A DNA stretch of 53,169 bases from Clostridiaceae bacterium (GTDB lineage Bacteria; Bacillota; Clostridia; Oscillospirales; Acutalibacteraceae), in NCBI GenBank assembly GCA_016287385.1, contig JAEEWM010000025.1, positions 1 to 53,169 of the forward strand. The letters run 5' to 3'. The notes below the pieces were generated by a model, which was not told the DNA's origin, made no database searches, and saw nothing but the letters and a program-made list of their open reading frames with translations. Positions 1 through 53,169 of the stretch are shown here, piece by piece (position 1 is the first letter of the stretch; each line of letters opens with the position of its first letter). The position numbers and the translations under genes are program-made.

Positions 1-1
1 C

Positions 2-2494
2 AATCCTAACGGTATGGATATAGGTTCTACAAGGAGATGCACGTATAACGCTACCTCTCCGTCATACTCCGCGGTAGTTAAATTCCGCTGGACGGCGGGC
101 GCGGAAGCGCACGCAGTGCTCTACTTTGACGCTTGGGCGGGCAGTGCTTATCCGTTCTGCCTTGCCATTAAGAAGCCGAATCACGACGCCCTCGGCGCGG
201 CGGCTGGCCCCAACGGCGCGTGGGATCTTGACCCGTCGAATCGGGACAACATCGTTCAGATGACCGAGGCGATCGCCGAGGGTGATACCAAGGATATCGA
301 ATTCGGCAGACTCAAGGTCGTATCCGGTCCGCGCACGGGTAAATACTACGTTTACTTAAAGGTAAACGATGAACTTATAGTCTACTACTATTATGACGGC
401 GTAAGCGATGACGGCACCTACAAGGGCGGCACCGGAACGCTTTCAAACAACTTCTTATTCACTTCGAGCTCAACAGGCAACTATATTTCATCGATTCCGG
501 AGCCCTATGAGCCGTACGACGTAATAGAATACGATGATTTGTTCAGCGGCGGCAACGCCCTTTCCTCGAACACTACCGCTATGAGCGGCGCCACCGTATT
601 CACCTATAACCGCACTTCGCCCACCGGCTCCGCGATATTCAAGTATCGCTGGAAGGTTGGAAGCAAAGCAAAATTCCAGCTTTCATTCGAGAAAACGGCG
701 AGCGACGCTATGGCGTATATGTTCGGCGCGTGGTTAGGCGAACCCGGCGCTGATGCCGGCTACGATAACGGCAGAATGTGGCTGAGACCCGGCACAGGCC
801 CGCAGATCAATATGCCTTCGATTCTGACCGCGGGCAGTGAGCATAACGTTGAGTTTGCGAGACTCAAGGTTTCGACCGGACCCGACAGAGGCAAGTATTA
901 CGTTTATATCAAGATAGACAACGTACTGATAGCGGAGGATTATGTAGCCGCAAACGTAGTCGATAAGAGCGGCAATTACACCTCGAACCCCGGCTCTACG
1001 GCATTAAACGTTAAGTCCGGCGAGATAATCTTCACCTTCTGGGGCAGTGAGGGCAACGTTATCAGCACTTACAAGAGAGCCGTAAGAGGCGATTTTGACG
1101 GTGGCGACAGCATTAACTCGCAGGATTTTGCAGCCCTCAGAAAGGCTATAATGGGCTATGAGGACGAAAACGGAAATCCGGACGAGATAGCCGATTATAA
1201 CAGCGACGGCACTGTAAACGTTATCGACCTTGTTGTAATGAAGAAAGACTTCTTCAAGGGCAACTCCTATGCAAAGACCGGCGGTCTCAACCTCGGTACG
1301 CAGGAGCACCTGCTGGAAAGCGTCGGCAGTTTTGTCGATAACACCAAGACGGCCTCCTACATAGCGGCGGCCTCCTCGACTCTCGGTGCAAACACATACA
1401 GGCTTAGCATGGCGATCCACGATTTGTATTACGCTTCGAACTCCAACGGCGTTATCGAAAGGGATAACGGCAAAATGAGCCAGCTCAAAGCGATGGTCGC
1501 GGCGCTCAAAGCGCAGGGTATAAACACTATCCTTTACGTAACCGATTCGTATATACTGCCTTACGGTTACTCGAACCCGGCTGTAAACCATCATAAGACC
1601 TGCCCGACGCCGGGAACCCAGGACTATGAGAACTGGCTGAAAGTAAACGCCGCGGCGTTCGGCGCTCTTGCCGCTGAAATTCCGGAAATCAAGTATTTCG
1701 AGCCGTTCAACGAGATCAACCTGACCACCACCGGCTTTGAGAAGCCCGGCATCCCGTGGGACGCTTCCGATCAGGTTGCGGCGAACTATAAGTACACAGT
1801 TGAAGAAAAAGCCGGTATCATGGCTGACCTTTGCTGGTACGTTTCAAGAGCGGTCAAGGCGGTTGATTATACCAACCAGGTCACCACGCCTTCGATATGC
1901 GTGGGTTCGCACGAGTCAATAATCGAGGGAACCTTCCTGAACGCGCTTTACGGTGCGATCGAGTCCGGTGTTTATCCGACTAACAACGCCGTAAGCGATA
2001 AGAGAGTTGACAACTACTTTACGGTTATCAATATCCACGCGTATCCCGAATATGCGACGACTTCCAGTGCGCGAACCACCAAGGTCAACAACATCGCAAA
2101 CGATATAGGCAATACCATATACTCCGTGATGCAGGCGCATCACGACGGCAACAGCCGCGTATGGCTCACCGAAACCGGCTGCTCGGTATTCGGCAGCCGC
2201 ACGGAGGCTAACGCCGAGGATCTTGTCACCAAGCTTCTTACCAAGATAAACAGTAATCTGACCTATATCGATACAGTTATCTTCTATAAGATTGCCGACA
2301 TTTCGACCAATAACGGTTTAAGCGAGCCGGAAAGCAAATTCGGTCTCTTCTACTCAGGCGACGCGAGCAGTAACAGTTACGCCGCAAAGAGAACCGCGAA
2401 GGCGATTTACAAGTTCTTCCATAACGGTTCTACCGATTATACGGCGCTTAACACTCTTGCTTCCAATGCCCGAAACGGCGCGTACAGCAGTTAA
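2..2494 (+). CDS. Secreted multimodular glycoside hydrolase with internal dockerin (5' end outside the window)
   Basis: The frame is open from base 2, and the residues before the first in-window ATG (base 14) already match the repeated module, so the gene begins upstream. In order the visible part holds the remainder of one ~190-residue beta-rich module, a complete second module (about 530-1078), a dockerin-like region with two Ca-binding-type loops (DFDGGDSINSQDF and DYNSDGTVNVIDL, about 1088-1260), and a ~400-residue C-terminal domain. That domain has the clan-A TIM-barrel hallmarks: a likely acid/base Glu in EPFNEIN (1712-1714) and a likely nucleophile Glu in WLTETG (2171-2173). The CAZy family is not assigned; it is GH5/GH39-like at best. 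The architecture matches the C-terminal half of the protein at 3713-9634. The dockerin lies inside the protein rather than at its end, which is less common. Role inferred: surface-complex polysaccharide hydrolase. Confidence 0.8.
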   Translation, partial: NPNGMDIGSTRRCTYNATSPSYSAVVKFRWTAGAEAHAVLYFDAWAGSAYPFCLAIKKPNHDALGAAAGPNGAWDLDPSNRDNIVQMTEAIAEGDTKDIEFGRLKVVSGPRTGKYYVYLKVNDELIVYYYYDGVSDDGTYKGGTGTLSNNFLFTSSSTGNYISSIPEPYEPYDVIEYDDLFSGGNALSSNTTAMSGATVFTYNRTSPTGSAIFKYRWKVGSKAKFQLSFEKTASDAMAYMFGAWLGEPGADAGYDNGRMWLRPGTGPQINMPSILTAGSEHNVEFARLKVSTGPDRGKYYVYIKIDNVLIAEDYVAANVVDKSGNYTSNPGSTALNVKSGEIIFTFWGSEGNVISTYKRAVRGDFDGGDSINSQDFAALRKAIMGYEDENGNPDEIADYNSDGTVNVIDLVVMKKDFFKGNSYAKTGGLNLGTQEHLLESVGSFVDNTKTASYIAAASSTLGANTYRLSMAIHDLYYASNSNGVIERDNGKMSQLKAMVAALKAQGINTILYVTDSYILPYGYSNPAVNHHKTCPTPGTQDYENWLKVNAAAFGALAAEIPEIKYFEPFNEINLTTTGFEKPGIPWDASDQVAANYKYTVEEKAGIMADLCWYVSRAVKAVDYTNQVTTPSICVGSHESIIEGTFLNALYGAIESGVYPTNNAVSDKRVDNYFTVINIHAYPEYATTSSARTTKVNNIANDIGNTIYSVMQAHHDGNSRVWLTETGCSVFGSRTEANAEDLVTKLLTKINSNLTYIDTVIFYKIADISTNNGLSEPESKFGLFYSGDASSNSYAAKRTAKAIYKFFHNGSTDYTALNTLASNARNGAYSS

Positions 2495-2509
2495 TTAAGG
2501 CAAACAGAG

Positions 2510-2535
2510 CGTTCCGGGGCTTTTGCCCCGGAACG
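2510..2535 (+). terminator. Perfect hairpin after the first hydrolase gene
   Basis: An 11-bp perfect inverted repeat (CGTTCCGGGGC / GCCCCGGAACG) with a TTTT loop lies 16 bases past the stop codon. It has no U-tract after it, so it may be a weak terminator, a processing site or a 3'-end stabiliser inside an operon. Confidence 0.5.
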
Positions 2536-2567
2536 GTTCCCCGTACTATATATATGGAGGTATACAG

Positions 2568-3677
2568 ATGAAAAAAATTCTGACAATTTTTCTCACGGCT
2601 TCATTTGTTCTGTCAGTGATCCTCACGGCGACGTTTTCCGTCACTGCCGATGCGCGTACAGCCGTATGTACGGTGGCGCTCTCGGAGCAGAATGCCGGCA
2701 CGGATGATTATTTCGTCGCGGCGGACGTCACCTTTACGAGCGACGCGGAGTTTACCGCGGGTATATTCACGGTGGAAGCGGCAGGGTTTAAGATTGACGG
2801 ATGTACCGCGGGCGAATGCACAGGCGGCGAAGCGCCGGAAATATACGTTTCACCCGAAAAAAGCATGGTTTTATTCGCCGGTTTCAGCGAGAGCACGGAA
2901 AATGATATAAGATCGTATACAAAAGTCACGCTTTCTCTTAAACTGGTTTTGGGAGACGGCGCACAGCCGTCCTCCGGTATAACCGTCAGCGTTAAGAATA
3001 TAAGCATATCCAACGTTGATGAGGAAAAATATACCGTTGCCGACGCTCAGGCGACGCTTACCGCTCAGCACATACACACCCCCGCCGACGAATGGTCGAG
3101 CGACGCTGAAAACCATTGGCACGTATGCACCTCCTGTCAGGAAAAAGTTGACGAGGCGAAGCACACCTTTGATGACGGCGCGGTAACGCCGCCCACCTGC
3201 ACAGCCGGCGGATATACCACCTACACCTGCACGGTTTGCGGCTACAGCTATAAGAGCAACGAGGTTCCCGTTGCCGCGCACAACGTAGGCGAGTGGATAA
3301 CCGACGCAAACGGACATCACCGCCACTGCGCGGACTGCGACCAGGACGTTGACGCGGGCGAGCACACCTACGAATGGGTAGTAACCAAAGAAGCGACAGC
3401 CGAGGAAAACGGACTGCGCGAGGAAATATGCTCGGTTTGCGGATACAAATCGGGCAACAGCGAGGATATAATCTACTCGCAGCACAAGCCCGGCGATATC
3501 AACGGCGACGGCTCGCTTAACAATAAAGACTTAACGCGTCTTTTCCAGTACCTTTCCGACTGGGACGTTGAAGTAAACGAAGCGGCGCTTGACGTAAACG
3601 GCGACGGCAGCGTCAACAACAAGGACTTAACACGGCTTTTCCAGTATCTCTCCGATTGGGATGTCGAGATATACTGA
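2568..3677 (+). CDS. Small secreted cohesin-like plus dockerin adaptor protein
   Basis: 369 aa. The ATG at 2568 is chosen because GGAGG sits 7 bases upstream and a signal peptide (MKKILTIFLTASFVLSVILT, cut near the Ala at ~29) follows directly; an earlier in-frame ATG at 2523 would put non-signal residues in front. Residues ~31-165 form a beta-rich domain with a cohesin/CBM-like pattern (YFVAADVTFTSDAEFTAGIF, then a late VTLSLKLVL strand). Residues ~166-300 are Cys/His repeats with HWHVCTSC, YTCTVCGY, HRHCADC and ICSVCGY motifs. Residues ~307-369 are a type I dockerin with two almost identical halves, each with a DxNGDGS loop and NNKDLTRLFQYLSDWDVE. If the first domain is a true cohesin, the protein would be an adaptor scaffoldin. 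The cohesin call is tentative; the dockerin call is firm. Confidence 0.85.
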   Translation: MKKILTIFLTASFVLSVILTATFSVTADARTAVCTVALSEQNAGTDDYFVAADVTFTSDAEFTAGIFTVEAAGFKIDGCTAGECTGGEAPEIYVSPEKSMVLFAGFSESTENDIRSYTKVTLSLKLVLGDGAQPSSGITVSVKNISISNVDEEKYTVADAQATLTAQHIHTPADEWSSDAENHWHVCTSCQEKVDEAKHTFDDGAVTPPTCTAGGYTTYTCTVCGYSYKSNEVPVAAHNVGEWITDANGHHRHCADCDQDVDAGEHTYEWVVTKEATAEENGLREEICSVCGYKSGNSEDIIYSQHKPGDINGDGSLNNKDLTRLFQYLSDWDVEVNEAALDVNGDGSVNNKDLTRLFQYLSDWDVEIY

Positions 3678-3712
3678 AAACAGGGATCTACTATTATTAA
3701 AGGAGAAAAGCT

Positions 3713-6700
3713 ATGAAAAAGAGCTCCAGAAGAATTCTTGCCGTTATACTGGCGGTCGGTATGCTTGCCTCTTTGTTCACTCTGCCGATGACGGTCAGCG
3801 CGAACGGCGAACCCCTTAAGTTCGGAAGCGACGGCAAGTTCAAAATCGTCATTTTTTCCGACGTTCAGGATCAATTCCCCGTTCATCAGCGGGTAATTAA
3901 CGTAATGAAACAGGCAATCGCCCGTGAAAACCCCGATCTTATCGTTTATCTCGGCGATATTACCGAGCAAAACATTAAAGAGCCCGAGGTTGATTACAGG
4001 CGCACGGTCGAGCAGATATTCTCTCCCGCCGTGGAAGCCGGCGTACCTTACGCGATAGTATTCGGTAATCACGACGATCAAAGCTATTACAGCGGCCAGC
4101 GCACCGATAAGGCGGCTATGCTTTCTGTAATACAGTCGCTCGGCGACTGCCGCACGGTGGACGCCGACCCCTCGCTTTACGGCACGGGTACCTGCAAGAT
4201 TCCGGTTTACTCTTCGGACGGCAGCAGTATTGCGTTTGACCTCTTTATGGTCGACTCAAACACCTACCAGAACCCGACCGACGGCGGCAGCGGATACGAT
4301 AACCCCCACGCCGATCAGCTTGAGTGGCTTGCCGCAAACAAGGATGCCGGCGTAAACTCTTTCGTATTCCAGCATATTCCGATGCCTGAGACCTTCAATC
4401 TTTTTAAGGAAGACGAGAACGGCTCAAAAAGCTACGGCGGCAAAAAATACGCTTTAGCGTTAAACGAAAACGCGACCGGCAGCGCGGGCGAATTTCCGCA
4501 CCCCTGCCCCGCGGACTGCAATTTCGGCGAGTTCACCACTTTAAGGGATATGGGCGGCGTGCTCGGCGTATTTACGGGCCACGACCACTTAAACGACTTC
4601 ACCGGCGTATACGACGGACTCAGAATGACCGCCGTTCCCGGTATGACCTATTATAACTACGGCAAAGAAGAAGTAAGAGGTTACGGCGTTATCGAGCTTG
4701 ACGAAAACGATATCGAAAATTACGATTATCACTCGGTCAAGTTCTCTACGCTCGATGCCGAAGCCGGCGAAACCGCGGAGACCACCTACGCCGATTACGA
4801 CCTCGTTACCTACGCCGATCTGCGTAAAGACGGCAACCCGCTGCCCGAGACCGATTACAACATCCACGGCAGCAACACCTTTACTTATGCCGGCACCTCG
4901 CCGACTCATTCGGCGATATTCAAATTCCGTTGGACCGCGGGCGCGGACAACGAGGGCTTCCAGTTCTCGTTTGACGAGGGCGAAAACGGCAATATCGCAT
5001 ATCCCTTCGGCGTTTGGATAAAGAAGCCGAATCAGGGCAGCGCCGGCTCTTACGGCGCGTGGCACCTGCGCCCCAACCAGGCGGACCGTCTCGTTAATAT
5101 GAATACCGCGGTAAAGAAGGGCGACGTTTATAATATCGAGCTCGGCAAGCTCAAAATTCTTACCGGCGAGCCTCAGCACGTGGGTGAATACTATCTTTAC
5201 TTAAAGGTAAACGGCGTTCTTATTCAGGAAGCTTATTCAAACGCCGGCGCCGACGGTCAGTTTATGTCCGGCAACGCGCTTTGCCAGATGGAAAACAAGA
5301 TTCGTTTCGGCGACTGGTCGTCATCGGATAACAACAACAGGATTTCCGCGTACGATTTTGAAAGCTTTGCGCCTTACGATGTAATCGAATACGAAGACCT
5401 GCTCGATACCGGCGACAACCACCTCGCGGCGGAAGGAACCACCCTTACGGCGCAGAACAATCTCTTCCACTATGAAGCGACCTCCCCGTCACATTCGGCG
5501 ATATACAAATTACGCTGGACAGCCGGCGACGATATCTATTTTCAGCTTCATCCCGGTATCTACGGCAGCAGTAATAACTTCGCCTACCGTATAAACGGCG
5601 AAAACTTCAATCAGCGCAACCCGAGCGCGGACGTGCCGGTAGGATATACGATAAGCGAGGGCGACTCGGTCAATATCGAGATCGGCAGACTCCTCGTTGC
5701 CGACGGCGACAACGCCGGCAAGTATTACACATACTTTAAGGCGGGCGGTAAGGTAATTTTTGAAAAATACGTATCGGCGGACGATACAAACACCGCCTCC
5801 TACCTCGGCGACAGTATCCAGCTTAATCTGCGCGACGCCGCGCACTACTGCGAGATCAGTCCGTACATAGAGGAAATACCCGAAGAACCCGCCGACGCGC
5901 TCTATTATAAATACGACGAGATAGAATACGGCGATCTTCGCGAAAACGGCAATTATCTCGCGAGCGAGACCGTAATGAGCGGCGGTAAGACCTTCACCTA
6001 TAACAAAACTTCATCTACCGGCTCCGCGATACTCAAATACCGCTGGACCGCCGTTGAGGGCTCCAAATTCCAGCTTTCCTTTGACAAGGCGGGTTCCGGT
6101 GTAAACTATATGTTCGGCGTTCAGCTCTACGCGCCGGGCAGTGAGGGGCACGAGAACAGCTCAATAAGACTCCGCCCCGGTCTTGACGACAACAACGCGT
6201 GGGCGGACCTCGCCGAAAATATCGAGGACGGCAGAAGCTACGATATCGAGTTTGCGCGGCTTAAGGTTAAAAACGGCGAAAACGCGGGCAAGTATTACGT
6301 TTATTTCAAAATGGACGGCGAGCTTGTTTCCGAAAGCTACGTCGGAGCGGATGTTGTTGACGGCAAGGGCAACTACAAGTCAAATCCCGGAAACGCGGAC
6401 TGTAAGCTTTCAAACGAGATTTACCTCACCTTCTGGGGCGCTTCCGGCAACAAGATAAGTGCGACGGCGGTTCCCGAGACCTACGAACCTTACGACGAAG
6501 TTACATATTATGATCTGCTGTTGAACGGCAGTCCGCTTTCGGCGGCGAAAACGCCGCTGAACGGCAATCCGAAGTTTGCCTACAACGCCACTTCTCCCAC
6601 TCATTCCGTTGTGCTCAAATACCGCTGGACGGCGGGCACCTGCGCCGAAGGCAAACCGCATTACGTATTCTACTTTGATAATTGGTCGGGCGGCGCCTAT

Positions 6701-9634
6701 CCGTTCTGTCTTGCGGTAAAATCACCGGGCTATTCGGGCCTCGGCGCCGCGGCGGGTGAGAACGGCGCGTGGCATATCGATCCGTCCAAGTCAGATCATA
6801 TCGTTCAGATGACCGAGCCCATAGTAGTCGGTCAGGACTATGATATCGAACACGGCCGTATTAAGGTGGCGACCGGTCCGAACAAGAATAAATATTACGT
6901 TTACCTTAAAGTAAACGGCGAGCTTATATTCGGTTATTACTACGACGGTGTACATGAAGACGGCACCTACGGCGGTTCTAATCAGGCGTTTGATTCCAAA
7001 TATCTGCGCTTTACGGACGGTACGGCGGATAACTACATCTCCGCGACGCCGGTCGTCGAAACGTATGAGGATTACGATGAGATTTATTATTCCGACCTGA
7101 AGAAAAACGGTCAGCCGCTTTCCGCCGGCGGCACGAATATGAGCGGCGGCACCGTATTGACCTATGACCGCAAATCTCCGACCGGCTCGGCGATTTTAAG
7201 ATACCGCTGGACAGTCGGCGACGTCTCAAAATTCCAGTTGTCGTTTGAAAAGACCTCAAACAGCGCCATGGCGTATATGTTCGGCGCGTGGCTTTCAGAA
7301 CCGGGTGCCGAAAGCGGCTTCCCGAACGGCAGAATGTGGCTGCGCCCCGGTTACGGTCCGCAGGCGGGCTTTGCCGAAGCCATACAGCCGGGCTCGACTC
7401 ACGACGTTGAGTTTGCGCGGCTTAAAGTCAGCGGCGGGTCACGAAAGGGCAAATACTACGTTTATATCAAGATAGACGGCGAGCTCATAGCCGAAGATTA
7501 CGTGGCGGCGGGCGATGTGGACGCAAACCTCGGCTACATCTCAAATCCGAACAGTACGGTGTGCAGTATGACCTCGAACGAAATATTCTTAGCGTTCTGG
7601 GGCAGTAACGGCAACATGATAAGCGCCATTCCGGTCGAAGAGACATATGAGGATTACGACGTGATAGAATACGCCGATCTTAGTAAGGACGGCATCCCCG
7701 TTCCGGCGGACGGCAGAACGATGAGCGGCGGCACAGTATTCACCTATAACCGCACTTCGCCTACCGGCTCGGCAATATTCAAGTATCGCTGGAAGGTCGG
7801 CTCTGTCGCCAAATTCCAGATGTCGTTTGAAAAGACCGCCGATAACACCATGGCGTATATGTTCGGAGCATGGCTTTCAGAACCCGGCGCCGAGACGGGC
7901 TACGATAACGGCAGAATGTGGTTAAGACCTGCTTACGGTCCGCAGGCGGGCTTTGCTTCCGCGCTCGCGGCGGGCGCGTCATATAACGTTGAGTTTGCGC
8001 GCCTTAAAGTAAAGAACGGTCCCAACAAGGGCAAATACTACGTCTATATTAAGATAGACGACGAACTTATAGCCGAAGATTACGTGGCGGCGGACGTTGT
8101 AGACGAAAATCTCAATTATTATTCCAAACCGGGCGAAGTCGGGTGCAGTATGACCTCGAACGAGATATTCTTCGCGTTCTGGGGCAGCGAGGGCAACGCC
8201 ATCGGCGCTTACAAGGAATCAGCGGTCGGCGGGCACGCCGGCACAAGGGGCGATTTTGACGAAAACGGAACTATCAACGCGCTTGACTTTACCGCTCTTA
8301 TCAACCGCCTCTTCGGAGTTATAGGCGATATCGAATTACCCGAGGGAATCGCCGATTTCAACAACAACGGCACCGAGGATATCGATGACCTTATAGCTGT
8401 TAAAAAGTATATCGCGCCGGTCAACACCTATGAGAAAACGGGCGACCTTACGGTTGGTACGCAGGAGCACCTTTTAGAGGATGCAACCAAAACCGCGGAA
8501 TATATAGCCGACGCTTCGGGAACGCTCGGCGTGACCGCGTATCGGCTCAGCGTGCCTATTCATCAGCTTTATTATGCCACCGAAACAAACGGCGTAAAAG
8601 TTAAAGCGGACAATATGAACGCGCTTAAAGAGCTGGTCGCGGCGCTGAAGAGTAAGGGTATAACCGAAATTCTCTACGTTACCGATTCGTTTATTCTGCC
8701 TTACGGTTACAGCGACCCCCAAAAGACCCATAACAAGACCGTTCCGGATCCGGCAACGGATAAAGATAATTATCTTGCGTGGCTCAACGTGAACGCAAAC
8801 GCGTTCGCCGCGCTTGCCGCAGAAGTTCCGGAAATCAAGTTCTTCGAGCCGTTCAACGAGATAAACGTTACGGGCTCAAGACTTGAAACCTACGGCATCG
8901 GCTGGAACGCAACCGCCGAACAGCAGGCGGCGCACAGATTTACCGTAAGCGAAAAAGCCGGTATAATGGCTGACCTTTGCTGGTATGTGTCAAAGGCGGT
9001 CAAGTCGGTTGATGCGAAGAATCAGGTAACAACGCCTTCGATCAGTCTGTCGGGCAGCCAGGTAGTCGAAAAAGATTTTCTTGACGCTCTGTACAAGGCT
9101 GTTGAATCAGGCAATTATCCCACCGGTCAGGCGCTTGCCGATAAGAGAACAGACAGCTACTTTACTATTATCAACATCCACCTGTATCCGGAGTATACCG
9201 ACAAGAGCTCGCAGATCGAGACCAATGCAAACAATTTTGCGGCGAGCATTAACGCGGCATATGATGTGATCAAAGCCCATAAAGACGGCGGCAGCCGCGT
9301 ATGGCTCACCGAAACCGGCGTCTCTTCGTATCACGGCGACGGCGCTCCCAGAAATGAGGAAACCGCGGCTGCGATATTCAATACGACGCTCGGCAAAATA
9401 GATAACGACCTTACTTATATAGACACCGTAATAACCTATAAGCTTGCGGATATCTCATCGGATAACGGAGCAAGCCCGGTGGAAGCGGGTTACGGTCTGT
9501 TCTATTCCGGCGATGACCTCGACTACGATCCTTATACCGCAAAGCCGATAGCAAAAACCGTTTACAGCTTTACGCACGGCGGCTCTGCCGATTATTCGGA
9601 GCTTGACGCGCTCGCTTCACGCTACGGCGGATAA
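3713..9634 (+). CDS. Secreted metallophosphoesterase / six-module / dockerin / glycoside hydrolase fusion
   Basis: 1973 aa; ATG at 3713 after AAAGGAGAAA. A signal peptide of ~31 residues leads into a calcineurin-like metallophosphoesterase (~40-345) with FSDVQ, YLGDIT, FGNHDD, FQHIP and TGHDH motifs; the usual DxH of the first motif is DVQ. Six tandem beta-rich modules follow (~359-1502). Each starts with a YxxYDxxxYxDL box, has a xxSxxxSAxxKxRW core, and most carry a GKYYVYxKxDGEL strand. A dockerin-like region (~1511-1573; DFDENGTINALDF and DFNNNGTEDIDDL) precedes a ~400-residue clan-A-like hydrolase with E1716 (EPFNEIN) and E1867 (WLTETG) as the likely catalytic pair. Module function is unknown; glycan binding is a guess from the beta-strand-rich pattern. 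The 35-base gap from the upstream adaptor gene suggests co-transcription. Substrate inferred: a phosphate-bearing polysaccharide. Confidence 0.88.
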   Translation: MKKSSRRILAVILAVGMLASLFTLPMTVSANGEPLKFGSDGKFKIVIFSDVQDQFPVHQRVINVMKQAIARENPDLIVYLGDITEQNIKEPEVDYRRTVEQIFSPAVEAGVPYAIVFGNHDDQSYYSGQRTDKAAMLSVIQSLGDCRTVDADPSLYGTGTCKIPVYSSDGSSIAFDLFMVDSNTYQNPTDGGSGYDNPHADQLEWLAANKDAGVNSFVFQHIPMPETFNLFKEDENGSKSYGGKKYALALNENATGSAGEFPHPCPADCNFGEFTTLRDMGGVLGVFTGHDHLNDFTGVYDGLRMTAVPGMTYYNYGKEEVRGYGVIELDENDIENYDYHSVKFSTLDAEAGETAETTYADYDLVTYADLRKDGNPLPETDYNIHGSNTFTYAGTSPTHSAIFKFRWTAGADNEGFQFSFDEGENGNIAYPFGVWIKKPNQGSAGSYGAWHLRPNQADRLVNMNTAVKKGDVYNIELGKLKILTGEPQHVGEYYLYLKVNGVLIQEAYSNAGADGQFMSGNALCQMENKIRFGDWSSSDNNNRISAYDFESFAPYDVIEYEDLLDTGDNHLAAEGTTLTAQNNLFHYEATSPSHSAIYKLRWTAGDDIYFQLHPGIYGSSNNFAYRINGENFNQRNPSADVPVGYTISEGDSVNIEIGRLLVADGDNAGKYYTYFKAGGKVIFEKYVSADDTNTASYLGDSIQLNLRDAAHYCEISPYIEEIPEEPADALYYKYDEIEYGDLRENGNYLASETVMSGGKTFTYNKTSSTGSAILKYRWTAVEGSKFQLSFDKAGSGVNYMFGVQLYAPGSEGHENSSIRLRPGLDDNNAWADLAENIEDGRSYDIEFARLKVKNGENAGKYYVYFKMDGELVSESYVGADVVDGKGNYKSNPGNADCKLSNEIYLTFWGASGNKISATAVPETYEPYDEVTYYDLLLNGSPLSAAKTPLNGNPKFAYNATSPTHSVVLKYRWTAGTCAEGKPHYVFYFDNWSGGAYPFCLAVKSPGYSGLGAAAGENGAWHIDPSKSDHIVQMTEPIVVGQDYDIEHGRIKVATGPNKNKYYVYLKVNGELIFGYYYDGVHEDGTYGGSNQAFDSKYLRFTDGTADNYISATPVVETYEDYDEIYYSDLKKNGQPLSAGGTNMSGGTVLTYDRKSPTGSAILRYRWTVGDVSKFQLSFEKTSNSAMAYMFGAWLSEPGAESGFPNGRMWLRPGYGPQAGFAEAIQPGSTHDVEFARLKVSGGSRKGKYYVYIKIDGELIAEDYVAAGDVDANLGYISNPNSTVCSMTSNEIFLAFWGSNGNMISAIPVEETYEDYDVIEYADLSKDGIPVPADGRTMSGGTVFTYNRTSPTGSAIFKYRWKVGSVAKFQMSFEKTADNTMAYMFGAWLSEPGAETGYDNGRMWLRPAYGPQAGFASALAAGASYNVEFARLKVKNGPNKGKYYVYIKIDDELIAEDYVAADVVDENLNYYSKPGEVGCSMTSNEIFFAFWGSEGNAIGAYKESAVGGHAGTRGDFDENGTINALDFTALINRLFGVIGDIELPEGIADFNNNGTEDIDDLIAVKKYIAPVNTYEKTGDLTVGTQEHLLEDATKTAEYIADASGTLGVTAYRLSVPIHQLYYATETNGVKVKADNMNALKELVAALKSKGITEILYVTDSFILPYGYSDPQKTHNKTVPDPATDKDNYLAWLNVNANAFAALAAEVPEIKFFEPFNEINVTGSRLETYGIGWNATAEQQAAHRFTVSEKAGIMADLCWYVSKAVKSVDAKNQVTTPSISLSGSQVVEKDFLDALYKAVESGNYPTGQALADKRTDSYFTIINIHLYPEYTDKSSQIETNANNFAASINAAYDVIKAHKDGGSRVWLTETGVSSYHGDGAPRNEETAAAIFNTTLGKIDNDLTYIDTVITYKLADISSDNGASPVEAGYGLFYSGDDLDYDPYTAKPIAKTVYSFTHGGSADYSELDALASRYGG
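4788..8219 (+). repeat. Six tandem copies of a ~190-codon module
   Basis: Approximate copy starts are 4788, 5365, 5905, 6477, 7060 and 7642. Copies 5 and 6 are very alike (PTGSAI, YMFGAWLSEPGAE, NGRMWLRP), and copy 4 is close to the partial module at bases 2-520. Copy 6 and the module at 530-1078 share long near-identical DNA runs, for example around 600 and 7740. More diverged copies occur in the protein at 9779-15169. Confidence 0.85.
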
Positions 9635-9651
9635 GTCAAAGCAAAAATAAT

Positions 9652-9681
9652 GCCTTTTGGGGCGTTTTAGCCCCAAAAGGC
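9652..9681 (+). terminator. Perfect 12-bp hairpin after the fusion gene
   Basis: GCCTTTTGGGGC pairs with GCCCCAAAAGGC across a GTTTTA loop, 17 bases past the stop codon at 9634. No U-tract follows, so it may act as a weak terminator or RNA-end element, like the hairpin at 2510-2535. Confidence 0.5.
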
Positions 9682-9694
9682 GCCGCAAGGCGCG

Positions 9695-9749
9695 AATAAT
9701 GATAACGGAATGCGGATAAAGTTTTTATCCTTATTCCCGTATCATTATT
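9695..9749. repeat. Long imperfect inverted repeat upstream of the phosphatase-like gene
   Basis: Outer arms AATAATGATA / TATCATTATT (10 bp) and inner arms GGATAAA / TTTATCC (7 bp) flank a partly paired GGAAT/ATTCC core, with a 3-base GTT loop. The element ends 12 bases before the AGGGAGA ribosome binding site of the gene at 9779. It could be a leader hairpin, an operator or a small mobile repeat; one copy is seen here. Confidence 0.55.
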
Positions 9750-9778
9750 AAAGTTTATCAAAGGGAGATTCAACCGTT

Positions 9779-12700
9779 ATGTTAAAACCGAAAAAAATAC
9801 GAATGACAGGAGCGTTACTTGCCGTTTTACTGCTGTTTGCAACTTTGGCAATTCCTCTGCACAGCGCCGCCGCGTACAACGCGGACGGTGCGGTTCCGGT
9901 CGTGCGCGGCAGTTACTACGACCTGCCCGAAACGGTCGAAAGCTACGTTTCGTCGGGTAAAACGATTGAATTTGACCTGAATATACTGATTTCGGATACC
10001 GACGTTTGCAAGCTCGGGCTTTATGACGGCGGCACGTTTGTTTCAAACGAATTTCTCCTTAAAGACGGCGCGGACGAACTGAGTTTGACGACAAAGCCGC
10101 TTAAAGACGGTTGGTATCACTATATTATTTCGCTTGCCACCGTTCCTCACTCATCCGGGCAGGAAAACAACCCTGTTACGAGATTCCGCGCAAGAAGCAC
10201 CTTCCCTTCGGGCACACTTATAAACAATATCAGCGTAGGCGTGGACGTTCGGGCTCTTCCCGAGGCGTTTACCGAAGACTTTGATACCGTTACGCTCGCA
10301 GACCTCGGAATTGCGGGCACCGATTACAAAACCGCCGTTTCAAGCGGCACTTACACCTACAAGGGCAAATCCGAGACGAAATCCGCCGTTGTTAAATTCG
10401 GCTGGGCGGCAAATGTCACATCGGAAATCGACTGGAAGCTTGCCCTCGACACCTACTGGAACGCAAACTGTATGGTCTGGTTCAGACCGGACGCCATATA
10501 CTTCTGTCCGGGCGAGGGGCAGTACAGGGAGCTGTACGCCAAGCTCGACCCCGTGACGGAAGGCAGACACGAAGTCGAATTCGGCAGACTTCGCGTTACG
10601 GCGGGTCCGAATTACGGAAAGGATTATGTGTTCTTCAAATTGGACGGAGAAATTAAAGTCGGTAAATACACGGATTACTATCAGACGGAGGGCGGATACG
10701 TATCTCACAGCGAGAAGCTTACGACTCCGTCTTACACCGTTTGCTTCGTAAACGACGGCGTGGCGAAGCAGGGCTTTTCCGGCTTTGCGAAGCCCGACGA
10801 ATACGTTACCGATATCGATTACGTTAATATCGGCGATATCGTTCCGGGCGGCGTGGTAAAGGATACGGTACACGACGGTCACCTCGGCTACACCTATCCC
10901 TTTGAATCCGCGTCGGCAACCAAATCCACCGTTGTTAAGTTCGTGCTTCAAACCGGGAAATTCGCGGAAGGAAACCTCGATGGCTCGGTTATGGTCGTCG
11001 ATATCGGCGGCAACTGCGGCTTCTGCCGTTCTTATATCTCTTCGGGCAACAAGAAGAGCATTATGTTCGGCTGGGAAATCGACGGCTGCAGCAGCGGCAC
11101 GAAGAGTTATAAATTCGAGGAGAACACATGGTACGCCTTCGAGCAGGGCAGACTGCGCGTGACCTCGGGCGCAAACAAGGGCAGGGACTACGTATATCTT
11201 AAAATAGACGGCGAAGTCGTAAGTTCTTTTTACGGCGAGCCCGGGTCAAGACCGCTTCTGGGCGGCGATATTTACGTTGAAGCCACGCAAAACTTCCGTA
11301 TAGTCGGCTATAACGAGGTACGCGCGAAGTATTACGTTGACGATGAGCTTCTTTACGACCGGCTCTCGCAAAAGGGCTTTCCCGCGAAACAGCCCGCCGA
11401 CCCCAAGAAGGACGGCAGTTATTTCGTTGGCTGGTACACTGCGAAAACCGGCGGCACACTGTTTGATTTTGCAAAGACAAAGCTTGACGGCAACATAAAT
11501 CTCTACGCGCGCTTTACCGATGAGACCGTAACGGCGACCTTCGACCCGGCAAACGGCGACGCTTCTTTCAGCGTGCCTTCGGGCAAAAACTGCCTTGTGA
11601 CCGCGCCGGCGACCCCCGCGTATACAGACGGCGTGTACGAGTACGTTTTCGCCGGCTGGAAGAACGAAACCACCGGCAAAATATTCGATTTTGCAAGCGA
11701 CCGGATAAGCGAGGACACCTCGTTTACCGCGCAATATAAGGAAAAAGAATACTTTGTAAGCTACTACGCAAACGGAAAGCTCGTCAAAGAGGTTCCGTTT
11801 GTAATGAGTGATCCCACGGTCGAGGGCAAAGAGCCCGCCGTTCCCGCCGTGCCGAACGCCACCGGCGTATGGGAGGCGCACAGTGTAAGCGCGCTTACCG
11901 GCAATATGACGGTAAACGCCGTTTATACCGTAACGCCGCCGTCCGCGGCGACCGGCATAAATCTTCAAACCTATTCGGGCGGCAGGATTTATCTTAACAC
12001 CGATACCGTACACGATTTTCTTTCGACCGATACGCAGAAGCAGTCGGATTTTGTCAGAGAATTCTGCGCTTCGCCGCACGAGTATCAGGACCACCAGAAC
12101 ACCGCGTTCAAGTGGAGCGACAGCGGCAAAAACAGCTCTTATACCGTCTACTTTGCCGATAACAAGAGCTTTAAGAACGCGTACATCGTCACCGCGAACA
12201 AGGCTTCGCTTATAAACGAAGCGGGCATATTTGTTCCCGGCAAGACATATTACTGGTTCGTTTGCGGCAACACTACCGGCAAATGCAGCGCGGTAGATAA
12301 CTTCACGGTCGTCAATACGCCGATACGTTATATTACCGCGGGCAACGTTATAAATATGCGAGACCTCGGCGGTCAGGTAAACGGCGCCGGCGACAGGGTA
12401 AAATACGAACTCGTTTACCGCGGCGCCGCGCTCGACGAGTACACCTCCCACGTTGACGATACCGCCCGCGGCGTATTCAGCTATCTCGGTATCAATTCCG
12501 AAATAGAGCTTCGCGGCGGCATGAACCACGCATATACCGGTTGGGACGAAAACAACCCGAACGTAAACTACATAAAGGGTGCGATGTATCAGGAGATACT
12601 TTCGCTTGACGCCGAACAGAAAGAGCAGTACAGGTCCACCTTCCACGCAATGGCGGACGAAAGCAACTATCCGTTCTATTTCCACTGCTCCGCCGGTGCT

Positions 12701-15169
12701 GACAGAACCGGTACGTTCGCTTACCTGCTTTACGGACTGCTTGGCGTTTCGTACGATGATATCCGTCCCGAATATGAGCTTACCTCTTTCAGCGCGATAG
12801 GCATGAGACCTGCTGACCGTTACAGTCAGGGCTTTGCGATTGATACGACCAACGCTCAGATGATAGAGCAGTACAGCGGCGGTACGGGCGATCTGCAAAC
12901 GGCGGTATACAACTTCCTTACGAATTATGTGGGCGTAAGCGCCGCCGACCTTGAAGCCATTAAGGATATAATGCTCGAAAAAGGCGCGACGCCCAACGAT
13001 AAACCGTACACCCTTACCGTGGACGTTCTCGGTAAGAAGTACACCTATCAGGCGTTTGACGGCATTTACTTCATGCCCGAGAAGCCGCAGGCGATTGGCA
13101 AGATATTCAACGGTTTTTATAACGGCAGCAAGAAATATGACGGTTACGCGAAAAGCGACCTTAATTTAGTTGCAAAATTCAGCGATATGCAGTTTGAGCC
13201 TTACGATACCATTACCCTTAAAGATTTAGGGTTTAAGGAAAGTAAAGTGCTTAACCGCACCAACACGGTCTGCACCTACGAAAAAACCGCCGAAAGCGGC
13301 GGAAGACTGCTTCAGTTCGGCTTAGAGCCGGTAGGCGATATGAACGGCGGCGACGGACCGCAGTTATCGTTTACCAACGACTGGTCAAAAAACAGCTTCG
13401 CGAGGGTATGGTTCCAGACCAACACGAATTCCTGCGCCTATTACAGCGGCGTTCTCGGCTCGGGTCCGGATATTATGAAAATGCTGTTACTCGAAGCGGG
13501 CAGGCAGTACGATATACAGTTTGCCATACGCGTTATGAAGAATAAGGGCTACGAGGGCAAAAAGGTCTTTGAGGTCACCGTAAACGGCGAATTGCTGGTT
13601 CAGTACATCGGCTGTAACGCGGACCTTAGCGACAACCTGATTTACTTCCACGGCGGCACCGGCTCGGCGTATCTCATAAACAAGCCGGTATATAAGACCG
13701 TAAGATTTTATGACGGCGACAAGCTTATAGACAGCCGTACGGTAGAGCGTTGCGGTCTGCTTCCCGAAATAAAAGAACCGGCGGCTAAAGGCGGTGTTCC
13801 CTTCGCCGGCTGGTATACCGAAAAGACCGGCGGAAAGCTCTGGGATGAAAACGAAGACGTCGTATACAGCGATATGAACCTCTACGCGCGCTTTGCCGAC
13901 GTAAGAGTCATTACCGCGTACGTCGACGGCAAGAAACTAACCTATCGTGTTCAGGTCGGCAAGACGCTCGACGAGCTTCCGAAGCCCAAGAAGGCGGGAC
14001 ACGTCTTTACCGGCTGGACGGTGAACGGTCAGCCTTTCACCGGCAAGGTCACTTCAAAAATGGCGGTGACCGCCGCGTTTGAGGAGTACAGCTTCGATGA
14101 TTACGATGAACTCAGTCTGCGCGATATCGGAGTGACCGGCGACCTCGACTTTGCCGTTTTCGGCGACCGCCATACCAGAGGATACAACTATTATAAGGCG
14201 GCAAAAACCGGAGGCAGAGTATTTAAGGGAATTTATATTCCGAGCAATAATATGATGAACGGTCCGCAGGTCAGCTTCTCGACCAAGTGGGACGAAAACT
14301 ACTATTCAAAGCTCTACTTTACCAAATACGATATGCTTTACGTTTATTCAAGCGGTATCGACGGCGGTCTGCCGACCTTAAAGCTCGATACCGAGCTTGC
14401 CGGCGGAAAGGAGTATCCGTTCGAGATAGGCGTGCGCGTGCTCAACAACAAGGGTTATAAGGGCGTTAAGGTGCTCACCGTATATGTAAACGGCGAACTG
14501 ATTTTTGAGGAATTTGATAACGGCACCAACCTTGAAGGAGACACGGTATTCATCCAGGGCATGCCGAACACCGGCGTTTTCCGCAACGTGGATATATACA
14601 AGACCGTATCGTTCTACGACGGCGACAGATTGCTTTCTTCACAGAAGCTTCTGCGCGGCTCGACCGCAAGGTCGATAGGCAAACTTGCCGACAAGGGCGA
14701 CCGGCTCTTTATGGGCTGGTATACCGAATTCGGCGTAGAATGGGATTTCGCCACCGACGGCATTTACCTTGACACCGTGCTTAAAGCCAAATATCAGAAG
14801 CGCACATATCCCGTTTTGCTGATGGTGGACGGCGTGCTTTATAAGCGCCTTAACATCACCGCGGGCGATCGCGCCGATATATTCGATATACCGGAAAAGG
14901 ACGGCTATGAGTTTGATAAGTGGCTGAGTGAGGACGGTGCCGAGTATGATATGCAAACGCCGGTCAACGCGCCGGTCACACTGCTCGCAAGCTTTAAGCC
15001 GGCGGCGGTGAAGCCCGCGATAGACGAAAACGGCGTCGGGATTAAAGACGGCGGCGACGCCGCGGACAAAACGGATATTAAATACATACTGTTCGGCGCG
15101 GGCGGACTGCTGCTTATTGCCGCGGAAGTTTTCGTAATAATTCTCAAAAAGCGTTCCGAAAAACAGTAA
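9779..15169 (+). CDS. Giant surface protein with InlB-like repeats, shared modules and a tyrosine-phosphatase-like domain
   Basis: 1796 aa; ATG at 9779 after AAGGGAGA. A signal peptide (~1-31) is followed by an N-terminal beta domain and two diverged copies of the region's shared module (~165-330, ~341-515). InlB/Listeria-Bacteroides-type repeats with GWYTxKTGG or FAGW motifs follow (~515-720), then a likely Fn3-type domain (~720-855). Next is a phosphatase of the PTP/DSP fold (~855-1070) with NMRDLGG and the P-loop HCSAGADRTG, catalytic Cys970. Two more shared modules (~1140-1310, ~1439-1605) alternate with further InlB-like repeats. A hydrophobic segment (~1768-1789) followed by KKRSEKQ anchors the C-terminus in the membrane; no LPXTG motif is seen. 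The phosphatase would face outside, so its target is probably extracellular phosphate (glycan or phospholipid head group) rather than phosphotyrosine; this is inference. Confidence 0.85.
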   Translation: MLKPKKIRMTGALLAVLLLFATLAIPLHSAAAYNADGAVPVVRGSYYDLPETVESYVSSGKTIEFDLNILISDTDVCKLGLYDGGTFVSNEFLLKDGADELSLTTKPLKDGWYHYIISLATVPHSSGQENNPVTRFRARSTFPSGTLINNISVGVDVRALPEAFTEDFDTVTLADLGIAGTDYKTAVSSGTYTYKGKSETKSAVVKFGWAANVTSEIDWKLALDTYWNANCMVWFRPDAIYFCPGEGQYRELYAKLDPVTEGRHEVEFGRLRVTAGPNYGKDYVFFKLDGEIKVGKYTDYYQTEGGYVSHSEKLTTPSYTVCFVNDGVAKQGFSGFAKPDEYVTDIDYVNIGDIVPGGVVKDTVHDGHLGYTYPFESASATKSTVVKFVLQTGKFAEGNLDGSVMVVDIGGNCGFCRSYISSGNKKSIMFGWEIDGCSSGTKSYKFEENTWYAFEQGRLRVTSGANKGRDYVYLKIDGEVVSSFYGEPGSRPLLGGDIYVEATQNFRIVGYNEVRAKYYVDDELLYDRLSQKGFPAKQPADPKKDGSYFVGWYTAKTGGTLFDFAKTKLDGNINLYARFTDETVTATFDPANGDASFSVPSGKNCLVTAPATPAYTDGVYEYVFAGWKNETTGKIFDFASDRISEDTSFTAQYKEKEYFVSYYANGKLVKEVPFVMSDPTVEGKEPAVPAVPNATGVWEAHSVSALTGNMTVNAVYTVTPPSAATGINLQTYSGGRIYLNTDTVHDFLSTDTQKQSDFVREFCASPHEYQDHQNTAFKWSDSGKNSSYTVYFADNKSFKNAYIVTANKASLINEAGIFVPGKTYYWFVCGNTTGKCSAVDNFTVVNTPIRYITAGNVINMRDLGGQVNGAGDRVKYELVYRGAALDEYTSHVDDTARGVFSYLGINSEIELRGGMNHAYTGWDENNPNVNYIKGAMYQEILSLDAEQKEQYRSTFHAMADESNYPFYFHCSAGADRTGTFAYLLYGLLGVSYDDIRPEYELTSFSAIGMRPADRYSQGFAIDTTNAQMIEQYSGGTGDLQTAVYNFLTNYVGVSAADLEAIKDIMLEKGATPNDKPYTLTVDVLGKKYTYQAFDGIYFMPEKPQAIGKIFNGFYNGSKKYDGYAKSDLNLVAKFSDMQFEPYDTITLKDLGFKESKVLNRTNTVCTYEKTAESGGRLLQFGLEPVGDMNGGDGPQLSFTNDWSKNSFARVWFQTNTNSCAYYSGVLGSGPDIMKMLLLEAGRQYDIQFAIRVMKNKGYEGKKVFEVTVNGELLVQYIGCNADLSDNLIYFHGGTGSAYLINKPVYKTVRFYDGDKLIDSRTVERCGLLPEIKEPAAKGGVPFAGWYTEKTGGKLWDENEDVVYSDMNLYARFADVRVITAYVDGKKLTYRVQVGKTLDELPKPKKAGHVFTGWTVNGQPFTGKVTSKMAVTAAFEEYSFDDYDELSLRDIGVTGDLDFAVFGDRHTRGYNYYKAAKTGGRVFKGIYIPSNNMMNGPQVSFSTKWDENYYSKLYFTKYDMLYVYSSGIDGGLPTLKLDTELAGGKEYPFEIGVRVLNNKGYKGVKVLTVYVNGELIFEEFDNGTNLEGDTVFIQGMPNTGVFRNVDIYKTVSFYDGDRLLSSQKLLRGSTARSIGKLADKGDRLFMGWYTEFGVEWDFATDGIYLDTVLKAKYQKRTYPVLLMVDGVLYKRLNITAGDRADIFDIPEKDGYEFDKWLSEDGAEYDMQTPVNAPVTLLASFKPAAVKPAIDENGVGIKDGGDAADKTDIKYILFGAGGLLLIAAEVFVIILKKRSEKQ

Positions 15170-15176
15170 AACGAGG

Positions 15177-15216
15177 TGGTCAGCCGTATTTCCGAAAGGG
15201 TCCGGCTGACCATTTT
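15177..15216 (+). terminator. Rho-independent terminator ending region A
   Basis: TGGTCAGCCG (15177-15186) pairs with CGGCTGACCA (15203-15212), 10 bp, followed by TTTTAA. It starts 8 bases past the stop of the gene at 9779-15169. Confidence 0.75.
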
Positions 15217-15346
15217 AACGGATTTTTGCGGGAACCGGCGGTCAAAAAAGCAAAAAAATCTTTGCCGGTTAAAAGAAAAACTTTATTTTACCGCAGAAAT
15301 GCGGTATTATCATAATTAAGGAAAGACAGAGAACAGGGAAATAAAT

Positions 15347-16294
15347 ATGGTACTGGGATTTGATATCGGGGGAACAAAATGCGCCGCGGTAACGGCAGAT
15401 GTGAGCGGCGATAACATCACCGTCACGGCAAAGGAAAAAATACCGACCGATTTGAAAATTAAACCGGAGGAAATGTTAGACCGGCTTATCGCTCTGGCGG
15501 ATAAGCTTTGCGCGGGCGAAGTCCCCGAACGCATAGGAATATCCTGCGGCGGGCCGCTTGATTCAAAAAAAGGTCTCATCCTTTCGCCGCCTAATCTTCC
15601 GGGCTGGGATAACGTGCCGGCGTCGGAAATCATAGGAGAACACTACGGCGTGCCGGTGCGCCTTCAAAACGACGCTAACGCCTGTGCCGTCGCCGAATGG
15701 AAATTCGGCGCGGGGCGCGGCTTTAACAATATCGTTTTTCTCACCTTCGGTACGGGGCTCGGCGCGGGACTTATTCTCGGCGGCAGGCTGTACGTCGGCG
15801 CAAACGACAACGCCGGCGAGGTAGGGCATATAAGACTTGAAAATTCGGGTCCCGTGGGGTACGGCAAGGCGGGCTCGTTCGAGGGCTTTTGCAGCGGCGG
15901 CGGTATAGCGCAGTCAGGGTACGCGCTTGCCCTCGAAAAATCGCGGCAGGGCGAAACGCCTTTGTACTATTCGCCCGGTATGAGTAAAGATGAAGTAACG
16001 GCTAAAAGTATCGCCGAAGCCGCCGAAAAGGGCGATAAAACCGCTCTTGAGGTTTACAGAATCTGCGGCGAGCACCTCGGGAAAGGACTTTCGGTTTTGA
16101 TAGACGTCTTAAATCCCGAGCGCATTATAATCGGCAGTATCTTTGCCAGGTCAAAAGACCTTTTGTGGAGCGCCGCGGCAAAAGTGATAGAAAAAGAGGC
16201 GTTAAAATGCAGCGCGCAATGCTGCGAGATTGTGCCGGCACAGCTCGGCGAGCACATAGGCGATTACGCGGCGGTTGCGACCGCCCTGCTTTAA
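15347..16294 (+). CDS. ROK-family sugar kinase, zinc-motif-less type
   Basis: 315 aa, cytoplasmic. It probably phosphorylates a hexose such as mannose, fructose or glucose with ATP. Residues 4-12 give the phosphate-binding loop GFDIGGTKC, ISCGGPL lies near 65, QNDANA carries the likely catalytic Asp109, and LTFGTGLGAG (132-141) is the second nucleotide-binding motif. The family Zn-binding CxCGxxGC signature expected after GEVGHI is absent; instead the sequence reads GYGKAGSFEGFCSG (171-184). First gene of a tight operon with the SIS isomerase (12-base gap). It starts at ATG 15347 after an A-rich stretch with AGGGA upstream. The upstream gap 15213-15346 is AT-rich with a TATTAT box at 15305 but no convincing -35. 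Substrate is not readable from the sequence. Confidence 0.88.
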   Translation: MVLGFDIGGTKCAAVTADVSGDNITVTAKEKIPTDLKIKPEEMLDRLIALADKLCAGEVPERIGISCGGPLDSKKGLILSPPNLPGWDNVPASEIIGEHYGVPVRLQNDANACAVAEWKFGAGRGFNNIVFLTFGTGLGAGLILGGRLYVGANDNAGEVGHIRLENSGPVGYGKAGSFEGFCSGGGIAQSGYALALEKSRQGETPLYYSPGMSKDEVTAKSIAEAAEKGDKTALEVYRICGEHLGKGLSVLIDVLNPERIIIGSIFARSKDLLWSAAAKVIEKEALKCSAQCCEIVPAQLGEHIGDYAAVATALL

Positions 16295-16306
16295 GGAGAG
16301 AGTAAA

Positions 16307-16927
16307 TTGAGTTTGTACGGACGACATGTATCTTTGATCGCGGCAAAGCCGGATATTGAAAGGGCGAAGGAAGCGATTATAAAAGCGTTTGAGACGGGCG
16401 GCAAGCTGCTGCTTTGCGGCAACGGCGGCTCCTGCGCCGACTGCGAGCATATCGTGGGCGAGCTTATGAAGGGCTTTATGCGCAAGAGGGAGCTGCCCGA
16501 GGAAAAGAAGCTTGAAATGATAAAAAACGCGGATTTTATTGACAGGGAGTGGCTCTGCCAGCTGCAAGGCGGTCTGCCTGCGATATCTCTGCCCTCGGCG
16601 GCGGCGCTTAACACCGCCTTCTGTAACGACGTAAATCCCGAGCTTATATATGCCCAGCAGCTTATGGGACTCGGCAAAAGCGGCGATGTTCTTTTATGTA
16701 TAAGCACATCGGGCAACTCAAAGAACGTATGCGCCGCGGCGACCGTGGGAAGGGCGCTCGGCATCACGGTCATAGGTCTTACCGGCAAAAGCGGCGGACG
16801 GCTTAAAGAAATAGCGGACATCTGTATTTGCGTGCCCGAAACCGAGACCTACAAGGTGCAGGAGCTTCATTTGCCGGTATATCATTATATCTGTGCCGAA
16901 GCCGAAAAATATTTTTTTGATGACTGA
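16307..16927 (+). CDS. SIS-domain sugar-phosphate isomerase (phosphoheptose-isomerase-like)
   Basis: 206 aa. The start is a TTG at 16307 behind AAGGAGAGAG; no better ATG is near. The SIS fold is shown by LLCGNGGSCADCEH (35-48), the phosphate-binding CISTSGNSKN (131-140) and VIGLTGKSGG (155-164). It resembles the GmhA/sedoheptulose-7-phosphate isomerase group, but an insert at ~60-90 and the catabolic operon suggest action on a hexose phosphate released by the mannosidase or kinase. Cytoplasmic. It lies 12 bases after the kinase and 23 bases before the GH38 gene. The SIS fold is certain; the exact substrate is open. Confidence 0.83.
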   Translation: MSLYGRHVSLIAAKPDIERAKEAIIKAFETGGKLLLCGNGGSCADCEHIVGELMKGFMRKRELPEEKKLEMIKNADFIDREWLCQLQGGLPAISLPSAAALNTAFCNDVNPELIYAQQLMGLGKSGDVLLCISTSGNSKNVCAAATVGRALGITVIGLTGKSGGRLKEIADICICVPETETYKVQELHLPVYHYICAEAEKYFFDD

Positions 16928-16950
16928 CGTGTAAAACGGGGGCGTTTGTT

Positions 16951-19900
16951 TTGGAATTTTATACTCGAAAAACCGTCGACAAGGTAAAAAGACTGTACGG
17001 TGAGTACAAAAAGTTTTTATACAGTAAGGTTTCACAGCTTCCCTGTGAGATATCCGAAATACCCGCGCCGGAGAATACTCCGCAGGCGCGTGCGCGCTTT
17101 TCGTCCGAAATGCCCGAAAGCGGCTGGCGCAAAGTAACCCCGGGCGACAGGTGGGGCGGCGAGTTTTGCTACGCCTGGATACGCTCGCAGTTTACCGTAA
17201 CAAAGGAGCTTGACGGAAAAGCGCTGTTTTTAATACCCGATACGGGTCTTGTGGAAGGTTTGCTGTTTCTCAACGGCAAGCCCTCCGGTATTTTTGATTT
17301 TTGCCCCGATATCCCGGGCGATTCACGGCTTCACGACGTTCAGCCGCTGACCTTTTGCGCAAAAGCGGGCGAGAGGTTTGATATCGCCGTCGAGTGCTAC
17401 GCGGGGCATAAAGTGCCCGGCACAAACCCCTATGATAACGGCGGGGTGACCGAATGGAGTCTTTATCCCGAAAACGTCGTTCACACGTTTAATTCCTTGG
17501 ACGTTGTTCTGCGTGACGTGGACGTTGCGGAATTTCTTATGCTTCACAGGACCGTAGCGCAGATAATAGACCTTTACAGGGAAGACAGCGGCACTCACGC
17601 GGCGGCGGTGAACGCCTTTTGCGAGATTTTCAAAATACTGCCGCTTCACCCCGGCGAAGTCGATTTTGATTTGAACAGCTCGCTTAAAAAAGCGAATGAG
17701 ATATTAAGGGGCGTAACGGACAGAAAAGGCGGCGGCGACGAATTCGGCTACGTCGGACTTGTCGGACACAGTCACCTCGATACCGCGTGGCTCTGGCCCG
17801 TCCGCGAGACGCTTCACAAAGCGGCGAGGACATTTTCCAACGCTTTAAGGATAATGGAGCGGTACCCCGATTATCACTATATTCAAAGCTCTGTGCTCTA
17901 CATTGACTGGATGAGGGAGCACTACCCCGATATTTACGAGGACATAAAAAAAAGAACCGCCGAGGGCAGATGGGAGCCGAACGGCGGCTCCTGGGTAGAA
18001 TTTGATAACAATATGCCTGCGGGCGAGTATATAATAAGGCAGTTTTTGCTCGGTCAGCGGTATACGCGGGAAAATCTCGGCTATACGGCGGACTGTTTCT
18101 GGCAGCCGGATACCTTCGGCTATTCCGCCGCCATGCCGCAGATACTTAAAAAATGCGGCATAAAGTATTTTCTTACCACCAAGCTTTCCTGGAACGAGGC
18201 AAACGTCTTTCCGCACGATTCGTTTATCTGGCGCGGGCTGGACGGCACGGAAATACTTACCCATTTCAACATCACACACGCGTGGCCGGACGTTAAAGAC
18301 ATTAAAAACGCGCTGTGCTGGATAAGACACCCCGAGGTTTCAAATATGAAGCTTTTGGCTTACGGCTACGGCGACGGCGGCGGCGGTCCGAGCTACGCGA
18401 TGCTCGAAAGTGAAAAAGCCGTCAAGGGTATGGCGGGTATGCCGGAGCTTGAAAGCACCACGGTAAGCGCGTTTATGAAGCGGCTTCAAAGCACGGCGAA
18501 AAATCTGCCGGTTTTTTCGGGCGAGCTGTATCTTGAACTGCACCGCGGCGCGCTTACGCAAATGCACGAAATAAAGCGCTCCAACCGCCTGCTCGAAAGG
18601 GCGATACACGATTACGAGTTTTTATCGGTAACAAGCGGCGGTTTCGACCGCGCTCTGCGCGATAAAACGCTTAAAACCCTGCTTACAAACCAGTTTCATG
18701 ATATACTGCCGGGAACCTGCATAGCCGACGCGCACGACGTCGCGATTTATGAAAACAAAACGGCGATAAAGGAAATAAGTGGCGCGGCGGCGCGTCTGTT
18801 TAACGGCGACGGCAGGACTGTCAGCGTATGCAATACCCTTTCGTTTGACCGCGGCGACCAGATAATAATCAAAAATAAAGATTTTATACCCGATAACCGT
18901 ATTGTTCAGCAATATACCGATGTTTACGGCGATAAATGCACCGCCGTTTCGGGGGTTACGCTTCCGCCTTTTTCGGTTTTGGAGCTTAAAGCCGGCGCGG
19001 CGAAGGCGGCGGAATGTCCTTTCAAGGTTGAGGGAGACCTGATTTCCACACCGTTTGCCGATATCGTTTTGAAAAACGGGCGTTTCGTCTCTTATAAAAC
19101 GAAGAGCGGCGCCGAGGCGGTATCTGACCCGGATATCCCGCTTAACACCCTTTATTTCGGCGAGGATATTCCCGGCGCGTGGGATAACTGGGATATAGAT
19201 TACGACCAGGCGTATAAAATGCGCCCCGTGGCGGAGTGCCTTTCAAGCGAGGTAATATCTGCGGGCGCGCTTCAGCTTCGCGTTCGCGTCAAATACGCGT
19301 TCGGCAGGTCGACGCTTACCGAGGATATAGTTTTCTATTCGGATACTCCGCGCATAGATTTCGAGGCGCTTGTCGACTGGAACGATCCTCACTCGCTCTT
19401 AAAGGTCGGCTTTAAGGTCAACGTCCTGTCCGACAAGGCGAGGTTTGAAACCCAGTTCGGCAACGTAAAAAGACCTACGCACGATAATTACCCGACCGAT
19501 AAAACGCAGTTTGAGGTATGCAACCACAAATGGACCGACCTTTCCGATACGCGTTTCGGCGCGGCGATACTCAACGACTGTAAGTACGGTATTTCGGTAG
19601 ACGGAAACGATATGCGGCTGACTCTGCACAAGGGCGGCTGCCGCCCCGACCCGCGAGGCGATAAAGGCGTTCATAGGTTTACCTATTCTCTGCTCGTTCA
19701 CGAAGCGGCGTTTTCCGCCGAATCGGTAATAAAGCCCGCCTATATGCTCAACTACCCCGCGCTTGTCTTTGAGGGGACCGCGGACTGTAAATACGGCGAG
19801 CCGCTTATCGCGGTTGACGCGGACAACGTAATAATAGAGGCGATAAAGCCCGCCGAGGATAAGGACGGCTTCATAGCCCGCGTTTACGAGGCGGAGGGAA

Positions 19901-20061
19901 CGCATACCCGCTGTAATCTTACTCTCGGCAAAGGATACGGCGCGGTTTTTGAGTCCGATATGCTCGAATACGAAGAAGAGCCGGTCGCCATAGGGCAAGA
20001 CCGCGTACCGCTCTCTTTCAAACCTTTTGAAATAAAAACCTTACGCATAACGCGTAAATAA
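16951..20061 (+). CDS. GH38 alpha-mannosidase
   Basis: 1036 aa with no signal peptide, so it acts in the cytoplasm on imported oligosaccharides. The TTG at 16951 is used, 8 bases after a GGGGG box. An N-terminal beta domain (~1-260) precedes the catalytic domain, which opens with GHSHLDTAWLWP (272-283; His275 and Asp277 are expected zinc ligands). The nucleophile Asp387 sits in QPDTFGYS, and NQFHDILPGT supplies the third conserved block. A long C-terminal beta-sandwich region completes the family layout. GH38 enzymes are Zn-dependent retaining alpha-mannosidases active on N-glycan or mannan fragments; which linkage is cut here cannot be read from the sequence. The second glycosidase follows 33 bases downstream. 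Confidence 0.93.
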   Translation: MEFYTRKTVDKVKRLYGEYKKFLYSKVSQLPCEISEIPAPENTPQARARFSSEMPESGWRKVTPGDRWGGEFCYAWIRSQFTVTKELDGKALFLIPDTGLVEGLLFLNGKPSGIFDFCPDIPGDSRLHDVQPLTFCAKAGERFDIAVECYAGHKVPGTNPYDNGGVTEWSLYPENVVHTFNSLDVVLRDVDVAEFLMLHRTVAQIIDLYREDSGTHAAAVNAFCEIFKILPLHPGEVDFDLNSSLKKANEILRGVTDRKGGGDEFGYVGLVGHSHLDTAWLWPVRETLHKAARTFSNALRIMERYPDYHYIQSSVLYIDWMREHYPDIYEDIKKRTAEGRWEPNGGSWVEFDNNMPAGEYIIRQFLLGQRYTRENLGYTADCFWQPDTFGYSAAMPQILKKCGIKYFLTTKLSWNEANVFPHDSFIWRGLDGTEILTHFNITHAWPDVKDIKNALCWIRHPEVSNMKLLAYGYGDGGGGPSYAMLESEKAVKGMAGMPELESTTVSAFMKRLQSTAKNLPVFSGELYLELHRGALTQMHEIKRSNRLLERAIHDYEFLSVTSGGFDRALRDKTLKTLLTNQFHDILPGTCIADAHDVAIYENKTAIKEISGAAARLFNGDGRTVSVCNTLSFDRGDQIIIKNKDFIPDNRIVQQYTDVYGDKCTAVSGVTLPPFSVLELKAGAAKAAECPFKVEGDLISTPFADIVLKNGRFVSYKTKSGAEAVSDPDIPLNTLYFGEDIPGAWDNWDIDYDQAYKMRPVAECLSSEVISAGALQLRVRVKYAFGRSTLTEDIVFYSDTPRIDFEALVDWNDPHSLLKVGFKVNVLSDKARFETQFGNVKRPTHDNYPTDKTQFEVCNHKWTDLSDTRFGAAILNDCKYGISVDGNDMRLTLHKGGCRPDPRGDKGVHRFTYSLLVHEAAFSAESVIKPAYMLNYPALVFEGTADCKYGEPLIAVDADNVIIEAIKPAEDKDGFIARVYEAEGTHTRCNLTLGKGYGAVFESDMLEYEEEPVAIGQDRVPLSFKPFEIKTLRITRK

Positions 20062-20094
20062 GCGTAGAATAAACCTACTCCGGGGGAGATATTT

Positions 20095-23040
20095 ATGACC
20101 GAGTTTGAGAAAAAGTTAAAAGACCCGCCGAAAAAGTACCGTCCGGCGCCGTTCTGGTCATGGAACGAAAAATTAGACGTTGACGAAACGAAAAATCAGA
20201 TAAGGCAGATGAACGAGGCGGGACTCGGCGGCTTTTTTATGCACGCTCGCGGGGGGCTTCAAACCGAATATCTTTCGGATGAATGGTTTGAAAACGTACG
20301 CGCTTCTCTTGACGAGGGAGAAAAGCTCGGTATGTTTGCCTGGGGATACGATGAAAACGGCTGGCCGAGCGGCTTCGGCGGCGGCGCGGTAAACGGGCTC
20401 GGTCTTCATTATCAGCAAAAATATTTAAGATGTGAAGAAACCGAAACGCCGAAAGTTGATGAATTTACGATAGCGAACGTAACTGTGGGCGATAAGCTTT
20501 ACCACTGCCGCTTTGAGGTAAATCCGTTTTATGTGGACACAATGAACCCCGAGGTAATAGGTAAATTTGTTGAGTCCACCCACGCAAAATACCGTGAAGA
20601 GCTTAAAGGCGATTTTAAGAAACTGACCGGCTTTTTCACCGATGAGCCGCAGGCGTCGCGCAACGGCGTGCCGTGGTCGTTTAACCTCCAAAAGGAATAT
20701 GAAAGAATATACGGCGAGCCGATAAGGGAGCATTTGCCGAAGCTGTTTTACAGGTTGGAGGGCTTTGAGCAGTTCCGTTTCAGGTACTGGAAGCTTGTGC
20801 GCGACCTGTTTTGCGACAGCTTTATGGGCGTTATCGGAAAATGGTGCAGGGGAAACGGCTGTAAGCTTACGGGGCATATGGTGCTTGAAGAGGATTACTA
20901 CGAGCACATTCTCGCAAACGGCTGCTGTATGCCGTCTTATGAGTTTATGGATATCCCGGGTATGGACCATCTTTGCAGAGGTATGCCTTCGGTGCAGACC
21001 GAAATGCAGCTTACCTCCGCCGCGAATCAGCTCGGCAAAAAGCAGATACTTTCCGAAACCTTCGCGGCTTGCGGCTGGAACGTGAGCTTTGAGGATATGC
21101 GAAGGATTTACGAGCACCAGACGGTGCACGGCGTAAATCTCCTTTGCCAGCACCTCGAGGGCTATTCGCTGCGGGGAATACGCAAGCGCGATTACCCCGC
21201 CTCGCTTTTTAAGCATCAGCCGTGGTGGAATGATTATAAAACATTCAACGATACGGTAAGCCGTATCGGTATGATTATCGCGGAGGGCGAGGTTCGGTTC
21301 AATATCCTCGTTCTTCATACGGTGGAAAGCGGCTGGCTCTTTACCGATAACCGCGCCGAGGCCGATTATTACGCCCGGAAGCTGGTTGAAGTGATGAACG
21401 GGCTTGAAGACGCGCACCTCCACTATCATTTGGGCGAAAGCAGGCTGATAGAGCGCTTCGGCGGTGTGAACAACGGAAAGTTTACCGTAGGCACGCAGAG
21501 TTATTCCGCCGTTATAGTGCCGCCGGCGATTTGCCTTGACGGTAAAATCTTTTCAATGCTTGAAGAGTTCGCAAGGCAGGGCGGCACGGTAATATTCACA
21601 GAGGAAATACCCGAATATTCAGACGGCGTAAGGAACGACAGGATAAAGGAATTCGCGAAAAACTGCGTTGTTACCGAAATCGGGAACATAGCCGCGAGCG
21701 TACCCGAAAGCTGCCGCCTTTTCGGGCTTTCTGTCGCCGATGAGTCGCAGAGACGCTTTATCCGCTCCACCGTAAGGTATTTTGACGGCGAGGGGATGAC
21801 CGCTTATTATATCTGTAATTTCAGCGAAAAAGAGAACGAAGTCGTCTTAAACGTAAAGGGTAAAAGCGCAAAGCTTTTTGACGCGGTAAGCGGCGATATC
21901 ACCCCGGTTTATTTTGAAAATCGCGGCGGGGAACTTGAAATCAAAAGAAAAATACCCGCCGGAAACAGCGCGATATTCTTTGTTTACGGCAAAGAGGGCG
22001 TCTGCGGCGAGCCGGAAAACGGCGGGGAGAAAAACAGTATTTCGGATAAACTGGCGGGCGACTGGAAAATTAAGAAGAGCACGCCGAACGCGTTGACACT
22101 TGATTTCTGCGACCTTACAGTAAACGGCGAACAGGTTGCAAAAGACCTGCCGATAAGCGACGTGCAGGATATTCTCTGCGCATACGGCAAAGAGGTTGAA
22201 GCAAAAATCGTATTCCGCTTCAACATTAAAGAATTTTCCTTTAATACCTGCCGCCTTTTGATAGAAACACCCGAAATATTCGATATTTTCGTAAACGGCG
22301 AAAAGGTCGAAAAGAACGTTGAGGGCTTCTCTCACGACGTTTGCTTTAAGGCGGTGGATATTTACAAGCATCTTAAAGAAGGCGAAAACGAACTTTGTCT
22401 TCGCTGTGATTTCAAGCAAAGCGAAGATGTTTACAGGATGCTAAGCGAGCTTAAGGTTTTTGAATCGGTTAAGAACAGACTTACCTACGATATGGAGGTT
22501 GAAGCGGTATATTTAGAGGGCGATTTCGGCGTATATACCGATAGCGGCTTTGAATTTATCGAGCGCGGCGCGGTGAGAACAAAGGGCGGGTTTTATATCG
22601 CCGGCAAGCCGGCAAGCGTTACGGACGGCGCCCTTCAAACGCAGGGGTATCCGTTCTTCGCCGGCAGTATCACGCTTTGCAAAAACATCACTCTCTCAAA
22701 GGACGAGGCGCAAAACGCGGTTATTGAGTTTTCAAAACTGCCGGATATCGTGACAAAGGTCTCGGTAAACGGCAAAGACGCCGGCAAAATCATGTGGAAG
22801 CCGTACCGCCTCGATATTTCCGATTTTGTAAAAGAGGGCGAAAACGAAATAGAAATAACCCTGACGGGAAGTCTTCGCAACCTGCTCGGTCCCTTCCACC
22901 TCAACGAGGGTGAAACGCATACGGCGCTTCCGTTCTACTTCTTCAAAAAAACCGCCGTCTGGGGTTGGGGCGACGGCGTAAACCGCAAGTGGACGGACGA
23001 CTATTCTTTCACTGAAAGCGGCTTGTTTTTCGAAAAGTGA
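20095..23040 (+). CDS. GH106-like glycoside hydrolase (putative alpha-L-rhamnosidase type)
   Basis: 981 aa without a signal peptide; ATG at 20095 after GGGGGAGA. The N-terminus carries the block typical of this family: PAPFWSWNEKL, GGFFMHARGGL and WGYDENGWPSG, followed by the FTDEPQ and LSETFAACGW motifs of the barrel. C-terminal beta domains include jelly-roll-like segments (VKEGENEIEITLTGSLRN near the end). GH106 members are alpha-L-rhamnosidases, but many relatives with this N-terminal block are uncharacterised, so the sugar is uncertain. Its place next to GH38 suggests both trim one heterogeneous oligosaccharide in the cytoplasm. Confidence 0.8.
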   Translation: MTEFEKKLKDPPKKYRPAPFWSWNEKLDVDETKNQIRQMNEAGLGGFFMHARGGLQTEYLSDEWFENVRASLDEGEKLGMFAWGYDENGWPSGFGGGAVNGLGLHYQQKYLRCEETETPKVDEFTIANVTVGDKLYHCRFEVNPFYVDTMNPEVIGKFVESTHAKYREELKGDFKKLTGFFTDEPQASRNGVPWSFNLQKEYERIYGEPIREHLPKLFYRLEGFEQFRFRYWKLVRDLFCDSFMGVIGKWCRGNGCKLTGHMVLEEDYYEHILANGCCMPSYEFMDIPGMDHLCRGMPSVQTEMQLTSAANQLGKKQILSETFAACGWNVSFEDMRRIYEHQTVHGVNLLCQHLEGYSLRGIRKRDYPASLFKHQPWWNDYKTFNDTVSRIGMIIAEGEVRFNILVLHTVESGWLFTDNRAEADYYARKLVEVMNGLEDAHLHYHLGESRLIERFGGVNNGKFTVGTQSYSAVIVPPAICLDGKIFSMLEEFARQGGTVIFTEEIPEYSDGVRNDRIKEFAKNCVVTEIGNIAASVPESCRLFGLSVADESQRRFIRSTVRYFDGEGMTAYYICNFSEKENEVVLNVKGKSAKLFDAVSGDITPVYFENRGGELEIKRKIPAGNSAIFFVYGKEGVCGEPENGGEKNSISDKLAGDWKIKKSTPNALTLDFCDLTVNGEQVAKDLPISDVQDILCAYGKEVEAKIVFRFNIKEFSFNTCRLLIETPEIFDIFVNGEKVEKNVEGFSHDVCFKAVDIYKHLKEGENELCLRCDFKQSEDVYRMLSELKVFESVKNRLTYDMEVEAVYLEGDFGVYTDSGFEFIERGAVRTKGGFYIAGKPASVTDGALQTQGYPFFAGSITLCKNITLSKDEAQNAVIEFSKLPDIVTKVSVNGKDAGKIMWKPYRLDISDFVKEGENEIEITLTGSLRNLLGPFHLNEGETHTALPFYFFKKTAVWGWGDGVNRKWTDDYSFTESGLFFEK

Positions 23041-23061
23041 CTTTGAAGCGGAGTAAATCAG

Positions 23062-24039
23062 ATGATAAAACTTATAAATAATTCAAAACGCGATTTTTGC
23101 CTGCTTAATCTTACCGACCCTCAGCTTAAAGCCGGGGAGTGGGATAATGAGAACAAGGTCGGCGCCGTTTTCAAAAAAACGGTGGAAACGCTGGTAGAGC
23201 GGCTCTCTCCCGACCTTATAACCTTAAGCGGCGATTTATCCTACGCGGGAGATATCGAATCGTATAAGAATTTCGCCGATTATTTCGACGCGCTTAAAAT
23301 TCCGTGGACCTGCACCTTCGGCAACCACGATAATCAGGACGGCGACGGCCCCGTAAAAGCGGTTATCGACGAATACGAAAAGCACGAATTTTTCGTGTTT
23401 GAAAGGTGCGATTCGGCGCTCGGCAACAGCAATTTTGCCATTCTCATCGAAAAAAACGGCAAAAACGCCGAGGGCGTTATTCTGATGGACACGCACGACA
23501 GGGTGCCCTATAAAACCGACGAATGCGGCAAAAACCTCGCCTGGGCGGGGCTCAGTTCGGCGCAGCTTACCTGGTACGCCGAACGCGTGGCGGAGCTGAA
23601 AGACGCCGGCTGTAACGATTCGACCCTCATTATACATATTCCGATAAACGCCTATCTCGCGGCGGCGCGGGCGGCGTTTAAGAGCCCCAAGCCGGATAAA
23701 TCGGTAACGCTCGGCGATACTTACGGCGCGGGCATATGGAACGCGGGCTACGAAAACTCCTACGGCGTTTTCCACGAGCCGATAAGCGCCTATCCCGAGG
23801 ATGAGGGCGCCTTCGCCCTGATAAAAAAACTCGGTTCGACCAAAAATATAGTCTGCGGTCATAACCACGTCAACAACTGGGTCGTAAATTATGAGGGCGT
23901 GCGCTTTATTTTCGGTACCAAAACCGGTACAGGCAGTTATTTTGAACCGGAAATCAACGGCGGCACCGTGCTCACCGTAAACGAAAACGGCGTAAGCGCG
24001 GTGCGTCACGAGTACGTCGATATTTCATCGTTTTTATAA
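23062..24039 (+). CDS. Calcineurin-like metallophosphoesterase
   Basis: 325 aa, cytoplasmic; ATG at 23062. Metal-site motifs appear in order: LTDPQ (a DxQ variant of the first motif), LSGDLSYAGD, TFGNHDNQD, LIIHIP and VCGHNHVN. It shares the DxQ variant with the N-terminal domain of the secreted fusion at 3713, so the operon and the surface protein use the same subtype of phosphoesterase. It lies 21 bases after the GH106-like gene and 12 before the PHP gene. It probably removes phosphate from a sugar phosphate or phosphodiester produced by glycan breakdown; this is inferred from context. Confidence 0.86.
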   Translation: MIKLINNSKRDFCLLNLTDPQLKAGEWDNENKVGAVFKKTVETLVERLSPDLITLSGDLSYAGDIESYKNFADYFDALKIPWTCTFGNHDNQDGDGPVKAVIDEYEKHEFFVFERCDSALGNSNFAILIEKNGKNAEGVILMDTHDRVPYKTDECGKNLAWAGLSSAQLTWYAERVAELKDAGCNDSTLIIHIPINAYLAAARAAFKSPKPDKSVTLGDTYGAGIWNAGYENSYGVFHEPISAYPEDEGAFALIKKLGSTKNIVCGHNHVNNWVVNYEGVRFIFGTKTGTGSYFEPEINGGTVLTVNENGVSAVRHEYVDISSFL

Positions 24040-24051
24040 AGAAGGATAACC

Positions 24052-24771
24052 ATGCTTAAAGAGGATTTATTAAAAGAATATAATCACCGTATCGAGCTTC
24101 ACGCTCATTCAATGCCGGTGAGCGCGTGCTGCGACTGTCCCGCCGATAAATTTCTTGAGCTTTACGCCGAAAACAAAGTTGAGGCCGTTTGCCTTACCAA
24201 CCATTTCACGTCGGATAATCCGCTTTTTTCGGGCAAAACAAAAAAAGAAGCCGTCGACGCGTACATAGGCGGCTACGAAGAGCTGAAAGAGGCGGCAAAG
24301 CCGTACGGTATAAATATAATTCTCGGCTGTGAGATAAGGTTTGACGAAAACAGCAGTGATTACCTTATTTACGGTGTGAACAGGGAAATACTCGAAGAGG
24401 CGTACGATTATTTCGGCAAAGGCGCCGAAGCGTACCGTAAAAATGTTGCTTTGAGCGACAGTCTGTTTGTTCAGGCGCATCCTTTCAGAAACAATATCAC
24501 GCTGCTTGACCCGCGTTTTTTAGACGGCGTTGAAACGCTGAATTTTCATCCGAACCATAACAGCCGCAACTCGACCGCCGCGAGGTACGCGAAGGAAAAC
24601 GGGCTTGATATCTGCGTAGGCGGCAGTGATTTCCACAACGAGGGGCACTATAACGAGGCGCTGGTCGCGCTTGCGAAAACAGCCCCCGCCGATTCGTTCG
24701 AGCTGGCAAGACTGCTTAAAAGCAAAGACTTTTTGTTTTTGCTCGGCGATAACCACGTTATAATTCCGTGA
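24052..24771 (+). CDS. PHP-domain metal-dependent phosphoesterase
   Basis: 239 aa; ATG at 24052, 12 bases after the phosphoesterase gene. PHP-fold metal-binding motifs are visible: ELHAHSMPVS near the N-terminus, LTNHF, ILGCEIRFD, VQAHPFRN and VGGSDFHN. PHP proteins hydrolyse phosphate esters, as histidinol phosphatase does. As the last gene of the glycan operon it may act on a sugar phosphate together with the calcineurin-like enzyme. The family is clear, the substrate unknown. It faces the minus-strand signalling genes across a hairpin at 24833-24868. Confidence 0.85.
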   Translation: MLKEDLLKEYNHRIELHAHSMPVSACCDCPADKFLELYAENKVEAVCLTNHFTSDNPLFSGKTKKEAVDAYIGGYEELKEAAKPYGINIILGCEIRFDENSSDYLIYGVNREILEEAYDYFGKGAEAYRKNVALSDSLFVQAHPFRNNITLLDPRFLDGVETLNFHPNHNSRNSTAARYAKENGLDICVGGSDFHNEGHYNEALVALAKTAPADSFELARLLKSKDFLFLLGDNHVIIP

Positions 24772-24832
24772 AGCGGGAAAAAGCGGGTAAGATTATAATA
24801 TATTCGGTTTGAAGTTTTCATACACCTCAAAA

Positions 24833-24868
24833 AGAGCGCCGGACGGTTTACTTGCCGCCCGGCGCTCT
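24833..24868 (-). terminator. Terminator between convergent PHP and Hpt genes
   Basis: AGAGCGCCGG (24833-24842) pairs with CCGGCGCTCT (24859-24868), with further pairing (CGG/CCG) inside the loop. Read on the minus strand the stem is followed by a run of T, so it terminates the Hpt transcript; it may also slow + strand readthrough. Confidence 0.78.
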
Positions 24869-24888
24869 GCCTTGCAAAAATCTGTCAG

Positions 24889-25224
24889 TTATAAAGAAGA
24901 AAGCTCTTTTGTTTTGTCGACGATACGCGAGTAAAGCGCCCCGTAGTCCCCGGGCGTTTTGTTGCGGAGCAACTCGGTAAGCTCGCAAAGCGGGTCGGCT
25001 ATCGGCGTAAGCGCAAGATTGCACACGCCGCCTTTCAGCTTGTGGGCGGCTTCAAACGCCTTTTCAAGGTCGCCGTTTTGCAGCGCGTCGCCGAGCGTTT
25101 CGGATGAAAGCTCGGTAAGTATCATTTGGACGAGGCGTAGATAAAGCGCCTCGTTGCCGGCGCAGCGGGTCAGGCCCTGATTTACGTCCGCGCCGTATTC
25201 TTTCAGAGTTTCAACAGTAATCAT
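24889..25224 (-). CDS. Hpt phosphotransfer protein
   Basis: 111 aa, a single histidine-phosphotransfer domain. The phosphoacceptor is His61 in EAAHKLKGGVCNL, the usual Hpt signature, within a four-helix pattern. It would pass phosphate to or from the REC domain of the gene 12 bases upstream on the same strand (25237-26937). No histidine kinase lies in the window, so the donor must be encoded elsewhere. The start at 25224 follows a GGAGG-type site (CCTCC on the + strand at ~25230). Confidence 0.87.
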   Translation of the reverse strand: MITVETLKEYGADVNQGLTRCAGNEALYLRLVQMILTELSSETLGDALQNGDLEKAFEAAHKLKGGVCNLALTPIADPLCELTELLRNKTPGDYGALYSRIVDKTKELSSL

Positions 25225-25236
25225 ACCGAAGCCTCC

Positions 25237-26937
25237 TTATGCTTTTTTGTTTTCCGTTATGAAGCGTTCAAAATCCGCGACAGGCAGCGGACGTGAGAAA
25301 TAATAACCCTGAATGATATCGCAGCCCATTCTTTTCAGGTTGAGAAACTGCTCTTCGGTTTCCACGCCCTCCGCTATAGTCGGCACTTCAAAGGATTTGG
25401 CGAGCCCTATCATCGCTTCGAGGAGGCGGGTATCCTTACGCTCCTTGAAAGCGCTCCTTATAAACAGCATATCGAGCTTCAGCGCGTCCACCGGCATATC
25501 GGACAGCATACTGAGAGAGGAGTACCCGGAGCCGAAGTCGTCCATTTCTATACGGAATCCGCACCCGCGCAGGCTCTCCACGGCGGAAATGACCGTTTCC
25601 GATTTTTCAGTATACGCGGATTCGGTAATTTCCAGCAAAAGGTCTTCGGTGCTCACGCCGCTGTCTTTGACGATGTCGAGAAGCTTTTCCGGAAGCTCAG
25701 GATCAAAGAGATCGACGCGGGACACGTTGACCGAAACCGGGAGAGAAACGTTCAGCCGGTCTTTCCATTCCCGGATTTTAGAGGCGGTTTCCGACCATAC
25801 GTATTTATCGAGCGTTTGTATCAGTCCGTTCTTTTCAAACAGCGGGATAAACGTGCCGGGGCTGACCATGCCGAGCTTCGGGTGGTTCCATCTCACAAGC
25901 GCCTCGGCGCTTGTGAGGACGGGCACGTCTCCTCTGACGTTAAATTTCGGCTGATAAAAAACGGCAAACTGCTTTTCGTTTATCGCCGCCGGAAAATCGT
26001 CTATAAGCTGCTCCGCGAGGATCTCCTCCTCACGCATCGAATGATCGAATATGGCTATCGGGTCGGTCAGATGGTCTCTTACCGTGTCCGCCGCCATTTT
26101 GGCGCGGTCAAAGCGCCGCTCGATATCCAGGGTCTTGTCCGCGTCGGCGTAAACGCCCATCCGCATACGTATCCTGCTTTTGCCGGAGTCGTCGCCGTCC
26201 GGGCAAACCGAAAGCCGGTCCATAACGGATTGGTAATCGGGGCGGTGAGTGCAGTATATCATAAAGGTGTCCGCACCGCTCCGGCAGGCGATGCCTCCGT
26301 TTTCTTTTACGAACTGGAGCGCCTTATCCGCGATAAGTTTAAGTATCTCGTCGCCGCGGGTCTTGCCGTAGCGGTCGTTTATTGTGTGAAAATGATTTAC
26401 GTCAAATACTATGGCGTCGGTCGGCGTGTCTTTATGATAAAGATCAAGCTGTGCGGCGTAGCGGTAAAAGAAGTCCTTGTTATAAAGTCCCGTCAGATGA
26501 TCCCTCTCGGTCAGGCGAAGCGTTTCGCGGTCTTCGGAAAGCTCTACCGTCCTGAGTATTCTTGCGAGGATGACTTTGGGAGCCGGGTAGGGTTTCGGTA
26601 TAAAGTCTATCGCGCCGAGCATAAGGCATTCAACCTCCGCCTCACTGTCCGACGTCATTACGATAACCGGCAGGTTGACGTAGGCGGGATTGCTTTTGAT
26701 CCTGCCCAGCACGTCTATACCCTTGATTCCGGGGAGATTCAAGTCAAGCAGAACGATACTAAGCGTTTCATACCGCTCCTCAATGATTTTCAGCGCCTCC
26801 TCGCCCGTTTCGGCTATGATCACCTCATAGGTGTCGCCGAGGATTTCTTTGAGTATTTCCTGATTGACGATTTCGTCTTCTACAAGCAATACGCGCTTTT
26901 TTTCTTCCGAGATGCGGAATTTGCTTTGACCTGCCAT
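25237..26937 (-). CDS. REC / degenerate GGDEF / EAL c-di-GMP phosphodiesterase
   Basis: 566 aa, cytoplasmic. Residues ~14-130 are a response-regulator receiver: acidic pair EDE, phosphoacceptor Asp65 in LLDLNLPG, MTSDSE, and Lys in IPKPY. Residues ~140-290 are GGDEF-like (DHLTGLYNK), but the signature is SGADTF instead of GGDEF, so cyclase activity is probably lost. Residues ~310-560 are an EAL domain with its key residues kept: SAEALVRW (E345), NVSRVDL, EITES, MDDFGSGYSS, KLDMLF and AEGVETEEQF. The protein is therefore probably a phosphorylation-controlled c-di-GMP hydrolase that may use the degenerate domain as a GTP sensor, as in some known enzymes. It is co-transcribed with the downstream Hpt gene. 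ATG at 26937 follows AAGGGGAAAA. Confidence 0.9.
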   Translation of the reverse strand: MAGQSKFRISEEKKRVLLVEDEIVNQEILKEILGDTYEVIIAETGEEALKIIEERYETLSIVLLDLNLPGIKGIDVLGRIKSNPAYVNLPVIVMTSDSEAEVECLMLGAIDFIPKPYPAPKVILARILRTVELSEDRETLRLTERDHLTGLYNKDFFYRYAAQLDLYHKDTPTDAIVFDVNHFHTINDRYGKTRGDEILKLIADKALQFVKENGGIACRSGADTFMIYCTHRPDYQSVMDRLSVCPDGDDSGKSRIRMRMGVYADADKTLDIERRFDRAKMAADTVRDHLTDPIAIFDHSMREEEILAEQLIDDFPAAINEKQFAVFYQPKFNVRGDVPVLTSAEALVRWNHPKLGMVSPGTFIPLFEKNGLIQTLDKYVWSETASKIREWKDRLNVSLPVSVNVSRVDLFDPELPEKLLDIVKDSGVSTEDLLLEITESAYTEKSETVISAVESLRGCGFRIEMDDFGSGYSSLSMLSDMPVDALKLDMLFIRSAFKERKDTRLLEAMIGLAKSFEVPTIAEGVETEEQFLNLKRMGCDIIQGYYFSRPLPVADFERFITENKKA

Positions 26938-27081
26938 AATTTTTTCCCCTTACTGAAATTCCCGTTCCGGGCTTCCTTTGGACCGGTTATTAAAGCGTCT
27001 TGCAAAAATGCTTCGCCGAGGCACGTCTTCACCTTGCGCAGCGTTTTGTTTTGACGCGGAGTTGAATATATGACGATATTC

Positions 27082-27110
27082 ATAATATATTATTACATAC
27101 GGACCGACAA
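27082..27110 (-). promoter_or_regulatory. Sigma-70-type promoter for the c-di-GMP operon
   Basis: Minus strand: -35 TTGTCG (27110-27105), 17-base spacer, -10 TATTAT (27087-27082). Both boxes are near consensus. Confidence 0.5.
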
Positions 27111-27252
27111 AAATCAATCGTTTTTACTGATTTTCAACGTTTTTTTTACTCTTTTTGACATTATTTTGCGCGCTGCCCGTCTCGGGCGGCGGAAGCGCTT
27201 GACAACCGCCGAAAAATATAGCCCATAGGGATATGTTTTAAGCCCGGAACGC

Positions 27253-27281
27253 TTGACCTTAAAGTCTTAACGGTATATAAT
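27253..27281 (+). promoter_or_regulatory. Sigma-70-type promoter for the histidine-phosphatase gene
   Basis: -35 TTGACC (27253-27258), 17-base spacer, -10 TATAAT (27276-27281). It lies 80 bases upstream of the start codon at 27362. Confidence 0.7.
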
Positions 27282-27361
27282 AAGCGAAGAGAAAGCGGCG
27301 GTTGTAAATTCTGTGGCTTTATTTGCAAAAATCGATAAAACATATTACGGAGAAAACAAAA

Positions 27362-27970
27362 ATGTCTGATTGCCTGGAACTTATAATAGTAAGACACGCG
27401 CAAACCCAGTATGACAACGCCGGAGACCGTGACGGTTGTGACGGCGATCTGACCGAAGAAGGCGAGGAGCAATGCGTACGGCTCGGAGAACGCCTTAAAG
27501 ATTTGCCTGTCGACGCTTATATCACAAGCTCGCTTCTTCGCGCGTTTAAGACGGCGGCGGCGGTCTGCAAAGCGAAGCCGGATAAACCGGTGCTGCGGAT
27601 TATGCCGGAGCTTATTGAATGCGGCGTGCCGGTCGGATATTACGGGTGCGGTGAAGCGTATCTTAAAAAGTATTATCCGAATACCGTGATGTGTGAAAAC
27701 CTCTTCGGCGCGAAAGAGTATGAATTCGGCACGAAAAGTGTCGGCGACAACGCTTTGCGGGCGCAAAAGGTTGTTGAATATATCAAAAAGACGTACTCTT
27801 ACGGAAACCGCGTCGTGTTATTCAGTCATAACGGGTTTTGCCAGTATTTGGTGCGCGCGTTGCTGAATATAGAAAAACCGACCTTTGAATTTGAGTTTGA
27901 AAACACGGCGCTGACGGTAATCAGACTTTTAAACGACGGCAAAATTGTTCTCGGCGGCATGAATTTGTAG
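27362..27970 (+). CDS. Histidine-phosphatase (phosphoglycerate-mutase-like) family protein
   Basis: 202 aa. ATG at 27362 is preferred because GGAGA lies 8 bases upstream and the protein then opens directly with the first beta strand; an in-frame ATG at 27323 has no such site. The catalytic His is in VRHAQTQYDN. Further family motifs are DLTEEGEEQ, the TSSLLRAFKTA block and FSHNGFCQYLV, which carries the second His. Members are phosphoglycerate mutases or broad phosphatases; a phosphatase is more likely given the short length and lone position. It has its own promoter (27253-27281) and terminator candidates (28098-28143, 28205-28244). Confidence 0.87.
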   Translation: MSDCLELIIVRHAQTQYDNAGDRDGCDGDLTEEGEEQCVRLGERLKDLPVDAYITSSLLRAFKTAAAVCKAKPDKPVLRIMPELIECGVPVGYYGCGEAYLKKYYPNTVMCENLFGAKEYEFGTKSVGDNALRAQKVVEYIKKTYSYGNRVVLFSHNGFCQYLVRALLNIEKPTFEFEFENTALTVIRLLNDGKIVLGGMNL

Positions 27971-28097
27971 GATAAAACCAATAAGAAAGGAAGCCGTCTG
28001 TGAGGAGTATGACATAAGCAAAATCCCGACGTGACCGACAGTCCCGTTTACGCATTTTTCCTACAAGGACCGGAACGAAAAATCGTATAATTAACTG

Positions 28098-28143
28098 AAC
28101 TCCTCCCTTGCGGCACAATGATATCGCAAGGGAGGAGTTTTAT
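28098..28143 (+). terminator. 15-bp perfect terminator hairpin
   Basis: AACTCCTCCCTTGCG (28098-28112) pairs with CGCAAGGGAGGAGTT (28125-28139) across a 12-base loop, followed by TTAT. It lies 127 bases past the stop at 27970. Confidence 0.72.
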
Positions 28144-28204
28144 ACATGAGCTTACGTTTTCTCGAGTCACACTTAAAAGGATAAGGAATGCGCATATAAT
28201 ATGA

Positions 28205-28244
28205 GCCTCGGACAGCCGTAACCGTCCGAGGCTTCTTCGTTCTT
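28205..28244 (+). terminator. Second terminator hairpin with T-rich tail
   Basis: GCCTCGGAC (28205-28213) pairs with GTCCGAGGC (28224-28232), followed by TTCTTCGTTCTT. On the minus strand it may also end the racemase transcript, which stops at 28318. Confidence 0.65.
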
Positions 28245-28317
28245 ATCCGGTAGTATCTACGGAATCGGCGCATTGATATGCGTATATAACACTAAAAACG
28301 AAACAAAAAGAGGATTA

Positions 28318-29103
28318 TCATAAAAATCCGTAATACGGCATTTGTGTGACCGTGGATTTTACATATTTTATCAAGGTAATGGCATCATAAACCGGAAGAT
28401 TTTGCTCTGCTTGTATACGGTGAGCATAAGTAGGCATATCCGTGCACTCAAGTAGTATTGCGCCTATATTTGGGTTTTCCTTAATCATTTTATCCGCTAT
28501 ACCGGAAAGCTCATCCCCGAGCAGGGCATAATCAAGACCGCCCTTTCCGGTCAAAATATTGGGAAACTCCTTTTCATCCTGTGCGCCGTATACCACACAG
28601 CGTTTTTGCATTTCTGTGCTGATTCCGCACGATTCAAAAAGCGAAGGGGTCAGGGTGTTCTTGTTCGCAGTCATAATGCCGACTTTCTGATTCGATTTCA
28701 GCCCCACAAGAATCCACGGCACCTGGACCATAGCCGACAGATAGCAGGGAACATCTAATCGGTCGGCAACCAGCTTCTGATAATGTCCGAAAAAACCACA
28801 GTTGGCGCATATTGCCCGGCAACCGTCAGTTTCAAGTTGTTTTGCGGCGGCAATAATGTTTTCAACTATGCTCATATCGCCCGCCAGAACATTATCTATA
28901 CCCGAGCCCTTTACTTCAATGAATTTTACCGGAAAATCGTAGGTATATGCGTTGGAAACATTTCCGGGGAAAAAGGGCAAATGCGCCCAAAGCTGCAGTA
29001 TGCCTATCGGGAATCCGTTCATAAGCTGACCTGTTGTTGTATCATATCGGCGATTTGGTGTATCAGGACCTATATATCCATAGTTTCTGATTATATCGGA
29101 CAT
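28318..29103 (-). CDS. Asp/Glu-racemase superfamily protein
   Basis: 261 aa, cytoplasmic. The two-cysteine arrangement of cofactor-independent aspartate/glutamate/hydantoin racemases is visible: Cys102 in ANCGFFGH and Cys220 in LLECTDMPTYA. A Rossmann-like pattern (VGIMTANKNTLTPSLF) lies between them. Its ATG overlaps the stop of the upstream opine-dehydrogenase gene by one base (TAATG), so the two are translationally coupled. It would make a D-amino acid or act on a related alpha-amino or imino acid, supplying or consuming the substrate of the dehydrogenase. The actual substrate is not readable. Confidence 0.83.
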   Translation of the reverse strand: MSDIIRNYGYIGPDTPNRRYDTTTGQLMNGFPIGILQLWAHLPFFPGNVSNAYTYDFPVKFIEVKGSGIDNVLAGDMSIVENIIAAAKQLETDGCRAICANCGFFGHYQKLVADRLDVPCYLSAMVQVPWILVGLKSNQKVGIMTANKNTLTPSLFESCGISTEMQKRCVVYGAQDEKEFPNILTGKGGLDYALLGDELSGIADKMIKENPNIGAILLECTDMPTYAHRIQAEQNLPVYDAITLIKYVKSTVTQMPYYGFL

Positions 29104-30209
29104 TACTTTTCACCTGTGTGAACATATTTAAGAAGAGTCTCCTTATTCATGCCGGAAATGCCGAGTTGTTCAAGACTTCTTCCCTCTTTACGCCAATCTT
29201 TTTCATGGACCACATTGATAATGTCAATAAACCCATTAGTCAGTGGCATCGGTACTCCGAGAAGTTCTCCGATAGCCGCCCAAGGCACCAGCCCAAACGG
29301 AATATCCTCGGTTAAGTACCTGCTGTTTATGTCATTCGGTCCGCAAATCGGGGTAAGACCGATAGAACCATGTCCTTCCTTATAAAGATCCTGCCAAGAC
29401 CACTCGTAATCGTCCGGTCTGCCGGCGAAATCTTCCATAGGACGAAGATTATATCCAAGCACGTTGCCGAGCGCCTTGCGTTCTTTATCCATTGCAATAT
29501 TCAATCGGCAAGCAGACGGCGTCCAACCGTGCTCATACAGGAAGAAATTAACCTGCGGGCTTTCGATCCTTGAAATGTTGAAAAGAACAGGACCTGCGTG
29601 CCAATCGGGATTAACGATGGCGAGTCCACATTCAAGAACATCGGTGTATATCTTTTCAAACGGAAAGAGGTCTTCACGCATTTCGTCAATCAAATCAGCG
29701 CCCTTATCTGCCGGTAAAAAAGCAATATTTATCGGGTTTCTTCCGAAAACATTTACGGTATCAGAGCCTTTTGAAACAAGTCTCGCATCGTAAGGAAGGT
29801 TGTTGGCGTCAGCAAATATCGGGCAATCAGGTCCGTCAAGTTCCTTTTTAAGAACAAGTGCGGAAAAGGCGCCCGGAAAAGTAACTATAATCTGATCTTT
29901 TTTAACATGACCTTTTAAAAGTTTGGCATAGCCGCTGTGAGCAAATGCAGGAGCGACAATGCAAATATAATGACAACCGCTTACCGCCCTTTCAATATTA
30001 TCTGTAACATCATGAAGAGTAACAGGTCCCTGCAGCTCTTTTATATTACCTTGCAGGAAAATTGTTTTTGTTTCAAAAACCTTTTTCATATTGTTTTTGA
30101 ATTGCGGCATCTCATAAAGTGTTACGGTATGACCTTTAAGCGCCAATTCTGCCGCCATAGTGTGAGCGCCGTTACCGCCGCCCAAGATTGCTATTTTTTT
30201 AGGTGTCAT
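29103..30209 (-). CDS. Opine/octopine-dehydrogenase family NAD(P)-dependent oxidoreductase
   Basis: 368 aa. ATG at 30209 is chosen because AAAGGGAAG lies 5 bases before it and the protein then starts with the dinucleotide-binding strand KKIAILGGGNGAH (residues 4-16); an earlier in-frame ATG at 30236 would encode a charged tail and include the ribosome binding site. The C-terminal catalytic domain contains NPDWHAGPVLFN, with the His expected in octopine/nopaline dehydrogenases, then GWTPSACRLN. Members join an amino acid and an alpha-keto acid by reductive condensation, or the reverse. It is the first gene of a two-gene unit with the racemase. A 13-bp palindrome (30230-30242) lies just upstream. 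Confidence 0.87.
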   Translation of the reverse strand: MTPKKIAILGGGNGAHTMAAELALKGHTVTLYEMPQFKNNMKKVFETKTIFLQGNIKELQGPVTLHDVTDNIERAVSGCHYICIVAPAFAHSGYAKLLKGHVKKDQIIVTFPGAFSALVLKKELDGPDCPIFADANNLPYDARLVSKGSDTVNVFGRNPINIAFLPADKGADLIDEMREDLFPFEKIYTDVLECGLAIVNPDWHAGPVLFNISRIESPQVNFFLYEHGWTPSACRLNIAMDKERKALGNVLGYNLRPMEDFAGRPDDYEWSWQDLYKEGHGSIGLTPICGPNDINSRYLTEDIPFGLVPWAAIGELLGVPMPLTNGFIDIINVVHEKDWRKEGRSLEQLGISGMNKETLLKYVHTGEK

Positions 30210-30229
30210 AAAAACTTCCCTTTCTTTTG

Positions 30230-30242
30230 CCGACAATGTCGG
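30230..30242. promoter_or_regulatory. Palindromic operator candidate
   Basis: CCGACAATGTCGG: 6-bp arms around one base. It lies between a TATAAT-like box on the minus strand (30251-30246) and the ribosome binding site of the opine-dehydrogenase gene, a position suited to a repressor. Confidence 0.35.
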
Positions 30243-30396
30243 GTTATTATAAGTATATACTATATCAGCATTCCGCGCTTTTCTACTTAATAATTGTCAT
30301 AAAGTTTGCAAATATTAACTTTTTCCTGCTCTTGCGTTTCCATTTCATTTTGTATGTGTTATTATGTGTAAAAAGGGAATTTGAGAGGAAGAAAAA

Positions 30397-31215
30397 TTGA
30401 AAAACTTACAGAACCTGCACACCCATTCAACCTTTGACCACGGCGTCAATACCCCTGTGGAAACCATAACCGCCGCAATAGCAAAGGGCTTTGATTCAAT
30501 CGGCTTTTCCGGGCACGCCTACACGTCTTACAGTACGAATAATCTTTGTATGACGCCGGACAAGACAGAGGAGTATAAAAAGGAAATCTTACGGTGTAAA
30601 AAAGAGTATGCCGGGATAATCGGCGTGTACCTCGGTCTTGAGTTCGACATGTATTCGGATACTCCCACGAACGGGTACGATTACATAATCGGCGCCTGTC
30701 ACTACCTTAAAATGGGCACGGACTATCTGTGTATTGATACCGATGAAAGCCACTACCGAAAAATCATAGATGAATACTTTGGCGGCGACGGCTTGCGTCT
30801 TGCAAAGGAATACTTTCGTCAGGTATCTATGCTTCCGAAATTTGCAAAAACTGATATTTTGGCGCATTTTGACCTCATAGCGAAAAATGTCGACAGAGCT
30901 TCCTTTTTTGATTATCAGGGCAAGGAATACATATCGGCGGCAACAGAGGCGCTTGAAGCTCTGAAAAAAGATGTGCCGCTTTTTGAGATAAACACCGGCG
31001 GTGTGGTGCGCGGGTACAGAAAAACGCCATACCCTATGCTTACGCTTATTAAAGAAATGAAGCGGCTCGGATACGGCGCGGTCATTTCGTCAGACTGCCA
31101 CGACGCCCGTTTTCTCGACGCTTACTTTGAAGATGCCGCCCGGCTTCTTAAAGAGGCGGGTTTTAAAGAAAAATATATTCTGAGCGACAGTGGCTTTAAG
31201 GCGGTCAGGCTGTAA
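30397..31215 (+). CDS. PHP-domain histidinol-phosphatase-like protein
   Basis: 272 aa; the start is a TTG at 30397, after GAGAGGAAG. Metal-site motifs of the HisJ/HisK-type PHP family are present: LHTHSTFDHG (7-16), GFSGHAYTS, YLGLEFDMY, IIGACHYL, ILAHFDL and ISSDCHDARF. The length fits the histidinol-phosphatase subgroup (~270 aa). It is not beside other histidine genes, so it may supply the missing HisB-type activity or act on another phosphate ester. A shared terminator follows at 31214-31253. Confidence 0.85.
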   Translation: MKNLQNLHTHSTFDHGVNTPVETITAAIAKGFDSIGFSGHAYTSYSTNNLCMTPDKTEEYKKEILRCKKEYAGIIGVYLGLEFDMYSDTPTNGYDYIIGACHYLKMGTDYLCIDTDESHYRKIIDEYFGGDGLRLAKEYFRQVSMLPKFAKTDILAHFDLIAKNVDRASFFDYQGKEYISAATEALEALKKDVPLFEINTGGVVRGYRKTPYPMLTLIKEMKRLGYGAVISSDCHDARFLDAYFEDAARLLKEAGFKEKYILSDSGFKAVRL

Positions 31216-31253
31216 AAGTAAAACCGACGGAGAACTCCGTCGGTTTTACTTTT
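31214..31253. terminator. Bidirectional terminator
   Basis: AGTAAAACCGACGGA (31217-31231) pairs perfectly with TCCGTCGGTTTTACT (31236-31250) across GAAC, with A-runs before and T-runs after. It serves the PHP gene on the + strand and the AraC gene, whose stop at 31246-31248 lies within the stem, on the minus strand. Confidence 0.85.
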
Positions 31254-32073
31254 TCGATAAGCTCTTTCGCGGCGACTCGTTGGTCATTTTCAAGTATGCG
31301 CGATAGAATGATGAATAATCGTTAAAGCCGGCTTTATAACATGCTTCCGAAAGCGACATACCGTTTGAATACGCCTTTCGCACCAGCGCTATGCGCTTGT
31401 AGGAAACGTAGCGGTTTATGGTATATCCGGTATTCTTTTTGAAAATCTTGCAGAGATATGGCTTTGCAAGGAAAAACCGTTTCGCAATATCGTCGAGGGA
31501 TATTTTTTCGGTGACGTTATCGTTTATATATCCGATAATATCGTTGATTTTGCCCGGCGAGTAATCTGAGGCACACTTATTTTCGACGTGCTTATTGATG
31601 TTGTAAAGTAATTCGATTATGACGCCGCATATGACGCTTTTAGGTGCGTTTTCCTCGCGGCAGTATTTATCCATACGCAGGAAAACATCAGCTATTCCGT
31701 ATTTTTTCACGGTATCCGCCGGGATGACGTTATCGCCCCCGAGATTACGGTTAAATACCATTTGAGCAAACTCGGTGCAGTTGTTTTTTATAAAGAAATC
31801 AAGATCGACCATAAGCAGTAGATATTCGCAGTTTTTATTGCTGTTCATAATACTTCTGTGAAGCTCGTTATTGCCTACAAGCAGTATGTCGTCCGGCGAT
31901 ATGTGTATGAGCTTACCTTCTATATCGTAATTGACGTTGCCGCCTAACAGCATAAAGATCGAAAACAGGTCTTTGTCTATATGCGGGGCGGAAGTACTGC
32001 CTCTGCCTGAAAAATGTATGTATGAAAAGCCGTATTTTTTACTTTTGCATTCGGCACAGATATTATTTTTCAT
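31246..32073 (-). CDS. AraC-family transcriptional regulator behind eutH
   Basis: 275 aa. ATG at 32073 is chosen because GGAGG lies 6 bases upstream; a longer in-frame start at 32127 lies further inside eutH without a good site. An N-terminal cupin-like sensor region (~10-120) is followed by a C-terminal double helix-turn-helix (~170-270): ISLDDIAKRFFLAKPYLCKI and SLSEACYKAGFNDYSSFYRA. The gene overlaps the end of eutH by 11 bases, so it is made from the same mRNA and probably controls that transporter. Confidence 0.88.
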   Translation of the reverse strand: MKNNICAECKSKKYGFSYIHFSGRGSTSAPHIDKDLFSIFMLLGGNVNYDIEGKLIHISPDDILLVGNNELHRSIMNSNKNCEYLLLMVDLDFFIKNNCTEFAQMVFNRNLGGDNVIPADTVKKYGIADVFLRMDKYCREENAPKSVICGVIIELLYNINKHVENKCASDYSPGKINDIIGYINDNVTEKISLDDIAKRFFLAKPYLCKIFKKNTGYTINRYVSYKRIALVRKAYSNGMSLSEACYKAGFNDYSSFYRAYLKMTNESPRKSLSKK

Positions 32074-33163
32074 CTTTTTCCTCCGTAAGCACCGACTTAC
32101 CGACCTTTTTATATATAAAATCCGCAAATATGACCGCGGTTATTCCTCCGACGAGTTTAGCAACGACCACCTGACCGAGATATGCGCCGTCAAACGCAAG
32201 CGTAAAGGCGAGGTGGTCGGCTATGACAAACGAGCCCGAAACGGCAAACGCACAGTTGAGCACCGCACCCTTTTTATCCATATCCTTCATCATTTCAAAA
32301 GTAGGAACATTTGACGCCATTGAAGAAATAAAGCCGAGAGTTGATTTTTCGTTCACTTTAAGCAGCCTTGAAAGAAGTCCGAGAGGCCTTTTCAGCAGGA
32401 GCGAAAGAATTTTGAGTAACGGAAAAGCTCCGGACAGCGCCACCGCGCATTTAAGACAAATTTCGGCACCTTCTTCAAATGTGCCGAGACCTTTTACAAT
32501 TTCATACCCGGTTAAAAACCGAATCATTCCAAAAGCGAGTCCCGCAGATACAAGTACCTTAATAAATAATCCGAACCATTTGAAAGCTCTGATACAAGCT
32601 TTTGGAAAAAACAAAAGAGTCAATGAAAGAATACCGGCGAAAGCAGTGAGCGGTATGAGATTTATAAGAACCGCCGTTGTGGATATACCGCCTATAAGTC
32701 CGCCTGCAAGACAGCCAAGCGGGACGGTTACTATGCCGCACAAAAGTCCGAGCGTAAATTCCTTTTGATGTTTTCCGCCGAGATAACCGACGGCGAAGGG
32801 TACGGTAAACGATATAGTCGCACCCATCATCGAGCCGATAACAAGCCCGTTGAAGGCGCCAAGCGACTCCGACTTACATACGGCTTTTGCCAATTGCGCG
32901 CCGCCCATATCGTTGGCGAAAACAGAGGAGGTCAGCACCGAGGGGTCTATTCCGGCTTTCGTGTATACAAAATTAAAAAGCGGAGTCATAATATCAGCAA
33001 GAAACGGCGCGAGCACTATCATTCCCGTCATCGTGAGCAGCAGCGTTCCAAGAAGGTTTATACCTTTTTCAAACTCTGTCCCGAGCCCGAGCTTATTACC
33101 TATAAGGCGGTCAAACAGCCCAATCAACGCAAAAAACAGCATGACCCATAAAATTATCCGCAC
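32063..33163 (-). CDS. eutH: EutH-like ethanolamine permease
   Basis: 366 aa integral membrane protein with about ten hydrophobic segments. It starts at a GTG (33163) behind AAGGTGA. EutH-typical stretches are LAPFLADIMTPLFNFVYTKA, the SSVFANDMGGAQLAK block, IGSMMGATISFTVPFAVG and FISSMASNVPTFEMMKDMDK. EutH brings ethanolamine into the cell. The protein is somewhat shorter than enterobacterial EutH (about 400 aa). No ethanolamine lyase, reactivase or microcompartment gene is in the window, so the transporter stands alone with its AraC regulator. A consensus promoter lies at 33204-33232. Confidence 0.85.
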   Translation of the reverse strand: MRIILWVMLFFALIGLFDRLIGNKLGLGTEFEKGINLLGTLLLTMTGMIVLAPFLADIMTPLFNFVYTKAGIDPSVLTSSVFANDMGGAQLAKAVCKSESLGAFNGLVIGSMMGATISFTVPFAVGYLGGKHQKEFTLGLLCGIVTVPLGCLAGGLIGGISTTAVLINLIPLTAFAGILSLTLLFFPKACIRAFKWFGLFIKVLVSAGLAFGMIRFLTGYEIVKGLGTFEEGAEICLKCAVALSGAFPLLKILSLLLKRPLGLLSRLLKVNEKSTLGFISSMASNVPTFEMMKDMDKKGAVLNCAFAVSGSFVIADHLAFTLAFDGAYLGQVVVAKLVGGITAVIFADFIYKKVGKSVLTEEKDEK

Positions 33164-33203
33164 ACTATCACCTTAAAATACGCAATATAATTGTCGATTC
33201 TAA

Positions 33204-33232
33204 ATTATATGTCTGTATTTTTCGATTGTCAA
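33204..33232 (-). promoter_or_regulatory. Consensus sigma-70 promoter for eutH
   Basis: Minus strand: -35 TTGACA (33232-33227), exactly 17 bases, -10 TATAAT (33209-33204). Both boxes are perfect. The predicted leader is only ~35 bases, leaving no room for a riboswitch. Confidence 0.8.
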
Positions 33233-33303
33233 CAGTATTTTTATCCGCCGATATGCAATCGAAGTTAAAGGACGGTTTTGCGGGATATCCGTTAAAATAA
33301 CGA

Positions 33304-33364
33304 AAGCCCCCGGTGCAGGCACCGCTTAATTCGGTCGGAAGAGCAGGGAACGTTCCGGGGGCTT
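33304..33364. ncRNA. Possible structured RNA element of unknown type
   Basis: AAGCCCCCGG (33304-33313) pairs perfectly with CCGGGGGCTT (33355-33364). Inside are a small GGTG/CACC hairpin and a GCTT...GAGC arm (33324-33344) that looks like a tRNA D-arm. The sequence stands out by its G+C richness from AT-rich flanks. I cannot match it to a known RNA family; it could be a decayed tRNA or just a strong hairpin. Confidence 0.3.
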
Positions 33365-33755
33365 GGCGCTCACTCCACGACCGGAAAACGAGGATATAAA
33401 ATACTGAAAATAAATTTTTGATGTAAAAATATTCCATATTGTTTGCTTGAAAAATCACATTTGCCGCAAACGGGGGTATGTGCGATACTATTCTTTTTGA
33501 TTATGAAATTCGCCGTATATTTATTGACAAAATCGGGCATTTTATAATATTTTGCTGCCGAGAAGCGGAAAATCTCATATAATTCGTGAAAGGGAGAATT
33601 TTGCGCGATAGAACGTCTTAAAACCCAATTATGACAAAATTTTTATATTTTTTTACAGAATTCTTATAGCATTTCAAGTTGCACCTTTGGTAGAATAATA
33701 GCGGATACCCATCTTCGTTTTCCTACTTAATTTAAAAAATGAGGTGTATTTGATT

Positions 33756-36700
33756 ATGAAAAAAAGAGTTGTTTCCGCATTGATGTCGGTCGTAATGGCG
33801 TTTACCTGCATGGTTGCGCTGACGCTTGTTGTGAACACGGCGGCGCCGATTAGTGCGTCGGCAACGACAGACACTAAAAAAGCAATTTATGTTGGCCCCA
33901 GCGAGTCCGGTCAACATAATATTGTCAATGTCTTTGTGCCTTTCAATTTGAAAGACTATGATTCGACGACCGGTCAGCACTACATAAAGGTTAAACTCAA
34001 AGCGAGAATGCTTGGGGGAACCAAGCCGGTGCTCGGAAGACTTATCGGTGCATCTAACGGCGGTGTATCCGCGCAGTATCCGTCGACCACCGTAAATACC
34101 AGCGGAAACACCACCTATAACTCCTCCACCGGTTATTTTGAGAGCGATTTTATCAGCGTTTGGATCGGCTCATCCAACCAGACTTACCACAGCGGTCAGT
34201 CGGATGAAAAGTGTGAGGGCATTACGATAGGCAACGCTCAGCATAAGACCACCGCCGGTTCCACGACAAACACGGTAATAGACGCTGACTGGAACGCTTC
34301 GTTTATTTTCACCGACGTTGTCTTTGAATTCTATAACAGTTCAAAGACACTCATTAACAGTAATATCGCACCCGCAATTGACGAAGAGCATTTTAACGGT
34401 GACGCGCAATACTTTTTCCGTGATATTGTATCCACCAACGGCGCGTGCACGGGCAATGAGCACCTTTTTGAAGCACCGAAAGATATGTGGAGCATTGATA
34501 CTTCGTATTCAAAGGTAAAGCTTATTGATGTTCCCGCCGATTACTGTAACGGCAACTCCGGTGTCACCTTCAATTCCGTCGCGGCTACTTCGACGACAAT
34601 AGCGCACTATACAAGCCCGAGTTACAGCGACCTTAAATTCGCGGCGCTTCCCGGCGGTGGATATGAGGTAATCAGCGATATAACAAAGAAAATGGTGGTT
34701 ATCTCGGAAAACGTATCCGGCGGCAGAAGAAATGCCAACATAGCTATCCCGCTGTATCTTGATCAGTGGTGGGCTACGGCTGAAGCGCCTAATGTGGCGT
34801 CATATAGATGCTATGTAAAGGTAACCGCTAACATTAAGCGCCTTTCGGGAAGCGGCAAGCCAATGCTTACTCGTGTTCTCGGCGATACCCGGACTTACAA
34901 AACTTTCGGCTCGCCTGCCTGCGCATGGAATACCACATCCGGTGAATCCGGTTTGGAATATACGACGTATAATGCTTCAACCGGCGAGTTTGTCGGTTGG
35001 GTGAGACTCTGGCGCGGTTCACGGGGACAGTTGTTCCCTAACGGCTTAAACGAAATTGTTGTAATCGGCAACTCCGAAATAGGTGCGGACAGTACGGATA
35101 ACAGCTTTACATCTTCCTTTGCCGTTACCGATATACAGCTCGATTTATACGGAAGCGACGGGTCTACTCATACGTCGCTTGTCAAATCGGATATAGCGCC
35201 GCATTTTTCCGCTGATACGCTTAATGATGACAGTTATGCCTATATCGGCGCTTCATCCACTACCACCTCACATTCCGATGACAACGGTCGCAGTCTTGCA
35301 AGAGCATCCGGCAGAAAATGGTCGGTTTGCGGCGATCCTTATATGGTGAATGTTTACGATGTGACGAGTTGTTTTGCAAGCGGACACAGCGTTTCGCATA
35401 ATCCCGAAACCTCGACAAGCATAGAGCATTACCACTGCGCGACCTGCGGCAAAAATTATGCAGATCCGTATGGCAACGTTGAGATTGCGGACATATCAGC
35501 TGCACAAAAGCTGATTCTTGTGCGCAGTACGGGTGCTACTGCGGTAAATGCCATTATGCCGCTTGATTTTCAGGACGCGGTTGATGATTCTGACGGCGAC
35601 GCCACATATAACTATTATTTGTTCAGATGTAAAATGAAGATATTCGGTGATAAAATGCCGGTTCTCTCGGTTATGCGAGCTGATGACAGCTCAATAGCAG
35701 GCGCGTGGACGGAGATAGGTTACAGCACCTATGGAACGGGCAGCCCGCTGTTTACCTCTTACGACGATGCGACCGGCATATACACCGCCGTTATAAAGCT
35801 TCAAATCAGCGACGGTAATGATTACGACGCGTATAGCAGGCGTGAGCCGAACACGATGGCGCATCATGCCATACTGCTTGGCAACGGTAAGTATCAGGCG
35901 GGTTACGATCCGAGAGATACAAGCTATTTTTCATCCTTTGCGTTTACAAACCCTGAGCTTTATAAGCTTTCAAGTATGAATGATCCTGCATCGATTACCG
36001 GCAATGACCTGTGCGCTAATGTTACGGATAAATCGTTGAATACCGCAAGTACATACAGGTTTTCCGCAGCGGCGGGTTCTGCTGACAGATCCGTGAACAA
36101 TGTTATGGCGGCTCCGGTAGGCAAGTGGAGTTTCACTTCGACATATTGGGCAATCAATAACAATATCCCCGAGGGATTCTTTGAGGGCACTGTTCAGCCT
36201 AAAATGTTGAAATGGGCCGGATATAACAGTTCAAGTTCTCAAATTGCCGTGAGAGATGAAGTGTTCTTGGAGAAAGGCGCGACTTATCAATTCGATATGG
36301 ATTATCGCGCGTTTAACGGAACTATACCCTATATAAGTCTTTGCTATTCAAGCGGCTCGTATGCAGACGCCGTTGTTACTCCTACCGCCGATAATGTGGA
36401 TGGTTCACATATGTCGGTTCAGTTTACAATGCCGTCTGATGCGAGGACTACCGGCGACGGCAATTTCAGACTTTGTCTCGGAATCAACTGGGAAGGCAGA
36501 AACATGTCAAATGTATATTATGCCAACCTGTCACTTTGCAAAGTGGAGGGAGGAGTCGTTACCGGCAGGAACAGGTTTGCAAGCGGTGATTTTGCTTTCG
36601 GTTCAATCGGCAGTATAACAAGCTCTAATTACAACTCGAATTTCTTCGGGTATGTTGATCCGGCAAACGCTTATAAATATACTGAAAACAGATTTATGGC

Positions 36701-38996
36701 TATACCTGACAACTTCTTTGACGGTACTGATATGCGCGGCAGAAGCGATATAGCCGTAAAGGTCGAAAACCGTAGTTATACTCAGCTTCAATTTAAGGCG
36801 CAGCTAAAACCTGATACTTATTACAGGCTCTCCTACGATTACAGGAATTTAGAGGATGTTCCCGAGATTGTGGCCAACGGAAAAGGAACCGTGACGGTTA
36901 ATAAACTGTCATCCAACTCCGGCGGTTATTACAGGAATACGTATGAGATTTATTCGGGATCCGATAATACCACTTATAGCGGATATGATCCCAACACAAG
37001 ATTCAGACTTATAAGATTCGGCGGTTCCGGCGGCAGCAGCGGCGCCGCGTACGTCGGAAATATCCAGCTTTATGAGCTCGCCGGCTCGGGTGGCTCAACT
37101 GTTGGCGCTAATATTGTCGGCAATCTCAACGCCATATTTGCAGATGATAATTACAACACTCTTACGGGCGTAGGAAACACAGTAAATATTACCGCAAACG
37201 AAGACGCTACTGCCGCTCTTGCCCGTGAACAGGCTAACGGTTGGCTCATATTTGAACTGAATGGTCAATTTACGGCGGGAAATATCAAACTCGTAAAGGT
37301 GCCGGCGGGATTTTTCCAATACAAGGCACCCGCGCAGCGCCTTGAAGCACTTCGCAGGGTTATACTCGGATATAACAGCGCCGACGGCTTTGATCCGCTT
37401 TATGATTCGAACGGCGACGGAACACGCAGTAACGTAAAGGACATTGTGCATTCAAAGGCATCTTCCGTTTACGCTGCGGGAACCGCTCAGAATGTAACCG
37501 ACTCAATGAAGGCGGCTCTCCTTGATACCGTTATAATGGTGGATGACGATTCAAGCGGTCAGGGAACAGGCAAAAAGATTTATGTGTCGAACAGCGGCAG
37601 CGACAGTAACAACGGCACGTCCGAAAACACTCCTGTCGCCTCGATTTCCACCGCAAACGATAAGGCTTCCGCCGGTGATACAATTCTCTTAAAGCGCGGA
37701 GATACGTGGCGTACTACCACAAGCGCGAATCCGGCATTTACTCTTAAATCCGGCGTTCATTATACGGCTTACGGTACAGGCGCCAAGCCCGAGCTTTTAG
37801 GCTCCGCTAAAAATTACGGCGGTTCTTCTAACTCAAGCGGGTGGAAGGAGACCTCGAGCGGCTCTCATATTTGGTATTATGATTACGGTTCAAGCTCAAC
37901 GTCCAGTGCCGCTATGATTTACTTTATCGACGCTGACGGTACGGTTCATCCCGGTAAATCAATAGCATCTCCTGATACAAGCAAAAATATTTACACCTAC
38001 TCCGCCGCGGATCTTGACAGCGACCTTGAATTCTTTGCGCCGTATAAGGCAAATATACTTAACGGTGAAACGGGCGGAAATATAACGGCAGGTTCTCTTT
38101 CAAGCCTCGGTCGTATGTACGTCTACTCAACCTCAAATCCCGCAACACGGTTCCCGAGAATTGAAATAGCGTTGGGTCATACTCTTGTTGAGGGTAAAAA
38201 CGGTACATCCGCCTCTGAATCCGGTGTTACGTCACTTAGCAATGTTGCTGTAAAATTCGGCGGACAGCACGGTATAAAGAGCGTCAGCGGAGGAAGCAAT
38301 TTCTGGATAAACAAATGTGAAATCGCTTATATCGGCGGCACTCACCAGTATATGTCTTCCGGCGGCGGTTACAACCGTCTCGGTAACGGCGTTGAGTTCG
38401 GTAACGGCTACACCAACGGCCGCGTTTATGATTCCTACGTTCACGACTGCTTTGACGCCGGTCTTACCTTCCAGTCATATGGCTCCGGCAGCGCAATTAC
38501 ATTCTCAAACATTTATTTCTGCCGTAATGTAATTGAAAACTGCGCGTACAACGTTGAGTTCTTTATGAACAGAAACAATAGCGACAGTATGTCCAATATC
38601 TATATCGAGGATAACATTCTCAGAGATGCGGGCTACGGCTGGGGTTGTTACGACCGTGCCGACGGCGGCTACAGAATCGCCAATATCGCGGCGTCCAAGA
38701 ACACTTATATCAACAACGTAAGCAACACCTATATAAGAAACAATATTATGGATTGCACGAGAATGTCACACGTTATGTGGACCTGGGGCACTGACGGCGT
38801 TGCCAATCACGCGGGTCTTACCGCCACCGGCAACACATACGTTCAGAGGAAAGGCGCCGCGGACTGGGCTGTTATGGCTTACGGACCTATCGCCGGCGGA
38901 TATAAATACGCGAGCGACAAGGCGTCCCTCGCCGCTGCGGTTGCAACCTTCGATACCGCACCGAACGCTGTGGTATGGCTTGGAGCCATCGAATAA
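33756..38996 (+). CDS. Giant secreted modular beta-helix protein A
   Basis: 1746 aa; ATG at 33756 after GAGGTG, with an immediate signal peptide (MKKRVVSALMSVVMAFTCMV, Ala-rich end near 38). Three related ~210-residue beta modules follow; each has a KAxxVG opening, a KxRxxGxKPVL core and a WSI/KWS linker. A CxxCGKNYADP motif links modules two and three. Residues ~810-1110 hold two CBM4/9-like segments (YQFDMDYR, YYRLSYDYR). One dockerin-type Ca loop (DSNGDGTRSNVKD, from Asp1217) is present without a clear partner. Residues ~1274-1746 form a right-handed parallel beta-helix of the pectate-lyase-like type, opening with KIYVSNSGSDSNNGTS and GDTILLKRGDTWR. Role inferred: polysaccharide binding and cleavage at the surface. 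It is paralogous to 44738-49906. It ends before the terminator at 39117. Confidence 0.86.
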   Translation: MKKRVVSALMSVVMAFTCMVALTLVVNTAAPISASATTDTKKAIYVGPSESGQHNIVNVFVPFNLKDYDSTTGQHYIKVKLKARMLGGTKPVLGRLIGASNGGVSAQYPSTTVNTSGNTTYNSSTGYFESDFISVWIGSSNQTYHSGQSDEKCEGITIGNAQHKTTAGSTTNTVIDADWNASFIFTDVVFEFYNSSKTLINSNIAPAIDEEHFNGDAQYFFRDIVSTNGACTGNEHLFEAPKDMWSIDTSYSKVKLIDVPADYCNGNSGVTFNSVAATSTTIAHYTSPSYSDLKFAALPGGGYEVISDITKKMVVISENVSGGRRNANIAIPLYLDQWWATAEAPNVASYRCYVKVTANIKRLSGSGKPMLTRVLGDTRTYKTFGSPACAWNTTSGESGLEYTTYNASTGEFVGWVRLWRGSRGQLFPNGLNEIVVIGNSEIGADSTDNSFTSSFAVTDIQLDLYGSDGSTHTSLVKSDIAPHFSADTLNDDSYAYIGASSTTTSHSDDNGRSLARASGRKWSVCGDPYMVNVYDVTSCFASGHSVSHNPETSTSIEHYHCATCGKNYADPYGNVEIADISAAQKLILVRSTGATAVNAIMPLDFQDAVDDSDGDATYNYYLFRCKMKIFGDKMPVLSVMRADDSSIAGAWTEIGYSTYGTGSPLFTSYDDATGIYTAVIKLQISDGNDYDAYSRREPNTMAHHAILLGNGKYQAGYDPRDTSYFSSFAFTNPELYKLSSMNDPASITGNDLCANVTDKSLNTASTYRFSAAAGSADRSVNNVMAAPVGKWSFTSTYWAINNNIPEGFFEGTVQPKMLKWAGYNSSSSQIAVRDEVFLEKGATYQFDMDYRAFNGTIPYISLCYSSGSYADAVVTPTADNVDGSHMSVQFTMPSDARTTGDGNFRLCLGINWEGRNMSNVYYANLSLCKVEGGVVTGRNRFASGDFAFGSIGSITSSNYNSNFFGYVDPANAYKYTENRFMAIPDNFFDGTDMRGRSDIAVKVENRSYTQLQFKAQLKPDTYYRLSYDYRNLEDVPEIVANGKGTVTVNKLSSNSGGYYRNTYEIYSGSDNTTYSGYDPNTRFRLIRFGGSGGSSGAAYVGNIQLYELAGSGGSTVGANIVGNLNAIFADDNYNTLTGVGNTVNITANEDATAALAREQANGWLIFELNGQFTAGNIKLVKVPAGFFQYKAPAQRLEALRRVILGYNSADGFDPLYDSNGDGTRSNVKDIVHSKASSVYAAGTAQNVTDSMKAALLDTVIMVDDDSSGQGTGKKIYVSNSGSDSNNGTSENTPVASISTANDKASAGDTILLKRGDTWRTTTSANPAFTLKSGVHYTAYGTGAKPELLGSAKNYGGSSNSSGWKETSSGSHIWYYDYGSSSTSSAAMIYFIDADGTVHPGKSIASPDTSKNIYTYSAADLDSDLEFFAPYKANILNGETGGNITAGSLSSLGRMYVYSTSNPATRFPRIEIALGHTLVEGKNGTSASESGVTSLSNVAVKFGGQHGIKSVSGGSNFWINKCEIAYIGGTHQYMSSGGGYNRLGNGVEFGNGYTNGRVYDSYVHDCFDAGLTFQSYGSGSAITFSNIYFCRNVIENCAYNVEFFMNRNNSDSMSNIYIEDNILRDAGYGWGCYDRADGGYRIANIAASKNTYINNVSNTYIRNNIMDCTRMSHVMWTWGTDGVANHAGLTATGNTYVQRKGAADWAVMAYGPIAGGYKYASDKASLAAAVATFDTAPNAVVWLGAIE

Positions 38997-39116
38997 CAAA
39001 GTAAGCACAATATCGGCGGTTATACCGTAAAAAGCACAAGCGCGGAGGGAATACCCGACCGTCATAAGGAAGTTTTTTCACCTCACGTTCGAGTGGTGAG
39101 TAAGTGCGCACTTAAG

Positions 39117-39151
39117 AAAAGCAGACTGAGAACAAAATCAGTCTGCTTTTT
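39117..39151 (+). terminator. Rho-independent terminator after beta-helix protein A
   Basis: AAAAGCAGACTGA (39117-39129) pairs with TCAGTCTGCTTTT (39138-39150), followed by T. It lies about 120 bases past the stop at 38996. Confidence 0.82.
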
Positions 39152-39166
39152 CGTATTCAACCGGTA

Positions 39167-39284
39167 TAATGAAGACGGGCTATGCCCTAATGAAGACGGC
39201 AACTGCGTTGCCTAATGAAGCGAAGCCGCCCGCTTGAAGAAAACCGTTGAATTCGAATTTCTTCATTAGCGAAGCGTCTTCATT
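39167..39284. repeat. Cluster of TAATGAAG repeats with internal mini-hairpins
   Basis: Direct copies of TAATGAAG occur at 39167, 39188 and 39213, followed by inverted copies CTTCATTA (39261) and CTTCATT (39278). Short self-complementary inserts (GGGCTATGCCC, GGCAACTGCGTTGCC) separate the direct copies. The whole segment can fold back on itself. It has no open frame. It may be a small non-autonomous or REP-like element. Confidence 0.5.
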
Positions 39285-39366
39285 TTCGGCGCGGCAAAGT
39301 TTATACATAATACTTCCTTATCACGTCGCGCCGAAACCTCCGCGCTTGTCAGGCGTTTTATGATTG

Positions 39367-40248
39367 TTATTTGTCCTTTTTGGTTATTGTACGGAACTTT
39401 TTCGGCGTAATACCGCGTTCCTGTTTAAAGCACTTGATAAAATAACTTAAATCTGAAAAGCCGCATTCTATTGCTATTTCATCAAGCGTCATAGATGAAG
39501 ACGATAAAAGATCCATTGACTTCTCAATACGCTTTTTGATGACGTAACTTGAAAACGGAACGCCGAAAACCGATTTAAAATTTCGGCTGAAATAACTGTA
39601 ATTCATTGTGCAGTACTTGGCTGCTTCGCTAAGCGTTATTGTGGGACACTTTTCAGTAATATATGGCTCTAATTTTGCAAAGAAATCCGTGTCTTTCGTG
39701 CTTGATATTGATGCCGGCACCACAGCGCGCTGCTTTATTATATATGACATTATGCTCATTATATTTGCTCGCAGCGCCAAGCGCTTTGCAAAATCGTTGT
39801 GAGAATAGTTTTCGAGAGAATCGAAAAACAATGCGGAGAATTGGCTGTCGGTTTCCTTCTGACAACGAAACAGTTCAAAATTGCCGAGAAGGGACAAATA
39901 ATACTCTACTGACGGAATGTTACGGCTTGAAGGTACATGTAAAATCTGGTTCAAAAATTGCAGAACAATGTGGTGATTTGTTTCGCTTTTTGCAACGATT
40001 TTGTGCGGTATGTTGGGCGCAATATAGATAAAATCACCCGGCTTAAGCGTGACTACTTCCGAAAAAAGATGAACTTCAAGTTCTCCGGTTGCGCAGTAGA
40101 TCAACTCTATTTTATCATGATAGTGATAAATCGGGGCGGGACCGTGATTATATATCACGCGGTTCAGACAATGCATATAAAACGGCAAATCACTTTCTTT
40201 CGGATAGTTAAAAGCCTTCTTTTCATTGATCGGTTTTTGCTCTGTCAT
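39367..40248 (-). CDS. AraC-family regulator with cupin sensor
   Basis: 293 aa; ATG at 40248 after TTGAGGTGA. The N-terminal cupin region (~30-110) has YHYHDKIELIYC, LKPGDFIYIAPNIPH and related sugar-sensor features. The C-terminal double helix-turn-helix (~190-290) has LSEAAKYCTMNYSYFSRNFK and TLDEIAIECGFSDLSYFIKC. It is divergent from the permease/binding-protein/beta-helix operon, so it is the likely sugar-responsive activator of that operon and perhaps of 33756. Confidence 0.9.
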   Translation of the reverse strand: MTEQKPINEKKAFNYPKESDLPFYMHCLNRVIYNHGPAPIYHYHDKIELIYCATGELEVHLFSEVVTLKPGDFIYIAPNIPHKIVAKSETNHHIVLQFLNQILHVPSSRNIPSVEYYLSLLGNFELFRCQKETDSQFSALFFDSLENYSHNDFAKRLALRANIMSIMSYIIKQRAVVPASISSTKDTDFFAKLEPYITEKCPTITLSEAAKYCTMNYSYFSRNFKSVFGVPFSSYVIKKRIEKSMDLLSSSSMTLDEIAIECGFSDLSYFIKCFKQERGITPKKFRTITKKDK

Positions 40249-40592
40249 AATGTCACCTCAAGAAAATAAAATATTTGCGATACACTTTAATTAAAAATAT
40301 AACATTTTTTTCAAAAAATCAAGATGCAATATAAAAGCAACTCGCCTTAAATGGCTTTTTAACGCACTTTTATGCGCTTGGTTGTGCTATTTTGCCTTTT
40401 CCCCGTTTGTAAAATATTTCATAAAATTAAAAAAAATATTTATAGTATTTATTTTGTTTAAGTTATATAATAAAATTATACCATTCTGTTGACAGTTTGA
40501 ATAATGTATATAATCCATGCAATTACACTTGGAACCATATTTGATTTGCGGTGCCGAAACGGCAGGAAGCATAAGAGAAGGTGAATCCGAAA
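40249..40592. other. AT-rich divergent control region
   Basis: 344 bases between the AraC gene and the permease gene. TTGACA (40489-40494) and TATAAT (40509-40514) face the operon but with a 14-base spacer, which is short for sigma-70 and would suit an activator-dependent promoter. No gene is seen. Confidence 0.45.
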
Positions 40593-41540
40593 TTGAGATT
40601 TAATCTTGATAAAATAAAGAAACATTCATACGGCACATTATACTATGTGGTGAGATATCTGATTCTGCTTGCGTTTGTTTACGTCCTTGCTTATCCGTTT
40701 GCCTTTATGGCGATGAACGCTCTGAAATCCACCGGGGATTGGCTTGATCCCACGGTCGAGTGGGTGCCGAAGCACATATCGCTTAAAAGCGTTCACTTGT
40801 CAATGATAGTCCTTAAATACTGGTCGTCATTGTTCAGTACGATGATAAACGGCATAGTGGCCGCACTGCTGTCTTTTATATCCTGCTCTTTTGTCGCTTA
40901 CGGGTTGGCGAGATTTAACTTCAGGGGAAAACGTTTTTTGATGGTGGTGATGGTTCTTTGTATTCTGATCCCCGATACGATGATAATGATTCCAAGCTAC
41001 GATAATTTCAGGCATCTTGACGTTTTGGGAATTCTGGGTTGGCTGTCGAAACTGACGGGTGTCGAACTGCGACCGAGTATTTTGAATACGCCGCTTGTGT
41101 TTTGGCTGCCGGCTTTGTTTGCAACAGGTCTGAAAAACGGTTTTTTCATTTACATATATCTGCAATTCTTTAAGGGCTTGCCGAAAGAACTTGAAGAGGC
41201 GGCGTGGATAGACGGCGCGGGACCGTGGAAAACGTTTTTGCGTATAGTGCTTCCGTCATCAGGCGCCGCGGCAGTAACGGTTTTAGTCTTTTCGGTCGTG
41301 TGGTATTACAACGATTATTATCAGGCGCAGATATACCTTTCGGACCATTTTCCGCTGAGCGTAATGCTGGCAAACCTTAAAACGCTTCTTACCGGCGACG
41401 TTATCGGAAAGCAGACCTTTGCAATCGGTCTTCTGATACTGACCTGCTCGTTTATTTGTATTTTGCCGCTTTTGATGTTTTTTATGTTCATGCAGCGGCG
41501 GTTTGTTAAAAGTATAGCCACCTGCGGTATTGTGGGTTAA
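40593..41540 (+). CDS. MalG-type ABC sugar transporter permease
   Basis: 315 aa from a TTG at 40593, which is 9 bases after GAAGGTGA; an alternative GTG at 40581 would overlap that site. The protein has about six membrane segments and the inner-loop EAA motif ELEEAAWIDGAGPWKTF that contacts the ATPase. This is the second-permease (CUT1, MalG-like) type. The gene is first in the operon and lies 22 bases before the solute-binding protein. The matching MalF-type permease and the ATPase are not in the window; the ATPase is often a shared one encoded elsewhere in Firmicutes, but the missing MalF partner is unusual. Confidence 0.87.
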   Translation: MRFNLDKIKKHSYGTLYYVVRYLILLAFVYVLAYPFAFMAMNALKSTGDWLDPTVEWVPKHISLKSVHLSMIVLKYWSSLFSTMINGIVAALLSFISCSFVAYGLARFNFRGKRFLMVVMVLCILIPDTMIMIPSYDNFRHLDVLGILGWLSKLTGVELRPSILNTPLVFWLPALFATGLKNGFFIYIYLQFFKGLPKELEEAAWIDGAGPWKTFLRIVLPSSGAAAVTVLVFSVVWYYNDYYQAQIYLSDHFPLSVMLANLKTLLTGDVIGKQTFAIGLLILTCSFICILPLLMFFMFMQRRFVKSIATCGIVG

Positions 41541-41562
41541 TAATCATAAAGGAGAAATTGCT

Positions 41563-43005
41563 ATGAAAAAAGAATTAATGAGAATTATTTGCTTACTTCT
41601 TGCGGTTGTTTTCGCGTTTTCGCTTTCTTCCTGCAAAAAACAAGGCGACGGCTTTTCCGCAAGTCTTGACGAGGCGGATGAGAACTGGGACATTGAGTCA
41701 GGCAACTCAGATATCAACGTCGATTCGGGCGAAAACGGCTCTTCCGGCAATACGGATTCATCCGGCGGTACCAAAGCCCCGGCGGTAAACAACGCCGATA
41801 AACTCGCATGGAAAGATCTGGTTGCTCAGATGCCCTCAAACCTGCGCGGAACTTCGATCAACGTTTATTCGTGGAACGACGTGAAGGATGTGACGGGCGC
41901 TGAAAAAGTAATAAGCGATTTTACCAGGCAGACCGGCATTAAGGTCAACTGGGAAAAGGGCAGCTATGAGAACTATGATTCCGAAATAGCGGCAAAGATA
42001 AACAGCGGTACGGCGCCGGACGTTATTCGCTATAATAACCCGCTTATATCAAGAATGTCGCTGACTCAGGATGTTAAGTCCGCAACCGGTTACGACTTCA
42101 AAGGCGATATATGGGACAGCGCGCTTACTTCCGTTTACACCGTAAAGAACAAGATTTACGGCGTAAATCTCAAAAACACGTTTAACCAACAGCCGACTGT
42201 GGTTATGTATTGTAAATCTACCATAAGCAGATATAAACTCGACGATCCTTACGATCTCTGGAAAGAGGGCAAGTGGACGTGGACAGCTTTTCGTAATCTT
42301 TGCAAGGAATTCAGAAAGCAAACGTCAAGACCCGCGTGGATGACCTCTAATCAGCTTGATTATTTATGGTTCAGCGGTGTGAGCATGATTAAATTTGACG
42401 GCAAGAAATTCGTCAATAATTTATCTGACCGTAAGGTAATAGACGCTTTGAGGGCTTGTACGCATAACAAAGAGGACGGCATGGTTTCCGATACGACCCG
42501 TGAATCCGATAAATTGGAAAACGGCACGTATCTTTTCTACACCGATAACATTATCGGCGCACGCAGGACCGACTATCATTACTCGACTGCAAAGGCGAAC
42601 GACGACCTCTACTGCGTGCCGGTTCCCACGGGGATAACCGATAAATACTATCAGCCGTATAACGAATATGAGGCGTACGGCATACCGAAGGGCGCTAAAA
42701 ACCCCCAGGCGGTTTACTATTATCTGCGTTATTATCTTGACGCCAACAATTACGACAGCAGTATGTTTTTCTGCAACGATCAGGTACTCGAAACCTACAA
42801 ATGGTGCAGAAGTCAGCAGAACGTTCACCCCGTAATAGACAGAGGTCTTACCAAAGTAGTAGGCAATGAAAACGCCGGTCTTGAAGCGTATATGCGTAAA
42901 GTGGGAAACGAGGCGCAGTTACAGAACGAAATAGATACTGTTGCAAAGCCGACTGTTGATCGCGCCGTAAAGCAGGCAAACAAAACACTTGAAAAATTCA
43001 GTTGA
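41563..43005 (+). CDS. Extracellular solute-binding lipoprotein (sugar ABC transporter)
   Basis: 480 aa; ATG at 41563 after AAAGGAGAAA. A lipoprotein signal with the lipobox ending at Cys24 (FSLSSC) is followed by an acidic Ser/Gly-rich linker (to ~80), then a family-1 binding-protein fold (SINVYSWNDVKDV, FTRQTGIKVNWEKG, INSGTAPDVIRYNNP, late YEAYGIPKGAKNP). It delivers an oligosaccharide to the permease encoded 22 bases upstream. The next gene starts 19 bases downstream. The ligand is unknown; context suggests a product of the beta-helix enzymes. Confidence 0.9.
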   Translation: MKKELMRIICLLLAVVFAFSLSSCKKQGDGFSASLDEADENWDIESGNSDINVDSGENGSSGNTDSSGGTKAPAVNNADKLAWKDLVAQMPSNLRGTSINVYSWNDVKDVTGAEKVISDFTRQTGIKVNWEKGSYENYDSEIAAKINSGTAPDVIRYNNPLISRMSLTQDVKSATGYDFKGDIWDSALTSVYTVKNKIYGVNLKNTFNQQPTVVMYCKSTISRYKLDDPYDLWKEGKWTWTAFRNLCKEFRKQTSRPAWMTSNQLDYLWFSGVSMIKFDGKKFVNNLSDRKVIDALRACTHNKEDGMVSDTTRESDKLENGTYLFYTDNIIGARRTDYHYSTAKANDDLYCVPVPTGITDKYYQPYNEYEAYGIPKGAKNPQAVYYYLRYYLDANNYDSSMFFCNDQVLETYKWCRSQQNVHPVIDRGLTKVVGNENAGLEAYMRKVGNEAQLQNEIDTVAKPTVDRAVKQANKTLEKFS

Positions 43006-43024
43006 TTTTTTACGGAGGACGGTA

Positions 43025-44704
43025 ATGAAAAGAATAATTGCGGTTATATTGGCAATTATGCTCCTTGCGATTTGCTGTGCCTGCGGACGTGATAAAGCAA
43101 ACAAGAATAATGCGGAAAAGAAAAACAATACTTCCTCGCACGGTTCCGATGATACTTCTTCCGGCGACGGTGATGAGGTTGATCCCGCAGATGATCAGTC
43201 TTTGACGCCCGGCAGCGTATCCTTGGAAGACGATACCATAACTGAGACCTATATCACGGTGGATGACGATAATAATATTGCCGAAATCCTGCCCGAATAC
43301 GGTACCGCTCCGGCAACGCTCAATACAAAGTGGAACGCTGACTGTACGCGCAAATCCGGGTATTCGGACGCGCAGGCGAATGCGCTTCGCGAAAAGGTGC
43401 TCGGTTCGGGAAATACTGCGAGTATTTATAAAATCACCGGAACCACCTATTATGTTTCCCCGCGCGGAAACGACGATAATGACGGTAAATCTCCGCAAAG
43501 GGCGTTTAAGACCACAAGGGCTTCAGTTTTTTCAAGGAACATCTTAAAACCGGGAGACGCGGTTCTGTTTGAACGCGGAGGGCTTTGGCGGCTTACCAAT
43601 CCGGTGAAATGTAAAGAGGGCGTTATATACGGCAGTTACGGCGAAGGCGAAAAACCCACCTTTTACGGTTCTGCGTATAACTACGCAAATTCCGAATTCT
43701 GGGTGCCGAGCACAAGGGAAAATATCTGGAAGGTAACGGTTGCGGATATAGACGTCGGTCTGATTGTTTTTAATCACGGTGAAATGGTAGGCACTAAAAA
43801 GCTTAACGGGCTTATTGCTCTTGAAAAGAACGGCGATTTTTACTTTAACCGGAATCAGGATACCGTTTATCTCTACTATGACGGCGGTAACCCCGGAAAG
43901 GTGTTCAAGGATATTGAGATAGGGCTTAAAAAGGCCGCCTTTACCGCGGGCAATGCACCGGATATAACTATTGATAATCTACGCATCAAATATATCGGTG
44001 CTTTCGGCATTTCCGTATGCGGATGTGATAATTTTACCGTAACCAACTGCGAGGTGGGTTTCATCGGCGGAGCGATACAAAGCGGAACACTGCGCTACGG
44101 CAACGGCATTCAGGTATGGAACGGCGTTGACGGTCACAGAATTGAAAATTGCTGGGTATATCAAGTTTATGACGCCGCCGTTTCATTTCAGGGTGATTAT
44201 ACCTACTCCGCGTCCCGCATGAGCGACGAGTATAAGGATATCACTTACAAGGGCAATCTTTTTGAATATTCGACTTATTCGGTCGAATTCTGGCATGCGA
44301 ACTCGGGTGATACAACAAAAGGCATATCCGACGCGGTTATTAAGAATTTTCAATGTGTTGATAACATAAGCCGTTTTGCCGGTTACGGTTTTGGGAGACA
44401 GCGCACCGACCACGCGGGATATCATATCTGCGTATTCAGTCACACTTTCCCGAACGCTGAATCTAATGCGATAAAGAATAATATTTTTGACTGCTCGGAC
44501 AGTTATATTGTTCGTTGGAATTTCAGCACCGACTCAAACTACGGCGAGTGGGATATAAGCGGCAACACATATTTCCACGGTAAGAACAGATTCGGCGATG
44601 CAATTTGGTACGGCGGTATGCGAAGCGCCGGCAATCTTTCAACGCTTGAAGCCGCGGTCAGGCTTTTTGATTCCAACCCTAAATCCATTAAATGGATTGG
44701 TTGA
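43025..44704 (+). CDS. Right-handed beta-helix lipoprotein (polysaccharide-lyase-like)
   Basis: 559 aa; ATG at 43025 after GGAGG. A short hydrophobic signal ends in LLAICCAC, so it is probably a lipoprotein (modified Cys at 17, 18 or 20). A charged Ser/Asp-rich linker runs to ~140, then a parallel beta-helix domain opens with TYYVSPRGNDDNDGKSP and GDAVLFERGGLWR. It has the same coil sequence style as the C-terminal halves of the proteins at 33756 and 44738 (CEVGFIGGA, GNGIQVWNG, NLFEYSTYSVEFW). This is the minimal stand-alone version of that catalytic unit, tethered to the membrane. The reaction (lyase, hydrolase or epimerase) cannot be fixed from the sequence. Confidence 0.85.
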   Translation: MKRIIAVILAIMLLAICCACGRDKANKNNAEKKNNTSSHGSDDTSSGDGDEVDPADDQSLTPGSVSLEDDTITETYITVDDDNNIAEILPEYGTAPATLNTKWNADCTRKSGYSDAQANALREKVLGSGNTASIYKITGTTYYVSPRGNDDNDGKSPQRAFKTTRASVFSRNILKPGDAVLFERGGLWRLTNPVKCKEGVIYGSYGEGEKPTFYGSAYNYANSEFWVPSTRENIWKVTVADIDVGLIVFNHGEMVGTKKLNGLIALEKNGDFYFNRNQDTVYLYYDGGNPGKVFKDIEIGLKKAAFTAGNAPDITIDNLRIKYIGAFGISVCGCDNFTVTNCEVGFIGGAIQSGTLRYGNGIQVWNGVDGHRIENCWVYQVYDAAVSFQGDYTYSASRMSDEYKDITYKGNLFEYSTYSVEFWHANSGDTTKGISDAVIKNFQCVDNISRFAGYGFGRQRTDHAGYHICVFSHTFPNAESNAIKNNIFDCSDSYIVRWNFSTDSNYGEWDISGNTYFHGKNRFGDAIWYGGMRSAGNLSTLEAAVRLFDSNPKSIKWIG

Positions 44705-44737
44705 TTATATAAACTTACTTTTTAGGAGGTAATCAAT

Positions 44738-47700
44738 GTGAAGGCAAAAAGGATTATTTCGTCATTGATGTCGGCAATAATGGTATTAACTTGTGTTTTT
44801 GCACTGACTCTCGTTGTAAACACCGTCGAACCAATGAAAGCGAGCGCAACGGGGGAGACTGCTACCAAAAAAGCATTTTACATCGGAAAGAGCGAATCGG
44901 GTAAACAGAATACGATAAATGTTTTCTTCCCGTTCAATGTGAAGGATTACGATTCTGCTACCGGTCAGCATTATGTAAAGATCCACTTTAAGGTAAAAAT
45001 GCTTTCGGGCACCAAACCGTATGTGGGAAGATTCAACGGTGCCAATACAAGCCCCGGCGGTACCAGGCAGGAAAATATGTGGGACAATTCGGGTACTACG
45101 TACAATTCCTCTACCGGCGAGTTTTCTACCGACTATTTAGGCGTTTGGTCCGGTTCTGATTATCAGACGTATAATAAGGGTCAGGCGGACGAAAAATGCG
45201 AAGGCATTACCATAGGCAATGTCGAGCGTAAAAACGGTAAAACTTATCAGGGTGATTTTGATAACGAGTTTATATTTACCGATGTTGCGGTAGAGCTTTA
45301 TGATAGCTCAAAAAACCTTATAAACAGTAATATAGCGCCTGCTGTAAGTGAAGATGATTTTACTGACGAAGCGTATCAAATGAGAAGCAACGAGGACAAA
45401 AAGTACCGTAATCTTATGGATGCGCCAAAGAATAAATGGAGTATAGACACCTCGTATTCAAAGGTAAAACTTATCGACGTTCCGGCGGATTTCTTCACCG
45501 GCGCGACTCCTTCGTTTACACAGCATGCCGCTACTTCTGTTACAAGAGAGTACTATACAAGCCCGAATTACAGTGATCTTTATTTTGCGAAACTCGGCGG
45601 TACATATCAGATAATAAACGATATCAACAAAAAGATTGTTGAAATCAAAGCAAATATGCCCGGTGAGGACAGAACGGCGAACATTGGAATTCCTCTGTAT
45701 CTTGACCAGTGGTTTGTTCAGGCGACGGATCCAAATCCCACATCTAAAAAATGTTATGTCAAGGTAACCGCGGATGTAGAGCGGCTTTCGGGAAGCGGCA
45801 AGCCCATGCTTACCCGTCTTTACGGTGATACAAAAACTTACAGGACAAACGGTGCCACCGCCTGCTCTTACAACAATACCGTTGGCGAAAGCGGACTTCC
45901 TCAAACAACTTACAACGCCTCTACAGGTCAGTTTGTAGGTTGGGTAAGGCATTGGCGCGGATCCGACGGTCAGTTATTGCCAAACGGCGCCAATGAAGTG
46001 CTGCTGTTCGGCAATGTTGAGGTGGCCGCGGAAAGCACGGATAACGCTTATCAATCTTCATTTGCGATTAAAGATATTCAAATTGATGTATATGACAGTG
46101 ATATGAGTACGCTCATTAAAGCTGATGCCGGTCCCGATTTTTACGCCGAGAATATCAACGACACTTACGGCTATATTGCTTCAAATCAGACTGCAAAGTC
46201 CGACGATAGAAGTCATAGCATCGGCAGAGCATCCGGCAGTAAGTGGTCGGTATGCGGCGATCCCTATATGATAACCGCATATAACCTTACAAACTGCTAT
46301 TTAAGCGGCCATACATTTACCTATAACGCTGAGACAGCAACCACGGTAGAGCACTATCACTGCTCCTGCGGCAAGAATTACGTCGACCGCTTCGGCAACG
46401 AAGAATTACCGGATATTTCCGCTACACAGAAGATGATAGTTATAAACAGCACCGGCCAGACCGGCGCCAACGCATTCATACCCGTTAATTTTCAGGATTG
46501 GGATTTAGAAAACGAACAGTACTATGTGTTCAAGTGCAAGATGCGTATGTTCGGCGACGAACTGCCGACTATTTCGGTTATGCGGCCTAATTACTATTCG
46601 GATTATTCCGCCGCATATTCGGAAGACGGTTTCACCGGCTATGGTGAAACAGGTAACACGCTGTTTTCACGCTATGACCCTGCGACCGGGACATATACAG
46701 CGGTAATCAAACTGTTCTTGGGAGGATTCAGGGATTATTACGCCTATTGGCTGCGTGAGCCAAATACTTATGCACACCACGCGATATTGCTTGGTAACTC
46801 CAAACACAAAGGTACCGGCAGAGGCGAAACAAGCTATGAATCCGGTTTCGCGTTTACAGATCCCGAACTCTACAAACTTACCAATGCGAACGATCCCACA
46901 TCTGTTGAAGGCGCGGATCTCTGCACAAATATAACCGATAAATCGCTTAACTTCGGTACGACCTACAAGTATTCAAATCTTAACAGTTCAAATGAAGACA
47001 CATCCGCCAACAATATTATGGCGGCTCCGGCGAATAAATGGAGCATAGACGGCTCGACCAATTATGTTCACGCTTACGATATACCGGACGGCTATTTTGA
47101 AGGTACTGAAGATTCAAAGGTGATTCGTCTTGCCGGCGCGGAAAATGCCAATGTAGGCAACGCGCTCAATTCTCAAATATTCCTTGAATCTGATACGACC
47201 TATCAGTTTGACCTCGATTACCGTGTGTTCGGCGGATCGGCTCTCAATCTCGTAACAAGAGATCATAACGGAACCAGTTGGGCGAGCGTAAGCCGAACAG
47301 ATCTTACCGACGACGGCTCACATATTTCCTTCCGCTTTACGACGAGATCTCTCCGTACAAGCGGCGACGGTAACTTTAGCGCTCAAATAGGCGTCGGTAC
47401 AGAGGAAAGATACGTAACATCGTCACTTTACTTTACGAATATGTCCGTACGCAAAGTGACAGGCGATACGCTCGGACCTAACCATTATATAAACGGCAAC
47501 CTTTCATTGTCACCGGCGCAGGTGCTTACAGGCCTTTCGGATGATAATATAAAGGCGGGTCTGCCGCTTTGGACAAACGGCGCCGCATGGAATAACGATC
47601 TGCTTGGTGTAAAAAACTTCACTCAGGCATGTGTAATGCCAATGCCGGAAAGTGAGCTTTTCGCCGGAAGTGAAGTAACGGGTCTTGAAAACATCGCACT

Positions 47701-49906
47701 TAAAGCGATAGGCTCAAAGCAAGCGCAGATTCAGTTTAAGGTAGGACTGCAGCCGGATAAGTATTATCGGCTTGAATATAATTATCGCTCGACCGGCGAC
47801 GAACCGGAAGTTTCGGCTACTTCAAATACCGGCGGCAGTGTAACGGTCACTAAACAGAATGTGGTTCCGCGCCACGGCAAGATCAGCGCGCAGTACGAGG
47901 TTTATTCAAATGCCGCAAATGAGCCGGCTTACACAAATACCTGGCGCAATCCGAATACACGCTTCATATTCTCGTTTGGTGCGGACAGCACCGGCAACGA
48001 TTTCTATATTAACGGTGTAACGCTCTACGAGCTTGACGGCTCCGGAGGAAATACAGTAGGTTCCAATCTTGTCGGCGATCTCAATCCGATTTTGAATGAC
48101 GGCGTTTACGATATAGTTCCCAATGTAAAGGATACTTACGGTTTGTATTTGAATCAGGACGGAACCATCAGTATTTCAAGATACGTCGCTCCCGGCTGGT
48201 TCGGCTATAATCAGGACGGCGCCGACAGTGCCGCGGATTATACAAATGTAAACGGATATATCGTAAGAGTTCCCGCGGATTTCTTCAACAGTATCGATGT
48301 TGCTCAGCGCGTCGGACTTATCCGCAAGGTTATTTTGGGCACTGAGACGAGCGATGGCATAAATCCGTATTATAATCCCAATAACGACAGCGTATGGGGA
48401 GATGTCAGAGACCTTGTTCACGCCAAGAACAAGGCAGTTATAAATGGTGGCTCGGGAAACTCACTTAGCGGTGCAAAAAGCGCCGCAGATTTCCGACTGA
48501 ACAATGTAATAATGACAAACAAAAACGGCGAATGGTCCGGAGGCGGAAAATCTTATTACGTATCTAACTCCGGCAGCGACAGTAATTCAGGCACCTCCGC
48601 CGCTAACGCGCTTGCCACCATAAGCAAGGCAAATTCAAAAGCAGTATCCGGCGATACGATTTATTTGGAGCGTGGCAGTACATGGCGCAATTCTACTGAT
48701 AATGCGGAGATATCATTTGAGTTAAAATCAGGTGTTCATTACTCTGCTTACGGCTCGGGCGCAAAGCCGGAGATACTTGGTTCACGCAAGAATTACGGTG
48801 GTTCGTCAAACGCGAGCGGCTGGACGAGTGCCGGAACAAATCTGTGGAGATACAGATACAGCACTGATGTTCACACCTACAATTGCGCAGGTATGATTTA
48901 TTTTATCGACAGTAGCGGTAATATAACATTAGGTAAAGATGTTGCAACACCCGCTACGGAGAATACGTATTCATGGAATCTTTCTGATGTTGACAGCGAT
49001 CTTGAATACTACGCGCCTTACAGAGGCGCCGCAAATGCCGGTTATATTTATGTTTATTCTGCAACCAACCCGGCAAATCGTTTCCCGAGAATCGAGATTG
49101 CGATCGGTCGCCCGGTAATCTCGGCAAACGGCGGCTCTTCCAATGAAACAAGATATACTACAACGCTTGATCATATAGCGGTCAAATACGGCGGTCAACA
49201 CGGCATACTTGCATCAGGCAGCGGCAACCTTAGCATAAAGCATTGCGAGATCGCTTATATTGGCGGTATAAACAACAGTGATAATCGCCTTGGTAACGGT
49301 GTACAGTTCGGCAATGGCTTTGATAACGGAAGCGTGAGCGATTGTTACATTCATGATTGCTACGATGCGGGTGTCACCTTCCAGTCATTTGGTTCCGGCA
49401 GTCCGGTGACCTTCAGCAATATAAGCTTTACCGGAAATGTTATCGAAAACTGCGCTTACAATGTCGAAATATTCTTGGGCCGTAATCCGACAAGCGATAT
49501 TATGCGTAACATCTACATCCGCGACAACATTCTCCGGAATGCCGGTTACGGCTGGGGATGCTATGACAGGTGTGACGGCGGTTACAGAATAGCAAATATA
49601 ACATTTTCAAAGATCAACTATATGGATCGTGTGGAAGAACTTTATATTGAAAACAATATTCTTGACTGTACGAGATTCTCACATATTATGTGGACTTGGG
49701 ATACGACCGGTCCCCTTATGCACGCGGGAGTTACCGTGCGCGGCAATACTTACTTCCAGAGAAAAGGCGCAAACGATGGAGCTGTAATGGCTTACGGACC
49801 TATCGCCGACGGTTTCAAATACGCAAGCAGCAGAGAATCTCTCTTGGCGGCGGTAAATACCGTGGATAGCAGTCCGGCTGCCGTTTACTGGATTGAAAAC
49901 AGTTAA
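44738..49906 (+). CDS. Giant secreted modular beta-helix protein B
   Basis: 1722 aa; GTG start at 44738 behind TTTAGGAGGT. The ATG at 44736 overlaps it but reads straight into TGA. Signal peptide (MKAKRIISSLMSAIMVLTCV), three N-terminal beta modules, the HYHCSCGKNY linker (two residues shorter than in the paralogues, giving CxC), CBM4/9-like segments (YQFDLDYR, YYRLEYNYR), and a degenerate dockerin-like loop (YNPNNDSVWGDVRDL, ~1211-1225). The beta-helix domain starts near 1271 with SYYVSNSGSDSNSGTS and GDTIYLERGSTWR. It is collinear with the protein at 33756 and clearly a duplicate. Fourth gene of the + strand operon, 33 bases after the beta-helix lipoprotein. Confidence 0.87.
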   Translation: MKAKRIISSLMSAIMVLTCVFALTLVVNTVEPMKASATGETATKKAFYIGKSESGKQNTINVFFPFNVKDYDSATGQHYVKIHFKVKMLSGTKPYVGRFNGANTSPGGTRQENMWDNSGTTYNSSTGEFSTDYLGVWSGSDYQTYNKGQADEKCEGITIGNVERKNGKTYQGDFDNEFIFTDVAVELYDSSKNLINSNIAPAVSEDDFTDEAYQMRSNEDKKYRNLMDAPKNKWSIDTSYSKVKLIDVPADFFTGATPSFTQHAATSVTREYYTSPNYSDLYFAKLGGTYQIINDINKKIVEIKANMPGEDRTANIGIPLYLDQWFVQATDPNPTSKKCYVKVTADVERLSGSGKPMLTRLYGDTKTYRTNGATACSYNNTVGESGLPQTTYNASTGQFVGWVRHWRGSDGQLLPNGANEVLLFGNVEVAAESTDNAYQSSFAIKDIQIDVYDSDMSTLIKADAGPDFYAENINDTYGYIASNQTAKSDDRSHSIGRASGSKWSVCGDPYMITAYNLTNCYLSGHTFTYNAETATTVEHYHCSCGKNYVDRFGNEELPDISATQKMIVINSTGQTGANAFIPVNFQDWDLENEQYYVFKCKMRMFGDELPTISVMRPNYYSDYSAAYSEDGFTGYGETGNTLFSRYDPATGTYTAVIKLFLGGFRDYYAYWLREPNTYAHHAILLGNSKHKGTGRGETSYESGFAFTDPELYKLTNANDPTSVEGADLCTNITDKSLNFGTTYKYSNLNSSNEDTSANNIMAAPANKWSIDGSTNYVHAYDIPDGYFEGTEDSKVIRLAGAENANVGNALNSQIFLESDTTYQFDLDYRVFGGSALNLVTRDHNGTSWASVSRTDLTDDGSHISFRFTTRSLRTSGDGNFSAQIGVGTEERYVTSSLYFTNMSVRKVTGDTLGPNHYINGNLSLSPAQVLTGLSDDNIKAGLPLWTNGAAWNNDLLGVKNFTQACVMPMPESELFAGSEVTGLENIALKAIGSKQAQIQFKVGLQPDKYYRLEYNYRSTGDEPEVSATSNTGGSVTVTKQNVVPRHGKISAQYEVYSNAANEPAYTNTWRNPNTRFIFSFGADSTGNDFYINGVTLYELDGSGGNTVGSNLVGDLNPILNDGVYDIVPNVKDTYGLYLNQDGTISISRYVAPGWFGYNQDGADSAADYTNVNGYIVRVPADFFNSIDVAQRVGLIRKVILGTETSDGINPYYNPNNDSVWGDVRDLVHAKNKAVINGGSGNSLSGAKSAADFRLNNVIMTNKNGEWSGGGKSYYVSNSGSDSNSGTSAANALATISKANSKAVSGDTIYLERGSTWRNSTDNAEISFELKSGVHYSAYGSGAKPEILGSRKNYGGSSNASGWTSAGTNLWRYRYSTDVHTYNCAGMIYFIDSSGNITLGKDVATPATENTYSWNLSDVDSDLEYYAPYRGAANAGYIYVYSATNPANRFPRIEIAIGRPVISANGGSSNETRYTTTLDHIAVKYGGQHGILASGSGNLSIKHCEIAYIGGINNSDNRLGNGVQFGNGFDNGSVSDCYIHDCYDAGVTFQSFGSGSPVTFSNISFTGNVIENCAYNVEIFLGRNPTSDIMRNIYIRDNILRNAGYGWGCYDRCDGGYRIANITFSKINYMDRVEELYIENNILDCTRFSHIMWTWDTTGPLMHAGVTVRGNTYFQRKGANDGAVMAYGPIADGFKYASSRESLLAAVNTVDSSPAAVYWIENS

Positions 49907-49941
49907 TTCCCGGAAACAACTCATGACGAGGATGTGATTCA

Positions 49942-52878
49942 ATGAAAGCAAAAAGAGTTTTATCATTGGTTCTGGCGCTTGCCATTGCATTTTCAATGTT
50001 TACCGTGCTTACACTTATCGCCTTGCCGGCGGTAGCCGCCGAGGGTACGGTTAATACCAAAGATGCGGTATTCATAGGCAAAACCGGAAGCGATAAGCAT
50101 ATTGCCAATATCGCCTTCGGGCTTAAAATGACCAACGCAGGCGACGGCTATCCCGAATTTAACGATAGTGAGGGCGGCGCACAGGCGGATGACGGCAGGG
50201 TATACTTCAAGCTTACTTTTAAGGCAAAAATGCTTTCGGGCAGTAAGCCGATAGTCAGCTTTATTCGCCGTGCCGGATCTGATTTTTATTCCGGTACGTA
50301 TACCGAGCCGAAATGGGTTAATAACGGCAACGGCGATTCAGCCGGCGTGTACAATTCGTACAGCTATGATGCCGAAACGGGTGATTGCGAAGTCATCTTC
50401 TCAATAGAGCCGTATATACTCAGTTATGCCGCGCCGTGGGGCTTTATCGCCATAGGCAACGTAGAATCGAATAACGCATGGCAGTCGGAACACGATTTTG
50501 ACAATTCGTTCATTATGACCGACCCCGAGCTTTACTCCTACGTTCCCGGTGACGGCGGAATCGGTGAATACGGTGACAATTTGGTCGGCGATTTTTCTGA
50601 TAAGAATATGGATATGAATACGGGATATATCCACCGTAAAAACGGCAGCGAGGGCAGCTTAAAGGATTACCGTTACGCTATGATTTACGCTCCGGCGGAT
50701 AAGTGGTTTATCCAGTCGACTCCTGATCTCGTAAAGCATATCACAGTTCCCGCTGATTTCTTTACCGACGGCGAAGCGGAGTTTGTAAAACACGAAGCGA
50801 CTGATAAAACAAGAGAATACTATACCAGTGACAACTATGCAGGCCTTTATTTTCAAAAAATCGGTGACACCTATGGAATAATCGATGATATAAGTAAAAA
50901 AGTTATGGTAATAAAGGCAAACATGCCCGGCGAGGTGAGAACGGCAAATATAGCTATTCCGCTTAACCTCAACCAGTATTTTGCATCAAGCGAGGCGCCA
51001 TATCCCTCGGGCAGAAGAGTATATCTTAAAGTTACATTTGACGCGTTACGTCTTTCGGGTGACGGCAAGCCAATGCTTACCCGGCTTTATCCCGAGGCGT
51101 GGGGAAATCCTTACAGATTCAGACCGGCAAATAACAGCGCTTACAATATCACCGAGGGTGAGGCAAATCTTCCACAGACCGAATATGATCCGGAAACCGG
51201 TAAGTTTACCGGCTGGGTAAGAATGTATGTCGGCTCGGCAGCTGAAAATCAGCCCAGCGGCGCTAATGAAGCCTTGCTTATCGGCAACAGCGAGATCGGT
51301 CAGGCGACGGACGATAATTCTTACCGGTCATCATTCGCCATTTACAATATTCATGTAGACCTCTACGACGTTAACAAGAGTTTTATCAGAGGGGATATTG
51401 CGGCCGGTCTTTATGCTGAGACCGTTCACGATGATTACAGTTATATTGCCAGCAGTAATATTGAAAATACCGATAAGCAAAACAGAAATATTGCCAGAGC
51501 AATGGTTAACAACTGGTCGGTAGTAGGCGACGCATATATGGTTGATACGTATGATGTTACCGATTGCCTGCTTGCCGGTCACATTCTTGCACGTCACGCG
51601 GAAACGCAGTATACCCGTGAGTATTACCGCTGTGATGAGTGCGGAAAGAATTATGCCGATCCTGTCGGAAAAGAGGAACTCTCTTCGATCGGCGTCAATC
51701 AAAAAATGATAGTAATAAGTCCTTCCGGCGGCGCGTTGTGCAACGCAATTATTCCACTTGATTTTCTCGATCAGTCTGAGGATAACGATCAGTATTATGT
51801 TTTCAGATGTAAAATGAAAATAGATGGCGACGAAATACCCGCGATTTCCGTAATGAGGCCGACGTGGTATTCAAATTATTCTGCGGCGTATTCTGAAAGC
51901 GATTTTACGAAAAACGGCGAGACGGGTGAAACTCTGTTTTCAAGATATGATCCGGAGACCTTTACCTACACTGCGGTTATTAAGCTGTATTTTTCAAGCT
52001 GCAGCGATTATTGGTCATTTTATCTGCGTGATCCGAACACCTTTGCACATCAGGCGATACTTCTCGGTAATGCGAAACACGTCGGCAAAGGTTCTGTTGA
52101 CGCCGCCTATGAAAGCACTTTCGCTTTTACTGACCCGGAGCTTTATCTTCTCAGTGATAAGGATGACCCGACGTCCATCGTAGGAGAAGACGTTTGTCCG
52201 AATATAACGGAAGATTCCTTGAATTTCAAAGCCACGTATAAGTATGCAAATCTTAATGCCGATAATGAGGATACCTACCCGAACAATATTATGGCGGCTC
52301 CGGCGGGCAAGTGGAGCATCGACGGATATGCCGCATATATTTCCGCACAGGATATCCCCGAAGGTTATTTCGGCGAGGGATATCATACCGAGCATACCGG
52401 CGGTACCGCAACCTGTACGAAACGTGCCATATGTACGGTTTGCGGCAACGAATACGGTGAAATTGACCCGGATAATCATACGTTAGGCGAGTGGGTGACA
52501 AATGAATCAAAGCATTACCATCATTGTTCGGATTGCGATACCGATATTGATATTGCCGAACACAATTTGATTTGGCAGGAAGTCACACCGGCAACCGCTG
52601 AAGCGGAGGGACTTGAAAAACAGATTTGCTCCGTTTGCGGTTATGAAACGGGCGAAACAAGACCTATTGAAAAGCTCGTAACCCACCTGCCGGGCGATGT
52701 GAACAATGACGGAAATCTCAACAACAAAGACCTGACCCGTCTGTTCCAGTATCTTTCCGACTGGGATGTTGAAGTTAACGAGTCGGCACTCGATATTAAC
52801 GGTGACGGAAATGTCAACAATAAAGACCTGACCCGTCTGTTCCAGTATCTTTCCGATTGGGATGTTGATATTTTTTAA
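49942..52878 (+). CDS. Secreted modular protein with C-terminal type I dockerin
   Basis: 978 aa; ATG at 49942 after GAGGATGTGA. Signal peptide (MKAKRVLSLVLALAIAFSMF). Residues ~35-805 are the same three-module array as in the giant beta-helix proteins, with the REYYRCDECGKNYADP linker intact. At about residue 810 (DIPEGYFGEG) the homology stops: instead of the CBM-like and beta-helix parts there are Cys/His repeats (AICTVCGN, YHHCSDC, QICSVCGY) and a dockerin (~916-978) with two DxNxDGN loops, each followed by NNKDLTRLFQYLSDWDV. The C-terminal part is nearly the same as that of the protein at 2568-3677. It is therefore probably a non-catalytic, complex-bound glycan-binding subunit. Last complete gene of the operon, 35 bases after protein B. 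Confidence 0.88.
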   Translation: MKAKRVLSLVLALAIAFSMFTVLTLIALPAVAAEGTVNTKDAVFIGKTGSDKHIANIAFGLKMTNAGDGYPEFNDSEGGAQADDGRVYFKLTFKAKMLSGSKPIVSFIRRAGSDFYSGTYTEPKWVNNGNGDSAGVYNSYSYDAETGDCEVIFSIEPYILSYAAPWGFIAIGNVESNNAWQSEHDFDNSFIMTDPELYSYVPGDGGIGEYGDNLVGDFSDKNMDMNTGYIHRKNGSEGSLKDYRYAMIYAPADKWFIQSTPDLVKHITVPADFFTDGEAEFVKHEATDKTREYYTSDNYAGLYFQKIGDTYGIIDDISKKVMVIKANMPGEVRTANIAIPLNLNQYFASSEAPYPSGRRVYLKVTFDALRLSGDGKPMLTRLYPEAWGNPYRFRPANNSAYNITEGEANLPQTEYDPETGKFTGWVRMYVGSAAENQPSGANEALLIGNSEIGQATDDNSYRSSFAIYNIHVDLYDVNKSFIRGDIAAGLYAETVHDDYSYIASSNIENTDKQNRNIARAMVNNWSVVGDAYMVDTYDVTDCLLAGHILARHAETQYTREYYRCDECGKNYADPVGKEELSSIGVNQKMIVISPSGGALCNAIIPLDFLDQSEDNDQYYVFRCKMKIDGDEIPAISVMRPTWYSNYSAAYSESDFTKNGETGETLFSRYDPETFTYTAVIKLYFSSCSDYWSFYLRDPNTFAHQAILLGNAKHVGKGSVDAAYESTFAFTDPELYLLSDKDDPTSIVGEDVCPNITEDSLNFKATYKYANLNADNEDTYPNNIMAAPAGKWSIDGYAAYISAQDIPEGYFGEGYHTEHTGGTATCTKRAICTVCGNEYGEIDPDNHTLGEWVTNESKHYHHCSDCDTDIDIAEHNLIWQEVTPATAEAEGLEKQICSVCGYETGETRPIEKLVTHLPGDVNNDGNLNNKDLTRLFQYLSDWDVEVNESALDINGDGNVNNKDLTRLFQYLSDWDVDIF

Positions 52879-52886
52879 GTTTTAAG

Positions 52887-52922
52887 ATTTCCCCGGGGAG
52901 GATAATCCCGCCTCGGGGAAAT
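52887..52922 (+). terminator. Hairpin after the dockerin gene
   Basis: ATTTCCCCG (52887-52895) pairs with CGGGGAAAT (52914-52922), with further AGG/CCT pairing inside. It lies 8 bases past the stop. The tail is only TT, so it may be partial or act in attenuation, as the next gene follows closely. Confidence 0.6.
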
Positions 52923-52955
52923 TTATCAGATAGTTATAAGATTAGGGGAATAACG

Positions 52956-53169
52956 ATGAACAGAAGCAAGATAAGACTTATGTCTGTAATTTTGGCAGCA
53001 GGTATAATATTTTCATCCTTCGCAATGCCGGCGTATGCCGACGAGGAAGCGCAGGATGGCGATATTACGCCTGCCGAATTGGCGCAGGTAGAAGAAATGG
53101 CTGCGCCTTCTGATTCATCGACAGATTACGAAAGCTATCTTGAAAGCTTTGCGGAGGCGAACTACGCCG
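52956..53169 (+). CDS. N-terminus of a further secreted protein (3' end outside the window)
   Basis: The ATG at 52956 lies 6 bases after AGGGGAA. The 71 visible codons encode a signal peptide (MNRSKIRLMSVILAAGIIFS, cut after AYA near residue 32) and an acidic stretch (DEEAQDGDITPAELAQVEE). The frame is open to the window end. Signal-peptide style and position suggest another surface protein of the same locus; no domain can be named. Confidence 0.75.
   Translation, partial: MNRSKIRLMSVILAAGIIFSSFAMPAYADEEAQDGDITPAELAQVEEMAAPSDSSTDYESYLESFAEANYA

Follow-up and report, generated by a model that had tools for sequence, protein, structure and literature searches.

The window analysed here, a contig of 53,169 nucleotides from a Clostridiaceae bacterium (contig C25 of genome G000), encodes a protein that combines a phosphoesterase and a glycoside hydrolase in one dockerin-bearing chain, and this raises the question of whether the fusion is genuine and on what material it could act. 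An initial annotation had described a secreted chain with metallophosphoesterase motifs, six copies of an unassigned module, an internal dockerin and a clan-A-like hydrolase, had regarded it as cellulosomal and had proposed a phosphate-bearing glycan as the substrate. In the open-licence literature, no paper was found for metallophosphoesterase plus dockerin plus glycoside hydrolase or for calcineurin-like phosphoesterase plus dockerin, and nothing judged related came up for purple acid phosphatase plus dockerin in the portions of text available. In the accessible part of PMC2721979, 'phosphatase' is a cloning reagent only; going by the accessible part of PMC5590126, a phosphatase-type domain may already be known among dockerin proteins.

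Domain architecture of the fusion protein

The fusion gene is a single open reading frame with an ATG start, and its product leads from a signal-peptide-like N terminus via a metallophosphoesterase (MPE) domain, six repeats of about 190 residues (termed modules) and a dockerin to a clan-A-type hydrolase. The architecture originally described thus proved correct. The parts are as follows:

3713-9634, + strand: fusion gene, 1973 aa, one open frame
3713-3802, + strand: signal-peptide-like start, about aa 1-30, judged by eye from the hydrophobic N terminus
3803-4762, + strand: metallophosphoesterase domain, aa 31-350 (Pfam Metallophos, conserved ligand positions, model, PDB fold matches)
4790-5368, + strand: module 1 (this and modules 2 to 6 by repeat comparison)
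5369-5905, + strand: module 2, the shortest with 179 aa
5906-6484, + strand: module 3
6485-7066, + strand: module 4
7067-7648, + strand: module 5, 69% identical to module 6
7649-8233, + strand: module 6, nearly all-beta in the model
8249-8413, + strand: type I dockerin (Pfam 36.5 bits, above the cut-off) with two Ca-loop-like segments recognized by eye
8438-9631, + strand: clan-A-type hydrolase domain, aa 1576-1973, with E1716 and E1867 (Pfam, alignment, model, fold search)

Pfam placed Metallophos at aa 43-292 (4.8e-12), Dockerin_1 at aa 1513-1567 (1.5e-7) and, as a weak match, Cellulase at aa 1594-1884 (8.5e-7). The modules start at aa 360, 553, 732, 925, 1119 and 1313, the array spans aa 360 to 1507, and pairwise identity among the six ranges from 31 to 69%.

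The metallophosphoesterase domain

Calcineurin-like metallophosphoesterases share the ligand motifs DxH, GDxx, GNH(D/E), H and GHxH. All of them are present in the fusion, the first one reading DxQ instead of the usual DxH, and by direct reading the ligand positions are D50, Q52, D82, N119, H120, H221, H290 and H292. The motifs that had been noticed initially stood up to an alignment of 19 MPEs, in which D82, N119, H120, H221, H290 and H292 are identical throughout and D50 is kept in all 18 sequences with a residue at this position (one row begins later). Position 52 is Q in 15 of 18 and H in three, and Q in all seven close members. With a Pfam Metallophos score of 47.1 bits versus a curated cut-off of 21.5 bits, the domain belongs to the calcineurin-like metallophosphoesterase superfamily.

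A single-sequence search of the PDB yielded nothing useful for the MPE (best E 0.21). When a model of the MPE with module 1 (pLDDT 88.1) was used for a fold search, the PDB matches comprised Rv0805 (1.6e-11), purple acid phosphatases, Lmo2642 and the zebrafish dimetal phosphatase 2nxf, and also Mre11-type nucleases. The fusion MPE has the same fold and the same ligand positions as Rv0805, the purple acid phosphatases, Lmo2642 and 2nxf, but is 13-17% identical to them, carries DxQ in place of DxH and, unlike any of them, is fused to a dockerin-bearing hydrolase. Purple acid phosphatases have a tyrosine ligand in GDxxY. This tyrosine is absent from the window MPE, where the site reads GDITE, and the likeness to these enzymes is confined to fold and weak sequence similarity.

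At a threshold of 1e-30, the MPE profile matched eight of 391 genomes of the class, the own genome included, and the other frames have 303-390 aa, with one of 690 aa. Distant relatives with 25-31% identity occur in viral contigs (L111-L117) and in human faecal phage records (H1-H4); a phage origin of the MPE was considered and discarded because identities of this order do not establish a close link.

The hydrolase domain and its paralogues

Both catalytic glutamates attributed to the hydrolase are present and conserved: E1867 is found in all 21 aligned hydrolases, and E1716 together with the preceding asparagine in 20 of them, the exception being the remote row L093. The model of module 6, dockerin and hydrolase (pLDDT 87.6) displays the hallmarks of clan GH-A, i.e., an eight-strand barrel in which strand 4 ends with the Asn-Glu acid/base and strand 7 carries the nucleophile Glu. 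With strands counted by hand, the two residues lie after model strand 396-400 (the fourth) and within 550-556 (the seventh).

The top fold matches of this model are three PslG entries (best E 2.3e-14, 17% identity), followed by beta-glucosidases and other enzymes. From their names, we take the enzymes ranked after PslG to belong to GH1, GH5 and GH39, and the 50 matches listed presumably are GH-A members. PslG of Pseudomonas aeruginosa (PDB 5bx9, 9g17) is the closest fold, with a TM score by target of 0.55. When the hydrolase sequence profile was compared with the PDB, the best matches were beta-glucosidases (4.1e-5), and PslG, with an E value of 0.41, ranked below several of these. A single-sequence search ended at E 0.03 with a spike-related chain, which we regard as a chance hit. 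As regards GH5, Pfam Cellulase reached 33.3 versus 23.5 bits for the first member and matched 13 of 21 members at E<=0.01; as regards GH39, its model was absent from the Pfam matches of the family. The hydrolase is best described as having a predicted PslG-like fold and no firm family. To our knowledge, PslG carries no phosphoesterase, modules or dockerin. In the accessible part of the report in question, PslG is a retaining endo-beta-glucosidase that acts on a polymer of mannose, rhamnose and glucose (PMC11912335).

The window contains another hydrolase gene of the array type:

2-2491, + strand: upstream paralogue, C-terminal portion of a protein with modules, dockerin and hydrolase, its frame running off the start of the contig

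The N-terminal part of this paralogue probably resides on contig C27 (806-aa open frame, C27 1-2418, minus strand), and on the strength of this placement the protein probably lacks an MPE. A hydrolase paralogue without MPE is also encoded in L097. Since such a paralogue exists, the hydrolase can do without an MPE. In a phylogenetic tree of 16 hydrolases, a stand-alone type of 416 aa is separated from the array type with support of 100/100. The array type includes a subgroup (100/99) made up of the window copy located upstream, the L097 copy without MPE, a copy from G034 contig C19 that is cut by the contig end and the MPE-bearing protein from G034 contig C18. As the latter falls into the other hydrolase clade, the MPE is attached to two hydrolase lineages, a pattern that would point to shuffling or repeated exchange. 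In the G034 C18 protein (2223-aa fusion), an additional Laminin_G_3 domain (L072 1465-2235) is inserted after the MPE and before the modules.

At 1e-6, the hydrolase profile matched two of 394 genomes of the order and two of 348 genomes of the phylum, the own genome included in each case. The other match in the order is L093, which is remote and lacks the acid/base Glu, and that in the phylum is partial (2.7e-7). The module profile (1e-5) retrieved the own genome exclusively, both among the 394 and among the 348. These samples are even draws mostly without close relatives, and some genomes of the same genus carry the locus. In the genomes sampled, the full hydrolase was confined to this locus and its close relatives and the module to this locus alone, to which all 15 module matches of the own genome map, C27 included. 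Assignment of the module to a known family was attempted with 31 members and abandoned, since Pfam matches were sporadic, each confined to one member (best E 0.0071). A sequence comparison of the module with the PDB gave no match up to E 5. In both models the modules are nearly all-beta, and a lectin-like or carbohydrate-binding role may be envisaged for them.

Recurrence of the fusion and substitution rates of its parts

The fusion could in principle have been produced by an assembly join of two separate genes near base 4780. We therefore scanned genome contigs with the hydrolase profile and obtained 15 loci, all from metagenome-assembled genomes (MAGs), for which water buffalo, goat or horse is given wherever a source is named; domain maps were drawn for these 15 and for L093. 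Complete MPE-modules-dockerin-hydrolase frames, running from stop to stop, were found in L097 (1802 aa, five modules), L099 (2005 aa), L102 (2004 aa) and L104 (2223 aa), such that the complete fusion exists in five genomes, the one of the window and four other gut MAGs. This rules out the assembly join, and the fusion is genuine. In L100 (SUG1655), a module-dockerin-hydrolase protein (1653 aa) and an MPE (370 aa) are encoded by neighbouring genes. L107 encodes an MPE with one module followed by a hydrolase piece in a different frame; coverage is about 2, and the frame break is possibly an assembly fault. Six of the remaining nine loci hold array-type pieces truncated by a contig end (L096, L098, L101, L103, L105, L106) and three a stand-alone hydrolase (L108, L109, L110). 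Several of these loci coincide with loci of numbered genomes and were not counted twice (L100 is G026, L102 is G028, L107 is G024, and L096, L101, L103, L104 and L106 all belong to G034). The MPE/hydrolase pair is present in five of 37 genomes of the genus, the own genome included (G000, G024, G026, G028, G034), and the locus is thus patchily distributed.

Nonsynonymous and synonymous rates were compared for the individual parts, with the larger synonymous values being near saturation. Between the window and the G034 contigs, they amount to 0.11 and 1.21 for the MPE (dN/dS 0.09) and to 0.147 and 0.82 for the hydrolase (dN/dS 0.18); between G028 and L099, the values are 0.092 and 0.57 for the MPE (dN/dS 0.16) and 0.116 and 0.49 for the hydrolase (dN/dS 0.24). 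For the modules and the dockerin, nonsynonymous rates likewise stay well below synonymous ones.

The separate MPE of SUG1655 has a doubtful signal peptide. A stand-alone MPE encoded in L077 (7526-8635) has an N terminus resembling a decayed signal peptide and looks as if it might have split from a fused ancestor.

Dockerin, cohesins and surface anchoring

The dockerin of the fusion is of type I, as judged by its Pfam match and a duplicated Ca-binding loop. The own genome yielded 32 dockerin matches, 29 of them above the cut-off (two of 14 control genomes matched), and four cohesin matches, three above the cut-off (two of 14 control genomes matched, one above the cut-off). The three cohesins reside in single-cohesin proteins encoded on contig C2: one of 306 aa with a C-terminal membrane anchor, a cohesin-dockerin protein of 231 aa and one of 387 aa. 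Within the assembly, no multi-cohesin scaffoldin was found by Pfam. The view of the protein as cellulosomal is too strong and only partly borne out, and the mode of anchoring resembles simple docking at the surface more than it does a classical cellulosome. Like dockerin-bearing enzymes of cellulosome-forming Clostridia, the fusion is of the secreted type, repeat-linked and equipped with a dockerin exceeding the Pfam cut-off; unlike them, it unites phosphoesterase and glycosidase in one chain, and a scaffoldin with several cohesins was not found in its genome.

Direct reading shows the fusion dockerin to be clearly unlike the type that recurs in the rest of the genome, and its cohesin partner can therefore not be named from that type. 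The proteins encoded at 2523-3677 and 49942-52878 of the window have near-identical terminal dockerins, of the type they have in common with the 231-aa cohesin-dockerin protein. A further dockerin is located at about 56482 on contig C2 (L024), within an open frame of 8376 aa.

Genetic environment

The following genes accompany the fusion gene in the window:

2523-3677, + strand: small protein of 384 aa with a dockerin, located between both array genes (Pfam; same order in L103)
9779-15169, + strand: membrane-anchored protein with modules, List_Bact repeats and Y_phosphatase3 (12344-12979, HCSAGADRTG) (Pfam, module search, reading)
15347-16294, + strand: ROK sugar kinase (Pfam)
16307-16927, + strand: SIS phosphosugar isomerase, GmhA-like, under the gmhA cut-offs (profile matches)
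16951-20061, + strand: GH38 alpha-mannosidase (Pfam)
20095-23040, + strand: distant GH106-type protein (profile matches)
23062-24039, + strand: second MPE, MPE2 (Pfam, alignment)
24052-24771, + strand: PHP-domain protein (Pfam)

For none of the last four was a signal peptide seen by eye, which suggests that oligosaccharides still carrying part of their phosphate might be imported and finished inside the cell. Two large proteins, of 1750 aa (33744-38996) and 1722 aa (44738-49906), begin with a signal-peptide-like segment and had no Pfam match at E<=0.01.

The recurrent content of the locus comprises a stand-alone hydrolase paralogue, one or more array proteins, the tyrosine-phosphatase-type module protein, GH38 and the distant GH106. 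GH38 is located downstream in all six loci that extend that far (window, G028, G024, G026, L097, L099). ROK and SIS genes precede it in the window, G028, G026 and L099, and were not found before it in G024 or L097; ROK also occurs on both G034 contigs. MPE2 is present in three of four clusters of sufficient length (window, G024, G026; not in G028). The downstream protein contains Y_phosphatase3 in the window and five relatives (G028, L097, L099, G034 C26 and G034 C65), and all of these proteins have the HCSAGADRT motif as well as a membrane anchor at the C terminus. Its counterpart in SUG1655 (G026) has retained the anchor, with neither a Y_phosphatase3 match nor the tyrosine phosphatase motif.

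Contig C27, which we place to the left of C25 because the gene order is unbroken on one contig in G028, encodes an unassigned membrane-anchored protein of 900 aa, a second GH38, a beta-lactamase-fold protein, GH42, a GH127-like protein slightly below its cut-off and an ABC transporter (permease and binding protein by Pfam, second permease by similarity). Between the ends of C27 and C25, an overlap in the range of 15-399 bases was not found. In G028, the stand-alone hydrolase and frames resembling the 900-aa protein and the transporter adjoin the fusion (likened by order and size, one permease by similarity). An unassigned 900-aa membrane-anchored protein is encoded beside the stand-alone hydrolase in L090 (3663-6362), and L099, L102, L109 and L110 have frames of comparable length at this place.

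Possible function and substrate

Domain order, conserved residues, recurrence and locus make up the established part of the explanation that we put forward; activities, metal binding, substrate, docking partner and a binding role of the modules we infer. We give a probability of about one half to a bifunctional surface enzyme of a glycan-use locus, whose MPE and hydrolase both act on a phosphate-bearing alpha-mannose glycan, with docking via the dockerin and import of the fragments. The secreted, surface-tethered protein would remove or cleave phosphate mono- or diesters on the alpha-mannose-containing glycan with its N-terminal two-metal MPE, and the C-terminal retaining-type hydrolase would cut the chain thus exposed. 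The six modules could have spacing and binding roles, and docking to a cohesin would occur via the dockerin. Fragments would enter through the ABC transporter and be finished by GH38, MPE2, ROK kinase and SIS isomerase. The alpha-mannose part of the proposed substrate is deduced from the two GH38 proteins and the phosphate part from the fused MPE, the tyrosine-phosphatase-type protein and MPE2. The original suggestion of a phosphate-bearing glycan gains strength from the locus, which fits a phosphorylated alpha-mannoside, and a teichoic-type polymer, as also proposed there, is not favoured in a GH38/ROK/SIS context. Points that weigh against our explanation are the separate MPE and the missing tyrosine phosphatase motif in SUG1655, the variable presence of ROK, SIS and MPE2, the MPE-less paralogue, the divergent dockerin and the lack of overlap between C27 and C25.

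Other readings have to be weighed against this. The MPE might be a general phosphate scavenger or a phosphodiesterase for teichoic-acid-type material that merely shares a surface array with the glycosidase. Its nearest solved folds are indeed broad phosphatases and phosphodiesterases, and relatives without array exist in other families (e.g., 357 aa in G039, and seven further genomes of the class), but within GH38 loci the MPE is repeatedly found fused to this hydrolase or encoded next to it, and among the 23 window ORFs scanned there is no Pfam label specific for phosphate uptake; we consider this reading rather unlikely. It is also unlikely, in our view, that MPE and hydrolase each attack a different component of a composite material and that co-tethering instead of a shared substrate drove the fusion. 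The MPE-less paralogue would agree with that, as would the hydrolase of the other clade in the G034 C18 fusion, which is what domain shuffling would give; co-occurrence and conserved order in five genomes plus the split pair speak against it.

We see very little chance of a third reading, in which a phosphoinositol glycolipid or another lipid-linked glycan of this kind is the substrate and its head group is attacked by the MPE and the tyrosine-phosphatase-type protein. The Y_phosphatase3 family includes phosphoinositide phosphatases, and both Y_phosphatase3 and MPE are found on secreted-type proteins within a mannosidase locus, yet no gene covered by the Pfam scans received a lipase or ceramidase label. 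The protein with a beta-lactamase fold on C27 might be an esterase.

Going beyond the bifunctional enzyme on a phosphate-bearing alpha-mannose glycan, we tentatively suggest that the locus may be dedicated to phosphoglycan use in herbivore-gut Clostridia, that one chain couples dephosphorylation with backbone cleavage, and that hydrolase and module may found new families. If the proposed function is right, the fusion would make the use of phosphorylated mannose-containing glycans by gut Clostridia accessible through a single protein. It would also offer a clan-A hydrolase and a module, neither of them assigned to a family and both directly clonable and testable, and the locus also names the transporter and the cytoplasmic enzymes that accompany them.
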